DNA from: a virus
DNA length: 41,028 nucleotides
Direction: 5' to 3' (one strand)
IMG/VR virus record: IMGVR_UViG_3300046002_005060
Span: 1 to 41,028 of that record
The notes under the pieces are model-generated. The model ran no database searches and was not told the origin of the DNA. It was given only the letters and a program-made list of their open reading frames with translations. The position numbers and the translations under genes are program-made. Below are positions 1 to 41,028 of the stretch, one piece after another. Numbering within the stretch: the first letter of the stretch is position 1; every line of letters starts with the position of its first letter.

Positions 1-127
1 ATCACGTCCTGCTGGAACATCCGCTCCTTGTCGCCCCGCGGGGCCTCCATGATGTTCTCCCGGTTCTCGATCCACGTCTTGGCGGCTCGTCTGACCGCAG
101 ACTTGTCCTTGTAGCTGGTCGTTTTTT
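1..127. repeat. Terminal overlap, left copy (identical to 40902-41028)
   Basis: Bases 1-127 match 40902-41028 exactly, and an ORF crosses the junction without a frame change. A 127-base overlap is what a k=127 assembler leaves on a circular contig, so this is best read as an assembly overlap rather than a biological terminal repeat. Confidence 0.95.
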
Positions 128-3100
128 CCTGCCCTTCTCTGGCTCCGGTGCGGAATATCTCCTCGGTCCGGGTCGCAAAATCCAACATCTGTTGAGGGTC
201 ATTGATGAACTGATCAAATTCCTCTGGGGACAGGTTGAGATTGGTGACGTCCGTGCCGTGATCCCAGTAGACCGGCTCCCCCTTCTTCATCTTGCGGACG
301 GACTGGTCGTTGGTGTATTCCGCCACCATGGCGTCACGCAACTTAACAAACTGCTCGGCCTCAAGGTCCGGTGCATGGATGAAGGACCATCCCAAGATCC
401 GGTTCCACGTCCGACTGAACCACAGGTCTGCGGTCAGGGTGGTGTAGTCCCCATGCAGGTTGTTGATGAAGCTGCCAATCTTGGGCCCGAAGACCATCCA
501 GCCAGTCACCTTTTGCGCGGAGGCTCCTTCGACCTCTAGTGGCTTTCCCTCAAACCACAGACTCTTGGTCTTCTTGAGGTAGGCGTTGATGTTGCCAACG
601 GTGTCGGACTTATTGAAGAATTTCCGCAGGTCAGCGTAGGCGTTGTTGGCCAGCAGGGTCTCCAGCTTGAGGTAGTTGTTCTCAATGGCGACCGTCTTGC
701 TGCCGAACGTCCCGGTGACTGGCTCCACCGCCTGGGTGATGGTCATCCCTCCCTTCCGCCAGACCGAGTAGACACGCACCGCCATGACACTGTTGTCGGT
801 CACGTTGTTCCCTTGGCTGGCGATGCCCAGCAGGGCGTCAAAGATCATCGTCTTGTCGGCATCGAAGTCCGGCCCATTGACGTCCAGTTCGCTAAACATC
901 TGGGCGTAGATGGCCTTGGCCGCCTTTAGGGCGCGGTCATACCACCCGATGGCAGATCGCTTGCCCGTCTCGATGGCTTTATTGACGTGCCATGCCACCT
1001 CATCCACGATGGTCTGGCTGACCAGCTTCCCGGCCTTGGCCGAGTAGTCGCCGGGGGCGATCAGCCCCTGCCGGGCACTCCAGTTCTGGAGCGACCAGAC
1101 CACATTGGTCACGCTGGCGACGAACCTCCCCTTCTTGGTGGTCACCCCTTCCACGCCGAGGTCCACCTTCCCCTCCATGAGGGGGACGGCGCTCTTGAGC
1201 TTCCCGTTGGCCGGGTACAGGGCATCTGCCACGATTCCGGCTTGCTCATCGCTCAGTCCGAATCGCTTGGCGAAGAGGTCGACGTTGAATCGATAACCCT
1301 CTGCTCCGATGGCTTTTGCATATGGGGCGACAAGATCACGAACGACTCGTTCAAATAGGGATGCCCCGGTGGGAGTGGCTTGAAGCCATGCTTCAGTCCT
1401 GCTTCCTCCATTGCCTTTCGAGAAATTGGTTTGGGTTTCATCTAGATCAGTTGATACAAGTTCTTGGTGGGCTTCCGTCAATCCGGCCGCCTTCTGAATG
1501 TCTGCGATTGATTGGGTGAAAGCAGGCAGTGCAGCCTCCTTCCCAAAGAAAAGAAACTGAACTGACTTGCCGTCCCTTGTGGCGGAAAAGTCGAGACCCT
1601 GCCCCCTCGCAGCCGCATGAATAAGTTGGATCTGCTGCTCGGACAACCTTTTTTTGGATCCCACATAATACGCAGGAGTGCCCTCCGTAGCGCTTGGGTT
1701 GGGCCGGCCTACCACCGTGGCGTCCTGAGCCCATGCAAACCCAAGCAGGGCTCCTGCCTGCTTGGCCTGCTGGTCCGTCATGTTGTCCCCGTGGATGACA
1801 AACGAAGGTTCCCTATTCCCCAGCCACGTCCCAGTAATTGGCTCCACTTGAAGACCAGTGATGCCGAACAGATCTTTGAGGAGGGCTCTGGCCTTCCCTG
1901 TCTTGAGGATCTTCCCAGCCTCCACCCCCACCCGGTCCAGCCGCGGCTTGTTCTGGGTAGGGTGCGTCACCGGGCCCGGCAAGAGTCTGGATGGAATCTT
2001 CCGCAACTCATCCTCCACTTCAGTAATCCGCTCCGCATTGAGTTCCGGCTCTTCCAGTAGCCGCTCCAATTCCTGCTGAAGATCAGCCTTCTCCTTCGGG
2101 CTGGTCGCCAATCCACTCGGCTTCCACCCATAGTCCCCGGGACGAGCACCCAGCACCAGCCATGAACCCCGCACAGAAAAGGATCCGACAGTTGAGTCGG
2201 GTTGCGTGTCCGCCGGCGGCAGCGGTTGTCCATTCTCCTCGAGGATCTTGACCAGCTTATCGTCGAAGATCACGTAATTACTGGTGCCCTCTCCGCGGGC
2301 GCGGCTGTCTCCATCGAGGTAGCGGATCCCGGCGATGCCGGCCTTGTTGAGCAGCATGGACGCCTCCTGCGGTGGAGACAGGTCCTCGTTCTCATCGAAT
2401 AGCGGCCCCTCGCTGGCGTACTTGGTGAGGCTCCGGTAGAGCTGCTCCCCCGTCATGGATTCCAGTTCCCCGTTGAGGAAATCATCGAGTTCCTCCTGCA
2501 CCTGCTCGGGCAGCGTGAGCATAAAATCCCGGGCCAGTTGCCGGATCTTATCACCCTGCTCGTCCAGACGCTTGTCCCAGTCCAGCAAGTCCTCCTGCTC
2601 CAGCATGATCTCGACCTGGTAGAGGTTGCCCTTGTTGGCGCTCTCAGTGATGCGCTCCACCAACTCGCGGACGTTCTCCAAGGTTTTGGCGTCGATGTTG
2701 TGCTTGGGCTTGAGCATTTCATACATCACCCGCTCCGCGCCTCGGTCGATGTAGTCGGTGATGATATTCATGGCTGCCCGGCTGATCGTCGACCCCGCCT
2801 TGGTGGCGGCCGGACCTTCCCTGCCCCCCTGTGAACTCCACACCTCTCCATCGAGTACGAACTCCTTGCTCAGGATGTCCCGGTAATGCTCCGCCAACCG
2901 TTTCCGCTCCGCGAAGTAGAGCCCATGGCCGAACATCTGGTTGCCCTCCCCGGTGCCGATGTAGCGTGACCGGAATTTATCCACCTTTGCCCGGGTGCCA
3001 TGCCAGGCTCCAATCGAGAACGAAGTTGGCCCGATCATCTCCACGTCCCCGGGCAACAGGAAGCGCCGGGAGGTGTCCGCCGGCTGGGCGCGGCTCCCCA

Positions 3101-6100
3101 CACTCATGCTGCTCGTATATGAGTCCGCCTGTGAGTCAGGCGGCTTGATCGTCGCCTCCGTCGCCTCCATCTCCTTGGTCAGCTGGCTGTCGTAGGTGTC
3201 CTGCTCGGTCAGGCCCACGCTTTGCCGGATCATGGTCTCGAGGTCGTCCAGTTGCCCCGCATCGCGGGCCTTCATCAGGCGCACCATTTGCCCCAGCTGG
3301 GCCCGCAGATGGTCGTAGTATTCCTTCACCTTCTCGAAGGCTCCTGGTGTGACACCGTCCGTCTCGGCCTTCCGCAGCCTCCGGCGCTGAGCACGTAGGT
3401 TCGCCAAGGTGTCCGCCCTCGCTCCCTTGGTAATCGCGTTGCCTTTACTGTTCTTGGTGCCACTGGCGTAGAGCCGCACGATACTTGACCACGCCTCCGT
3501 CACCCCGAGATCACTATCCACGAATAGGTATTTGTCCCCCGTGGCCGTCTCGATCCGCTTGATGATCGCCTTCATGGTGTCCTTGCTGATCTTGCCAGAC
3601 AGCACCGCTTCCCGGTAGTCGTTCTCGACCTGCTCCTCGAGTAGGTCCAGCGAGTCTCCTTTGGCCAACACTAGAGAGAGGCTGCGTGCCACCCCCTCCC
3701 GCACCGCGGTAACACTCGTCCCGAAAACTTCCATCTCCGCCAACGCATTGCGGCTGTCAGGGTTGAGTCTGTCCCGCTCCAGCACCTCCTTGCCGAGGCT
3801 TAGCCGGTACTGGTCCGCACGCTCCCAGATCCTGACCACGTCCATCTCATATCCGGCGGCCGTGGCTTTCTCCAGTTCCTTGAGCAGGTCCGATGTTTCA
3901 TTGGTCAACCTGATGGTGCGGCCCGGCTTCATCATTTCGATGTGCTTGTCGAGCGCATCCAGATAGGCCTCCTCTTTCAGCAGGCCCCGCTCCAGCATGA
4001 CTTGCCTCATGGTGGTCGCCGCCTCTCCGGCCGTGGCCACGGACAGGGTGCTGCCGGTGGTGGCGTCCTGTACCTCGAACGTGCCGGCGTCGGTCCGGCG
4101 AATACGGATCCCGATGGCCTCGGCCTCCGCCACTTGGGTCTGCTCCCACTCGGCCTGCTGTTGAGCCTTGGCGGCCACGCTCTCCGCGGCTGCCTTGGCC
4201 ACCGGGGTGCTGGCATCCCGGGTCGGGAAGGATTCCTGATAAGCCCCCAGCCGCTCTTCTGCCGGCATGGCGGCGATGATGATGGCCTGCTCCGGCTTGA
4301 TGCCCATCGCCTTGGCCCAGTCAGGATCCGCCAGCTTGGCGATCATCAACTCGCGGGCCTGCTGGGTTTCCACCACCCCGCGGACCCCCGCCGGTAAAAA
4401 GGTCAGGGCGGCGACAACGGCGTAAACGTCGGGACGCCAGAGCCCCCCGAATTCCCCCTCCGCTTGGAACCGCTCGAGCTCCGCGGTGAATTGAGCCTGC
4501 TGCGGCAGATCCAGCCCCAGCGGTCCGGCGAGTGCGGCCGTGAACATAGGCGCGGCGGCCTGTGCGATCTCCTCACTATATTCTGCCAGCTGAACCGTGG
4601 CCATCTTGCCGGCGATCCCGAAGGCCATCCCCGTCTTGCCGGCCACCAAGGCCGGAGTGGTGAAGGCCAGCTTGCTCGAGAGTTGGCCCAGCGTGGACTT
4701 GGGCACGAAGTTGAACAGGAACGCCGCCCGCTCCCATGCCGCCTGCACGGCCCCGGTGATCTGTGATGCCTTGTGAGCCACGTCCGGCTTCACACCGAGG
4801 CCCACCTGCCGTTGAAACTCGGCATCAGCATAGCCCCCCTGGGCGATGAAGCCGCCCACGTAAGATAGCGCCATGGGAGCCATGGCCCCGATGCTGCCAC
4901 CCACCCCGATCCCAATCTCCTGCCCCACTCCGGCGGCCTTAATGGGGGAAATATTCCCCTCGAGAATACCCACCGCCTGACCGGCCACGGCGTTGCGCAC
5001 CATCGCCTTGTCGCTGATGGCACGGAGCTCCTCCTTCTCGGCCGCCGTGGCGGGACGGGTGCCGAACATCAGCTTGCCGGCCACGTCCGGGGCGATCATG
5101 CCGGACTGCAACTCGAAGACCTGCTGCATGGTCTGGCCGGTCGGGATCAACATCTCACCGTCAAGCCGCTGCTGGAAGCGGCCAATGTCAGCCCGCTCTT
5201 TGTTATCAGCGAATCCACGCAGCATCCCCGTCAAAGAGCGGATGGCGGCCTCGGCCGTCTTCTCCGTCCCGTTGTCGGTGCTGGTAGGCGCGGCCTGCTT
5301 CTTCAGCATGGCCACCACATAGCCCCGCTCGTCCTCCGGCAGGGCGGCCAGCATGTCTATCGCCCCCTCGATGCCCTGCTGAGCTTCCTCACCAAACCGG
5401 GCCACCTTACCCTTGGACAGCATGCCGTAGATCTGGGTGGCCACCGGCCGCAGCCCTGCCACCTGCCCCTCCGCCTGTTGCCGCGCCACCAGATAGGTCT
5501 CCCTCAGTTTCCGCCCTTCCTCGGGGCCCAGCTTGGTGTCGGACCCATAAATGTCTGTCAGTCGGCTGGCCCGGGCGATGAAATCTTCCGGCTCCATTGT
5601 CAGGGCGTCCTCGATGCCGGACTGCTGCACGGCCTCCGACTGCACCCGGAAGGACCGGCGCTTGGTCTGCCACGCCTTGGCCTCCGTCATGAAGGCCTCG
5701 TCTGAGCCGACTCCCTTGCCCTCACCAAACGTGGAGACCGCCACGGCGTCACGGATCTTCTCCCGGCTCACCCCCTTGTAGGTAAACGCCAAGGGCCCGG
5801 TGCGGGCCTTAATGTACGTGTCCACCGTCACGGACTGCTTGGCTCTGGAGCGGGTCTCGTCATCCGGGGCCAGCCGGATGCTGGCCAGATCCTGACCGGC
5901 GGTGGTCTTGTCGAAGTCGAGCGTCAGGTCTTCCAGCAGTTGGTCTTGCCGGGTCCGCTGCTCGAGGTCCACCTGCCGCGGAGCCGAGACCCGGAAGGCG
6001 TCGTACTGGTTCAACTGGGCCTCGAAGAACGACTGCAACTCGGGAGGGGCGGCGGATGCTCCGCCGGCGGCACGGATGGACGCGGCTTCTTCATCCGTCA

Positions 6101-6134
6101 GGATGCCGGCGGGAGAGGGGATGTCGGTGGTCAT
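1..6134 (-). CDS. Giant polyvalent-type phage protein, N-terminal part (residues 1 to about 2045 of 3,521)
   Basis: The frame is open from ATG at 6134 to base 1, where the window is cut. Because bases 1-127 recur at 40902-41028, it continues in frame into the right-end ORF: 6134 + 4432 nt = 10,566 nt, exactly 3,522 codons. The start follows the stop of the 663-aa gene by 2 bp. In order: a charged N-terminus; an Ala/Gly-rich hydrophobic region (about residues 380-585); a helical region; a motif SMSVGSR (1009-1015); an ADP-ribosyltransferase-like domain (about 1035-1300: HGT 1045-1047, GHGLYFAE 1069-1076, RARGEGTSNYV ending near 1288); a motif SFSVRG (1318-1323); and a domain with GWYDRA near 1731 and WFSRTWNR near 1910, a pattern I recall from other large phage proteins. 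By position it should be an internal virion protein ejected with the DNA (inference). Family knowledge: polyvalent proteins of phages and conjugative elements bundle anti-host activities. Confidence 0.88.
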   Translation of the reverse strand, partial: MTTDIPSPAGILTDEEAASIRAAGGASAAPPELQSFFEAQLNQYDAFRVSAPRQVDLEQRTRQDQLLEDLTLDFDKTTAGQDLASIRLAPDDETRSRAKQSVTVDTYIKARTGPLAFTYKGVSREKIRDAVAVSTFGEGKGVGSDEAFMTEAKAWQTKRRSFRVQSEAVQQSGIEDALTMEPEDFIARASRLTDIYGSDTKLGPEEGRKLRETYLVARQQAEGQVAGLRPVATQIYGMLSKGKVARFGEEAQQGIEGAIDMLAALPEDERGYVVAMLKKQAAPTSTDNGTEKTAEAAIRSLTGMLRGFADNKERADIGRFQQRLDGEMLIPTGQTMQQVFELQSGMIAPDVAGKLMFGTRPATAAEKEELRAISDKAMVRNAVAGQAVGILEGNISPIKAAGVGQEIGIGVGGSIGAMAPMALSYVGGFIAQGGYADAEFQRQVGLGVKPDVAHKASQITGAVQAAWERAAFLFNFVPKSTLGQLSSKLAFTTPALVAGKTGMAFGIAGKMATVQLAEYSEEIAQAAAPMFTAALAGPLGLDLPQQAQFTAELERFQAEGEFGGLWRPDVYAVVAALTFLPAGVRGVVETQQARELMIAKLADPDWAKAMGIKPEQAIIIAAMPAEERLGAYQESFPTRDASTPVAKAAAESVAAKAQQQAEWEQTQVAEAEAIGIRIRRTDAGTFEVQDATTGSTLSVATAGEAATTMRQVMLERGLLKEEAYLDALDKHIEMMKPGRTIRLTNETSDLLKELEKATAAGYEMDVVRIWERADQYRLSLGKEVLERDRLNPDSRNALAEMEVFGTSVTAVREGVARSLSLVLAKGDSLDLLEEQVENDYREAVLSGKISKDTMKAIIKRIETATGDKYLFVDSDLGVTEAWSSIVRLYASGTKNSKGNAITKGARADTLANLRAQRRRLRKAETDGVTPGAFEKVKEYYDHLRAQLGQMVRLMKARDAGQLDDLETMIRQSVGLTEQDTYDSQLTKEMEATEATIKPPDSQADSYTSSMSVGSRAQPADTSRRFLLPGDVEMIGPTSFSIGAWHGTRAKVDKFRSRYIGTGEGNQMFGHGLYFAERKRLAEHYRDILSKEFVLDGEVWSSQGGREGPAATKAGSTISRAAMNIITDYIDRGAERVMYEMLKPKHNIDAKTLENVRELVERITESANKGNLYQVEIMLEQEDLLDWDKRLDEQGDKIRQLARDFMLTLPEQVQEELDDFLNGELESMTGEQLYRSLTKYASEGPLFDENEDLSPPQEASMLLNKAGIAGIRYLDGDSRARGEGTSNYVIFDDKLVKILEENGQPLPPADTQPDSTVGSFSVRGSWLVLGARPGDYGWKPSGLATSPKEKADLQQELERLLEEPELNAERITEVEDELRKIPSRLLPGPVTHPTQNKPRLDRVGVEAGKILKTGKARALLKDLFGITGLQVEPITGTWLGNREPSFVIHGDNMTDQQAKQAGALLGFAWAQDATVVGRPNPSATEGTPAYYVGSKKRLSEQQIQLIHAAARGQGLDFSATRDGKSVQFLFFGKEAALPAFTQSIADIQKAAGLTEAHQELVSTDLDETQTNFSKGNGGSRTEAWLQATPTGASLFERVVRDLVAPYAKAIGAEGYRFNVDLFAKRFGLSDEQAGIVADALYPANGKLKSAVPLMEGKVDLGVEGVTTKKGRFVASVTNVVWSLQNWSARQGLIAPGDYSAKAGKLVSQTIVDEVAWHVNKAIETGKRSAIGWYDRALKAAKAIYAQMFSELDVNGPDFDADKTMIFDALLGIASQGNNVTDNSVMAVRVYSVWRKGGMTITQAVEPVTGTFGSKTVAIENNYLKLETLLANNAYADLRKFFNKSDTVGNINAYLKKTKSLWFEGKPLEVEGASAQKVTGWMVFGPKIGSFINNLHGDYTTLTADLWFSRTWNRILGWSFIHAPDLEAEQFVKLRDAMVAEYTNDQSVRKMKKGEPVYWDHGTDVTNLNLSPEEFDQFINDPQQMLDFATRTEEIFRTGAREGQEKTTSYKDKSAVRRAAKTWIENRENIMEAPRGDKERMFQQDV

Positions 6135-6136
6135 GT

Positions 6137-8128
6137 TTATAATCTGGAAAGCCAGGCGCGGACTCCATCAGCCCATCCGCCGTTGGTGCCCTTGGGATCG
6201 TTTTCGGCACCGGGAGGGGCGTAGATGGCCCCGATCTCCTCGATGGTTTTCGCCTTGGCGTAAGGGCCCTCGGCCTTGGATAGGGTCTTGGCCTGCCGGA
6301 AGATGGAATCACGCACGGAGGGTTGCTCGGTGGGGCCGCTGCTGTCGCTGATGCCCATGGCGTTCCGCTTATTGCGGAAGGCATTGGACGTGCCTCCACC
6401 CGTCTCGAGCGCTGAGATGGCAGCCAGCACCCGCGGGTTGAGCCCATGCTCTTTGGCCGCATCGATATAGTCCTGAGCGTGCGGCTTCAGGCCCGCCGGT
6501 AGCGTGTCCTTCAGGCTGCCGGCCTCGCTGAACCCCCGCACGTTGTCGGTCTTACCGGAAAGTTTGTTACTGAGCCCAGTCCAGTCGACCGTACCAGTCG
6601 TGCCGGCCGGGGCAGTGGTTTGGCGATTCGCCGCATTCAGCAGGGCCGCCGCGTCCTCGGCGTTCATCGATTGGCCGGAGAGTTGGTAAATAGCCCCCGT
6701 GGCCTCCAAGCGCGTGGCGTTGGGGTGGTCCTTGATCCACTGCTTCATGGCGATGGCCGCATCAGCGCGGCGGGCCCGGGCCAGTTTCTGGCCCTCGACG
6801 TCAGTCACAACGGCGTCCTTCCCTATCAGACTTTTCCCCTTCATCGTCGTGGCTCCGAACCCCCCGTTGTCGTAGAGATCCTTGATGGATTCATCGACGT
6901 AGTCCTTCACGGTGCCGTTGATCCCGATCCCACCATCCCGCCACTTCTGCCCCAGCGGCCCGGTGATCTCCCCCCGTAGTTCGATGGGTAGCAGGCCGGC
7001 CTCCATGATGATGGCAGCGTAGGCATCTCTCGACGCCTTGCTGTCGCTGCCGCCGTAGCCGTCCCGGTCATAGGCGTCCACGGCCTCCAGCAGTCGGCCG
7101 AACCGTTCACTGATAACCTCCGGCCGGAGGGCGGTCTCCTTCATTGCGGCCGTGTTGAACTCCTTCAGCTTGTCCTTCAGGTAAAGTCGGTCGGCCTCGT
7201 TCACCCCTTTCGGGGCCACGCTGTTGATGACCCGGTCGATGTCCGTGTCCGTCTTGATATCCTGCTTGGCGATGCCGTCATAGACGGCCTGCTGCACGTC
7301 CGCGAACGTGTCCCGGCGCACCCCTCGGATGATATCCTTGGCACGCTCCTTCACCATGGGCGACATGCCGGTGCCGAACCCCTTCGCGTTGACGATTTTC
7401 TCTGCTTCGTCAGGGTCGTTTTGAGCCGTGCCCAGCACCCCTTCCAACGTCGTCTTCTCGTTGTCGGCCTCGTACTTCTTCTTCAGTTGCTCACCCCGCT
7501 CAGTGTATTTGATCTGCTCGAGCGCCACGTCCTCGTCCGTCAAGATGCCCAAGTCCAACCCTCCCTGAAGGTTGTCGGCGAACCCCTCGGGATCCTGCCG
7601 CTCCATGTTCAGCAGCAGCTGGTTCTTCAGCTTGGTGGTCACCTTGTCGAAGCTCTGCCGGGCGCTGTCCACCTTCACCTGCCCGGTCCGGTGGGCCTGC
7701 CAGCGGCTGAAGTCGGAATCCACCTGCTGCTTGGCCACGGGAGAGAGCGCCATCTTGCTGATGCGGCTCTGCGCCTGAGTCGCATACTCTGTGGCGATGC
7801 CCTCCCACTTGAGCTCGTCCGGCTCCTTCAGCATGGCCACCTTCATGGTGGACTCCGCCTCGGCCATGATATCCTGAGCCTCCGCCACCTTGGTCACGTT
7901 GATGGCCTGCATCTGCTTCACCGCCAGCTGTGTCAGGGAGCTGCCGGCGTCCGCGATGGCCTCGCCCATCTTCGCCTGCCCGAGGTCGGCCGCCATGGCA
8001 CCCCGCACGTCCAGGGTGACCGCGCCCACCGCGGCACGGGTGTCGATGTTGATGGGGGCCCCGGCCCCGGGATCCTTCACCATTTCGCCGGGGGACGGCA
8101 GGAGTCGGGCTCTGTTGTTGATTGCCAT
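6137..8128 (-). CDS. Internal virion protein with C-terminal glucosaminidase-like peptidoglycan hydrolase
   Basis: 663 aa. Residues 1-540 are mostly helical and charged, as in ejected core proteins. The last about 110 residues look like a glucosaminidase/lysozyme-fold domain: NPRVLAAISALETGGGTS with a likely catalytic Glu575, then FRNKRNAMGIS, then PYAKAKTIEEIGAIYAPPGA and NGGWADGVRAW near the end. This architecture fits an exolysin that opens the cell wall locally so that phage DNA can cross the periplasm. It lies 3 bp after the 245-aa internal virion gene and 2 bp before the giant gene, so the three probably form the ejectosome, comparable to T7 gp14-gp15-gp16 (inference from order). Start: ATG at 8128. 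Confidence 0.85.
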   Translation of the reverse strand: MAINNRARLLPSPGEMVKDPGAGAPINIDTRAAVGAVTLDVRGAMAADLGQAKMGEAIADAGSSLTQLAVKQMQAINVTKVAEAQDIMAEAESTMKVAMLKEPDELKWEGIATEYATQAQSRISKMALSPVAKQQVDSDFSRWQAHRTGQVKVDSARQSFDKVTTKLKNQLLLNMERQDPEGFADNLQGGLDLGILTDEDVALEQIKYTERGEQLKKKYEADNEKTTLEGVLGTAQNDPDEAEKIVNAKGFGTGMSPMVKERAKDIIRGVRRDTFADVQQAVYDGIAKQDIKTDTDIDRVINSVAPKGVNEADRLYLKDKLKEFNTAAMKETALRPEVISERFGRLLEAVDAYDRDGYGGSDSKASRDAYAAIIMEAGLLPIELRGEITGPLGQKWRDGGIGINGTVKDYVDESIKDLYDNGGFGATTMKGKSLIGKDAVVTDVEGQKLARARRADAAIAMKQWIKDHPNATRLEATGAIYQLSGQSMNAEDAAALLNAANRQTTAPAGTTGTVDWTGLSNKLSGKTDNVRGFSEAGSLKDTLPAGLKPHAQDYIDAAKEHGLNPRVLAAISALETGGGTSNAFRNKRNAMGISDSSGPTEQPSVRDSIFRQAKTLSKAEGPYAKAKTIEEIGAIYAPPGAENDPKGTNGGWADGVRAWLSRL

Positions 8129-8131
8129 GGG

Positions 8132-8869
8132 TCAGGAGGTCTTGGATGTCGCTGGTGTCTTGGGTGTCCGCGGAGTGCGGTTTTGGTAAAGGGTGTAGGC
8201 GTCCATGCCCATCTGACCGAAGCTGGATACCAGCCCGGCGTTGGCCTGCGCCCGCATGCCGGCGGCCTGTCCTTGTGCCCCGAAGCCCTCGAGCCGCGCC
8301 TGTGCCATCTTCAGCTTGGCCGCGGAGCGCTCGGCCTTGATCTGGATCCCGAACAGGCTGGCATTCAGCCCGGCCTGCCGTCCTTGCATCGCCTCGATAT
8401 CCGCCTGCCGCTGGCCCCGGTTCCGGTTGATGCTGTCCGTCCACTTCATCTCCGCCTCGATCAGCGCTTGGTCTTCTGACGCACTGACAAGGAAGTCGAG
8501 CGGCGACCCGGTGGAAGCCAGCACCCCGGATTCCGACAGTCCGGCCCGCATCTGGCCGAAGTCCTTGCTGAACGCGTCCCGGCTCCGGCGGATGTTCTCC
8601 TGCGCCACCCGGCTCTCGGCCTCGACCTGTTGGCGCATGCCCTTGGCGTTGCGCTCATTGCTCACCTGCTGGGCCTTGGCGGCCGCCCGGTTGAGCCGCA
8701 GGCTTGCGATGGTCTGCTGGCTTTGCAGCATGGCCGCCTGCTCCTGCGCCTGCGCGTTGAGCATGCCGAACTGCTCCTGCGTGGCGGCCGCCTTGCGTTG
8801 GGCCGAGTAGGACATGCCTGCCCCCACGGCCTGAACCCCGATTGCGATTGCTGCTGCTGTGAAGCCCAT
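8132..8869 (-). CDS. Internal virion protein, T7 gp14-like
   Basis: 245 aa. It begins with a short hydrophobic, Gly/Ala-rich segment (residues 2-20) and continues as long Ala/Gln/Arg-rich helices with coiled-coil character. SESGVLASTGSPLDFLV sits near the middle. The pattern (N-terminal membrane-like segment, then Gln/Ala-rich helices, next to a hydrolase-bearing core protein) is typical of the smallest ejected core protein in short-tailed phages. It likely inserts into the outer or inner membrane during DNA entry (inference). The end is a small T/P/K-rich tail. Confidence 0.75.
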   Translation of the reverse strand: MGFTAAAIAIGVQAVGAGMSYSAQRKAAATQEQFGMLNAQAQEQAAMLQSQQTIASLRLNRAAAKAQQVSNERNAKGMRQQVEAESRVAQENIRRSRDAFSKDFGQMRAGLSESGVLASTGSPLDFLVSASEDQALIEAEMKWTDSINRNRGQRQADIEAMQGRQAGLNASLFGIQIKAERSAAKLKMAQARLEGFGAQGQAAGMRAQANAGLVSSFGQMGMDAYTLYQNRTPRTPKTPATSKTS

Positions 8870-8872
8870 AAG

Positions 8873-9352
8873 TTAGTTCAGGAAAAACATTGCCCGTTGA
8901 GGGGTGCCGCCGTCAGAAAATTGGAATCCCAGCCGTCGTAAAAGCCGAGCGATTGGGGACGGGGTGGCGACCCGGAAAACCTTGTATCGCGCCGGCGGAT
9001 CACAGTGGTGCCCGGCGTATCGCATGCAGGCGGCCGCAGCCATCGCCAGCACAGCCCAAGCCTGTTTCAGGGTGAGGCCGGGCCGGGTCACCGGGTACTC
9101 CAGCCAGGCCACGCCGACTCCGTAGCTCTCATAGCACCACAACATCCCGATAGCCTCTCCGCCGGCATCTTCCACCACCACCCCGAGGGGCGGCAGCAGG
9201 GCCACCGGCAGGTCTTCGCCATGACGGGAAGACCACCATGCCTGAAGCAGCGGCAGGTCGTCCTGTTCATAGAAACGTGCCCGCAGCGCTCCCACGTCGA
9301 ACCCCAGTTTGACCAACCGGGCCGGAGTTAGTAGTTTCGGATCAAGCTCCAT
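8873..9352 (-). CDS. GNAT-like acetyltransferase-fold protein
   Basis: 159 aa. The segment order resembles a GNAT acetyltransferase: an N-terminal strand-helix region; PVALLPPLGVVVEDAGGEAIGMLWCY like beta2-beta4; an Ala-rich helix; RYKVFRVATPSPIARLLRRLGF near the end, the usual beta5/alpha5 position where a late residue follows RLGF. The classic Q/RxxGxG/A loop is not clear, so activity is uncertain. It starts inside the last 11 bp of the tail tubular B gene and ends 3 bp before the internal virion gene, so it is co-transcribed with virion genes. Similar small acetyltransferase-like proteins occur among tail/core genes of other podoviruses (recalled, not checked). Confidence 0.6.
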   Translation of the reverse strand: MELDPKLLTPARLVKLGFDVGALRARFYEQDDLPLLQAWWSSRHGEDLPVALLPPLGVVVEDAGGEAIGMLWCYESYGVGVAWLEYPVTRPGLTLKQAWAVLAMAAAACMRYAGHHCDPPARYKVFRVATPSPIARLLRRLGFQFSDGGTPQRAMFFLN

Positions 9353-11660
9353 CGATAGCGACCTGCATGACCAGACTCAGACAATTCAAGGGCAGCATTG
9401 TCTCGTTCTTCAGAGAAAGGGTGGTCGAGGCATTGTGCCTTGAGGCCACCGGCAGTTTCAGCTGTCCGGTGAACAGCGTCGGCACCGAGACCTGCCCTCC
9501 CCTGACGTTCATCGCGTAGTAGTCCGAGGTGGGTGAATCCGCGTACATGGGCGCACCGCCGGTCTGCCATAGTCGCAGGTCCACGTCCACCACCCGGAAC
9601 CGCCGACCGGCCGAGGATCCCGTGTCCATCTGGAACTCGAGCGGCATGGGCTGGAGCTCCGCCGCCGGGGCCAGTCCCACCACCACGTCGCTGGCCGGCA
9701 CCGCCAGGGTGATCTGGCCGCCGGTCACCCGCCGGGCCTCATGCAGAGCGCCGTCCGTCAGCACCTGCACCATCGCGCCTTCCAAGTGATTGAGCCCACC
9801 CACCGTCGAGACTGGCGCACCGCTCAGGCGCACCGCCCCATCGCCCACGCACAGCTGGGTCGTATTGCCGGCCTTCAGCTGGTCCCAGTAGCCGGGATCC
9901 ATCCGCTCCACGCTGCGATAGGTCACGATGCCGATCTGCCGGCGGATGGTCACCCAAACTTCATGGACGCCCCCGGCGCCTGGAGTGCAGCAGACACTCT
10001 CGAAGACCCCGAAGGGAGTGCTATGCTTCGCCCATGCCAGCACTTGGTTCCGCCGCTTGTAGGTCAGACTGAGGAGCGACCCGGCCGCCGTGACACACCA
10101 TATGATGCTGTGCGGAGACTGGGCATAGGCCACCTGCACGATCTTCTCGTCGGCAAGGTGCTCTGCCAGTTCCGAGAGCTCGATGGCCTCGTAGCCCTGC
10201 TGCTCGTTGTTGAAAAGGTACTCGTTCAGGATCTTGGCCCCGGCCTGCACGAAGATGACCGCGGAGCCAATCAGCAGTGACTGCTGGCTGGCAGACCCGT
10301 GGCTGGACCGCCGCTCCGCCCTGACGTAGATGGCGCTCAGCGGCTCACCGTTCCCGCCACCGTCCATGATCCACTCGTCCCCCTCGGTGCCAATCAGCAG
10401 GCCCTTCTGGCTACTGAGCCACACGATGGCATTCGACTGGCTGGCTGCGATCTCATACAGGAAACCGGAATCCGCCAAGCTGGTGCGCTCGAAGTTGTCG
10501 AAGCTGTTCACGCCGGATCCCCAGACCGCCTGCCGCTGGGACAGGGTGCCGGCGAAGATGAGCCGTTGGCCGTGCAAAGTGACCGCCCGAGGATAGCCGC
10601 GGCGGGAGCTCCACGCTCCCTCGGTCCACGCCGTAGTGGCGGCCGTGGAATGAATCTCCTTCACCACTGTGCCGGTGACCACGGTCGGGCTAGTGTAGCC
10701 GGTGACCTGTACCAGCCCCTTCACCGTCGCATCCACCGCCGTCAGCTGCGCCCGCGGGGTCGGCGGGGGCGAGCCGCTTGGGGCAGTCATGGAGGCAGCG
10801 GTGAACCTCATCGTCGTGTCGGTGGCATTCTCCCCCACCGCCGAGACATTCAGGTCGTTCAGGCTGCGCCATGTCCGTACAATCTCGAACGTCCCCGAGG
10901 CCGTCTTGCGCTCCAGATACAGGACGCCTGACCAGTTCCCGAACGTGGCCACCTCCCACTTCCCGTTCACCCGGAGCTCGGCGCTCACGCCATTGGCCGA
11001 CAACGGTAGTTCCACGTAGGGCACCTGCCGGCGGGGGGCCAGTTCGTAGTAGCCGCCCACGTCCGCCGGGTCAAAGACCGCCGTCGACGCCGTCAGGGTG
11101 ATGTTCCCCGTCACGCCACTGGCCGCCATGGTGGTCGCGGTGTCGTTGGGGTCACGCAGTGGAGGGAAGGCCACCGGCATGATCTGGATGTTCCAGTGCT
11201 GCTCGGTCAGGCGCAGCAGCTGCCGCGGCCAGTAGGATCCGTGAGCCAGCCAGATCACGTCGTTGGCCTGCGAGATCTGCACCTCCGGCACCTCATCCTC
11301 AGACCACGGCGTGGCCAGCACCAGCGGCTCCCCCGGGGCGCTCAGGTATTGTGAGCCAGTCACCCCGGCCGGGTGAATGCACAGGCCAGTGGACAGCCAG
11401 AACCGGGCGTAATAGTGACCAAGCTCGATGCGGTAGGTGGTCGCCGCGTTGAAGGTGAATGGGATCAGCCGGGTCTTCCGGTTTTGCAGACGGCTCATCC
11501 CTGCCAGCAGAAACCCGGGACGCTGGAAGGCCCCGCCGAGGCCGCGGGGCAGCATGTTGCGGATCCGCCGGCACCCGGTCGCCGCATTGGTCAGATCTGT
11601 CCTTCCCTCGAGAAGGGGTGAAAACTCGCCGCCGCCGAAAGAAGTGATCAGATATCGCAT
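9342..11660 (-). CDS. Tail tubular protein B (T7 gp12-like nozzle)
   Basis: 772 aa, close to the usual size (T7 gp12 is about 790 aa). The N-terminus is diagnostic: FGGGEFSPLLEGRTDLTNAA, then C-R-x-x-x-N-M-L-P-R-G-L-G-G-A, the opening shared by podoviral tubular B/nozzle proteins. Beta-rich propeller-like repeats follow, with a conserved middle section (GYPRAVTLHGQRLIFAGT; FDNFERTSLADSG; SQSNAIVWLSSQKGLLIGT). It forms the hexameric nozzle at the tail tip. It lies 3 bp after tubular A. No Shine-Dalgarno; the leader before ATG is AT-rich. Confidence 0.9.
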   Translation of the reverse strand: MRYLITSFGGGEFSPLLEGRTDLTNAATGCRRIRNMLPRGLGGAFQRPGFLLAGMSRLQNRKTRLIPFTFNAATTYRIELGHYYARFWLSTGLCIHPAGVTGSQYLSAPGEPLVLATPWSEDEVPEVQISQANDVIWLAHGSYWPRQLLRLTEQHWNIQIMPVAFPPLRDPNDTATTMAASGVTGNITLTASTAVFDPADVGGYYELAPRRQVPYVELPLSANGVSAELRVNGKWEVATFGNWSGVLYLERKTASGTFEIVRTWRSLNDLNVSAVGENATDTTMRFTAASMTAPSGSPPPTPRAQLTAVDATVKGLVQVTGYTSPTVVTGTVVKEIHSTAATTAWTEGAWSSRRGYPRAVTLHGQRLIFAGTLSQRQAVWGSGVNSFDNFERTSLADSGFLYEIAASQSNAIVWLSSQKGLLIGTEGDEWIMDGGGNGEPLSAIYVRAERRSSHGSASQQSLLIGSAVIFVQAGAKILNEYLFNNEQQGYEAIELSELAEHLADEKIVQVAYAQSPHSIIWCVTAAGSLLSLTYKRRNQVLAWAKHSTPFGVFESVCCTPGAGGVHEVWVTIRRQIGIVTYRSVERMDPGYWDQLKAGNTTQLCVGDGAVRLSGAPVSTVGGLNHLEGAMVQVLTDGALHEARRVTGGQITLAVPASDVVVGLAPAAELQPMPLEFQMDTGSSAGRRFRVVDVDLRLWQTGGAPMYADSPTSDYYAMNVRGGQVSVPTLFTGQLKLPVASRHNASTTLSLKNETMLPLNCLSLVMQVAIDGA

Positions 11661-11663
11661 AAA

Positions 11664-12263
11664 TTACCCAATGTCAGGGTCGAGGCCGAACCGGGCCCTT
11701 TGGTAGCGGCTGTTGGTCTCCGCACGGATGACCTGTGGGCGGGAGTCGATGGCATCGCTGTGCGTCGCCAGCAGTCCGGCCCGCTCCGCCCGCTCCGCCA
11801 GCGCATTGCCGCCGCTCAGGGTCAGCCGCGGGGCGATCAGCTGGGCGAGCTCCAGCCCGAAGAGCATGACGAACTGAGAGTCCCACAGTTCGCACTCCGC
11901 CACACAGCGCACATACTCCACCTGCGCCTTCTGCTCATTGGTCAGGAGCAGGTTCCCGCGGATGGTGAATTCAGTGTCACGCGTGCCGGAGAACACTCCG
12001 TTCACGCTGACCAGTTTAAGAAAGTCTGCCGGCAGTTGCCACTGGTAGGCCCAGCCAAACGCCGGCGCGGTGGCCAGCTGGCTGAGCACCACCGGGGTGG
12101 TGGCAAAGTTCCAATGATGGCCCCGCAGCACGGCATCGCGGGCCATCGCCCAGGCATCCCGCACTGCCACCGCCGGAGGGCTCTGCTCATCGATATCGGT
12201 GATCCGATACTGGCCGAGGTGGCCTAGAGCGAGGTTGGCGATTTCAGTGCGGGTGCTGGGCAT
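11664..12263 (-). CDS. Tail tubular protein A (T7 gp11-like adaptor)
   Basis: 199 aa, the family's usual size. The motifs TEIANLALGHLGQYRITDID, a hydrophobic helix with RDAVLRGHHWNFAT, and WQLPADFLKLVSVNG are those of the gp11-type adaptor that joins portal to nozzle. A position directly before tubular B supports the call. Start ATG at 12263 with no Shine-Dalgarno upstream. Confidence 0.9.
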   Translation of the reverse strand: MPSTRTEIANLALGHLGQYRITDIDEQSPPAVAVRDAWAMARDAVLRGHHWNFATTPVVLSQLATAPAFGWAYQWQLPADFLKLVSVNGVFSGTRDTEFTIRGNLLLTNEQKAQVEYVRCVAECELWDSQFVMLFGLELAQLIAPRLTLSGGNALAERAERAGLLATHSDAIDSRPQVIRAETNSRYQRARFGLDPDIG

Positions 12264-12273
12264 GTGCTATGGC

Positions 12274-12966
12274 TTAGGGAGTGGTGCCGGGGGAGAGGCG
12301 GGTCACAAACGGGATGGACGGGATCAGGGCGCGACCGATCCCGAGGGAGGTCACGGCCGTGATCACGAGGCGCAGCTTGTCACCCTTGGCGAAGGTGACC
12401 GGAGGGCCGCCGTCGACAGGGACGAATGGCACCGCCTGCGCGGCGGTGGCCGCAGTGGCCGCCGTGGCCGCAATAGCGAGGGCCGCGGAGATGTTCGCCG
12501 CGCCAGACGCCACCAAGGTGAGCACACCGAACCCAGTGGCCGCAGTCGCAGCGCTCAGGGTGAACCCGGTCGCAGTGATGGTGGCGATGGTGGTGCCGGC
12601 GGTGATGCCGGTGCCGGAGACCACCATCCCAACGAGGAGACCCGTCTGGCTGGTCGTCACGGTGACGGACGACGCGGTGGTCGTCCCCACGAACGTAGTC
12701 CCCAGCGTCACCTTTTGCAGCTGCACGCTGATGGCCAGCACGTTGGTGATGAGGCCGCCGATGCGCACCCGGGAGGCTGCGAGATCGAGGTAACCATCAG
12801 ACGTGAACGGCACAAAGTCCGCAGAGGTGGTCGCAATGTCGCCGGTCTCAATCGTGAACGTATCCGTCAGGATGTCCAGGCTGGTGTTCAGGGACGGACC
12901 AGAATACACCTGGTTGATATTGCCGGTGAAGGCAGCCGCTCGGGCCGCGTTTTGTAGAGAGGTCAT
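12274..12966 (-). CDS. Putative virion decoration or structural protein, low complexity
   Basis: 230 aa, rich in Thr, Ala, Val and Ser and predicted to be beta-rich. A Thr/Gly segment (VVSGTGITAGTTIATITATG) resembles a short beta-repeat that recurs in phage structural proteins. An Ala/Thr run (residues about 160-180) corresponds to a GCC-rich stretch of DNA. It lies between the major capsid gene and tubular A, where a head decoration or neck protein could be expected. Family not identified. Confidence 0.55.
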   Translation of the reverse strand: MTSLQNAARAAAFTGNINQVYSGPSLNTSLDILTDTFTIETGDIATTSADFVPFTSDGYLDLAASRVRIGGLITNVLAISVQLQKVTLGTTFVGTTTASSVTVTTSQTGLLVGMVVSGTGITAGTTIATITATGFTLSAATAATGFGVLTLVASGAANISAALAIAATAATAATAAQAVPFVPVDGGPPVTFAKGDKLRLVITAVTSLGIGRALIPSIPFVTRLSPGTTP

Positions 12967-12991
12967 GTGAAGTGGGTTCTATAAGTTAGGA

Positions 12992-13933
12992 TTAGATGAC
13001 GACCCCGTTGAAGTCGACCCAGGCCCCGCAGACGAGCTCGTCCCAGCGGCGGACCACACCCACCTTGGCATAGGCTACCAGGCTGGTGGCGTGGCGTTCC
13101 CCGGGCAGTTCGTCGATCTTGATCTCGTAGGACGGAGCGTTGACCTTGAAGGCCCGCTTCGTGAAGATCAGCGCCTGCTGGATAGAGGTCGAGGTGGAGC
13201 TGCGGGTCAGCTTGTTGGTCACGATCACCTTGCACCCGAGGATGCCCTTGGACGGGTTCTCGAGGTAGGTGGCCACGATCTTGGCGAAAGTGTCGTTCTT
13301 CGCATTCTCCGCGTGAGTCATCCACGCGATCTCCATGTCAGGAGAGATGGCGAGGCAGAGCATCTCGGAGTCGAGGTCCACGTCGTTGATGCGCATCCGG
13401 CGCTTGGCCTCCTGGATCTTCCAGATGGTCAGGGCCGAGTTGACGCCGGCGTTGATGGCAGTCTTCGCCCAGTCCACCGGGATGGTCATGAAGGCAGGGT
13501 TGGCCTGCGCGGTGATGTAGGGCTTCGGTCCACCGAGAGCCTGCGCCATGGCAGCCTCGATGAAGACGTCGTCCTGCTTGCGCATCCACGCCCGGCGCAT
13601 GTCTGCCTGCACCTCGGAGGTGGGCAGATTGGCAGTGTAGAGCTTGCGGGAGTCGTTGCGGTCGAATTGCAGGCCGCACTCGAAGTCACGGACGAAGCCG
13701 GACCGGAATCCGGCGCTGTATTCACCGCGCTGGGTCAGTCCGCCGCGTTGGCCGGTAGTCTCCACGAAGGAGACCGGGATGCCGGTGCGGAAGACGATCT
13801 GGTCGGCGGTCCATTCAGAGTCGACCATCCCGGCATCAGCGAACTTGCTGGTTTCCTGCTGGATGGCAGCCTCGAAGGCATCTTTTACTTGTTCACGGAA
13901 GTGAGCTTGAAGGTAGAGTGGCGTATCAGCCAT
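12992..13933 (-). CDS. Major capsid protein
   Basis: 313 aa from ATG at 13933; an in-frame ATG at 13963 would add 10 aa. I prefer 13933 because it has the G-poor leader seen at other genes, though a GGAG precedes the upstream ATGs. The protein starts MADTPLYLQAHFREQ, has a long mixed core, and ends with ELPGERHATSLVAYAKVGVVRRWDELV, a closing pattern I associate with a podoviral capsid family (Phage_capsid_2 type, HK97 fold by inference). Context is decisive: it follows the scaffold gene and precedes the tail adaptor block. A hairpin terminator and a gap separate it from scaffold, suggesting separately tuned, high expression. Confidence 0.8.
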   Translation of the reverse strand: MADTPLYLQAHFREQVKDAFEAAIQQETSKFADAGMVDSEWTADQIVFRTGIPVSFVETTGQRGGLTQRGEYSAGFRSGFVRDFECGLQFDRNDSRKLYTANLPTSEVQADMRRAWMRKQDDVFIEAAMAQALGGPKPYITAQANPAFMTIPVDWAKTAINAGVNSALTIWKIQEAKRRMRINDVDLDSEMLCLAISPDMEIAWMTHAENAKNDTFAKIVATYLENPSKGILGCKVIVTNKLTRSSTSTSIQQALIFTKRAFKVNAPSYEIKIDELPGERHATSLVAYAKVGVVRRWDELVCGAWVDFNGVVI

Positions 13934-14325
13934 AATTTTGGAGATTTGGATATTCATCTCCACCGCGTCATGAGGCCGGCGGATTGCCGGGAAGCCGTTA
14001 AGGTGGCGCTATCCCCGAGAAGCGATTAGGGTCGGGTGTTGCTGACCTCACCCGCATGACCCACGTTCCGGGGTGCAACCGTTTTCTTTCGTATAGTTGG
14101 ACGACCAACTGGATTACTGCTGCGCGTTGACGTCCCGCCGGATTGGTCAAGCAGAACTGTTTCCAGAGTTGGGGCACCATCGCTGGACGCCCAGCAGTGG
14201 TGGTCAACCAAGGGTGTTTACAGAGTTTTTGGGTAATCTCTGTACGGCCGTCTAAATTTCTGAGCCGTCTAGACACAAAGAAGCCGCCCGGCCCGAACGG
14301 ACCAAGGCGGCTCCTGTGATGAGAT
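13934..14325. other. Scaffold-capsid intergenic region with possible small ORF
   Basis: The region just after the scaffold gene holds a hairpin terminator (14282-14312). The rest is less GC-rich than its surroundings. A minus-strand frame from GTG at about 14276 to 13998 stays open for 92 codons but uses many codons rare elsewhere here (AGA, ATA, TTA, CTA) and matches nothing I recognise. I treat it as a leader or promoter region for the capsid gene rather than a gene. No convincing -35/-10 pair was found. Confidence 0.4.
14282..14312 (-). terminator. Hairpin terminator after scaffold gene
   Basis: On the minus strand AGCCGCC (14312-14306) pairs with GGCGGCT (14288-14282). Inside, GGTCC and GGGCC can pair around a GTTC loop, and T-rich sequence (TCTTTGTG) follows. 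It starts 14 bases beyond the scaffold gene's last base. Probably a partial rho-independent terminator or a processing hairpin. Confidence 0.65.
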
Positions 14326-15195
14326 CTACCGTCCGGCGGCGTAGGCCAGATTGCGCAGCTGGCTGAGCTCTTGGAACCTCGGGTGCCGCGGATTGGTCAC
14401 CGCCTCGTAGTCGCTGTGCCCGGGTACGATGGAAGCCTTGGCCCATGCCAGATCGAACTGGCCGGTGGCGAGAGGGCTGCCCATGGCACGCACCGCGGCA
14501 TCCTCACCGCGGGGCACCATCTGCACGATCTTGGCGGCGAACTCCACCGCCTCCACTCCCCAGAAGTCTGGGCTGGCCGGGTCGAAGATCCCCTGTGGCT
14601 TGCCGGCCGCTTGGGCCATCGCTTGCAGGTCACGCAGGGTGGTGTCCAGCCGGTCACCGTACAGCTTGCTCAGCTGTGCGGCCTCACTGGCCCGCATCGC
14701 CTCGTCCTGTGCCTGCTGCTGCTGCTGCATGGTCCCCAGCTTCCCGGTGGTGTTCTCGGCGTACCACTTTTGCAGGGCCTTCACCGTGTCCGGGGTCATG
14801 CCCTGCTCATGGGCGAACTTGGCAAAGGCCGCCGCCTCGTCGGCATCATAGAGGTCATCCGCCAATCCTTCCGGCTTGGTCAGTTTGTAGCCCTCCGGCG
14901 TCTCCGGCAGGCCGTGCGCCGTGCGCCATGCCGCCACCACCGCCGGAGGGGCATCAGCAGCAGGCTTGCCCGGCAGGCCGGGTTGGCGGGTACGCAGCGC
15001 CGTCTGGGCCTCGGTCAGGCGGGACTGGGCCAGTTCAAAGGCCTCAAGGCTGTTCTTCGCGTTGCGGTAGGGCTCCAGCTTGGTCGGCTCCGCATGCTTG
15101 CTCAGGTAGTCTGACCAAGGATCCGCGGCGGCCGGGGTGGCCGGCACCGCATCAGGCGTGACCACGGCAGGTTCCAGTGTTGCCTCCTCGCTCAT
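14326..15195 (-). CDS. Capsid scaffolding protein
   Basis: 289 aa, acidic, helical, Ala/Gln-rich, with a Gln run (MQQQQQAQDEAM, middle) and a Pro/Ala-rich N-terminus. The PETPEGYKLTKPEGL section is a pattern common in podoviral scaffolds, as is FAHEQGMTPDTVKALQKWY. It directs procapsid assembly and is not kept in the mature head. It lies between portal-side genes and the major capsid gene, the usual position. It overlaps the preceding gene's end by 4 bp (ATGA). Confidence 0.8.
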   Translation of the reverse strand: MSEEATLEPAVVTPDAVPATPAAADPWSDYLSKHAEPTKLEPYRNAKNSLEAFELAQSRLTEAQTALRTRQPGLPGKPAADAPPAVVAAWRTAHGLPETPEGYKLTKPEGLADDLYDADEAAAFAKFAHEQGMTPDTVKALQKWYAENTTGKLGTMQQQQQAQDEAMRASEAAQLSKLYGDRLDTTLRDLQAMAQAAGKPQGIFDPASPDFWGVEAVEFAAKIVQMVPRGEDAAVRAMGSPLATGQFDLAWAKASIVPGHSDYEAVTNPRHPRFQELSQLRNLAYAAGR

Positions 15196-15461
15196 ACGAC
15201 ACCTCCCCGCTGTCTCTCGGCGATCTCCATCCGGCCGGCGTACTTCCTGATGTATTCGTCTGCCTCATGGTTGTCCTTGAACCAGCCCACGTAGGCCGGG
15301 GTAAGGTCGCCGAGCTCAGGATCAGTGCCTGGGCAAGGTGGCTTGATTGGATCCACGGCAGCGGCGGCCGGCTCAGGTTCTCCCACCACATTCTCCCACG
15401 CCTTAGAGCTTGGTGGTGGGGTTGGAGGGGTGGGTTCTGGTTTTGGTGTTGGTTTTGACAT
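15192..15461 (-). CDS. Hypothetical protein, proline-rich N-terminus
   Basis: 89 aa. Residues 4-18 are a Pro/Thr/Lys repeat (KPTPKPEPTPPTPPP). The C-terminal half has GWFKDNHEADEYIRKYAGRMEIAERQ, likely one helical hairpin. It overlaps scaffold by 4 bp and follows the 84-aa gene by 3 bp, so it belongs to the head operon. Function unknown; a small structural or assembly factor is plausible. Confidence 0.6.
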   Translation of the reverse strand: MSKPTPKPEPTPPTPPPSSKAWENVVGEPEPAAAAVDPIKPPCPGTDPELGDLTPAYVGWFKDNHEADEYIRKYAGRMEIAERQRGGVV

Positions 15462-15464
15462 AAA

Positions 15465-15719
15465 TCATTCGGGGGCCATGTCGCTCGCCGTGATGCGAGG
15501 CTGTGAGCGCCGGAACATGGACATAAACAGTTCGCACCGGCCGATGTTGACGTGCGTCTCCTCCACCGTAGCGCCGAGGGGAGAACTGAAGACAGGCAGG
15601 ATACCCAAGTAAAAGCGCAGCAAACGCTGCCCCGCGGGATGGTCGAGGACCGTCATGCAGTCGTCCCATACCTGCTGGGGATCCGCCGACTCCGCTATCA
15701 GTTGTTCAATACTCTTCAT
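15465..15719 (-). CDS. Small head-module protein, Bbp19-like
   Basis: 84 aa. The LPVFSSPLGATVEETHVNIGR section recalls the short Bbp19-type phage proteins (F-x-T/S-P-x-G then a helix and a G-R), found beside portal or scaffold genes in podoviruses. The match is by eye only. It lies 4 bp after the portal gene. Confidence 0.55.
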   Translation of the reverse strand: MKSIEQLIAESADPQQVWDDCMTVLDHPAGQRLLRFYLGILPVFSSPLGATVEETHVNIGRCELFMSMFRRSQPRITASDMAPE

Positions 15720-15723
15720 AAAG

Positions 15724-17412
15724 TCATGCAGCCTGTGCCATCCCCGCAGCCTGCATGGCCAGTTCGGGTTGCTTGGTCGCCATCTCGAGCGCCATCTGCT
15801 GCTGCTGTTGCTGCTGCTGGGCCTCGGCCCTCGCCTGCCGCAGGTCCATCACCTCGTCCTCGGTGCGGTGCCACTCGGTCGGCATCCCATCACCGCGGTC
15901 CAGATCCCGGTGCATCGCGTCCCAGTTGTAGATATCCATCACCTCCGGCATCAGCTGGGACAGCGTCAGCACCCGCTCCACGGCGGAACGGTAGGCCCAC
16001 ACCTTCCGGCTGTTCAGCGCCTGTGCCATCCGGCTCGTCTGTGCCACCCGGGGGAAGATCAGGTACTTCTCACCGGCCGCGTTGTAGTAGAACGCCGCGT
16101 CCGGTGGCAGGGCGAAGATACCGGCCCGGTAAAGAATCATGAAGATGCGGAGCATCGCCGGCTCCACAAACTCCTGGCTGAGACGGCCCATCGCCGGAGA
16201 GATGCGCGACAGGCTCTCCCGCTGCAAGGCCTCCACCAGCCCATTCGTCATCTCCCGCTTCTGGGCAATCGGGGCCAGCTGCTCAAACAAGTCAGCATGG
16301 AAGGCCCGCATGATCTGCGACTCCTTCCTGGCAATGAAATTCTCCCCATTCTGGACCCCACCCCTCGTCCCATCCGACAGCCACTCGCTGGGGGCCTCGC
16401 TGCCGGGCAGCCGCTGAGTGATGCCGCCCGGGCTCAGGTCGATGGTGCCGGTGCCGGGCGGGGCGAGGATCCGCGGATTCAGCGCCACCTCCACCTGCGT
16501 GGCCATCAGCATGTCCATCAGGTTCACCCCTCGGGCGGAAGCCAGCGCATCCATCCCCGGGCTGATGCCATACAGGCCGGGAGTGCCGGTCATGATGCGC
16601 CAGCGTGGAATGATGAACGGGAACTCATCGAAGCCGGACTCATGCACCACCGTCTTGCTGGACACATGGATCCAGCAGCTGGCCCACTGCATCTTCAGCG
16701 GGTTGCGCTCATACTCCTGGGCCTCCTGCCGGGCCTCGTAATCCCGCTCATACACCGCGTGGATGATCTCATGGACGGCGTCCGTCTTCTTGGACCGCAG
16801 GTCAGCCAGGATGGCCTCCGGCAGGACCGCGCCGGTCAGGCCACGGAACTTAGTCTCCCACTCTTGGGCGGTCTTGTTATAGGTCACCCGGGCACTGTTC
16901 GGCCGCTTCTCGAAGTCGACCGTGAAAACAAACTCGTTCGCCGAGAGCGGCACACAGCTGAGTGGCTTGTCCTCCCCCACGTCGATGAACATGCAGCCGA
17001 TGCCGATCATGCCCAGATCCTCGAAGACACTGTGCGCGGCATCGTAGAACCCGGCATTCTCCATCACCCCATCAGCCCGCTGGGCACAGTCCGCCAGCCA
17101 GTCGGCCACCTCGTTGTTACCCTTCAGGCTGGCATGCGGCGTCCACTGCCACCACCCCGTGCCAGACCCGGGGCAGACCCATGTCTTCACCCCTCCACTG
17201 AAAACCTTCAGGCCATCCACCGCCGTGTCGTTGTGCCGCTCCGGCTGCAATGGCACCCCGTTGTTGACGGCCGGCGTCTGGTATCGCAGCGCCTCCTTGC
17301 GGCCGCTGCAAGAGAACCGGGCCACGTCCGCCCAGAGGGTAGACCAAGCGGACTGCATGTTGCGGCCCTTGTCCCGCTCGAGGATTTGATACTGGGGGTT
17401 GACGCCTGACAT
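15724..17412 (-). CDS. Portal (head-to-tail connector) protein, podovirus type
   Basis: 562 aa, near the T7 gp8 length (536). Recognisable segments are: ARFSCSGRKEALRYQTPAV with a Leu-rich helix region; KVFSGGVKTWVCPGSGTGWW; DLGMIGIGCMFIDVGE; and PFIIPRWRIMTGTPGLYGISPG, the most conserved block of podoviral connectors. The C-terminus is Gln-rich (QQQQQQ) then MALEMATKQPELAMQ. It forms the dodecameric ring through which DNA is packaged and ejected. The leader before ATG is AT-rich without Shine-Dalgarno. Confidence 0.92.
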   Translation of the reverse strand: MSGVNPQYQILERDKGRNMQSAWSTLWADVARFSCSGRKEALRYQTPAVNNGVPLQPERHNDTAVDGLKVFSGGVKTWVCPGSGTGWWQWTPHASLKGNNEVADWLADCAQRADGVMENAGFYDAAHSVFEDLGMIGIGCMFIDVGEDKPLSCVPLSANEFVFTVDFEKRPNSARVTYNKTAQEWETKFRGLTGAVLPEAILADLRSKKTDAVHEIIHAVYERDYEARQEAQEYERNPLKMQWASCWIHVSSKTVVHESGFDEFPFIIPRWRIMTGTPGLYGISPGMDALASARGVNLMDMLMATQVEVALNPRILAPPGTGTIDLSPGGITQRLPGSEAPSEWLSDGTRGGVQNGENFIARKESQIMRAFHADLFEQLAPIAQKREMTNGLVEALQRESLSRISPAMGRLSQEFVEPAMLRIFMILYRAGIFALPPDAAFYYNAAGEKYLIFPRVAQTSRMAQALNSRKVWAYRSAVERVLTLSQLMPEVMDIYNWDAMHRDLDRGDGMPTEWHRTEDEVMDLRQARAEAQQQQQQQQMALEMATKQPELAMQAAGMAQAA

Positions 17413-17421
17413 AACTGAAAA

Positions 17422-17751
17422 TCAATACGCGTTCATGGCGGCCATCGAGGTCATGCCGGCCGCCATGGACTTCACGGCAGAGGCTCCCCCGGCTCCGGCC
17501 AGCACCGTTTGGGCGAGGCCCTTCTTCCGGCGGTTGGCCACCCGGACCTCGTTGCCGGCCGCTTCCACGTCAGCCAGGCTGGTCGTCGGGGCCGCCGCGG
17601 TGGGCGTCATCTCCGGCAGGCTCATGCCCATCATCATCTTCTCCTGCTGCTTCATGTCCTTGAGCAGCTTCTTGTTGTCCAGCTTGGCCTGCCGCATACT
17701 GGCCCGCTGCTGGGATGCGGCCTTCGCGTTGTTGGGTTTGCCTTTTGCCAT
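17422..17751 (-). CDS. Small basic head-module protein
   Basis: 109 aa from ATG at 17751. The N-terminus is Lys/Gln/Ala-rich (MAKGKPNNAKAASQQRASM), then a charged helix and Met-rich KDMKQQEKMMMGM, a Thr/Ala-rich centre, VRVANRRKKGLAQT, and an Ala/Gly/Met C-terminus. Small proteins of this type, with RRKKG, sit beside terminase and portal in other podoviruses. Function unknown. Its first 182 bp overlap the 171-aa gene in another frame. Confidence 0.6.
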   Translation of the reverse strand: MAKGKPNNAKAASQQRASMRQAKLDNKKLLKDMKQQEKMMMGMSLPEMTPTAAAPTTSLADVEAAGNEVRVANRRKKGLAQTVLAGAGGASAVKSMAAGMTSMAAMNAY

Positions 17752-18085
17752 AGAGGGAACGGACCAGAACGGCCCGCACCCACAGCGGTTGACCTCTGGT
17801 CTGAAATGCAAGCCAAGATTTGCCATCGCCAAACAAAGGCCACAGCATCGCCATGGCCGCTCTCAAGTCTCCGGCTGCCAACCACACCATCCACGCATCA
17901 GGATCCTCCCAGCGGTGGCAGGGATTGAGCAGGTCGTCGGTCTGTGCGTCCCGCCGCACCGGCCGCGCCATGATGAAGAACTCCGGCGTCGACACCACCA
18001 CCCCGCCCGGCAGCAGGTGGGCCGCCAGATCCGCCGTGAACCCGGCATGGCTGGGCACCGCCGCCGCTCGATGGGCTGGGCTCAT
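17570..18085 (-). CDS. Conserved terminase-adjacent protein with overprinted C-terminus
   Basis: 171 aa from ATG at 18085, which shares ATGA with the terminase stop. It contains LPGGVVVSTPEFFIMARPVRR, then EDPDAWMVWLAAGDLRAAM and a region ending near SWLAFQTRG. The TPE-F-ARPV and D-A-W-x-V-x-L-A-A-G-D-L-R pattern is one I recall from small proteins next to podoviral terminases. Beyond about residue 110 it runs out of frame through the next gene and becomes Gln/Gly/Asp-rich, so the real functional part may be the first about 110 residues. Confidence 0.6.
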   Translation of the reverse strand: MSPAHRAAAVPSHAGFTADLAAHLLPGGVVVSTPEFFIMARPVRRDAQTDDLLNPCHRWEDPDAWMVWLAAGDLRAAMAMLWPLFGDGKSWLAFQTRGQPLWVRAVLVRSLYGKRQTQQREGRIPAAGQYAAGQAGQQEAAQGHEAAGEDDDGHEPAGDDAHRGGPDDQPG

Positions 18086-19386
18086 CGCCAACTCCCCGCC
18101 AGCTTCACCCGGGGCGGCTCATGGTTCGCGGCCAGTCCCGCCCGGCCCACCATGCCGTGCAGCATCCCCTCGCCGATGTATCTGAAAGCATCCGCCGGGT
18201 GGCTGCTCCAGTCATGCACCGGGTCGTTGGTCACATACCCCTTGCCCTCCCTCCGGTGGTAGTGCTCGAGGGCCGCGATGCCCGGGGCACACTTGGTGGC
18301 ATCAAACCGGCACCGTGGCAGCACCTCCCGCATCCGGGTGATGCCATGCCAGATGTTGTGCGTCCGCGGCACCACCCGCACATTGCCGAGGCCGGCCGCC
18401 GTGAGCTCCTCGAGGAAGGACAGGCTGTTCTTCTGCTTTGCCTCCGCATCGTGAGGCAGCAGGTGACCGCCGTAGCTGTAGCCCTTGGCGATCATGTGAG
18501 CCACCCGCTCCGCCGTCCCAAGGTTCAACCCACTGTCGAAGTCGATCAGCCGGATCTCGCCCATGATCTCCTGAAAGTACCAGATGCTGGTGTTCTCCGG
18601 CGCACCCAGGTCCCACGCCGTCCATACCAGTGCCCCACGCTCCCACAGCACGTCATTGGTCAGCCGGCGCTCTGCCCGGGCACGGTCGATCAGGTCCGCA
18701 TAGATGGCCCCGATCAGGCCCACCGAGAAGTCACAAAAATATTCCTGCCGGATCATCTCCTCCCGCATACCGGACCGCCGCTCCTCCTCGATATCCTCCG
18801 GCGTCAGCGCCCCCGTGTCCGCCACCGACAGCACCTCGGTGTACCACTGTGGGTTGTCGCCGTTCTTGGTCAGCAGGTCATGCAGCCAATTCTTCCCGCG
18901 AGGTGTCCCGTTGAAGATGCACCACCCACCATTCTCCCTGAGAATCGGCCGGATGTAGTCCCACGCCATGGGGTTGTGCTGAGCAGACTCGGAGAATATC
19001 ACCCCGATGGGATTGCCCCCCACCACGTCCAGCGTCTCCGTCCCAAGGATCTGGATGGTGCTGCCATTGACCAGCGTGATCTTCATTTGCTGCTCGTTCG
19101 TCTTCGCCACGATCTCCGGCGGCAGGTGATCGATCACCCGCATCCCGCTGTTGGCGTCGATGTTGTCCCACAGCGCCTTCCTCCCCAGCACCGCGGTCGG
19201 GAAGAAGTACGCGTAGTTGCCCATCTTCTGGGCGGCCATGATGGCCATGATGTTGAGGAAGGTCTTGTCCTTCCCGGCCCGGCGGTGCCACACGCAGATG
19301 CCCCGCTTGATGCCCTGCTGGCAGATGGCCCGCATGATCCCCTTCTGGTACGGCCTGGGGGCGAATCGATGGGGCAGGTCAATCAT
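18082..19386 (-). CDS. terL: Terminase large subunit
   Basis: 434 aa. The ATPase half has a Walker A-like loop HRRAGKDKT (34-42), then the Walker B/catalytic Glu segment GVIFSES (128-134) followed by QHNPMAWDYIRPIL and GTPRGKNW, a known TerL signature. The nuclease half has WTAWDLGAPENTS with Asp259 and LLPHDAEAKQ further on as metal-ligand candidates. It packages DNA into the procapsid with the small subunit encoded 5 bp upstream. Length is shorter than T7 gp19 but normal for this subfamily. Confidence 0.93.
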   Translation of the reverse strand: MIDLPHRFAPRPYQKGIMRAICQQGIKRGICVWHRRAGKDKTFLNIMAIMAAQKMGNYAYFFPTAVLGRKALWDNIDANSGMRVIDHLPPEIVAKTNEQQMKITLVNGSTIQILGTETLDVVGGNPIGVIFSESAQHNPMAWDYIRPILRENGGWCIFNGTPRGKNWLHDLLTKNGDNPQWYTEVLSVADTGALTPEDIEEERRSGMREEMIRQEYFCDFSVGLIGAIYADLIDRARAERRLTNDVLWERGALVWTAWDLGAPENTSIWYFQEIMGEIRLIDFDSGLNLGTAERVAHMIAKGYSYGGHLLPHDAEAKQKNSLSFLEELTAAGLGNVRVVPRTHNIWHGITRMREVLPRCRFDATKCAPGIAALEHYHRREGKGYVTNDPVHDWSSHPADAFRYIGEGMLHGMVGRAGLAANHEPPRVKLAGSWR

Positions 19387-19390
19387 AGAT

Positions 19391-19762
19391 TCAGTCCCAC
19401 GCCTTCACGATGCGGATGGCCAGCGTAGCATCCGCCCCATCGCCCCCGAGGTCATTGTCCGCCTTGATCGCATTGATCCGGTCCCCATCCCGCTCCCCAC
19501 CCCGGGCGATCTGGGCGAGGATCGTGCGCTTCTCCACCAGGGTCAGGACCACCCCGCCGGCCGCCTCCTCCGCCTTCCGGCGCAGCCGCTCCACCTCCTC
19601 CCTGATTTCGTCATTTTTCGTCATGCGCGACGTATTCTTGGCAGCCTCGGTGGGCTTGGCGTTGGGGTAGGCGGCCACGTAAGCCTCGGTGGCGTTGAGT
19701 CCCAAGGCGATCCCCTCGGCGAATTTCTGATGCGGTCCTGAAAGCACAGACCCCATCCGCAT
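19391..19762 (-). CDS. terS: Terminase small subunit
   Basis: 123 aa. LSGPHQKFAEGIALGLNATE, then AYVAAYPNAKPTEAAKNTSR, then DEIREEVERLRRKAEE form the helix-turn-helix and oligomerisation helix of Terminase_2-type small subunits. It should recognise the packaging start site and load DNA onto TerL. A second Met (19756) is an alternative start. Confidence 0.88.
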   Translation of the reverse strand: MRMGSVLSGPHQKFAEGIALGLNATEAYVAAYPNAKPTEAAKNTSRMTKNDEIREEVERLRRKAEEAAGGVVLTLVEKRTILAQIARGGERDGDRINAIKADNDLGGDGADATLAIRIVKAWD

Positions 19763-19779
19763 GACCTACTGGCTGGAAT

Positions 19780-20115
19780 TCAACCGGGAACCCTGGCCAG
19801 ATAGGCATCGCCCTTGGCGACCTTCTCCTTGAGTAGCTTCACCGTCTCCTCCAATGTCTCAATCATGTACTCGACCGTATCGAGGTACACAAAATTGTCG
19901 GCCTGTTCGCAGAGCCAGTTCCCGAGGGGGAATGTACGGAATCCCTCCATGCCTATGTCTGCCATGTTGAAGGCGGTGATTTGGAGCTGCTTGGCCTCGT
20001 CTTGGGATTCATTGATCCACGGCTGGAAATCGGACTCGTTCAGCCTTTCCTCGACTTCGGCGTCCACCGCGGCTTCCATGGCATTGATGATGGGTCTCAG
20101 GTTTTCGTAGTTCAT
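19780..20115 (-). CDS. Hypothetical acidic protein
   Basis: 111 aa from ATG at 20115. It contains MEAAVDAEVEERLNESDFQPW and ends with EETVKLLKEKVAKGDAYLARVPG, giving two amphipathic helices around a middle FPLGNWLCEQADNFVYLD. Unrecognised. An upstream in-frame extension would translate the 10-bp repeat array, which argues for this later start. It is the last early-type gene before terS, 17 bp away. Confidence 0.55.
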   Translation of the reverse strand: MNYENLRPIINAMEAAVDAEVEERLNESDFQPWINESQDEAKQLQITAFNMADIGMEGFRTFPLGNWLCEQADNFVYLDTVEYMIETLEETVKLLKEKVAKGDAYLARVPG

Positions 20116-20117
20116 AG

Positions 20118-20165
20118 GTTTGACATTGTTTGACATTGTTTGACAGGCGTTGACATCGTTTGACC
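20118..20165. repeat. Five TTGAC units at exact 10-bp spacing
   Basis: TTGAC starts at 20120, 20130, 20140, 20150 and 20160, giving five units in phase with about one helical turn. The first units are GTTTGACATT. The array ends 3 bp before the ATG at 20115 (as read on the minus strand) and lies 350-400 bp upstream of terS. It could be an operator or a packaging recognition site (both inference). Confidence 0.75.
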
Positions 20166-20167
20166 AC

Positions 20168-20476
20168 TCAGGATTCTGGCAGAGTGCCGGCCCGCGCCAC
20201 CGCCCCGGCCTCATCCATGGTCGCATAAAACCCCAGAGTGGTCATTGAGCCATCCACTCGGATGCGGACCTTCCACGGTGTATCGGGCCGGCGGGTATAG
20301 TAGACACCCATGAGCAGGAGGGTGGGGTGGGGTGATGGCTTAGTAGAGGCCCTGCGTCGTTGTGCTTGGACTTGGGCCCTTTCAATTTCCTTGGGGCTCA
20401 GTCGTGCAACCGGGGATGGGGGTATGCACCGCTGTAGTTGTTGGCGGGCCTTTGCGAGTTCTTGGGGGCTCATCAT
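20168..20476 (-). CDS. AP2-like DNA-binding protein, stand-alone
   Basis: 102 aa. The second half, GVYYTRRPDTPWKVRIRVDG then TLGFYATMDEAGAVARA, has the AP2/ERF-type pattern: three short strands (G-V-x, W-x-x-R-I, x-L-G-x-F/Y) and an Ala-rich helix. The N-terminal half is Gln/Arg-rich and basic. AP2 domains in phages are usually fused to HNH nucleases; no HNH is present here. It may bind DNA as a regulator. Confidence 0.6.
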   Translation of the reverse strand: MMSPQELAKARQQLQRCIPPSPVARLSPKEIERAQVQAQRRRASTKPSPHPTLLLMGVYYTRRPDTPWKVRIRVDGSMTTLGFYATMDEAGAVARAGTLPES

Positions 20477-20481
20477 AATTG

Positions 20482-20889
20482 TTAAATTGAGCGAACATCA
20501 ACTTCGCGGCCATGAGCAACCCACTCATGACGGACAATCGCAGATGCCTTTTTTTGGCAAACCATGCATCGGTCGCCCCAGTTGTTTTGGTTCATGAGAG
20601 CTTTGTGCCGGCGGGTCTCGTAGTCGCCACACAGACAGCGGACGACCCACGAACCCTTAACCACGGTGGACAGGCCAATGACGGTCAACCTGCCGCACTT
20701 GTGACCTATGATCTGCGGCTGGTTTTCCTTGAGCCGGGTAGTAAACGGAGGGGGGTTCTGCCAATGTAGGCAATTCCCAAAATTGGTCATTTCCTGATGC
20801 TTGACGCCTTTGGCAAAAACTTTGGCCACGGTCTGGTCAACCGCTGCACGGTGGATACCGTCAAATGAGGGCGATGATGTGTTCATCAT
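20482..20889 (-). CDS. Zinc-ribbon protein of the GRLTVI type
   Basis: 135 aa, start at the ATG-ATG pair ending 20889, which sits 4 bp after the preceding gene. It has GHKCGRLTVIGLS, then WVVRCLCGDYETRRHKAL, then DRCMVCQ: a C-x-C-G ... C-x-x-C zinc site after the GRLTVI strand. This arrangement is frequent in small phage proteins, often near AP2 or HNH genes. Probably DNA- or RNA-binding; function unknown. Confidence 0.6.
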   Translation of the reverse strand: MMNTSSPSFDGIHRAAVDQTVAKVFAKGVKHQEMTNFGNCLHWQNPPPFTTRLKENQPQIIGHKCGRLTVIGLSTVVKGSWVVRCLCGDYETRRHKALMNQNNWGDRCMVCQKKASAIVRHEWVAHGREVDVRSI

Positions 20890-20893
20890 GGCG

Positions 20894-21187
20894 TTATTTT
20901 CCGGTGTGGTCCTCGCAGTGGCTGTACCCATGGTCGCCGGCCCCGAAGGCACGGCCGCACTGTGAGCACCACACGGCGTCAAATAATCGTGGCAGGCCAG
21001 GCGCCGCGGCGGCTATTGCCTCCGCTGCCGACTGCATCACCGACACGGACTCGGCCCAGGCTTCGTGTTCAGGGTGTCCCACAGGGGTGCGGTCCAGATG
21101 TCGCTGTAGCTGCCGCTGAGTGATCTCAATGGCGCAGACGGCAGCCGCGGCCGCATGGTAGGGTATGACTAAAGTGGGGTGGTTCAT
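20894..21187 (-). CDS. Small protein with C-terminal zinc knuckle
   Basis: 97 aa from ATG at 21187, ATGA overlap with the upstream gene. An Ala-rich helical N-terminal part is followed by DAVWCSQCGRAFGAGDHGYSHCEDH, hence C-x-x-C and H-C-x-x-H, a likely zinc-binding end. The leader is A/C-rich with no Shine-Dalgarno. Function unknown. Confidence 0.6.
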   Translation of the reverse strand: MNHPTLVIPYHAAAAAVCAIEITQRQLQRHLDRTPVGHPEHEAWAESVSVMQSAAEAIAAAAPGLPRLFDAVWCSQCGRAFGAGDHGYSHCEDHTGK

Positions 21188-21690
21188 GGTTTGAATTTGT
21201 TTAGTTTGTGCTGGGGTATGAAAAACGCAGGGGGCCGGCCATTCGGGGATTGAGCAAATTCCTCTGATTTCCCATCCACTCCCTTGATCCACCCGCAGAC
21301 CCGAAAGGTGGGGGATACCCCAACCATGAGGACATAAAAATCATTGTCTGGATCTTGGGGCCTAATGATCAGACTCCCATAATCGTGGTGCGTGCTTCTG
21401 ATTTGCACGTTCTCCCCGCAGTCCGGCCCTTTGAACGAGTTTAGAGACCCAGACCAGAACTTGCCACGGAACTTGCAGTAAGCCATCTCTGCCGCCGCGC
21501 CCTCGATGTCGATCCCCCAAAAGTCAGCCTTGCCAAGGCCGTGGTTGTCGATGCGCCCTCTGTCCTTGCTTTCGGCTCGACGTCTGCATCCTATCATTGC
21601 GGCAATTTCGACCTCTTCTCGGGTTAAGGTGACAAAATAATTTGCAGCAGGCATACCGCCTGCCGTGGTCCGCTCGTTGGCTGTGCTCAT
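21184..21690 (-). CDS. Conserved phage protein, possible PD-(D/E)XK-like fold
   Basis: 168 aa. The order GIDIEGAAAEMAYCKF, then GPDCGENVQIRS, then GSLIIRPQDPDNDFYVLMVG, then FRVCGWIKGVDGK matches a pattern I recall in small phage proteins: a Gly-x-x-Gly-E-x-A helix, a P-D-x-G-x-x-(V/I)-Q-(V/I)-R strand pair, then L-I-(V/I)-R-x-x-D. The spaced E...D...QxR could be a degenerate restriction-endonuclease-like core. A nuclease function is only inference. Confidence 0.6.
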   Translation of the reverse strand: MSTANERTTAGGMPAANYFVTLTREEVEIAAMIGCRRRAESKDRGRIDNHGLGKADFWGIDIEGAAAEMAYCKFRGKFWSGSLNSFKGPDCGENVQIRSTHHDYGSLIIRPQDPDNDFYVLMVGVSPTFRVCGWIKGVDGKSEEFAQSPNGRPPAFFIPQHKLNKFKP

Positions 21691-21926
21691 GGGTGTTTGG
21701 GTATCACGCTGTTAGCCGGAGAACATCCACCGAGCGGCGTGTGCTGGTGACTCAAGCCGAAGTGTTGGATCACAGCCGCCCGTGCCGCTTCGTTGTGGTT
21801 GTAGATGGCATCCATCGCCTTCACGTATCGGCGCAGATCGTCTATAAGTTCGCCCACCACTTCCGGTGCCGGATCAGGCAGCAGGTGGCGGCATTTGTCC
21901 ATTTTATCGAGGTGTTCCAGTGTCAT
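21687..21926 (-). CDS. Hypothetical helical protein
   Basis: 79 aa. It is helical with VGELIDDLRRYVKAMDAIYN in the middle and ends with PLGGCSPANSVIPKHP. It overlaps the next gene by 4 bp. The leader before ATG is A/C-rich (AACCAAACACTAAATACC). Unrecognised. Confidence 0.55.
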   Translation of the reverse strand: MTLEHLDKMDKCRHLLPDPAPEVVGELIDDLRRYVKAMDAIYNHNEAARAAVIQHFGLSHQHTPLGGCSPANSVIPKHP

Positions 21927-22002
21927 GGTATTTAGTGTTTGGTTTGGTCGGGTGGCTTTCCGGGTCGACCCGTTCGCCGGGAAAGCCGACCCGGCTCGGA
22001 AT

Positions 22003-22218
22003 TTAATGGTACTGGCGCATCCAACTCATCGGTCGAGGAGTGATGGCTTTGAGCTCCCTCTGGCTCCAGGTAAACGGCCGGCCCTTCACCATGGCCGCCC
22101 ACGTGACTGGATCGAGCTCCACGCCGCGGGTTCCCTGCTCTGTGAAAATCGGGGCCCGCAGCACCGGCTTATACTGCACCGGCCGGTCGAGTTGGCTGAA
22201 CATTGGGTGGATTGCCAT
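22003..22218 (-). CDS. Hypothetical protein
   Basis: 71 aa from ATG at 22218. It contains VELDPVTWAAMVKGRPFTWS and ends near MSWMRQYH. The longer frame upstream would overlap the 61-aa gene and has an unlikely Ser/Arg/Pro composition, so the shorter start is chosen. Unrecognised. Confidence 0.45.
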   Translation of the reverse strand: MAIHPMFSQLDRPVQYKPVLRAPIFTEQGTRGVELDPVTWAAMVKGRPFTWSQRELKAITPRPMSWMRQYH

Positions 22219-22240
22219 GGGGTCAGTCGTTGACGATCGA

Positions 22241-22426
22241 TTATTGGCCGGCCTTGAGCCGGGCGAGGCGCAGCCGTTTCCGCCGCGGCTTGCATCCACT
22301 TCGATGCACCAAATCTCTAGCCATCCGGTGGCATGGGCTGCCAATAACTGGCAGTAGTCGCGTTTCGATCGCGGCGCACATGACGTCTACCATCAGGACG
22401 AGGTCGCTATAAGAGGGCTGGTTCAT
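22241..22426 (-). CDS. Hypothetical small basic protein
   Basis: 61 aa. An N-terminal helix (SYSDLVLMVDVMCAAIETR) is followed by a strongly basic tail (CKPRRKRLRLARLKAGQ). It shares 4 bp with the end of the helicase-loader gene, supporting co-translation. A role next to replication genes is plausible but unknown. Confidence 0.5.
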   Translation of the reverse strand: MNQPSYSDLVLMVDVMCAAIETRLLPVIGSPCHRMARDLVHRSGCKPRRKRLRLARLKAGQ

Positions 22427-23043
22427 CTGGTGGCGTAGTCAGCGGTCGTGCAGTCCACGTGGACGTTGCGGTCGCGGATCAGGCGGCTGCCGATCCGCTC
22501 ATCCCGCTGCCTCCAGGTGTCTGGGCTCAGGTTCGTCGTGATCACCGTCCACTGCCCGAGGCGGCTCTGGAGCATGCCGTGCAGCAGGCCCAGCGTGGCC
22601 GGCGTCTGGTGCTCGGCCCCGGCGTCATCGATCACCAGCACCTCCGCGTCACAGGCCCACCGCAGCGCCCGGTTGATGTCGTCCTTCGACTGGTAGCGCC
22701 GGCAGAGATCCACCCAGTCCAGCCAGTGCGACCGCCGCGGGAAGGCCTCGTAGATGCCGCGGGCCAGCATCGACTTGCCGGTGCCGCTGCGTCCCCACAG
22801 CGTCAGCCAGCGGCCGTTGGGCTTGCCGCGGGTCGGCCGCTTGGCCGGGATCTCCCGCACAAGGTCACCAGCACTCTTCCCCATTTTCATCAAGACTGGG
22901 TCCTGGTGGTGCCTGAACCCCGGAAACCGTACCGGCATGGCCACCGCCGCAATTACCGGAGGTGTTGAGGCTGGGCTGTCCGGCGAGGAGAGGCTCTGCA
23001 TTGCGGGTAAGAGCCGGGCGATTCGTTGTTCGATTGTGTCCAT
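22423..23043 (-). CDS. DnaC-like helicase loader (AAA+ ATPase)
   Basis: 206 aa. Walker A GRSGTGKS (84-91), Walker B EVLVIDDAG (134-142), sensor-1 ITTN (168-171) and an Arg-rich RIGSRLIRD (183-191) identify a DnaC/IstB-type ATPase, the class that loads the host DnaB helicase. It follows the O-like gene, as lambda P follows O. Its first about 60 codons are shared out of frame with the end of the O-like gene; those residues are Pro/Ser-rich and probably a linker or the helicase contact. Confidence 0.85.
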   Translation of the reverse strand: MDTIEQRIARLLPAMQSLSSPDSPASTPPVIAAVAMPVRFPGFRHHQDPVLMKMGKSAGDLVREIPAKRPTRGKPNGRWLTLWGRSGTGKSMLARGIYEAFPRRSHWLDWVDLCRRYQSKDDINRALRWACDAEVLVIDDAGAEHQTPATLGLLHGMLQSRLGQWTVITTNLSPDTWRQRDERIGSRLIRDRNVHVDCTTADYATR

Positions 23044-23680
23044 TTGGTGAGTGATTGGGTGCGTATTGGAGCCGGTCCCAGACCAGCCCCTGCCATCCGT
23101 TGGAGATGGCCGCGGTGATGGCCATGGCGCTGAGCTCCGCCCCGTGCCGGGCGCATTCCGTCAGGGTGTTGCGGGCCGCCCGTGCGGTCCAGCGCTTGAC
23201 GGGGTAGGCCCGGTAGAGCTCGGCCCGGTGCAGGCACCAGTCGGCCCACACGTCGCGGAAGGCCGGCAGCATGAGCTCCAGCGGCAGCGGCTCCTCGTCG
23301 GCCGCGGTGATGTCGGCCTCGATGTTCCCGGCCTTCCCGCCCCGCCCCTCGCGTATACGCACACGCGCCGTGGGTGTGGGTGTGGGTGTGGGGGCGGGGG
23401 TGGGGAGGATAGGGGGTGTGGGGGAAAGGAGGGGAGGGGGAGGGGGAGAGGGGGCCATGTCGTTTGCATGTCGCGACATGGTTTCGACATGCTCCGACAT
23501 GCTTTCGACATGGTCCGACATGGTTTCGACATGCTTCGACATGCGATAACGCCGACACCTCTCAGCATTGCTGGCCTTCCTCTTCCCGTCCGGCGGAGTG
23601 ATCGTGATCCCTCCATCAGCGGCAATGGCCACGGTGCTCCCGGCGGCCACCAGAGCGATGATATCGGCAGGGGTCAGCAT
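22865..23680 (-). CDS. O-like replication initiator carrying an internal iteron array
   Basis: 271 aa. An N-terminal region with RKASNAERCRRYRMSK is followed by heptads HVETMSD-HVESMSE-HVETMSR (50-71), a Pro/Thr-rich linker (78-104), and a C-terminal helical domain with FRDVWADWCLHRAEL and AITAAISNGWQGLVWDRL, a pattern typical of the C-terminal part of phage replisome-organiser proteins. The heptads are the translation of the CGACATG repeats. Organisation parallels lambda O: iterons inside the initiator gene, followed by a helicase loader. No classical winged helix is obvious in the N-terminus, so the DNA-binding part is uncertain. Confidence 0.7.
   Translation of the reverse strand: MLTPADIIALVAAGSTVAIAADGGITITPPDGKRKASNAERCRRYRMSKHVETMSDHVESMSEHVETMSRHANDMAPSPPPPPLLSPTPPILPTPAPTPTPTPTARVRIREGRGGKAGNIEADITAADEEPLPLELMLPAFRDVWADWCLHRAELYRAYPVKRWTARAARNTLTECARHGAELSAMAITAAISNGWQGLVWDRLQYAPNHSPNGHNRTTNRPALTRNAEPLLAGQPSLNTSGNCGGGHAGTVSGVQAPPGPSLDENGEECW
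23361..23455 (+). repeat. G-rich purine tract next to iterons
   Basis: The plus strand consists mainly of G with T and A (GTGGGTGTGGGTGTGGGTGT, then GGGGGAGGGGGAGAGGGGG-like runs). It encodes the Pro/Thr linker on the other strand. Many G3+ runs could form G-quadruplexes. It borders the iterons at 23456. Confidence 0.8.
23456..23543. repeat. Iteron array, candidate replication origin
   Basis: CGACATG occurs at 23474, 23485, 23495, 23506, 23516, 23527 and 23537 (spacing 11,10,11,10,11,10; mean 10.5 bp). Two reverse copies CATGTCG lie at 23456 and 23467; the inner one forms the 14-bp palindrome CATGTCGCGACATG (23467-23480). The array lies within the initiator gene, as in lambda. Origin function is inferred. 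Confidence 0.8.
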
Positions 23681-24438
23681 GGCGTCATGAATGCTTGGAT
23701 GAAGGCCGCGGCGACTTGCGGGACGATGGCGTTGCCGAAGCCCTTAAGCGCGTGGCGTTCCACGACGACGGATAGCCCATCGCATTGCAGTAGACCGCGC
23801 TGATCACCTTCCAAGACACGCCTTGCCCCAGCAAATGGGTCGCCAGCGAGGGAGAGTGTCTGAGGCGCTGTGAGAGGAATGCATTGCTGCGGCTGATATC
23901 CTTCCCGTCCCTCGCCGCTGGTGTGGGCACCCCAAAATAACCGCTTCCTTTCATGGTCCGCCCCAAAGGCACCAGCTGGCAATACGGCCGCCGCGACGGC
24001 GTAACCACACGCCTCCAAGTCACTGGCCGCTTCATCCCACCATCCTTTGCCAACAGCTGCTGCAACCTGCTCTCCAACGATAATTGCAGGTTGGCACTCT
24101 GCAACGAGCCGGCCGAATACTGGCCAGAGGTGGCGGTGATCTGCTTTCCCTTTGCCTCCTCCATGGGCCACATTACCAACGGAGAATGGCTGGCAGGGGC
24201 AGGAGCCGGTCCAGACGGGGCGGTCGGTGGGCCATCCGGCCAGTTCCAAAGCCAAGGACCATCCTCCGATTCCCGCGAAGAAGTGGCACTGGGTGTATTT
24301 GCTGAGTTCATGCGGTTTGATTTCCGTTATTGATCGCTCGTCCACATCGCCGGGCGGGATCAGCCCCTCGGCAATCAGTTGCCGGAGCCATGCGGCGGCA
24401 GAGGCATCGAATTCGTTGTAAAAGTTCAGGCTCATCAC
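23674..24438 (-). CDS. DNA cytosine-C5 methyltransferase
   Basis: 254 aa, short for the family. Motif I HFFAGIGGWSLAL (52-64), motif IV GSCPCQPFS with the catalytic Cys82, motif VI as GEQV (122-125; usually E-N-V), motif VIII DHERKRLFW (161-169) and motif X GFGNAIVPQVAAA near the C-terminus are all present. The target-recognition region is very short. It probably methylates phage DNA to avoid host restriction. No partner endonuclease gene is nearby. It overlaps RusA and the O-like gene by a few bases. Alternative start: the second Met. Confidence 0.88.
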   Translation of the reverse strand: MMSLNFYNEFDASAAAWLRQLIAEGLIPPGDVDERSITEIKPHELSKYTQCHFFAGIGGWSLALELAGWPTDRPVWTGSCPCQPFSVGNVAHGGGKGKADHRHLWPVFGRLVAECQPAIIVGEQVAAAVGKGWWDEAASDLEACGYAVAAAVLPAGAFGADHERKRLFWGAHTSGEGREGYQPQQCIPLTAPQTLSLAGDPFAGARRVLEGDQRGLLQCDGLSVVVERHALKGFGNAIVPQVAAAFIQAFMTPC

Positions 24439-24851
24439 AGTTCCATCATGTTCACCGCGCAGCCGTACCGGGTCGCGCCGTAGAGTTTGTCGGTTGAGAG
24501 CTCGACGATCTGGCAGTCGTCATGCCATGCGCCGGCGTCCGTCAGGGCATCCATCACCGCCTTCACCAGATTGTCGATGTCCGGCTTTACCGTGTGCCGC
24601 ACAGGGGCCCCGGCGGTCAGGGCCCCCTTGCTGGTATAGTGGTACTGAGGCCGCGGCATGGCAAAGTTCAGTGACAACCGCACCGGCCCTTCCATGGGCT
24701 CCCGAGGCTCCGCCCGCCAAGCCAGCCGGATAGCCGTCTTCCATGCGTCTGCCGTCCTCGGTGTGTAGACGTGGCCGTTGGAGCGGATCATGCGCACCCG
24801 CGGCTGGGCCACCGGGGTGCCGGCCACAAAGAAGAAGGCGAAGGCTTTCAC
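24435..24851 (-). CDS. rusA: RusA-like Holliday junction resolvase
   Basis: 138 aa, normal for RusA. It has VAGTPVAQPRVRM near the start and the signature KPDIDNLVKAVMDAL (89-103) with Asp91, Asp93 and Asp101 as metal ligands, followed by DD (111-112). It resolves branched recombination intermediates, so it fits with the Bet and YqaJ genes upstream. It shares 4 bp with both neighbours. Confidence 0.92.
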   Translation of the reverse strand: MKAFAFFFVAGTPVAQPRVRMIRSNGHVYTPRTADAWKTAIRLAWRAEPREPMEGPVRLSLNFAMPRPQYHYTSKGALTAGAPVRHTVKPDIDNLVKAVMDALTDAGAWHDDCQIVELSTDKLYGATRYGCAVNMMEL

Positions 24852-25258
24852 TTATTCTCGCCCTCCCACTGCCGCATCAATTTGCTGAATGCATTGCACT
24901 GAAGCCGGACCTCGCGGGCATCCTCCTCAGCCTGGACCTCGCCAAAACAACTGACGCAGTTGGGTAGCCTACAGTGAGCGTCTCCGCAGTCCAGCACCAC
25001 ATCCACCGCTAGATTAATCGCCTGCCGCAGGGCCTCGGCCAGCTGCCGGGCCGTGACCCTGCCCTTGTCCATCATCAGCTTCACCTCCGCCTTGTCCTTA
25101 GGGCAGTCGATCCACTCCCTCACGGGCTTGAGCACGGCGGGTTCAATCGCCGTCGCCCGCATGTAGGACGACGGCTCCTTCCGGCCCTCCTTCTGGCGCA
25201 CGCTGATGCGGCTCGTCGCATTTTCTTTGCGGGGTTTCCCGTATGATGGTGCGTTCAT
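24848..25258 (-). CDS. Hypothetical protein of recombination module
   Basis: 136 aa. The basic N-terminus is followed by KVREW-like and Lys/Met segments, then DVVLDCGDAHCRLPNCVSCFGE, which holds C...C...C-x-x-C and could bind zinc. It ends with a helix (FSKLMRQWEGENK). It overlaps rusA by 4 bp. Unrecognised. Confidence 0.55.
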   Translation of the reverse strand: MNAPSYGKPRKENATSRISVRQKEGRKEPSSYMRATAIEPAVLKPVREWIDCPKDKAEVKLMMDKGRVTARQLAEALRQAINLAVDVVLDCGDAHCRLPNCVSCFGEVQAEEDAREVRLQCNAFSKLMRQWEGENK

Positions 25259-25260
25259 GA

Positions 25261-25563
25261 CTAAAATTCGATGTCGTCCTGCTGATCACGATAATTGGCC
25301 GTTGCGCCGCGGTTGACCGGCTCGGCCCGGCTCACAGGTGGGCGCATCTGCTGGGCCAGCGGGGCCTCATCCTTTATCTCGGCCTTGAGGGACAGCATCT
25401 TGCCGGTGACCTTACCCGTCTCGTCTCGGAGCTCCCGCTTCCATCCGGCCAGCTTGTATATCACTCCTTCAATATTGATCGTGCCGCGGTAGTCAGGGCG
25501 CTTCTCGTTGTCGCCCTTGTCGTTGATGAACAGAGCTCCGCTGTTGGTGTTGTCGTATGCCAT
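25261..25563 (-). CDS. Small conserved recombination-module protein, DUF736-like
   Basis: 100 aa from ATG at 25563. NSGALFINDKGDNEKRPDYR then GTINIEGVIYKLAGWKRE is a pattern shared by small beta-rich proteins that accompany phage recombination genes; a single-strand DNA-binding role has been suggested by context. The C-terminus is disordered with acidic end (DDIEF), as in SSB proteins. The leader is A/C-rich (CCAACACCAAAACCAACACC). Confidence 0.6.
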   Translation of the reverse strand: MAYDNTNSGALFINDKGDNEKRPDYRGTINIEGVIYKLAGWKRELRDETGKVTGKMLSLKAEIKDEAPLAQQMRPPVSRAEPVNRGATANYRDQQDDIEF

Positions 25564-25591
25564 GGTTGGTGTTGGTTTTGGTGTTGGTTGG

Positions 25592-26074
25592 TTATTGGGG
25601 GGAAAGTTGGAATGACTCGCGTTTTGGATTCCAGTCGGTGGTAGGCACCACCGGCACGTAGCAGGAGCCCAGGCTCTCAAGGATCTCGAAGACCTCTCCC
25701 GGGTACTCAGCGGCCGCACGCACCGCCACGTCGTGAGCCTTCTGGAGATCATCCATCCGGCCGGAGAACAGCCGGCAGGTGCTGGCCCGCAGGACGCAGT
25801 AGCCGCGTTGCCGTGCGGTAGGGGGTTCCGGTTCAGGTTCCGGTGCCGGAGGTTCATCGATCGCTGGGATACAATCCCATGACGGGGCCGCGGCATCTGG
25901 TGCCTCAAATCGGCACTCCAGACGTTTGGCGTCTGGCAACAGCAGCCACTCAACGACCGCTCGGTGGAATTTTATGCCCCCCCTGCCCCCCAGTTTTCCA
26001 TCCCAGCATAGTTTAATCGGCACCCCTTGGTTGGAGAAAGTGAATGCGAATTGGTTGTATCGGAATTTTTCCAT
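25592..26074 (-). CDS. Hypothetical protein with acidic Pro-rich linker
   Basis: 160 aa from ATG at 26074. It has an N-terminal beta-rich section (RYNQFAFTFSNQGVPIKLCW), a Pro/Glu linker (PPAPEPEPEPPT) and a C-terminal helical part (DLQKAHDVAVRAAAEYPGEV). Upstream leader CCAACTAACCAACATT is G-poor. Unrecognised. Confidence 0.55.
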   Translation of the reverse strand: MEKFRYNQFAFTFSNQGVPIKLCWDGKLGGRGGIKFHRAVVEWLLLPDAKRLECRFEAPDAAAPSWDCIPAIDEPPAPEPEPEPPTARQRGYCVLRASTCRLFSGRMDDLQKAHDVAVRAAAEYPGEVFEILESLGSCYVPVVPTTDWNPKRESFQLSPQ

Positions 26075-26082
26075 AATGTTGG

Positions 26083-26775
26083 TTAGTTGGTGCGGCTCAG
26101 TTTGGGTTTCACCGCCTCCCGGGCCGCGGCGTAGTCGATGATGAATTGGTCGAGGCTGGCGGCCAGCTTGTCGGTGTAGGCGTCCCGCAGGACGGTGATG
26201 TGGAAGGGCTGGAGCCCCGGGAAGTAGGAGAAGAAGTCCCACCGGCGGAGACCCGTCACAGCCATCGCCCCGTGGACCTGCTGCTTGTGGTCGTCCGGCA
26301 GACCGCCGGCCATCACCCAGCCCACGTGGACCTTGGGGGAGGGGCACTTGATCTCCACGCCCCAGCCAAAGATCGCCAATCCGTTGGTAATCCGCCCCTC
26401 CTCGTCATAGACGGCGTGACCATCGAGCGTCTTGCCGTCGCGCAGGATCAGCCCATCCGGGGAGCATCCCACCACCCTATCGGGACGGGTCACGAAGCCC
26501 ACCTCGACTGCACGCTCCCGCACGTGTTGCTCGTAAGCCCGGCGGGCCTCCGGCTCCATTTCCGTGCCGCGGTCCGTGAATCGATTGCCGGCGAAGTCCA
26601 CCCACTCCGGCACATAGCTCTCGCCGATGAGCTCAGCGATGTAGGCCGTCGCAGACTTGCTCAGGTCTCCCTTCGCCGCCGTGATCACATCCTTGAACCG
26701 GGACGCAGTCGGCCGTCCCCGGCGGATCGCATGCCACTGCTCGGACCCCTGGATGACAGATGGGTGGACGATCAT
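26083..26775 (-). CDS. YqaJ-family (lambda Exo-like) recombination exonuclease
   Basis: 230 aa from ATG at 26775. Family signature: QGSEQWHAIRRGRPTASRF (9-27), TEMEPEARRAYE (71-82), VVGCSPDGLI with catalytic Asp107, GVEIKCPS with the E-x-K pair (141, 143), and HKQQVHGAMAVTG. It degrades 5' strands of double-strand ends so the annealase (Bet, next but one gene) can pair them. The start is chosen at MIVHPSVIQG, sharing 4 bp with the preceding 69-aa gene. Confidence 0.92.
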   Translation of the reverse strand: MIVHPSVIQGSEQWHAIRRGRPTASRFKDVITAAKGDLSKSATAYIAELIGESYVPEWVDFAGNRFTDRGTEMEPEARRAYEQHVRERAVEVGFVTRPDRVVGCSPDGLILRDGKTLDGHAVYDEEGRITNGLAIFGWGVEIKCPSPKVHVGWVMAGGLPDDHKQQVHGAMAVTGLRRWDFFSYFPGLQPFHITVLRDAYTDKLAASLDQFIIDYAAAREAVKPKLSRTN

Positions 26776-26981
26776 GACTGCACCTCCTCCCGTGCAGCGA
26801 TCATGGCGTCTGCTGCTTCGTAGGCCCGTTTTGCAATTCCTTTTACAGGGTAACCGATTGGGCAGGATGCAGCCAAAGCCTGACCTGCGAACCAGTCGCG
26901 GAGAGTCATGCCGGTGTACGCGCACCCATGTGCGTCGTTGTTGGGGTATGCTGGCCCTCCGTCGTCAATGGGATTGCTCAT
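26772..26981 (-). CDS. Small conserved phage protein (GMTLRDWFAGQAL type)
   Basis: 69 aa. DDGGPAYPN then GMTLRDWFAGQALAAS and an Ala-rich helix (AYEAADAMIAAREE) form a pattern widespread among small phage proteins near recombination genes. Function unknown. Overlaps with both neighbours by 4 bp. Confidence 0.7.
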   Translation of the reverse strand: MSNPIDDGGPAYPNNDAHGCAYTGMTLRDWFAGQALAASCPIGYPVKGIAKRAYEAADAMIAAREEVQS

Positions 26982-27670
26982 TCGGCACCTCCATTTCCAT
27001 CGATGTAGTCCTGCTCATCGGCACCCCAGTCCGCAAGCGCCACCGGCTCCGGCCCTTGTGCAGCCACCGGCCGGAACGGATCCAGCGGCTCCGCCCGGGC
27101 GATCTCCCGCCCCTTCGCCACCTTCTCCGCGCCACTGATCACCTGCCCCTCGTCCTCGTCAGTGATGCCCGAGAACCCGAACGCGATCCGTGCGCACTGG
27201 ATGATCGCCTTATGCCGCAGCATCCGGTGCTCCATTTTCCACGGCTCCGTGTTCCGCTTACACTCCACCAGATACTCGGTGGCCACGATAGGGTACTGCC
27301 GGTCCTTCCGGTAGATCCGGCACGTGCAGCTGACCAGCCGGCCGTCCGTATCATGCTCATGCGTCGTCTCCAGCCCATCCATTTGCGGGTGGTCGTTCGT
27401 GATCCGCAGCCACCCATCGATGGACACCACCGGCACGATCCCCCCTCCCTTCGCCGGGAAGGCGTAGATCTCCTTGATCATCGGGTTCAGGCCATACTCA
27501 TTGGCCACCACCACCAGCACCATGAACTCCTCTGCCGTCGCCCCCTTGAATACCGTCGCTCTCAGCGAGGCATGCAGCTTATCCACCTCGATGTTCAGCC
27601 GGTTGGCCATGATGGCCAGCGCTGAAACCTTGGACGGCGCTGTCGCCGGGATTGTTGCCAGTGCGCTCAT
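26978..27670 (-). CDS. bet: Bet/RecT-type single-strand annealing protein
   Basis: 230 aa. NEYGLNPMIKEIYAFPAKGG then IVPVVSIDGWLRI is the core of the phage Bet recombinase family, followed by a CRIYRKDRQYPIV strand pair and WKMEHRMLRHKAIIQCAR. The C-terminus is acidic and less conserved. It anneals complementary single strands made by the exonuclease. Its start overlaps the preceding stop (TAATG). Confidence 0.92.
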   Translation of the reverse strand: MSALATIPATAPSKVSALAIMANRLNIEVDKLHASLRATVFKGATAEEFMVLVVVANEYGLNPMIKEIYAFPAKGGGIVPVVSIDGWLRITNDHPQMDGLETTHEHDTDGRLVSCTCRIYRKDRQYPIVATEYLVECKRNTEPWKMEHRMLRHKAIIQCARIAFGFSGITDEDEGQVISGAEKVAKGREIARAEPLDPFRPVAAQGPEPVALADWGADEQDYIDGNGGAE

Positions 27671-28002
27671 TACAGGGCCCCCCTCTCCAGTTCATCCGCC
27701 TCGGCCCGCAAAGCGGCAATCTTTGCAGTCACCGAGCAGGCCCGCTCAAAGATATCGTTCAGAGCCTCCCCCGCACTAGGGTATTGGGTACTATTTGCCG
27801 GCACCCCTTGGATGTAGACGCTCCATCCGACTCTCGGCTCTAATTTGCTGTAAGTGTCCGCCACCAAGGTGATGGAGGCCGGGCGGGTGCCGGCGATCTT
27901 CCGCACCTGAGTCAGATGGTGCAGCAGGTAGGCATGGACCTCCTCCTCCCGCGGGAGGACAGATTCGGGGGTGTGTGTTCGTTGTTCTTGGTTCGAGTAC
28001 AT
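27670..28002 (-). CDS. Hypothetical protein with C-terminal coiled coil
   Basis: 110 aa. The middle region (TLVADTYSKLEPRVGWSVYI) looks like strands; the C-terminus (TAKIAALRAEADELE) is a likely coiled coil. A position just before bet suggests a recombination or regulatory accessory. Leader CTCAAAGACCGAATT is G-poor. Unrecognised. Confidence 0.55.
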   Translation of the reverse strand: MYSNQEQRTHTPESVLPREEEVHAYLLHHLTQVRKIAGTRPASITLVADTYSKLEPRVGWSVYIQGVPANSTQYPSAGEALNDIFERACSVTAKIAALRAEADELERGAL

Positions 28003-28081
28003 AATTCGGTCTTTGAGTGATGGTTTTCCGGCAGTAGATTGGTATCAGACCGCTGCCGGTCGGCCCCTTGGTGAGGATGGT

Positions 28082-28267
28082 TTACCGGCGCTTCAGGTAG
28101 CGCCCATAGGCCCGGCGGGCCCGCAGTTCCCGGATCTCGGCCCGGGCATCGCTGCGGGAGATCCACAGCACGCAGAGCCCGGTGATGCCGGCGATGATGT
28201 AAAGGCAGCCGAGGATAATCTCGGCCGTGGCCGCATGCCGGATGTTTTCAAGTTGGAGCATGCTCAT
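28082..28267 (-). CDS. Small membrane protein
   Basis: 61 aa from ATG at 28267. One transmembrane helix (IILGCLYIIAGITGLCVLWI), then a basic tail (RELRARRAYGRYLKRR). It shares ATGA with the stop of the 57-aa gene. Possibly acts on the host membrane early in infection; function unknown. Confidence 0.6.
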   Translation of the reverse strand: MSMLQLENIRHAATAEIILGCLYIIAGITGLCVLWISRSDARAEIRELRARRAYGRYLKRR

Positions 28268-28437
28268 GGCTGGACAGGGGGAGGGTTGAAGTTCGCGGGG
28301 TATTGCCGGCCGTACCGGTCGGTAGCCCACTCCGGCGTCACGAATGGCGGCACCGGCCGGCTCCACTCCGTCAGCGTCACGGCGTAGGCGATAGCCACCA
28401 GCCCGAGCGGCAGCAGGATCAGGGTGGCGGCGTTCAT
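28264..28437 (-). CDS. Small membrane protein
   Basis: 57 aa. One N-terminal hydrophobic helix (AATLILLPLGLVAIAYAV), then TEWSRPVPPFVTPEWATDRY and a Pro-rich end. Both ends overlap neighbours as ATGA, so it belongs to a tightly coupled set of four small genes. Function unknown. Confidence 0.55.
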   Translation of the reverse strand: MNAATLILLPLGLVAIAYAVTLTEWSRPVPPFVTPEWATDRYGRQYPANFNPPPVQP

Positions 28438-28604
28438 GCCGGCCTCCTCTCCTCAACCGCAGAAGCCGTGGGGCCAAGGTGCAGTCCGTTGTCCCGGGCG
28501 ATCCGCATCGCCTCCCGCTTGCTCGTGGCCGCCACCACGCACTTGTGGACCGTCGCCTTGTTCGACGAGTAGATCAGATACCGGGTCAGGTGGGCCAGGC
28601 TCAT
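28434..28604 (-). CDS. Hypothetical small protein
   Basis: 56 aa. YLIYSSNKATVHKCVVAATS then KREAMRIARDNGLHLGP suggests a beta-beta-alpha unit. Coupled by ATGA to both neighbours. Unrecognised. Confidence 0.5.
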   Translation of the reverse strand: MSLAHLTRYLIYSSNKATVHKCVVAATSKREAMRIARDNGLHLGPTASAVEERRPA

Positions 28605-28849
28605 GGCTGCCCCTCCCCGCCGGTCGCCAAGCGATCCAGAAACCCCTTAAAGCTAGGGAATGAGATCAGCCGCACCCCACGCTCAGTGCCCCTGACCCGG
28701 AGGTTGACGGACCTGACCTTGCCGGACGCCACCAGATAATTGATGGTGCTGCGGCTCATGCCACTCCATGCGACCGCTTGAGCCACTCGGATCCACTCGG
28801 GCTCCAATGCGACTGTCGCCGGGGTAATAGGGGCGGTGGTGGTGTTCAC
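28601..28849 (-). CDS. Excisionase-like HTH protein
   Basis: 82 aa, GTG start overlapping the upstream stop (GTGA). WIRVAQAVAWSGMSRSTINY is a MerR/excisionase-type helix-turn-helix, followed by a wing with VASGKVRSVNLRVRGTERGV. It could be Xis or an early regulator; its place in the early operon and the presence of an integrase favour Xis. Confidence 0.65.
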   Translation of the reverse strand: MNTTTAPITPATVALEPEWIRVAQAVAWSGMSRSTINYLVASGKVRSVNLRVRGTERGVRLISFPSFKGFLDRLATGGEGQP

Positions 28850-29019
28850 TTGGAGGCTCCTTTCTTGGCAGGGAAGGCCCTGTAGGCGAGTTCGTGGCCA
28901 AGGGTCCGGCGACTCTCGGCCGCTTGGGATTTCAACGCCGCAAACTCAGTCTCGCCAAGGACGACGATGACTTTGAAGGGGTGAGTTTTCTTTGTGCGGC
29001 GGGGTGTCTTTGCAGGCAT
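28846..29019 (-). CDS. Small basic RHH-like protein, first gene of the early operon
   Basis: 57 aa. A basic start (PAKTPRRTKKTHPF) is followed by KVIVVLGETEFAALKSQAAE, a strand then helix as in ribbon-helix-helix regulators, then a second helix (RTLGHELAYRAF). It is the first gene after the divergent control region. A Cro-like role is possible (inference). Leader is A/C-rich. Confidence 0.5.
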   Translation of the reverse strand: MPAKTPRRTKKTHPFKVIVVLGETEFAALKSQAAESRRTLGHELAYRAFPAKKGASK

Positions 29020-29178
29020 GGGGTTACGGGATGTGGTTGGATTTAATTGAATAAATGGGGTGGTGGTTGCTTGTTGACCGGGTGTCTATACACCTGTGTC
29101 AATGGGGTGTATACCCACCAGAGTCAACACTTTTTTTCTTACTGTTGAAAAAATATTCCCTTTGGGGTAATTTGCGGA
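29020..29178. promoter_or_regulatory. Divergent control region with two palindromic operators
   Basis: Two short palindromes: GGTGT-CTAT-ACACC-type at 29081-29094 and GGGT-GTAT-ACCC at 29105-29116, centres 23 bp apart. A plus-strand promoter follows at 29145-29173. The region separates the early minus-strand operon (from 29019) from the plus-strand RHH gene, as in a lysogeny switch. Confidence 0.6.
29145..29173 (+). promoter_or_regulatory. Sigma70-like promoter of the RHH gene
   Basis: -35 TTGAAA (29145-29150), exactly 17-bp spacer, -10 TAATTT (29168-29173). The ATG follows 5 bp later, so transcription should start at or within the first codon: a leaderless mRNA. Confidence 0.65.
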
Positions 29179-29364
29179 ATGGCAAACCAACGAAAAAAGG
29201 GTAAAAGGCAGGTGGCGTTCTGGGTCACCGAGGAGGAGAAAATCCAGCTGAACGAAACCGCTACTGAGGCGGGGTACGACAACCTCGCCGACTGGCTGCG
29301 GTCCCTGATTACCGTGCCCGAAGATCCCGACAATCCCGACAATAAACCCCCACCTCAAGATTAA
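29179..29364 (+). CDS. RHH-like regulator, candidate lysogeny repressor
   Basis: 61 aa. The basic start (NQRKKGKRQVAFWVTEEEK) gives the strand and first helix, and TATEAGYDNLADWLRSLI the second helix, of a ribbon-helix-helix fold (Arc/CopG type). The tail is acidic and Pro-rich. One of only two plus-strand genes, divergent from the early operon and next to the integrase, the usual position of a phage repressor. No cI-like gene is present elsewhere, so this is the best candidate (inference). Confidence 0.65.
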   Translation: MANQRKKGKRQVAFWVTEEEKIQLNETATEAGYDNLADWLRSLITVPEDPDNPDNKPPPQD

Positions 29365-29519
29365 GTTAGCGAGGGGGGGGGGGGATCAGTTAGGTTTTGA
29401 TGCCGGAGCATTGACGCACAACCCCCCGGCTGGGGGCAAGCTTTCGCCCTTCTTGGAATTTAAAAAAAAATAAGTTGTAACGCTGGGGAAAAAAATCCGT
29501 TTGGAGTGCCGGCCCGTCC
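29365..29519. other. Intergenic region with 12-G run and hairpins
   Basis: It holds a run of 12 G (29373-29384), a hairpin CCCCC-cggct-GGGGG (29423-29436), GGGCGAAAGCTTGCCC as a stem on the minus strand, and a run of nine A (29461-29469). It separates the convergent ends of the RHH gene and the integrase, so it likely holds terminators for both. Confidence 0.6.
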
Positions 29520-30611
29520 TCAGAACAGGTCCGGCATCGCATCCAAGGCGGTGCGCTTGGCCGCCGAGTCAATGTGCGTGTACATCGCCGAGACCGCCGG
29601 CGAGTCGTGGCCGATGATATCCATCACCACGGCCTCCGAGACCCCGGCGTTCTTCATCATGCTGGTGGCCGTGTGCCGGAAGCTGTGGAAGCTGATGTCG
29701 CTCAGGTCACGCTTGGCATCCCGGCCAGTGGTCGCCTTCCGGTGCGGCAGAGGCGGCCTCAGGCCGGCCTCAACGAGCAGCTCGCGGAACTGGCCGGATA
29801 GCGTCGACGCCCGCCCACTTTCCCCCGCTTGAATGGAGCCGGCGGATTCCGGGTGGACGAACGCCGCGCCCCCCTCCTTCGGCCGCACCATGCCGGCAAG
29901 GTGTCGAGCCAATGGAGCCGCTATGGGGATGGACATCTGCCGGCCGGTCTTGCGGCTGACAAACCGGATCTCGCGGCCGGTGCTGTCGATGTAGCTCCAC
30001 CGGAACAGCCCGATATCGTTGAGCCGCTGGCCGGTGTAGATGCCAAAAAGGATCAGGGACCGCATCTCTCCGGTCGCATGCTCCAACAGGGTGCCGATCT
30101 CCTCGAGCGTGAACGGCCGGCGCTGCACCCGCCCCTCGTCGCGCAGCGCCTTGATCCCCTCCGCCGGGTTCTTGGCCAGCAGGTCATCGCGCCGGGCTGC
30201 CTCGAAGAACATGCGCAGGATCTTGATGCCGAGGTTCGCCGTCATGGGGGTGATCCGCTGCAACATCACCGTCCGGTAGGCCACCACGTCCGCCTTGGTG
30301 ATGCTGACCAACGGCTCCTTCGCCCGGGCCCCAAGGTAGGCGAGGAAGCCCAGGGTGCGGGAGGAATAACCAGAGTAAGTCGAGACGCTCACCGCGCCCT
30401 TGTGACCGGCCAGCCACTGGTCACGCCACCCCTCGACCGTCAGTGCCGGCGGAGGTGGAGGCACACTAGCCTCCTGCTCCCATACCTCTGCCAATTTTGC
30501 CGCCGCCCGTTTGTCCGGCAGCTTGGTCGTCCGCTGAATCCGCTTCCCGGTGTGGTCGGTGTAGCATGCTACCCAGTTTGCGCTGTCGGGTCTGCGTTTG
30601 ATGGTGGCCAT
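29520..30611 (-). CDS. int: Tyrosine integrase
   Basis: 363 aa from ATG at 30611 (MATIKRRPDS); the frame stays open upstream to a GTG at 30728 but that part translates the attP-like repeats and is not protein-like. N-terminal arm-type DNA-binding strand section (NWVACYTDHTGKRIQRTTK), SAM-like core-binding domain (TVEGWRDQW onward), catalytic domain with Arg196 (IYTGQRLNDIG), Lys221 region, His309-x-x-Arg312 (HSFRHT), His335 (GHDS) and the nucleophile Tyr344 (MYTHID). All key residues are present, so it should be active. The style of the N-terminal region reminds me of Verrucomicrobiota integrases (recollection only). Confidence 0.93.
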   Translation of the reverse strand: MATIKRRPDSANWVACYTDHTGKRIQRTTKLPDKRAAAKLAEVWEQEASVPPPPPALTVEGWRDQWLAGHKGAVSVSTYSGYSSRTLGFLAYLGARAKEPLVSITKADVVAYRTVMLQRITPMTANLGIKILRMFFEAARRDDLLAKNPAEGIKALRDEGRVQRRPFTLEEIGTLLEHATGEMRSLILFGIYTGQRLNDIGLFRWSYIDSTGREIRFVSRKTGRQMSIPIAAPLARHLAGMVRPKEGGAAFVHPESAGSIQAGESGRASTLSGQFRELLVEAGLRPPLPHRKATTGRDAKRDLSDISFHSFRHTATSMMKNAGVSEAVVMDIIGHDSPAVSAMYTHIDSAAKRTALDAMPDLF

Positions 30612-30892
30612 CCGCACCCATACCGCACACAAAACCGCACACAACCGCACACGTTCTGGGGGTTTCTGGTGTACAATCTTTGCCGATTTTCCCCGTAGCG
30701 GCAGGGCCACGCCCCCCCTATGATCCACCTTCCGGTTGGAGTGGGGTCTTTTTATTCAGCCCTTTCTACGGGGAAATCAGCCTCGAACAGACCGGACCGC
30801 ACACAAAACCGCACACAAACCTCACAGGTATCTAGTGGAGCCTGTGTGCGTCTGGTGTGCAAAATTGATCCAGTCGGACCAGATGCCGCCTC
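30612..30892. other. attP-like region with direct and inverted repeats
   Basis: No gene. A 23-bp identical direct repeat (two ACCGCACACAA-type units) lies at 30622-30644 and 30796-30818, with a third ACCGCACAC after the first copy. TCTGGTGTACAA (30665) resembles TCTGGTGTGCAA (30852). An 11-bp inverted repeat TTTCCCCGTAG / CTACGGGGAAA lies at 30688-30698 and 30766-30776. A repeat-rich region beside the integrase start suits arm sites flanking an attachment core (inference). Confidence 0.6.
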
Positions 30893-31252
30893 TTAGCCGG
30901 CGGCAGGATCCGCCACTGGTACCTCAACGGCAGGCGCAGCGGCAGCAGCGTCCTTGAGCGCCTGGTAGGCCACCAGCGCCGGGATAGCAGCGGCGATGGC
31001 TGCATACGCGGTGGCGACCTCTGGGATGGCTTGGATGGCTTCCCACAGCGGCAGTCGGATCTCCCGGCGGTCGGACAGTAGCCGGTCGCCGGTGGGTTTG
31101 TCGTAGGGCACATACTCGACGTAGATCGTGTCCTGCAAACCCATTGACCTGGCGCTGACCGCGAGGTCCATGATGTAGGCGGAGGCGAATTCTTTGGCGG
31201 GGACCGCGGGACGCTCGGCTGGGGAGGGTAGGGGGATGGTGATGTCGGCCAT
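30893..31252 (-). CDS. Hypothetical protein, last gene of the late operon
   Basis: 119 aa. It has a mixed N-terminal part with ASAYIMDLAVSARSMGLQ and TIYVEYVPYDK, then an Ala-rich helical end (ATAYAAIAAAIPALVAYQAL) and an acidic Pro/Ala tail. Possibly a tail-associated protein; unrecognised. Leader CCACCCCCTAAACACC lacks G. Confidence 0.55.
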   Translation of the reverse strand: MADITIPLPSPAERPAVPAKEFASAYIMDLAVSARSMGLQDTIYVEYVPYDKPTGDRLLSDRREIRLPLWEAIQAIPEVATAYAAIAAAIPALVAYQALKDAAAAAPAVEVPVADPAAG

Positions 31253-31257
31253 GGTGT

Positions 31258-31452
31258 TTAGGGGGTGGAAGTTGCTGGGTTTTCTTTGGCCTTGTCGGCT
31301 TCGGCTTGATCGATTTGAGTCAGGATGGCGATTGCGCCCTTCAACTGGGTTTCTTCGCTCTCGAGCTGCTTGAGCCTCTCCCGCAGATCATGCTGCTCTG
31401 CGAGGTTGGCGTTGCGGGTGGTGACTAGGTTTTGTTTGTAGGTTGGGGTCAT
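31258..31452 (-). CDS. Small coiled-coil protein
   Basis: 64 aa. One long helix with heptad pattern (LAEQHDLRERLKQLESEETQ) through most of the chain and a polar end. It lies between two late genes with gaps of 5 and 11 bp. Chaperone or structural role possible; unrecognised. Confidence 0.5.
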   Translation of the reverse strand: MTPTYKQNLVTTRNANLAEQHDLRERLKQLESEETQLKGAIAILTQIDQAEADKAKENPATSTP

Positions 31453-31463
31453 GTGTGGGATTG

Positions 31464-32624
31464 TTATTTAGCAGCCCAGCCGGTGTTGCCGGTGCCGGAT
31501 TCTTTGACGTAGAGCGTGGTCAGTAAGCCGCCGTCTGTGCGGAGGTAAAGGCTACCGACAAGAGCCGTGACGACTCCTTCAGGACTGCCGGTTCCGCGAG
31601 AGATGCCAAGATTGGCTTCTCCAAGCTCAAGGCGTGTGTAACTTGTTCCAGCGTTGTTTGTTAGTCGAATTACCCCATCCGCCGGGCTTATCATTGCTGA
31701 CCGTGTGTTTAGCCATCCGATTAGCGCGGTGTCAGTTGATCTGATGTTTCCATTGGCAGCTAAATTGCCGCAATTAAGCGGAGCAAACCCCGAATCATCC
31801 GCCAGCACAATGTGAATCCCGGTCCCGTTGCGCTTGATCGCGGGGAATGCGGAGGTGATGCCGCCGGCACAGAACAGTCCAGTGTAATCAACGATCCACT
31901 TTGTGGTGCCATTGATTGCCAGCGATACCTGACCAAAACCATTTGGTCCGTTGATTGAGGTTGATGTTGTGTTGCCGTAGACGTTAAAAAGACCCGCCCC
32001 GCCTCCAAAATTAATGGCTGAATTAGATGGCAGCAGAACCCCCCCAGCAGCAGGCAGGGACATCCTCACCACCCCACCAGTCACAAAATCAATCGGAAGC
32101 GCCGCCATGCCTGATCCAAGAAACTCCGTCCCAATCTGAAGCCTGTTGGTGCCTATTGGAAAACCAAACGTGCCCCGCTCAAATACGGTGGCGCTGGTAT
32201 AATTGTTATAAGTCCGCTGGGTCTGCGCTGCTGTCCCGTTCCGCTGGGCTAGGATTCCGTCTGCGTCTCGGGCGAGCTTAATGGTTTGTGAGCTAACCCC
32301 CCAGCTTAGTGTTCCCGCAGTCATTTCATACTGCAACCCAGTGTAGGCGGTAGTATTAGTTAATGTGCCAGCCGGGGCCATTGCAAGCTGAATAGTATAT
32401 TGAGCCGGACTCCAGACACCGACAGCATAAGATCCAGAAACTGGAAAAGCCACCGCCGGGTTTTTTGACGCCCCTGTTTCTGAAGCAGTCAAAGCTCCGG
32501 TCAGGGATTGCGCCAGGAACGTCGGCGCGTCCGTTTGGCCTAGGCCGATGGCGGTGCGGATTTGCAGCTTCTCGCCACTTGTTGGTGGCGTTCCGGTTGG
32601 GGTGTCTCCGATATCAATTGGCAT
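31464..32624 (-). CDS. Putative tail fibre or tailspike-like protein
   Basis: 386 aa, rich in Gly, Thr, Ser, Asn and Ala, beta-prone, with short repeats such as VSLAINGTTKWIVDY and IRSTDTALIGW typical of fibre shafts. The start IDIGDTPTGTPPTSGEKLQI and the end (LYLRTDGGLLTTLYVKESGTG-like) resemble tail fibre modules of the type that end in a WxAK motif. Unlike its neighbours, the DNA is less GC-rich, with AT-rich stretches, suggesting recent exchange of a host-range module. Confidence 0.65.
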   Translation of the reverse strand: MPIDIGDTPTGTPPTSGEKLQIRTAIGLGQTDAPTFLAQSLTGALTASETGASKNPAVAFPVSGSYAVGVWSPAQYTIQLAMAPAGTLTNTTAYTGLQYEMTAGTLSWGVSSQTIKLARDADGILAQRNGTAAQTQRTYNNYTSATVFERGTFGFPIGTNRLQIGTEFLGSGMAALPIDFVTGGVVRMSLPAAGGVLLPSNSAINFGGGAGLFNVYGNTTSTSINGPNGFGQVSLAINGTTKWIVDYTGLFCAGGITSAFPAIKRNGTGIHIVLADDSGFAPLNCGNLAANGNIRSTDTALIGWLNTRSAMISPADGVIRLTNNAGTSYTRLELGEANLGISRGTGSPEGVVTALVGSLYLRTDGGLLTTLYVKESGTGNTGWAAK

Positions 32625-32628
32625 AAAA

Positions 32629-32769
32629 TTAGTTATATTGGATTGGGGTGCCGTTGTAGGTTATGGACGCGCCGTTGTACTGGATGGGGCCGCCGGTAAT
32701 GCGAGGCGCACGGATGCCCCGGTAGCGCCGGGGTTTCACGGTGGGGCAGGAAGGGATGGAGCCGGGCAT
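32629..32769 (-). CDS. 46-aa protein with QYNG-type repeats
   Basis: ATG at 32769, stop at 32629, 5 bp before the fibre gene. The C-terminal half repeats IQYNGASITYNGTPIQYN: three spaced [QT]YN units. Basic in the middle (KPRRYRGIRAPR). Unrecognised, possibly a tail tip or fibre-associated peptide. Confidence 0.45.
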   Translation of the reverse strand: MPGSIPSCPTVKPRRYRGIRAPRITGGPIQYNGASITYNGTPIQYN

Positions 32770-32774
32770 ATGGT

Positions 32775-33077
32775 TTAAGCCAGTGGGGTCCAGTCGATTG
32801 TGCTGAGGATATTAGCGCCTCCTGAATGGATGTAGGTGTTGGCCAGAGTGGAGAGGACGATGGACTCCCCGGCGGCCACCACCGCCCCTTCGTCCAAGGT
32901 GGTCGGGCCCGGGCCGGAGTAGGTGTCCACTCCATTCACGGTCCACTTGGTCTTGATGGCTTGGTGGAAGAAAATGTTCCCGGTCCCCTTGTTGATGAGG
33001 ATGGCGTTGGGCGATCCCGGATTAGCGTGGATCGTCAGGATCTGGTTGTTCGAGGTGGTGTTGAAGATGATGGTCAT
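32775..33077 (-). CDS. Hypothetical beta-rich protein
   Basis: 100 aa, strand-rich (TIIFNTTSNNQILTIHANPG; NAILINKGTGNIFFHQAI), with VAAGESIVLSTLANTYIHSG near the end. The pattern G-x-x-x-x-L-x-x-G-x-x-V-x-L suits a small virion or fibre-domain protein. It lies 3 bp after the endolysin candidate. Unrecognised. Confidence 0.5.
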   Translation of the reverse strand: MTIIFNTTSNNQILTIHANPGSPNAILINKGTGNIFFHQAIKTKWTVNGVDTYSGPGPTTLDEGAVVAAGESIVLSTLANTYIHSGGANILSTIDWTPLA

Positions 33078-33080
33078 GGC

Positions 33081-33605
33081 TTAGATGAGGATGTAGTCGA
33101 AGGAGCGCTGGCCGGCCCGGCGCAGCTGGTCGTTGAGGGTGCTGCGGAAGGCTTCCCACTGGGCCGGGGGGATGGTTTGGCAGCCGAGGGAACTGGTCCC
33201 ACTGCTGCCTCCGCGGTGAATGTTGATGCCGAAATAGCCCCGGTCCGGTCCGCTGCCGTCCCGCTGCACCACCACCTCCGCGGCTTGCACGTAGGCCTGG
33301 TACTGCTTGCTGGCCGGCTTGCTCAGGCCGTGGATCCCGGCCTTGTAGCGCCACTTCCCGGGTTGGAGGGTGGCGATGCCCGAGCGGAACACGGACGGGT
33401 CCACGTTGGCGTTGTAGGCGGAGAAGTGCTCGGGCCCCATGACGACGATGCAGTCGTCGTAGATGCCCCGCTCATTGTCGGCCCGGTCGTCGTGATAGTA
33501 GCCGCGGAACCCGGCCACCGTGACCACGGTGAGATCGACCGCCGGCAGGCGGGACAGGGCCACCTCACGGGAGATGCGCGGACGTTGGTCAGGGATCAGC
33601 AGCAT
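33081..33605 (-). CDS. Endolysin candidate, L,D-transpeptidase-like fold
   Basis: 174 aa. The C-terminal half has GYFGINIHRGGSSGTSSLGC followed by QTIP: His130 then Ser139-x-Gly-Cys142, the H...S-x-G-C signature of YkuD-type catalytic centres. The first 80 residues contain VTVAGFRGYYHDD and IATLQPGKWRYKAGIHG, so the His/Cys site is embedded in a beta-rich domain. It would cut or modify peptidoglycan at lysis. No signal peptide is seen. Its start overlaps the 34-aa membrane peptide by 10 bp. No other lysozyme gene exists in the late region apart from the virion hydrolase. Confidence 0.6.
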   Translation of the reverse strand: MLLIPDQRPRISREVALSRLPAVDLTVVTVAGFRGYYHDDRADNERGIYDDCIVVMGPEHFSAYNANVDPSVFRSGIATLQPGKWRYKAGIHGLSKPASKQYQAYVQAAEVVVQRDGSGPDRGYFGINIHRGGSSGTSSLGCQTIPPAQWEAFRSTLNDQLRRAGQRSFDYILI

Positions 33606-33700
33606 GTGGGAAAGGGGAGGAGAGCCAACGCCCAGCCCACCAAGGCGCAGAGCGCGAGGAACAGCAGCACGATGATGGGCTCAAGCAGGCAGAGTTTCAT
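33596..33700 (-). CDS. 34-aa membrane peptide, holin-like
   Basis: One hydrophobic helix (EPIIVLLFLALCALVGWALA) in a 34-residue chain. It shares ATGA with the lipoprotein gene upstream and overlaps the endolysin candidate start. Position and size fit a minimal holin or pinholin (inference). Confidence 0.55.
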   Translation of the reverse strand: MKLCLLEPIIVLLFLALCALVGWALALLPFPTCC

Positions 33701-33876
33701 TTTTGGATTTGGACGGGCACCTTGCCACCGGAGGGAAAGAGCCACTGCCCGGTGATGCTTCCGCCGAAACCGCCAGACCGCTCTCCGGCGGGGAGCGTCA
33801 CCTGCCCGGTCAGGGTGAGGCAGCCGGGGCACGCGAGGACGGCGCATAACAAAAGGAGGCGGGTGGTTGCTTTCAT
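33697..33876 (-). CDS. Small lipoprotein, outer-membrane spanin candidate
   Basis: 59 aa. Signal peptide KATTRLLLLCAVLACPGC with a lipobox-like VLAC (or CPGC), then a Gly/Pro/Val-rich body. It is linked by ATGA to genes on both sides. A short lipoprotein next to a coiled-coil membrane protein fits a two-component spanin, Rz1-like part. Confidence 0.6.
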   Translation of the reverse strand: MKATTRLLLLCAVLACPGCLTLTGQVTLPAGERSGGFGGSITGQWLFPSGGKVPVQIQK

Positions 33877-34226
33877 GGTTTGGATGAGTTCTTGGCGATC
33901 TCGACGCCGAGGCTGGCGATCTTGGCGTTGACCCCATTGGCCTCGCGGAACGCGGCCTCGGAGACCTCGGTGTTGGTGGCGATCAGTTCCTTGATCTCGC
34001 CCATCTGCCGGGAGCGCTCGACCTTGCTGGACTCCACGGCGTCCACGGCCGTGACCGCCGCCCGGGCCGCATTCATGGTGCAGAGCTCCATGCGCTGCTT
34101 GTGCTGCACGTCGTCGCGCTTCCACTTCTTCTCATGGTGCTTGTCGACCCAGCGCAGGATCAGCAGGATGAGCGGCGTGATCGCGCCAACGATCTCAAGG
34201 ATGGGGATGGGTGGTTCTGGGTTCAT
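33873..34226 (-). CDS. Membrane-anchored coiled-coil protein, inner spanin candidate
   Basis: 117 aa from ATG at 34226. One N-terminal transmembrane segment (EIVGAITPLILLILRWV), a basic stretch (DKHHEKKWKRDD) and a long helical region with heptads (RQMGEIKELIATNTEVSEAA). The basic stretch follows the helix, so the C-terminus may be cytoplasmic, which would argue against an i-spanin; the call rests mainly on neighbours. It overlaps the glycosyltransferase-like gene by 4 bp. Confidence 0.5.
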   Translation of the reverse strand: MNPEPPIPILEIVGAITPLILLILRWVDKHHEKKWKRDDVQHKQRMELCTMNAARAAVTAVDAVESSKVERSRQMGEIKELIATNTEVSEAAFREANGVNAKIASLGVEIAKNSSKP

Positions 34227-34999
34227 CTGTCGAGCTTGTTGGTTTTCAGGTAGGCTTCCACCTCGGGCGTGGCATGGCCTATCCAAAGGGATCCGTCCGA
34301 GATCGAGCGGTAGCCCAGCCCGGCAAAGTTCCGCCCTACCCAGTCGTCCCAGCCGGCCACATGGGCCGGGTAGGCTTGCCCGTGGCGGTAGGTCACCCGG
34401 CACTCGATGGGCGGGATCCGGCGCATGGCCGCGCCAGAGTAGAGGGTGTAGCCGGCCCCCATCATGGGCGTGGAAAAGACACCACAGGGAATGTCGGTGG
34501 CGAGGGGCGGCGTCCATGGGTCGGCCAGCGAGGTGCTGACGTTGATGTATTCCGGGCTGCCCCGGATCCGGTAGACGCCCCCGATCTGGGCAATGTCCGG
34601 CCGCACATGCTGGGCCAGCTGCGCGAGGGCGTAGGGTGGCGGCAGGTTGTCGTCCTCGATGGACAGGAAGTAATCATCCGCCGAGGCCCGGCGGAAGGCG
34701 TCCCGGTAGAGCTTGGCCACGTGCCGGTGCTTGTCCGGCTCCGTGTTCTCGTAGGTGCCACTGGCCTCGGCCCGCCACATTTCCACGGTGTGCCCCTGCT
34801 TCATCAGCAGCTGGGCGGTGGGCACCAGCAGCAGGTAGAGCTCGTCGTCCGGCATCAGGTCCGAGACCGCCCACCGGAAGTGCGTCTTGTCAGGCCACTT
34901 CTCCTCGAGGAAGTAGTGCATCAGCTGATGCACGATGGGAGACTTCCCGCCCCACAACGTCAGCTGGCCAAACGTGCCAGCGTAAATCATGGCAGCCAC
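34223..34999 (-). CDS. Glycosyltransferase-like protein (GT-A fold)
   Basis: 258 aa. DDYFLSIEDDNLPPPYAL carries E-D-D (115-117), which suits the metal-binding DxD of GT-A enzymes, followed by IAQIGGVYRIRG and a Trp/Asp region VAGWDDWVGRNFAGLGYRSI. The N-terminal third has SPIVHQLMHYFL, like the start of a nucleotide-binding half. It overlaps the tail fibre by 13 bp, so the substrate could be fibre protein, phage DNA or host surface sugar; none is shown. Confidence 0.65.
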   Translation of the reverse strand: MAAMIYAGTFGQLTLWGGKSPIVHQLMHYFLEEKWPDKTHFRWAVSDLMPDDELYLLLVPTAQLLMKQGHTVEMWRAEASGTYENTEPDKHRHVAKLYRDAFRRASADDYFLSIEDDNLPPPYALAQLAQHVRPDIAQIGGVYRIRGSPEYINVSTSLADPWTPPLATDIPCGVFSTPMMGAGYTLYSGAAMRRIPPIECRVTYRHGQAYPAHVAGWDDWVGRNFAGLGYRSISDGSLWIGHATPEVEAYLKTNKLDR

Positions 35000-35931
35000 C
35001 TCCCGAGGAAATCAATGCTCAGCCCCTTCAACGAGAACCCATAGGGACCAGTGACCGAGGTCACGTTGACGTCCACCCGAGCCCCGCCCGGCATGCCGGT
35101 GGACCGCACCGCGGAGGTGAAGGCCGAGAAAGGAATCACGATGCTGTCCACGCCGGCGGAGTAGTTCCAGACCACGCTGGTATCCAGCAGCGGGGTATTG
35201 GACTGCCCGATGGTCAGCGACAGCTCGGCAGACATGCCGGCGTTCACGTTGGCGGAGATCCGCATGCCCTGCTCCGGCAGAAACCGGATGGGCAGCGTGC
35301 CCAGCCAGCGGGAGCCGGTCACCACCGTATCTTGCAATGCGAAGAGAGAATCCGGGGACCACACGTCGAAGACCTGCGGCGGGTTGTATTGGGTCCAGTC
35401 CCCGGTCGTCAGGCTCTTGCCCACCCATGCCGAGTAGTCCGAGAGCCGCACCCCCCACTGTCCGATGTAGGCTGGCTTGAGCGCCAGCTGGGCCGCCGGG
35501 TTGGCGAAGACCGCCACACTGTTTACGCTGCCTGCGCTGCCCGGCAGGATGGATCCGCCCACGCCGCCGGTGACCTGACGCCACAGCTGCTGCACCTGCA
35601 TCACCACGCGGTCGAAGCCCTGCTCGATCTGGGACGGGAGGATGGCCCCGCCGTCTTGGAAGTCGAAGGGCTGGTCGAACGGCACGCTGCGGAAGACCGT
35701 GACCCGGGCGGTCGCCGGCCATGCCGTCGCCGTCCTGATCTCGTAGCTGCCGCCGGTGCTGCTGATGGTAAACTGGGCGGCCGTCAGCGACACCGCGGCC
35801 GCGCCGGCCGGGCTCTCCACGGCCACGGCAATGTGCTCGGTGGAGACCACCGGGAAGGTGACAGGGTAGGCCGTCGAGGTGGACGCGTTGCCCACATACG
35901 AGGTGGCCGAGACTTGCAGGGAGAAAGACAC
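34987..35931 (-). CDS. Tail fibre protein with T7 gp17-like anchor
   Basis: 314 aa from GTG at 35931 (SFSLQVSATSYVGNAS), which gives a natural start; a longer frame exists upstream but has a His/Gly/Pro composition and covers a promoter. Residues about 80-120 carry the T7-type tail-fibre N-terminal block: RSVPFDQPFDFQDGGAILPS then QIEQGFDRVVMQVQQL. The remainder is beta-rich and probably forms the shaft and tip. It attaches to the nozzle and binds the host. Confidence 0.82.
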   Translation of the reverse strand: MSFSLQVSATSYVGNASTSTAYPVTFPVVSTEHIAVAVESPAGAAAVSLTAAQFTISSTGGSYEIRTATAWPATARVTVFRSVPFDQPFDFQDGGAILPSQIEQGFDRVVMQVQQLWRQVTGGVGGSILPGSAGSVNSVAVFANPAAQLALKPAYIGQWGVRLSDYSAWVGKSLTTGDWTQYNPPQVFDVWSPDSLFALQDTVVTGSRWLGTLPIRFLPEQGMRISANVNAGMSAELSLTIGQSNTPLLDTSVVWNYSAGVDSIVIPFSAFTSAVRSTGMPGGARVDVNVTSVTGPYGFSLKGLSIDFLGRWLP

Positions 35932-35973
35932 CCCATGACCCGCATGACCCGGATGCCGGACCGCAACCGGAAA

Positions 35974-36002
35974 TTGATTTGCTCCCTCAGTTGTGCTATC
36001 CT
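35974..36002 (+). promoter_or_regulatory. Sigma70-like promoter of the plus-strand moron-like gene
   Basis: -35 TTGATT (35974-35979), exactly 17-bp spacer, -10 TATCCT (35997-36002). The ATG at 36010 is 7 bp beyond, so the transcript should begin at the start codon (leaderless). It lies between the divergent tail fibre start and this gene. Confidence 0.65.
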
Positions 36003-36009
36003 CCTGCCA

Positions 36010-36444
36010 ATGCGCCACCGCCACCACCCCCAGAAGACCCTTCTTGAGTTAGTAGCCACCGCCCAACCCCCGCCACGGTTCCCCCGCGGGTACTTCAACC
36101 ACTGCATCACGCCCACCCGGGTGCTGCTCGACAGGGGTTTCACCCTCGCTCAGGCCATCGACTGGATGATCCAGCAGGGAGTCGTCAAACCAGACCACCG
36201 CAGCCAGTTCGCCAAGGCCATGCAGTCACGCATCACCCGGCTGAACCGGAAGCGGATCGACACCGCCCAGCAGTTCAGCTGGATGGAGAGCATCTTCTTT
36301 GATAGCTCCCACCTCGTCGCGGACGGTGAGATGAAGGCCGCCTGTGGCAGCCGGGCCACCAGTTGGGCCCCGGCCCGCAGCGAGTCCTCCCGCTGCCCCC
36401 GTTGCAAGGGGGCCGCCAACCGCCACGCCATCGTATCAGTCTGA
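36010..36444 (+). CDS. Moron-like plus-strand gene, unknown basic protein
   Basis: 144 aa. A His/Arg-rich start (RHRHHPQKTLLELVATAQP), then PRFPRGYFNHCITPTRVLLD, then a helical region with LAQAIDWMIQQGVVKPDHRS and FAKAMQSRITRLNRKRID, and a C-terminal CPRCKGAANRH that could bind zinc. The helical centre looks DNA-binding-like. It lies antisense to the surrounding late operon, has its own promoter and ends near an inverted repeat, as morons do. Unrecognised; a lysogen-expressed regulator or exclusion gene is possible. Confidence 0.65.
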   Translation: MRHRHHPQKTLLELVATAQPPPRFPRGYFNHCITPTRVLLDRGFTLAQAIDWMIQQGVVKPDHRSQFAKAMQSRITRLNRKRIDTAQQFSWMESIFFDSSHLVADGEMKAACGSRATSWAPARSESSRCPRCKGAANRHAIVSV

Positions 36445-36456
36445 GTTGATACGATA
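36430..36456. repeat. Inverted repeat between convergent genes
   Basis: ATCGTATCA (36430-36438) and TGATACGAT (36448-36456) form a perfect 9-bp inverted repeat with a 9-base loop, overlapping the stop codon of the plus-strand gene and 14 bp from the end of the giant gene. No T-run follows, so it may be an operator or a weak terminator for both genes. Confidence 0.65.
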
Positions 36457-36469
36457 GCTGGCGTGAGGG

Positions 36470-39400
36470 CTACGGGTTGGCCGCCCGCCACTTGGCCGCA
36501 GCCTCCTCCCGGGCGGCCTGCTTCTTGGCCTTCCTTTGCTGCTTCGCCTCCTCCTCGAGCGCCTCCTGCTGCTCCTCGGTGAGGGCTTTGGTCTCGGCCG
36601 CCTTGGCCGCCTTGTCTTGTTTCGCCTCGAGCTTGCGTTGGTTGGCGGCGTCCTTCATCAGGCGCTCCTTGTCGGTGTCGTAGAGCCCATCCACCACGGC
36701 CGCGCCGTCCCGCACCACGTGGGCGAGGCTGGACGCACTAGCCAAGTTCTCGTTGAACAGGCCCATCATCATCAGCACCGCCTCGGCGTCCTTCATCACG
36801 TCCTCCACCGGCTCGTCGGCCTCGAGGAACTCTCCTGAGAGCAGGTCGCCAGCGGCCCCCACCCCTTTGCCGAAGCCGCTGAACAGGTTGCCGCTGCTGT
36901 CCCACCCGCCGGTGACCACGGCGATGGCGGACTGCAAGGCCTCCCCGATGGCCGGGATCCCCGTTAAGGGACCGGCGATGGTGGACGCTACCAGTTCGGA
37001 GAGCTTCCAGTGCTTGTCGTCCAGCACCTCGTCGTCGTCATCGTCCCGCAGATCCCGCCACGCGTTGCGCAGGACGGCGGCCATCAGGCCACCCACGCCC
37101 CACACCACCACCGCCACCCGGGCTGCCCGGGCGGGGTCGGTCTTGACGTTCCCGGCAGCCCACGCCGCCAAGGCTACCTTCTGCCGGGCCTCGGACGCGA
37201 AGGCCCATCCCAGCTTGGCCAGCGGGTTGGTCGCGGTGTTCTCGTACAGGCTACGGGTGCCGGTCCGGGTCGGCTGGGCCACCCGCTCCACGGACCGTTC
37301 CGCGGCCTTGTGAGCGTAGGCCTCCGCGGCCGGCCCGGTCAGACCCAGCTTGGCCGCCTCGCCCATCTGGTAGTCCAAAATCATGGCGTAGGTGCCGGCG
37401 GTGAATAACGCATCTGCCCCGGAGATCAGGGTGCCCAGTCGCTGCACGGTGTGCTTGACCACACTCGGGTTATCAGAGCTCAACCCGGCGAGGGCCTGTT
37501 GCACGATTGGCGGCGCCTGGAGCATCCGCCGCTGGATGTAGCTGGATCCCATGGCCGCCTTCCATCCCAGCTGGCCGCTGGTGAGCTTGCCCAGCCGCAG
37601 CAGATAGGCACCGGACGGCATCTCCGCGATGGCCGCCCCCAGCTGGGTGCTCTGGATCATCAGCGTGCCCACCCGTCCCACCAAGGCCATGCGGGCCGCC
37701 CGGCCGGTCGCGCTGCCCAGTTCGACATTCATGGCCAGTCCCGCCCCGGCGTCCCGGGTGCCGCCCTGCGCGAAGACGTCGATCCACTTCCGCAGGACCA
37801 GCTTGCCCTGAGCCCCTGCCCTCGCTTCCACCGCGTTGCCCAGTTCCCGATTCCCCAGCACGGCCTGCGCCTCGACGGCGAAGTCGTAGTAGGCCTTCCA
37901 GTGCTCCATCTGTTTGGTGTGGGCCAGCATCACCTGCAACGCGTCCTTGAAATCAGGCTCGGCGATGGCGGTGCGGCTGCGGGTCCGCAGGCTGCCCGGC
38001 GTCAGGATGCTGCCGGTGGTGGTGCCGCCGCCCACCGGGTCGATCATCTCGCCGGCCTTGGCCTGAGCGGGGGCCACCGTCACCGGGGCGTAGTTGGCAT
38101 TTTGGGGCAGGTCCACCCCGTGGCGGGCCCGGTACATGGCGTTCAGCGGGCCATATTCCGCGGCGTAGATGGCGCGGATGAAGGCCAACGTGGACAGGCC
38201 TTCCGGCGACAGCTGGGCCATCGCCTCGTCCATCCACGCTTGGTCGTAGTGCCACGTGCCGATTGGCATGTTGCTCTCGTCCAATTTCCCCAGCATGTGC
38301 CTCTTCCCATCCGCCTGCTGCCACATCAGGGCCGATTGCATGATCTCCATCTCGGACAAGGTCCGCTTGCCTACCGTCTTGTCCTTTTGGGACAGCGCAT
38401 AACGGATCTTCTCTCCGGCGAGTGTGTCGCCCCCCAGCGCGGTGAAGTGACTATGCACCAACTCACCCATAGCCTGCACGGCGTCCTCATAGGTGTAGGC
38501 CGCCGCCCTCTCTTGGTCTGCCAGGAGGATCGCTTCCGCTGAGTCCATCCCGAACGTATAACGTAAAATCTCCTCGAAGGATGAGAGGCTCATGAACATG
38601 TTGCGGAGCTTGGCTGTCCACCCAAGATCAGCGATGGCCTTGGCGTCCCGCTCGGGCGCTTCTCCGGTCTTGCCGGTGTCGACCATGAGGCTGTCCCTGA
38701 TCGCCTGCCGGGCCAACCTCTTGGCGAGGATCTTCGCCTGCCACGCTTGGTAGCCGGTCTCGTAGGTCTCCTCGACCGCCGCGTAGGCCGCCTCCATCTG
38801 GGCCGCGCTGGCACCCTCGGACACCCGGGTGTAAATGGGCCGGCCCAGTTTGTCCAACCGCCCAGAGTCGGCGTATTCCGGCAGCCACCCGCCCACCAAG
38901 TTGACCAACTCACGCTCCCGCTGCGCGAGGGCCTCTTGTTCCGGGGTCAGGTCACCAGAGGCCAGCTGCAAGTCGAGCCCCGCGAGGGCCTTCTCGGTCT
39001 GTGCGGCGGTCCACTTGTAGGCCACCCGCACCACGTCCATCAGTAGCTGCACCTCGGGCCCCAGCTTGCCGGTCATCTTCTCGCCCGGCTTGGCGTTCTG
39101 AGCAGCCGCCCGCTCCAGTAGCTTCTCGAGGCTGGCCGTGAATTCCTTCTGAAGGTGGCGCTCGAGCAGGGGGGCGATGCGGTCGATGCGCCGGGCGATC
39201 TCATCCGCCCGGGCCTCGTCCGTGGCCAGCCCGGCGAGTTTGATCTGGCCTCCCACTTGGTAGCGGATCTCCGGCGGGAGAGCGCCCACGATGGCGTCCA
39301 GCGTCCGCATGTCCCGCAGCAGGGAGGCCCGCGGACTGTAGTCCTTCTTCTGCTTGGCGTCGATCCCGGTGCGCCACTCGTCCGCGGCGTCCTTCCCGAA

Positions 39401-41028
39401 CTGGGCCTGCCGCATGGCCTGCTCCTTGTCGAGGCTCTTCTTGGTCCGCGGCTCATCGATGGCTTGAATCTTGCCATTCCACGTCAGGCGCTCGGTCGTC
39501 CAGTCGGTCTCCAGCTTACGCAGCCGGCGGGCCGCCTCCGCCGAGATCTTCCGGCGGGCCTCGGGGTCTTTCTCCAGCCGGGCATCCAGCCGGGCCTGCA
39601 CCGCGTCCAGCTTGGCCCGGGGGCCGATAGACATGGACACCGCGGAGGTCTCGGCATTGGTGCCATTGATCCGGTTCTCCTCCGTATCGCGCCAACTCTT
39701 GGAGGCCGGCTTGGTCGAGTCTTCAAATTCAAGGGTGGCGATGAACGGGGCCAGCGCTTGGTTGACCGCCGCTTTCTCCTCGTCCGTCCAGTCGGCCGCG
39801 GTGCGCGTGTATTCCGGCCGGAAGACCTGCTTGAACAGCTGCCGGGTGATGGTGCCGCCGCGGATCTTGTCCTCCAGCTCGCGCATGCGGTCGGTCATGA
39901 TCGCCTGCTTCAGGTTGGTGTTCCCCAGCGCGATGATGCTGGGAGCCAGTTCCGCGAAGTTATCCCCGGCGGTCTGCCGGTTCCGCTGCGTCTGCTCGAG
40001 TCGGGCGCGGCCCTTCTCTTGAAGCTCCACGTCGGCGTCCATCCGCCGCGGCCCCACAGACATGGAGGAGCTCCCTTGGTCTGCGTTGCGCATGGCGGTC
40101 CGCCGGCGCTCATACTCGGCCGTCGCGTCCCGTGCCGCCGCCTCGATCTCGGCGTCGGTCGCCCCCGGGTCGATCACGTATTCGTTGTCTCCTGTCAGGC
40201 GTCTGGCAAATGCGCCGAAGGTCGAGTAGGCTCCGGCGTCCTCTCTGTTCCACCGGGCCAAGGCATCGATCAAGAACGAGGCCGCATCAGGACTACCGCG
40301 GTCGACGTCATCCTCCGCGTCGGCCTCCATGCCCTGCTGGTTGCTGCTGGCCTGCTCCAGCAGGGTCTCCAGTTCGTCTTCCATGTCCAGCACCCCACGC
40401 AGTTTGCCGGACTCGTATTTGGCGTCGATGGCCTGCTGCAACTCGGCAATTCTGGCCTCGGTCGCTGAGACCGCTGGGGCACCCCTCCGCGGGCCCACGG
40501 ACATGGAGGAGGCAGAGCTATCCTCTGGTGTGGCTTGCGCGTCCGGCGCAGCACCCAGATCGAGCCCGGCAAACAATTCCTGCTCCCACTCCTTGGGTTG
40601 GATGCGGTCCACGGTGGCAGGCTTTGCTGCGGCATCAACCATCACAAATTCCCCCTCGACCGCGGTCTTGTCCTTCTTGGATTTCTTTCCGGCTGGCTTA
40701 CTCTGCCGCTCAAAGAGGGTGCCACTACGGATCCGCTCCCGGGTCGTGCGTGCCGCGTCTTCGTAGTCGGCCGGAGCAGACAGCTTGGTGGTCGACCCCA
40801 GTGTGGCAAACAGGTCTTTTTCGTTGTACCACAGGGCCGCCTGCATGTCGGCGATGGAGATGCTGATGCCCATCCTCTTCAGCATCTTCTGGGCTTGGTC
40901 CATCACGTCCTGCTGGAACATCCGCTCCTTGTCGCCCCGCGGGGCCTCCATGATGTTCTCCCGGTTCTCGATCCACGTCTTGGCGGCTCGTCTGACCGCA
41001 GACTTGTCCTTGTAGCTGGTCGTTTTTT
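36470..41028 (-). CDS. Giant polyvalent-type phage protein, C-terminal part (to residue 3,521)
   Basis: Continuation across the circle junction of the gene starting at 6134. The apparent Met at 40951 is an internal residue (2029): the codons upstream of it stay open through the end of the window and into the start. This part has three spaced copies of SMS[VI]GPR at about residues 2178, 2325 and 2468, so two roughly 145-residue modules lie between them. Long helical, charged stretches follow. A more hydrophobic section (about 3060-3400) is rich in Gly/Ala and includes a DDDDDE run. The end is a Lys/Glu/Ala-rich coiled-coil-like tail. No catalytic motif is obvious here. The C-terminus resembles the hydrophobic ends of other very large podoviral virion proteins, which suggests membrane contact during DNA ejection (inference). 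The gene ends 26 bp from the convergent plus-strand gene. Confidence 0.88.
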   Translation of the reverse strand, partial: KTTSYKDKSAVRRAAKTWIENRENIMEAPRGDKERMFQQDVMDQAQKMLKRMGISISIADMQAALWYNEKDLFATLGSTTKLSAPADYEDAARTTRERIRSGTLFERQSKPAGKKSKKDKTAVEGEFVMVDAAAKPATVDRIQPKEWEQELFAGLDLGAAPDAQATPEDSSASSMSVGPRRGAPAVSATEARIAELQQAIDAKYESGKLRGVLDMEDELETLLEQASSNQQGMEADAEDDVDRGSPDAASFLIDALARWNREDAGAYSTFGAFARRLTGDNEYVIDPGATDAEIEAAARDATAEYERRRTAMRNADQGSSSMSVGPRRMDADVELQEKGRARLEQTQRNRQTAGDNFAELAPSIIALGNTNLKQAIMTDRMRELEDKIRGGTITRQLFKQVFRPEYTRTAADWTDEEKAAVNQALAPFIATLEFEDSTKPASKSWRDTEENRINGTNAETSAVSMSIGPRAKLDAVQARLDARLEKDPEARRKISAEAARRLRKLETDWTTERLTWNGKIQAIDEPRTKKSLDKEQAMRQAQFGKDAADEWRTGIDAKQKKDYSPRASLLRDMRTLDAIVGALPPEIRYQVGGQIKLAGLATDEARADEIARRIDRIAPLLERHLQKEFTASLEKLLERAAAQNAKPGEKMTGKLGPEVQLLMDVVRVAYKWTAAQTEKALAGLDLQLASGDLTPEQEALAQRERELVNLVGGWLPEYADSGRLDKLGRPIYTRVSEGASAAQMEAAYAAVEETYETGYQAWQAKILAKRLARQAIRDSLMVDTGKTGEAPERDAKAIADLGWTAKLRNMFMSLSSFEEILRYTFGMDSAEAILLADQERAAAYTYEDAVQAMGELVHSHFTALGGDTLAGEKIRYALSQKDKTVGKRTLSEMEIMQSALMWQQADGKRHMLGKLDESNMPIGTWHYDQAWMDEAMAQLSPEGLSTLAFIRAIYAAEYGPLNAMYRARHGVDLPQNANYAPVTVAPAQAKAGEMIDPVGGGTTTGSILTPGSLRTRSRTAIAEPDFKDALQVMLAHTKQMEHWKAYYDFAVEAQAVLGNRELGNAVEARAGAQGKLVLRKWIDVFAQGGTRDAGAGLAMNVELGSATGRAARMALVGRVGTLMIQSTQLGAAIAEMPSGAYLLRLGKLTSGQLGWKAAMGSSYIQRRMLQAPPIVQQALAGLSSDNPSVVKHTVQRLGTLISGADALFTAGTYAMILDYQMGEAAKLGLTGPAAEAYAHKAAERSVERVAQPTRTGTRSLYENTATNPLAKLGWAFASEARQKVALAAWAAGNVKTDPARAARVAVVVWGVGGLMAAVLRNAWRDLRDDDDDEVLDDKHWKLSELVASTIAGPLTGIPAIGEALQSAIAVVTGGWDSSGNLFSGFGKGVGAAGDLLSGEFLEADEPVEDVMKDAEAVLMMMGLFNENLASASSLAHVVRDGAAVVDGLYDTDKERLMKDAANQRKLEAKQDKAAKAAETKALTEEQQEALEEEAKQQRKAKKQAAREEAAAKWRAANP
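40902..41028. repeat. Terminal overlap, right copy (identical to 1-127)
   Basis: Second copy of the 127-base overlap. Removing one copy gives a 40,901-bp circle and restores one uninterrupted 3,521-codon gene. Confidence 0.95.

What the first reader, a model, noticed from the sequence alone, without database searches (positions are those of the whole stretch)
1..6134. A single gene of about 3,521 codons, a quarter of the genome, split by linearisation
The frame from 6134 to 1 joins the 36470-40951 frame exactly (10,566 nt). For a 41-kb podovirus this is far larger than T7 gp16 (about 1,300 aa). It combines a hydrophobic section, an ADP-ribosyltransferase-like domain and several modules, as in polyvalent proteins that are delivered with DNA to disarm the host.
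Basis: partly seen in the sequence, partly recalled or inferred. Interest (0 to 1): 0.85.

Follow-up and report, generated by a model that had tools for sequence, protein, structure and literature searches.

The report
Giant phage ejection protein, swappable modules
A quarter of this small phage's genome is one 3,521-residue protein, probably injected into the host, built like a bead string: two fixed ends, interchangeable enzyme modules between them, and the same short 'joint' sequence at the module borders; related phages swap whole modules at those joints.

Summary
The record is a circular 40,901-bp phage with a 127-bp end overlap. One uninterrupted frame of 10,566 nt (3,521 aa, 25.8% of the genome) runs from 6134 across the junction to 36470. 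It sits at the T7 gp16 position, before a gp17-like fibre, in a temperate podovirus.

It is a polyvalent-type protein. Size alone is not exceptional: Limnohabitans phage DC33 (3,125 aa) and ctEw122 (2,792 aa) carry comparable giants.

The anatomy is the news. A constant N arm (membrane segment, degenerate HExxH-type domain) and a constant ~900-aa C arm (membrane segment) flank swappable modules: ADP-ribosyltransferase and others here; GNAT or RadC in relatives. Phages with nearly identical arms differ by whole modules.

A short joint (SMSVG/SFSIG/SFSVR, six copies) borders the modules. Recombination breakpoints fall on joints far more often than chance. Joints within one protein resemble each other more than those of other giants, at amino-acid but barely at codon level. 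I found no published description.

Injection is inferred from position and relatives. Whether joints are cut, bind something or only link is open; the in-cis metallopeptidase looks dead here, so cutting would need a protease in trans.

The parts
1..6134 (-). giant gene, 5' part (residues 1 to about 2044); continues across the circle junction at 40901
36470..40901 (-). giant gene, 3' part; 40902-41028 repeats 1-127
3111..6134 (-). N arm, residues 1-1008; homologous to the constant N arm of related giants from about residue 311
   Evidence: hhalign prob 99.3, E 3e-20
4371..4427 (-). hydrophobic segment, residues 570-588, N arm (compare T7 gp16 TMH I)
3624..3638 (-). EEQVE, residues 833-837, at the place of HExxH of related N arms: metallopeptidase site lost
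3495..3497 (-). E880, the third metal-ligand glutamate, invariant in the N-arm alignment
3096..3110 (-). joint 1, SMSVG, residues 1009-1013, end of the N arm (relatives: DPFSIGR, EPFSVGR)
3009..3023 (-). joint 2, SFSIG, residues 1038-1042, directly before the ART
2220..3047 (-). ART-PolyVal module, residues about 1030-1305; H1045, Y1073, D1274
2169..2183 (-). joint 3, SFSVR, residues 1318-1322; GC3 change point at codon 1300
1..2168 (-). module X, first part (residues 1323 to about 2044); 73-75% identical in the otherwise different giant L023, 27-29% in DC33 and ctEw122
40556..40901 (-). module X, end (to residue about 2160)
40493..40507 (-). joint 4, SMSVG, residues 2177-2181
40052..40066 (-). 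joint 5, SMSVG, residues 2324-2328
39623..39637 (-). joint 6, SMSIG, residues 2467-2471, directly before the C arm
39638..40492 (-). two small modules of about 140 aa each (residues 2182-2323 and 2329-2466), parted by joint 5, no family match
36641..39403 (-). C arm, residues 2545-3465, conserved in 27 viral loci and 2 genome contigs (38-48% identity)
37070..37126 (-). hydrophobic segment, residues 3304-3322, C arm (compare T7 gp16 TMH II)
6137..8128 (-). upstream neighbour, 663 aa with C-terminal glucosaminidase domain (peptidoglycan hydrolase; gp15-like position)
34987..36027 (-). downstream neighbour, T7-gp17-like tail fibre N-terminus

Best explanation
The gene encodes a gp16-position ejection protein of a temperate podovirus that has been turned into a carrier. 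The N and C arms are the delivery device: each holds a hydrophobic segment, as T7 gp16 does on either side of the part that reaches the host cytoplasm. The modules between them (here an H-Y-D ADP-ribosyltransferase, module X and two small modules) are the cargo. After adsorption the protein would leave the head unfolded, the arms would anchor in the inner membrane, and the middle would refold in the cytoplasm and modify host targets while DNA enters. The joint S-[FM]-S-[IV]-[GR] borders the modules, so that whole modules can be gained, lost or exchanged without disturbing the arms. Shown by sequence: gene, position, arms, modules, joints, swapping, within-protein likeness of joints. Inferred: packaging, ejection, membrane topology, ART activity, what the joint does.
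For: Position between a peptidoglycan-hydrolase protein and a gp17-like fibre; same order in vir555, with an annotated internal virion protein two genes before its giant, and in DC33 and ctEw122. Constant arms and swapped middle: L010/L012/L013/L015/L016/L017 keep N arms at 78-96% and C arms at 94-99% aa identity, but carry ART+ART-like+ART-like, ART+GNAT, ART-like, an unassigned module, an unassigned module plus ART-like, and ART only (L010, L012, L013, L015, L017, L016). L013 and L017 differ by one 294-codon module inserted exactly at the joint, with 99.5% nt identity over the next 5.8 kb. Pfam over cut-off in relatives: ART-PolyVal, GNAT, RadC, LPD37. Hydrophobic 19-mers lie only in the arms. 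Breakpoints lie within 10 aa of a joint in 11 of 52 held-out clusters against 2.35 expected, none of 5,000 draws as high. Module X lies between joints 3 and 4 and recurs in an otherwise different giant, with a codon-composition break near joint 3.
Against: No virion proteomics. Pfam and PHROGs do not link it to T7 gp16 by sequence; the C-arm model is poor (pLDDT 53), so homology to gp16 is unproven and the analogy rests on position and layout. Some relatives show no hydrophobic 19-mer over the threshold (L036, L038, L045, L058). The ART scores below cut-off in this protein. The breakpoint test treats related proteins as independent, and at a 40% identity threshold the excess is smaller (14 of 144 against 5.8, P 0.002).
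Confidence: 0.72

Rival explanations
1. Polyprotein reading (an extension of the best explanation): joints are recognition sites of a phage or host protease that cuts the giant into arms and free modules, before packaging or after injection.
For: Joints follow Ser/Asp/Pro-rich linkers, border modules, and share a dialect within each protein (z 6.15; z 5.7 after masking every other ART start). They are kept at amino-acid level while codons are nearly randomised (140 of 260 identical codons, 114 expected), which points to a protein that reads them. Iyer et al. (PMC5512222) propose release of domains by embedded peptidases and cite the processed P1 DdrB.
Against: The only peptidase-like site found in cis is EExxE here, and proteins with degenerate sites carry as many or more joints. 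No phage protease was recognised in the window (the phrog_458 'protease' match of 14326-15195 is weak and that protein looks like a scaffold). N4 vRNAP, with a metallopeptidase domain, is packaged uncut (PMC5512222).
Confidence: 0.35
2. Docking reading: each joint is a short strand that binds a phage partner (core, portal or chaperone) and tethers each module in the head or feeds it into the channel; the dialect tracks the partner.
For: Dialect differs between lineages and is uniform within a protein; about one joint per module; standalone head ARTs such as phiGT1 gp5 lack it.
Against: Plasmid-borne giants of Pseudomonas and Stutzerimonas, not known to have virions, show joint-like borders (SANILLEQ, VSDIRLAN, DDIRYQMAYHGT). 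No partner identified.
Confidence: 0.2
3. Seam reading: joints are only flexible linkers that mark where recombination has joined modules, copied along with them, without a reader.
For: Breakpoints sit on joints. In the L010 group a longer leader after the joint (SFSIRARDEAYDAAVKAGDEAEQQ) is 94-100% identical at DNA level and could serve as a recombination seam.
Against: Codon identity among joints of one protein is close to chance: in L043 RPSIT/RPSLT no codon is shared. The same kind of module carries different joints in different recipients.
Confidence: 0.35
4. Not a virion protein: expressed in lysogens or late in infection as an intracellular toxin or defence factor.
For: Temperate phage with integrase; ART and GNAT modules could act in the producing cell.
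Against: Sits inside the late structural block, same strand, between tail and fibre genes, also in the annotated relatives.
Confidence: 0.07
5. Assembly artefact: two genes or a broken frame joined falsely at the contig ends.
For: The gene crosses the linearisation point.
Against: Exact 127-bp overlap in frame; unbroken relatives with both arms in one frame.
Confidence: 0.01

Closest known systems
Polyvalent proteins of phages and conjugative elements (Iyer et al. 2017, PMC5512222)
   Same: Very large, several unrelated enzymatic domains (ART-PolyVal, GNAT, RadC, LPDs), late-gene context; the same H-Y-D ART clade; the paper likens them to viral polyproteins and names a Pseudomonas protein with 12 ARTs.
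   Different: The paper's text holds no 'linker' or 'conserved motif'. Constant arms with swapped modules among near-identical phages and a dialect joint at the borders are added here. The metallopeptidase site is degenerate in this protein.
T7 gp16 internal core / ejection protein
   Same: Gene position, and two membrane segments flanking a central part that in T7 reaches the host cytoplasm (PMC8954989).
   Different: 2.7 times longer, no detected sequence homology, no N-terminal transglycosylase (the hydrolase is on the neighbouring 663-aa protein).
N4 virion RNA polymerase (Schitoviridae)
   Same: ~3,500-aa injected podovirus virion protein with an N-terminal injection part and a C-terminal part around an enzyme (PMC5512222).
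   Different: No RNA polymerase match here; genome 40.9 kb instead of ~70 kb; several small modules instead of one polymerase.
Giant proteins of Limnohabitans phage DC33 and of ctEw122
   Same: Same gene slot, 3,125 and 2,792 aa (24% and 21% of the genome), ART-PolyVal over cut-off followed by a relative of module X.
   Different: Arms unrelated by BLAST, HETAH metallopeptidase motif present, no FSI joints; known as database records only.
MuF polymorphic toxins of temperate phages (Jamet et al. 2017, PMC5576092)
   Same: Virion-associated constant part plus variable effector in temperate phages.
   Different: Effector at the C-terminus with a small downstream gene; here modules are internal, multiple, between two constant arms, and no immunity gene was identified (not searched systematically).

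Membership tests
Polyvalent protein (Iyer 2017) | two or more domains of disparate activity in one polypeptide | tested here: inconclusive
   In the window protein only the ART and a degenerate HExxH-type domain are assignable; relatives with the same arms carry ART+GNAT, RadC+LPD37
Polyvalent protein (Iyer 2017) | ART of the H-Y-D (Tox-ART-HYD2) clade | tested here: met
   H1045, Y1073, D1274 invariant in the 9-sequence alignment A2; Pfam over cut-off in relatives, below it here
Polyvalent protein (Iyer 2017) | encoded among virion genes of a phage | tested here: met
Polyvalent protein (Iyer 2017) | delivered into the host with the DNA | not testable with these tools
   needs virion and infected-cell proteomics
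Zincin-like metallopeptidase (PolyVal MPTase) | HExxH motif | tested here: not met
   EEQVE at 833-837; HExxH intact in 8 related N arms
Zincin-like metallopeptidase (PolyVal MPTase) | zincin fold | tested here: inconclusive
   AF2 model of the L006 N-arm domain pLDDT 77, three strands and two helices bearing HExxH and E, but no PDB match (best E 0.28)
T7 gp16 family | sequence or profile homology to gp16 | tested here: not met
   no PHROG or Pfam match for the arms; fold of the C arm not resolved
T7 gp16-like ejection protein (by position) | last internal-virion gene before the gp17-type fibre, with two membrane segments | tested here: met
N4 virion RNA polymerase | RNA polymerase module | tested here: not met
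   no Pfam/PHROG match

The most novel reading that the evidence does not exclude
Polyvalent proteins are bead-string polyproteins with an addressable joint: a short border sequence, uniform within each giant but different between phage lineages, is read in trans by a co-evolving protein (most simply a protease) that frees or handles every module alike. Foreign modules acquire the recipient's joint, so the joint is both the exchange point and the processing tag.
Probability: 0.35. Interest if true: 0.82.

Novelty: new variant of a known kind. Interest (0 to 1): 0.62.

Why it matters
Polyvalent proteins were catalogued domain by domain, and whether and where most of them are cut is still open. 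A joint that can be read from sequence gives a predicted cut or docking site for each module, lets module borders be called in the hundreds of viral contigs with this ART (at least 592 matched), and points to a phage effector repertoire that turns over by whole-module exchange in a fixed delivery chassis. An isolated phage (DC33) has the same gene slot and offers a bench system.

Tried and rejected
Terminase profile PF03237 on the record: no match; the large terminase is found by PHROGs instead. tblastn of the C part in phage records: none. Idea that the in-cis metallopeptidase reads the joints: rejected as a general rule, because giants with lost HExxH (window, L008, L010, L042, L045) have as many or more joints. 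Idea that the joint is simply part of the ART fold: rejected, because it also precedes GNAT, unassigned modules and the C arm, and is absent from standalone head ARTs. Idea that joints are fresh DNA duplications: not supported, codon identity near chance. Idea that an ILYQ-type joint marks giants with zincin: seen in two proteins only, not pursued. Wider ART survey in Acidobacteriota genomes: 3 of 396, loci too short to read the borders. First dialect script timed out. AF2 of the C arm: low confidence, not used. Zincin fold by structure search: not confirmed in PDB; matches in BFVD are phage ART-PolyVal/LPD proteins of unknown function.
Full report
WHAT IS THERE. The first and last 127 bases of the record are identical, so the genome is a circle of 40,901 bp. 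One minus-strand frame runs from 6134 through the junction to 36470: 10,566 nt, 3,521 residues, no internal stop, 25.8% of the genome. The genome is a temperate podovirus: small and large terminase, T7-like portal, scaffold-like protein, capsid, tail tubes A and B, a glucosaminidase protein, the giant, a gp17-like fibre, then integrase, RecE-like exonuclease, Bet/RecT annealing protein and methyltransferase elsewhere. The giant lies where T7 has gene 16.

IT IS NOT ALONE. Searches with its two halves found 20 viral loci, and a C-arm alignment found 27 viral loci and 2 genome contigs, the latter from MAGs labelled Akkermansiaceae and Acidobacteriia. Among annotated phages, Limnohabitans phage DC33 and ctEw122 have giants of 3,125 and 2,792 aa in the same slot of 39-kb genomes, each with an ART-PolyVal domain over Pfam's cut-off; vir555 has 1,974 aa in the same slot. 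Giant size in this slot is therefore a known, if little described, property of such podoviruses.

CONSTANT ARMS, SWAPPED MIDDLE. All-against-all comparison shows a conserved C arm of about 900 aa and a conserved N arm of about 930 aa, with a middle of roughly 200 to 1,400 aa that differs. Six closely related contigs make it plain: with N arms 78-96% and C arms 94-99% identical, the middle holds ART+ART-like+ART-like (L010), ART+GNAT (L012), ART-like (L013), unassigned+ART-like (L017), another unassigned module (L015), or ART alone (L016). L013 and L017 are nearly identical downstream (99.5% over 5.8 kb) and differ by one 294-codon module, inserted at the joint. In more distant relatives RadC and LPD37 (over cut-off) and a kinase-like domain (below it) occupy the slot.

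THE WINDOW PROTEIN, PIECE BY PIECE. N arm, residues 1-1008, with a hydrophobic segment at 570-588. Residues 833-837 read EEQVE where eight relatives have HExxH; the third-ligand glutamate (E880) is kept. A profile of 19 relatives finds this region with probability 99.3 and E 3e-20, and aligns their DPFSIGR with its SSMSVGS. The domain modelled on relative L006 is confident (pLDDT 77) but has no PDB match, so 'zincin-like' rests on motif and secondary structure only. Then joint 1, joint 2, the ART (H1045, Y1073, D1274, the H-Y-D set named in PMC5512222), joint 3, module X (1323-2160), joint 4, two modules of about 140 aa parted by joint 5, joint 6, and the C arm with a hydrophobic segment at 3304-3322. 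Across the relatives checked, hydrophobic 19-mers over the threshold occur only in the arms, never in the middle, the same layout as T7 gp16, whose membrane parts flank the stretch that reaches the cytoplasm (PMC8954989).

MODULE X MOVES. The same block, 73-75% identical, sits in L023, whose arms show no match to the window's. Its homology begins at joint 3 and fades just before joint 4 of the window protein. In L023 the block is flanked by two copies of a 181-nt repeat (71% identical) instead: the recipient's own border. Codon composition in the window breaks at codon 1300, near joint 3 (GC3 0.62 in 1318-1590 against 0.81-0.90 in the arms; best two-point segmentation far above shuffles). The other composition break, at codon 1638, lies inside module X and matches no joint.

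THE JOINT. In 29 giants the motif [ST/R][FYM]S[IVL] and variants occur 51 times against 12.6 (maximum 25) in shuffles; the pattern was chosen after seeing some of these data, so this number alone is weak. Stronger tests followed. (a) Ends of high-identity alignments lie within 10 aa of a joint in 11 of 52 clusters in proteins not used to define the motif, 2.35 expected, none of 5,000 draws as high; at a 40% threshold 14 of 144 against 5.8, P 0.002. (b) In 80 viral loci with this ART, most ARTs inside giants have a joint-like sequence before and often after them, while standalone head ARTs do not. (c) Dialect: the five residues before the ART resemble some other place in the same protein more than places in other giants, z 6.15, P below 2e-4 in 35 non-redundant proteins, with controls at most other offsets near zero; masking all other ART starts leaves z 5.7. 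One control offset (-18) reached z 3.1, still well below the joint. Examples: NYSI four or five times (L042, L045, L050), QFMP/NFLP five times (L056), RFQPV twice (L063), GSLLAKV twice (L093). (d) Codons: among amino-acid-identical joint positions within a protein 140 of 260 codons match, 114 expected from each gene's codon usage; in the window 17 of 48 against 14.2. The likeness is kept at protein level.

WHAT THE JOINT MAY DO. Uniformity within a protein, difference between lineages and codon randomisation suggest that something reads it. A protease is the simplest reader, but the in-cis candidate is degenerate here and joints are as frequent without it, so it would have to act in trans. A docking role is possible. 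A pure seam is possible too, and in one phage group a longer conserved leader after the joint could serve recombination. Plasmid-borne giants show comparable borders, which speaks against a strictly virion-bound reader.

WHAT IS KNOWN. Polyvalent proteins, their ARTs and the idea of release by embedded peptidases are from Iyer et al. 2017. MuF toxins are the nearest variable-effector system of temperate phages. Searches of open full text found no description of joints or of module exchange in ejection proteins; papers outside that library were not searched.

VERDICT. The added finding is the chassis-and-module anatomy with a dialect joint. Function of the joint, packaging and ejection are inferred.

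Noticed in passing
L023:4111-4291 and 6853-7033: Two 181-nt direct repeats (71% identical) flank the module shared with the window's giant: an alternative, longer joint.
   Followed up: partly
L093, frame of 5,312 aa open at the contig end: A still larger giant with an ART bordered by two GSLLAKV joints.
   Followed up: no
L122 (NZ_CP115292.1, P. aeruginosa plasmid p382): A ~5,000-aa LPD23 protein with eleven xHG[ST] (ART-start-like) sites in tandem and ANIL/DIR-type borders; plasmid typed as non-mobilizable.
   Followed up: partly
L002 (PQ492659.1, Limnohabitans phage DC33): The record's taxonomy lists this 39-kb phage with podovirus-like late block and a 3,125-aa giant under Inoviridae, which looks like a filing error.
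   Followed up: no
L125 (BK063671.1, vir555): Host given as Methanomicrobiales although the genome carries the same podovirus late block with tail and internal virion proteins; the host assignment may need checking.
   Followed up: no
window 12274-12966 (-): 230-aa protein between capsid and tail tube A with a low-complexity Ala/Thr-rich middle; no family match over cut-off.
   Followed up: no
window 31464-32624 (-): Second fibre-like protein whose last ~50 residues match phrog_16355 (unknown function).
   Followed up: no
L010, L012, L016, around giant residues 1208-1250: The ART carries a variable insertion (up to about 50 aa) after the YLDxxSR stretch that differs between near-identical phages.
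   Followed up: no

Follow-up and report, generated by a model that had tools for sequence, protein, structure and literature searches.

Helically phased CGACATG repeats inside an O-like initiator gene as the probable initiator-binding part of a phage replication origin

The window analysed here, i.e., the complete 41,028 nucleotides of the IMG/VR virus record IMGVR_UViG_3300046002_005060, belongs to a temperate phage and carries on its minus strand an O-like replication initiator gene (22865–23680) encoding 271 amino acids, assigned through its C-terminal half only (phrog_678, 'replication initiation O-like', 7e-6; phrog_18589, 3e-6). The ATG of this gene overlaps the stop codon of a DNA cytosine methyltransferase gene (ATGCTGA; 23674–24438, minus strand; phrog_363, 3.5e-66), which is given here as context only; RusA, exonuclease and Bet genes are also found upstream. 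In epsilon15, too, a DNA cytosine methyltransferase gene immediately precedes the initiator (L141, 345–1514), and a short N-terminal remnant is all that is present in the relative L063 (about 1980–2132). On the other side, the initiator gene is adjoined by the gene of a DnaC-like helicase loader (22423–23043, minus strand; phrog_50, 2e-21).

In the coding orientation, the initiator shows a short N-terminus, the basic patch NAERCRRYR (residues 38–46; 23543–23569, minus strand), the repeat array, a proline-rich linker and a C-terminal domain (residues 121–216; 23033–23320, minus strand) that is common to lambda-O-like initiators and presumably contacts the loader. The patch abuts the first iteron, so closely that its last base is the first base of the array, and is a candidate DNA-reading element that covaries with the iterons, as described below. 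The C-terminal domain belongs to the same family as that of the O proteins of mEpX1 and Gifsy-2, where it stands behind a Phage_rep_O domain; in Bordetella phage IFTN2 it stands behind DUF1376. In the initiator of the window, the PHROG and Pfam profiles recognised no Phage_rep_O (PF04492) or winged-helix N-terminus and no other N-terminal DNA-binding domain, and Pfam gave no match to the plasmid Rep winged-helix domain or to the bZIP profile. The bZIP basic region has an N-x7-R spacing within a short basic stretch; the patch shares this spacing, as a resemblance only, and is not a bZIP by the Pfam profile.

The array itself occupies 23456–23543. An exact search located CGACATG on the plus strand at 23474, 23485, 23495, 23506, 23516, 23527 and 23537, i.e., seven direct copies (23474–23543) with successive spacings of 11, 10, 11, 10, 11 and 10 bp and a mean pitch of 10.5 bp, and on the minus strand at 23456–23462 and 23467–23473, which are 11 bp apart. 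The tract-proximal end of the array is formed by a 14-bp palindrome, CATGTCGCGACATG (23467–23480). The seven words with their alternating spacing, the two inverted copies and the palindrome had all been proposed in a sequence-only reading of this DNA, and each was recovered exactly. The direct repeats are in helical phase, as in the iteron plasmids. Just three further copies of CGACATG exist in the whole 41 kb, and the array is the sole place where at least five copies of one 7-mer fall inside 90 bp, barring homopolymer C and the overlapping register GACATGC. In the initiator frame it encodes HVETMSD, HVESMSE and HVETMSR, followed by HANDM.

The CGACATG repeat is selected as DNA. When the codons were resampled at the usage of the phage with the protein kept, at most six copies of CGACATG were obtained, the nine observed copies appeared in 0/20000 trials, and any 7-mer reached a maximum of eight; likewise, within-gene codon shuffling gave a mean of 37 repeat pairs and a maximum of 80, versus 134 observed. 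Within the array, four of four His codons are CAT (usage 31%), three of three Val codons are GTC (usage 25%), and all the Met-Ser pairs are written with TCG (usage 14%). Neither 10 nor 11 is divisible by three, so the same DNA word encodes H-V in one reading and M-S in another, and its inverted copies give R-H or D-M; therefore, a duplication at the protein level alone is insufficient to create the array. It has to be considered that the repeat could be a coiled-coil heptad produced by tandem duplication, with a functionless regularity in the DNA, as Val and Met occupy a/d-like heptad positions and the AlphaFold2 model of the initiator, poor as it is (pLDDT 40), draws a single helix over residues 38–74. 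Nevertheless, the reading of the 10.5-bp sub-repeat in several frames and from either strand, the recoding result, and a relative (L063) that has an array without heptads make this explanation highly improbable, and the coiled coil was rejected given that the heptads are not conserved. The earlier proposals that the heptad is a by-product of the 21-bp DNA period, and that helically phased iterons acting as DNA lie inside a replication initiator gene, are supported.

Close relatives could not be used to compare DNA with protein conservation: only two were found among the viral contigs (L005 and L006), whose contigs both break off within the linker before reaching the array, and scanning of bacterial genome contigs found none. 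The closest full relative is L063, with a C-terminal domain 62% identical, which keeps the order of patch, array, proline linker with tract, and C-terminus. At the same place as in the window its array consists of CGTTAC and the inverted GTAACG, and the heptads are gone; therefore, the DNA array outlasts the peptide that it encodes. Relatives that keep the heptads and lose the motif, which the sequence-only reading had named as a sign of selection on the protein only, were sought, and L063 is the opposite case. In a survey of 36 non-redundant O-like genes, repeats were compared with within-gene synonymous shuffles, and the excess peaked at lags of 11 (157 versus 28 expected), 22 (151 versus 19) and 44 (63 versus 15), all of which break the reading frame. 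As a positive control, the O gene of lambda with its annotated iterons passed the repeat-excess test (58 versus a mean of 19 and a maximum of 39).

Just past the tract-side inverted CGACATG, at the place of the unwinding element of lambda, there is an unbroken, GC-rich pyrimidine run of 35 nt on the coding strand (23420–23454, minus strand). This run goes beyond what the protein imposes: CCG, the Pro codon that the phage uses most, is absent from it, and protein-preserving recoding reproduced it in 0/5000 trials. It is conserved in L063 (27 nt, recoding 0/5000) and in L005 (20 nt, p<0.01), and many other initiators have a purine tract right after the array. The run is part of a stretch able to form a G-quadruplex (23372–23454, plus strand); across the whole window such motifs showed no enrichment. 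An A+T-rich unwinding element was not found, since the maximum A+T content in any 40 bp of 23300–23700 is 52%. The A+T-rich element of lambda is known to be extremely strand-asymmetric (PMC5043065), and its asymmetric run could be explained by the protein sequence alone (shuffle p 0.23). The asymmetry of this element is kept in the window and its A+T-richness is not, so that this in-gene phage origin, if it is one, separates two properties that are joined in lambda. GC skew was also considered as evidence for an origin and was rejected as too gene-driven.

It is useful to compare this arrangement with known origins. The origin of lambda contains four 18-bp inverted-repeat iterons bound by O dimers and a 39-bp A+T-rich element (PMC6022878, PMC7466680). 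As in lambda, the repeated sites of the window are under DNA-level selection in the initiator-gene linker that joins the N- and C-terminal parts, they adjoin a strand-asymmetric purine/pyrimidine tract, and the loader is encoded next. On the other hand, the window has 7-bp direct words, one per helical turn, with a single inverted boundary, instead of 18–19 bp inverted repeats; its tract is GC-rich and its initiator lacks the Phage_rep_O domain. The earlier likening to lambda therefore stands for the position in the linker of the gene, and fails for the type of iteron, the A+T-rich element and the winged-helix N-terminus. In SPP1, oriL also has direct repeats within an initiator gene, gene 38 (PMC6316719); however, this phage possesses an A+T-rich unwinding element and a further site, oriR. 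The window has a candidate second array, formed by the 10-bp repeat ATGTCAAAC (20118–20164, minus strand) just upstream of the ORF preceding the small terminase gene, which is not conserved and was rejected as another origin: the cassette is absent from L006, and in L005 a (TTGGYGG)n array takes its place. The iteron plasmids P1, F, RK2 and R6K have direct repeats in helical phase (PMC5043065), as the window does, but in the window the iterons are intragenic and the initiator gave no match to a plasmid Rep domain. The origin of the window would most likely be of the lambda-like in-gene type, combining direct iterons as in plasmids with an asymmetric, GC-rich tract.

Phased repeats are typical of operators too, and the array could instead regulate the replication operon, bound by the initiator or by another phage protein, with the origin elsewhere. 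A small NikA-like ORF of the ribbon-helix-helix-like kind (29179–29364), which has tandem repeats of its own, and arrays of GACATG outside long ORFs in two other phages (L208 and L222) would fit such a role. However, no promoter-like site was found within 22300–25300, and unrelated phages also have arrays in the initiator linker, a position that matches the annotated iterons of lambda; an operator is accordingly considered quite improbable.

The relationship between patch and iteron was clearest for the peptide NAERQRRYR. Fetched by the peptide alone, 41 non-redundant loci were obtained, and at least three copies of CGTTAC lie within 200 bp in 21 of them (mean 3.17 copies, versus 0.40 in windows drawn at random from these loci); CGTTAC is by far the top hexamer near this peptide. 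The remaining 20 loci have the patch without an array. In the ORFs with NAERQRRYR there are 171 copies of CGTTAC, in five frame and strand classes, versus 62 expected under synonymous shuffling (maximum 78). These proteins vary in kind (YdaU-like, DnaD-like, short-N and terminase-like) and in their surrounding linkers, and the bulk of the array precedes the patch in 10 loci and follows it in 13. Among initiators, gathered by different routes and not as a random sample, CGTTAC is present in all 11 with a Q patch, L063 with AAEKQKAYR included, versus 1 of 55 others (p=1e-11, and 1e-9 among loci of similar GC content). The Rac YdaU (L144) has CGTTAC without the Q patch. This tracking of the iteron by the basic patch suggests that the patch reads the iterons. 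Arrays of CGTTAC together with NAERQRRYR were also seen in proteins not recognised as initiators (L019, L038, L016, L042, L045, L049, L051 and L033); the last of these resembles a terminase small subunit, and a link to packaging sites is possible.

Arrays of the word of the window were also searched for by their spacing. GACATG at a pitch of 10–11 bp occurs in 71 viral contigs, versus 13 at a control pitch of 13–14 bp. Six of 20 tested ORFs with CATGTC arrays (L211, L218, L233, L242, L261 and L277) match PHROG families of replication initiation, DnaD-like loaders or replisome organizers, and none of 10 control-pitch ORFs matched any family. The fixed 11/10 triple of CGACATG was found in no other contig. 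Outside long ORFs, and at a pitch of 10 bp, L208 has seven copies of CATGTCGGGC (8139–8204) and L222 has nine of CATGTC (8576–8671). L211 (IMGVR_UViG_3300021399_004507), a replisome organizer fetched by DNA pattern alone, resembles the window in its NAERC[RK]RYR patch, in its case NAERCKRYR, in an array of CATGTC, in its case five copies at spacings of 10, 11, 11 and 10, in the TGTCGCGACA palindrome at the array end, and in an adjoining purine/pyrimidine tract; it differs in having an unrelated C-terminal domain (phrog_13246) and a tract that is A-rich and purine on the coding strand. NAERC[RK]RYR with CATGTC is thus present in two otherwise unrelated proteins, and this link rests on two phages because L211 was found through its array. 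Further NAERC patches were sought by short tblastn and a genome search, without success, and the INPHARED relatives of L211 mostly lack the patch. In L252, L239 and L261, initiator-like genes combine CATGTC arrays with patches of other types; therefore, a code, if real, is not one-to-one.

A third case is the wHTH family of Pseudomonas phi1, Aeromonas pAEv1818 and E. coli Tritos, whose initiators have RK..QRER-type patches (in pAEv1818 the variant RERKNAQRERQR) and 7–11 copies of CGTGAC, mostly 10–11 bp apart within clusters. Each of these initiator genes (L416, L417 and L419) has two CGTGAC arrays, one of them within the N-terminal domain and the other in the linker. In this family patch and iteron differ together, i.e., CGTGAC in L416, L417 and L419, and 11 copies of CGAACG with SAERAKQWRER in the homolog L418. 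Patch and array are adjacent and phages exchange modules, so the pair could be inherited as one DNA cassette and the correlation reflect descent instead of recognition; this is somewhat unlikely in view of the joint changes among the wHTH homologs, of the array lying on either side of the patch, and of the differing linkers and kinds of protein. Another reading accepts the array as an origin but assigns recognition of the iterons to a host DnaA-like protein or to a separate phage HTH protein, given that the initiator of the window has no recognised DNA-binding domain; we regard this as unlikely, since iteron identity follows the own patch of the initiator across kinds of protein.

DNA-level selection, helical phasing, the gene family, the conserved layout and the covariation of patch and iteron are established. 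On this sequence evidence, the array is probably the initiator-binding part of the phage replication origin, lying within the gene for the O-like initiator of the phage and read by the patch. The initiator would bind the CGACATG words from one side of the helix, roughly once per turn, most likely with the basic helix NAERCRRYR entering one major groove after another; the inverted pair and the palindrome would form a head-to-head boundary on the side of the tract, the homopyrimidine tract may be the site of strand opening or helicase loading, and the C-terminal domain would recruit the DnaC-like loader encoded next. A broader proposal, for which we see somewhat less than an even chance, is that an interchangeable short basic motif, approximately A-[ED]-R-x-R-[RK]-x-R, present in many unrelated phage initiators and some other proteins, reads adjacent iterons by a simple code. 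In such a code NAERQRRYR may specify CGTTACG, NAERC[RK]RYR may specify CGACATG, (A/P)(E/D/Q)RK..QRER may specify CGTGACA and SAERAKQWRER may specify CGAACG. If the patch reads the iterons beside it, the gene of each such protein also contains the DNA address of that protein. The way in which a 9-residue patch covaries with a 6–7 bp site suggests a means of DNA recognition for initiators that lack a winged helix, and the pairing would allow origins and their partner proteins to be predicted from sequence in phages that were never cultured.

Two other repeats were noticed in the window. A 25-bp near-palindromic tandem repeat, GGGTGTATACACACC (29080–29127), lies upstream of the NikA-like ORF, and CCGCACACAA repeats (30612–30652 and 30796–30819) lie upstream of a tyrosine integrase gene (ORF about 29520–30615, minus strand) and are probably arm-type attachment sites.
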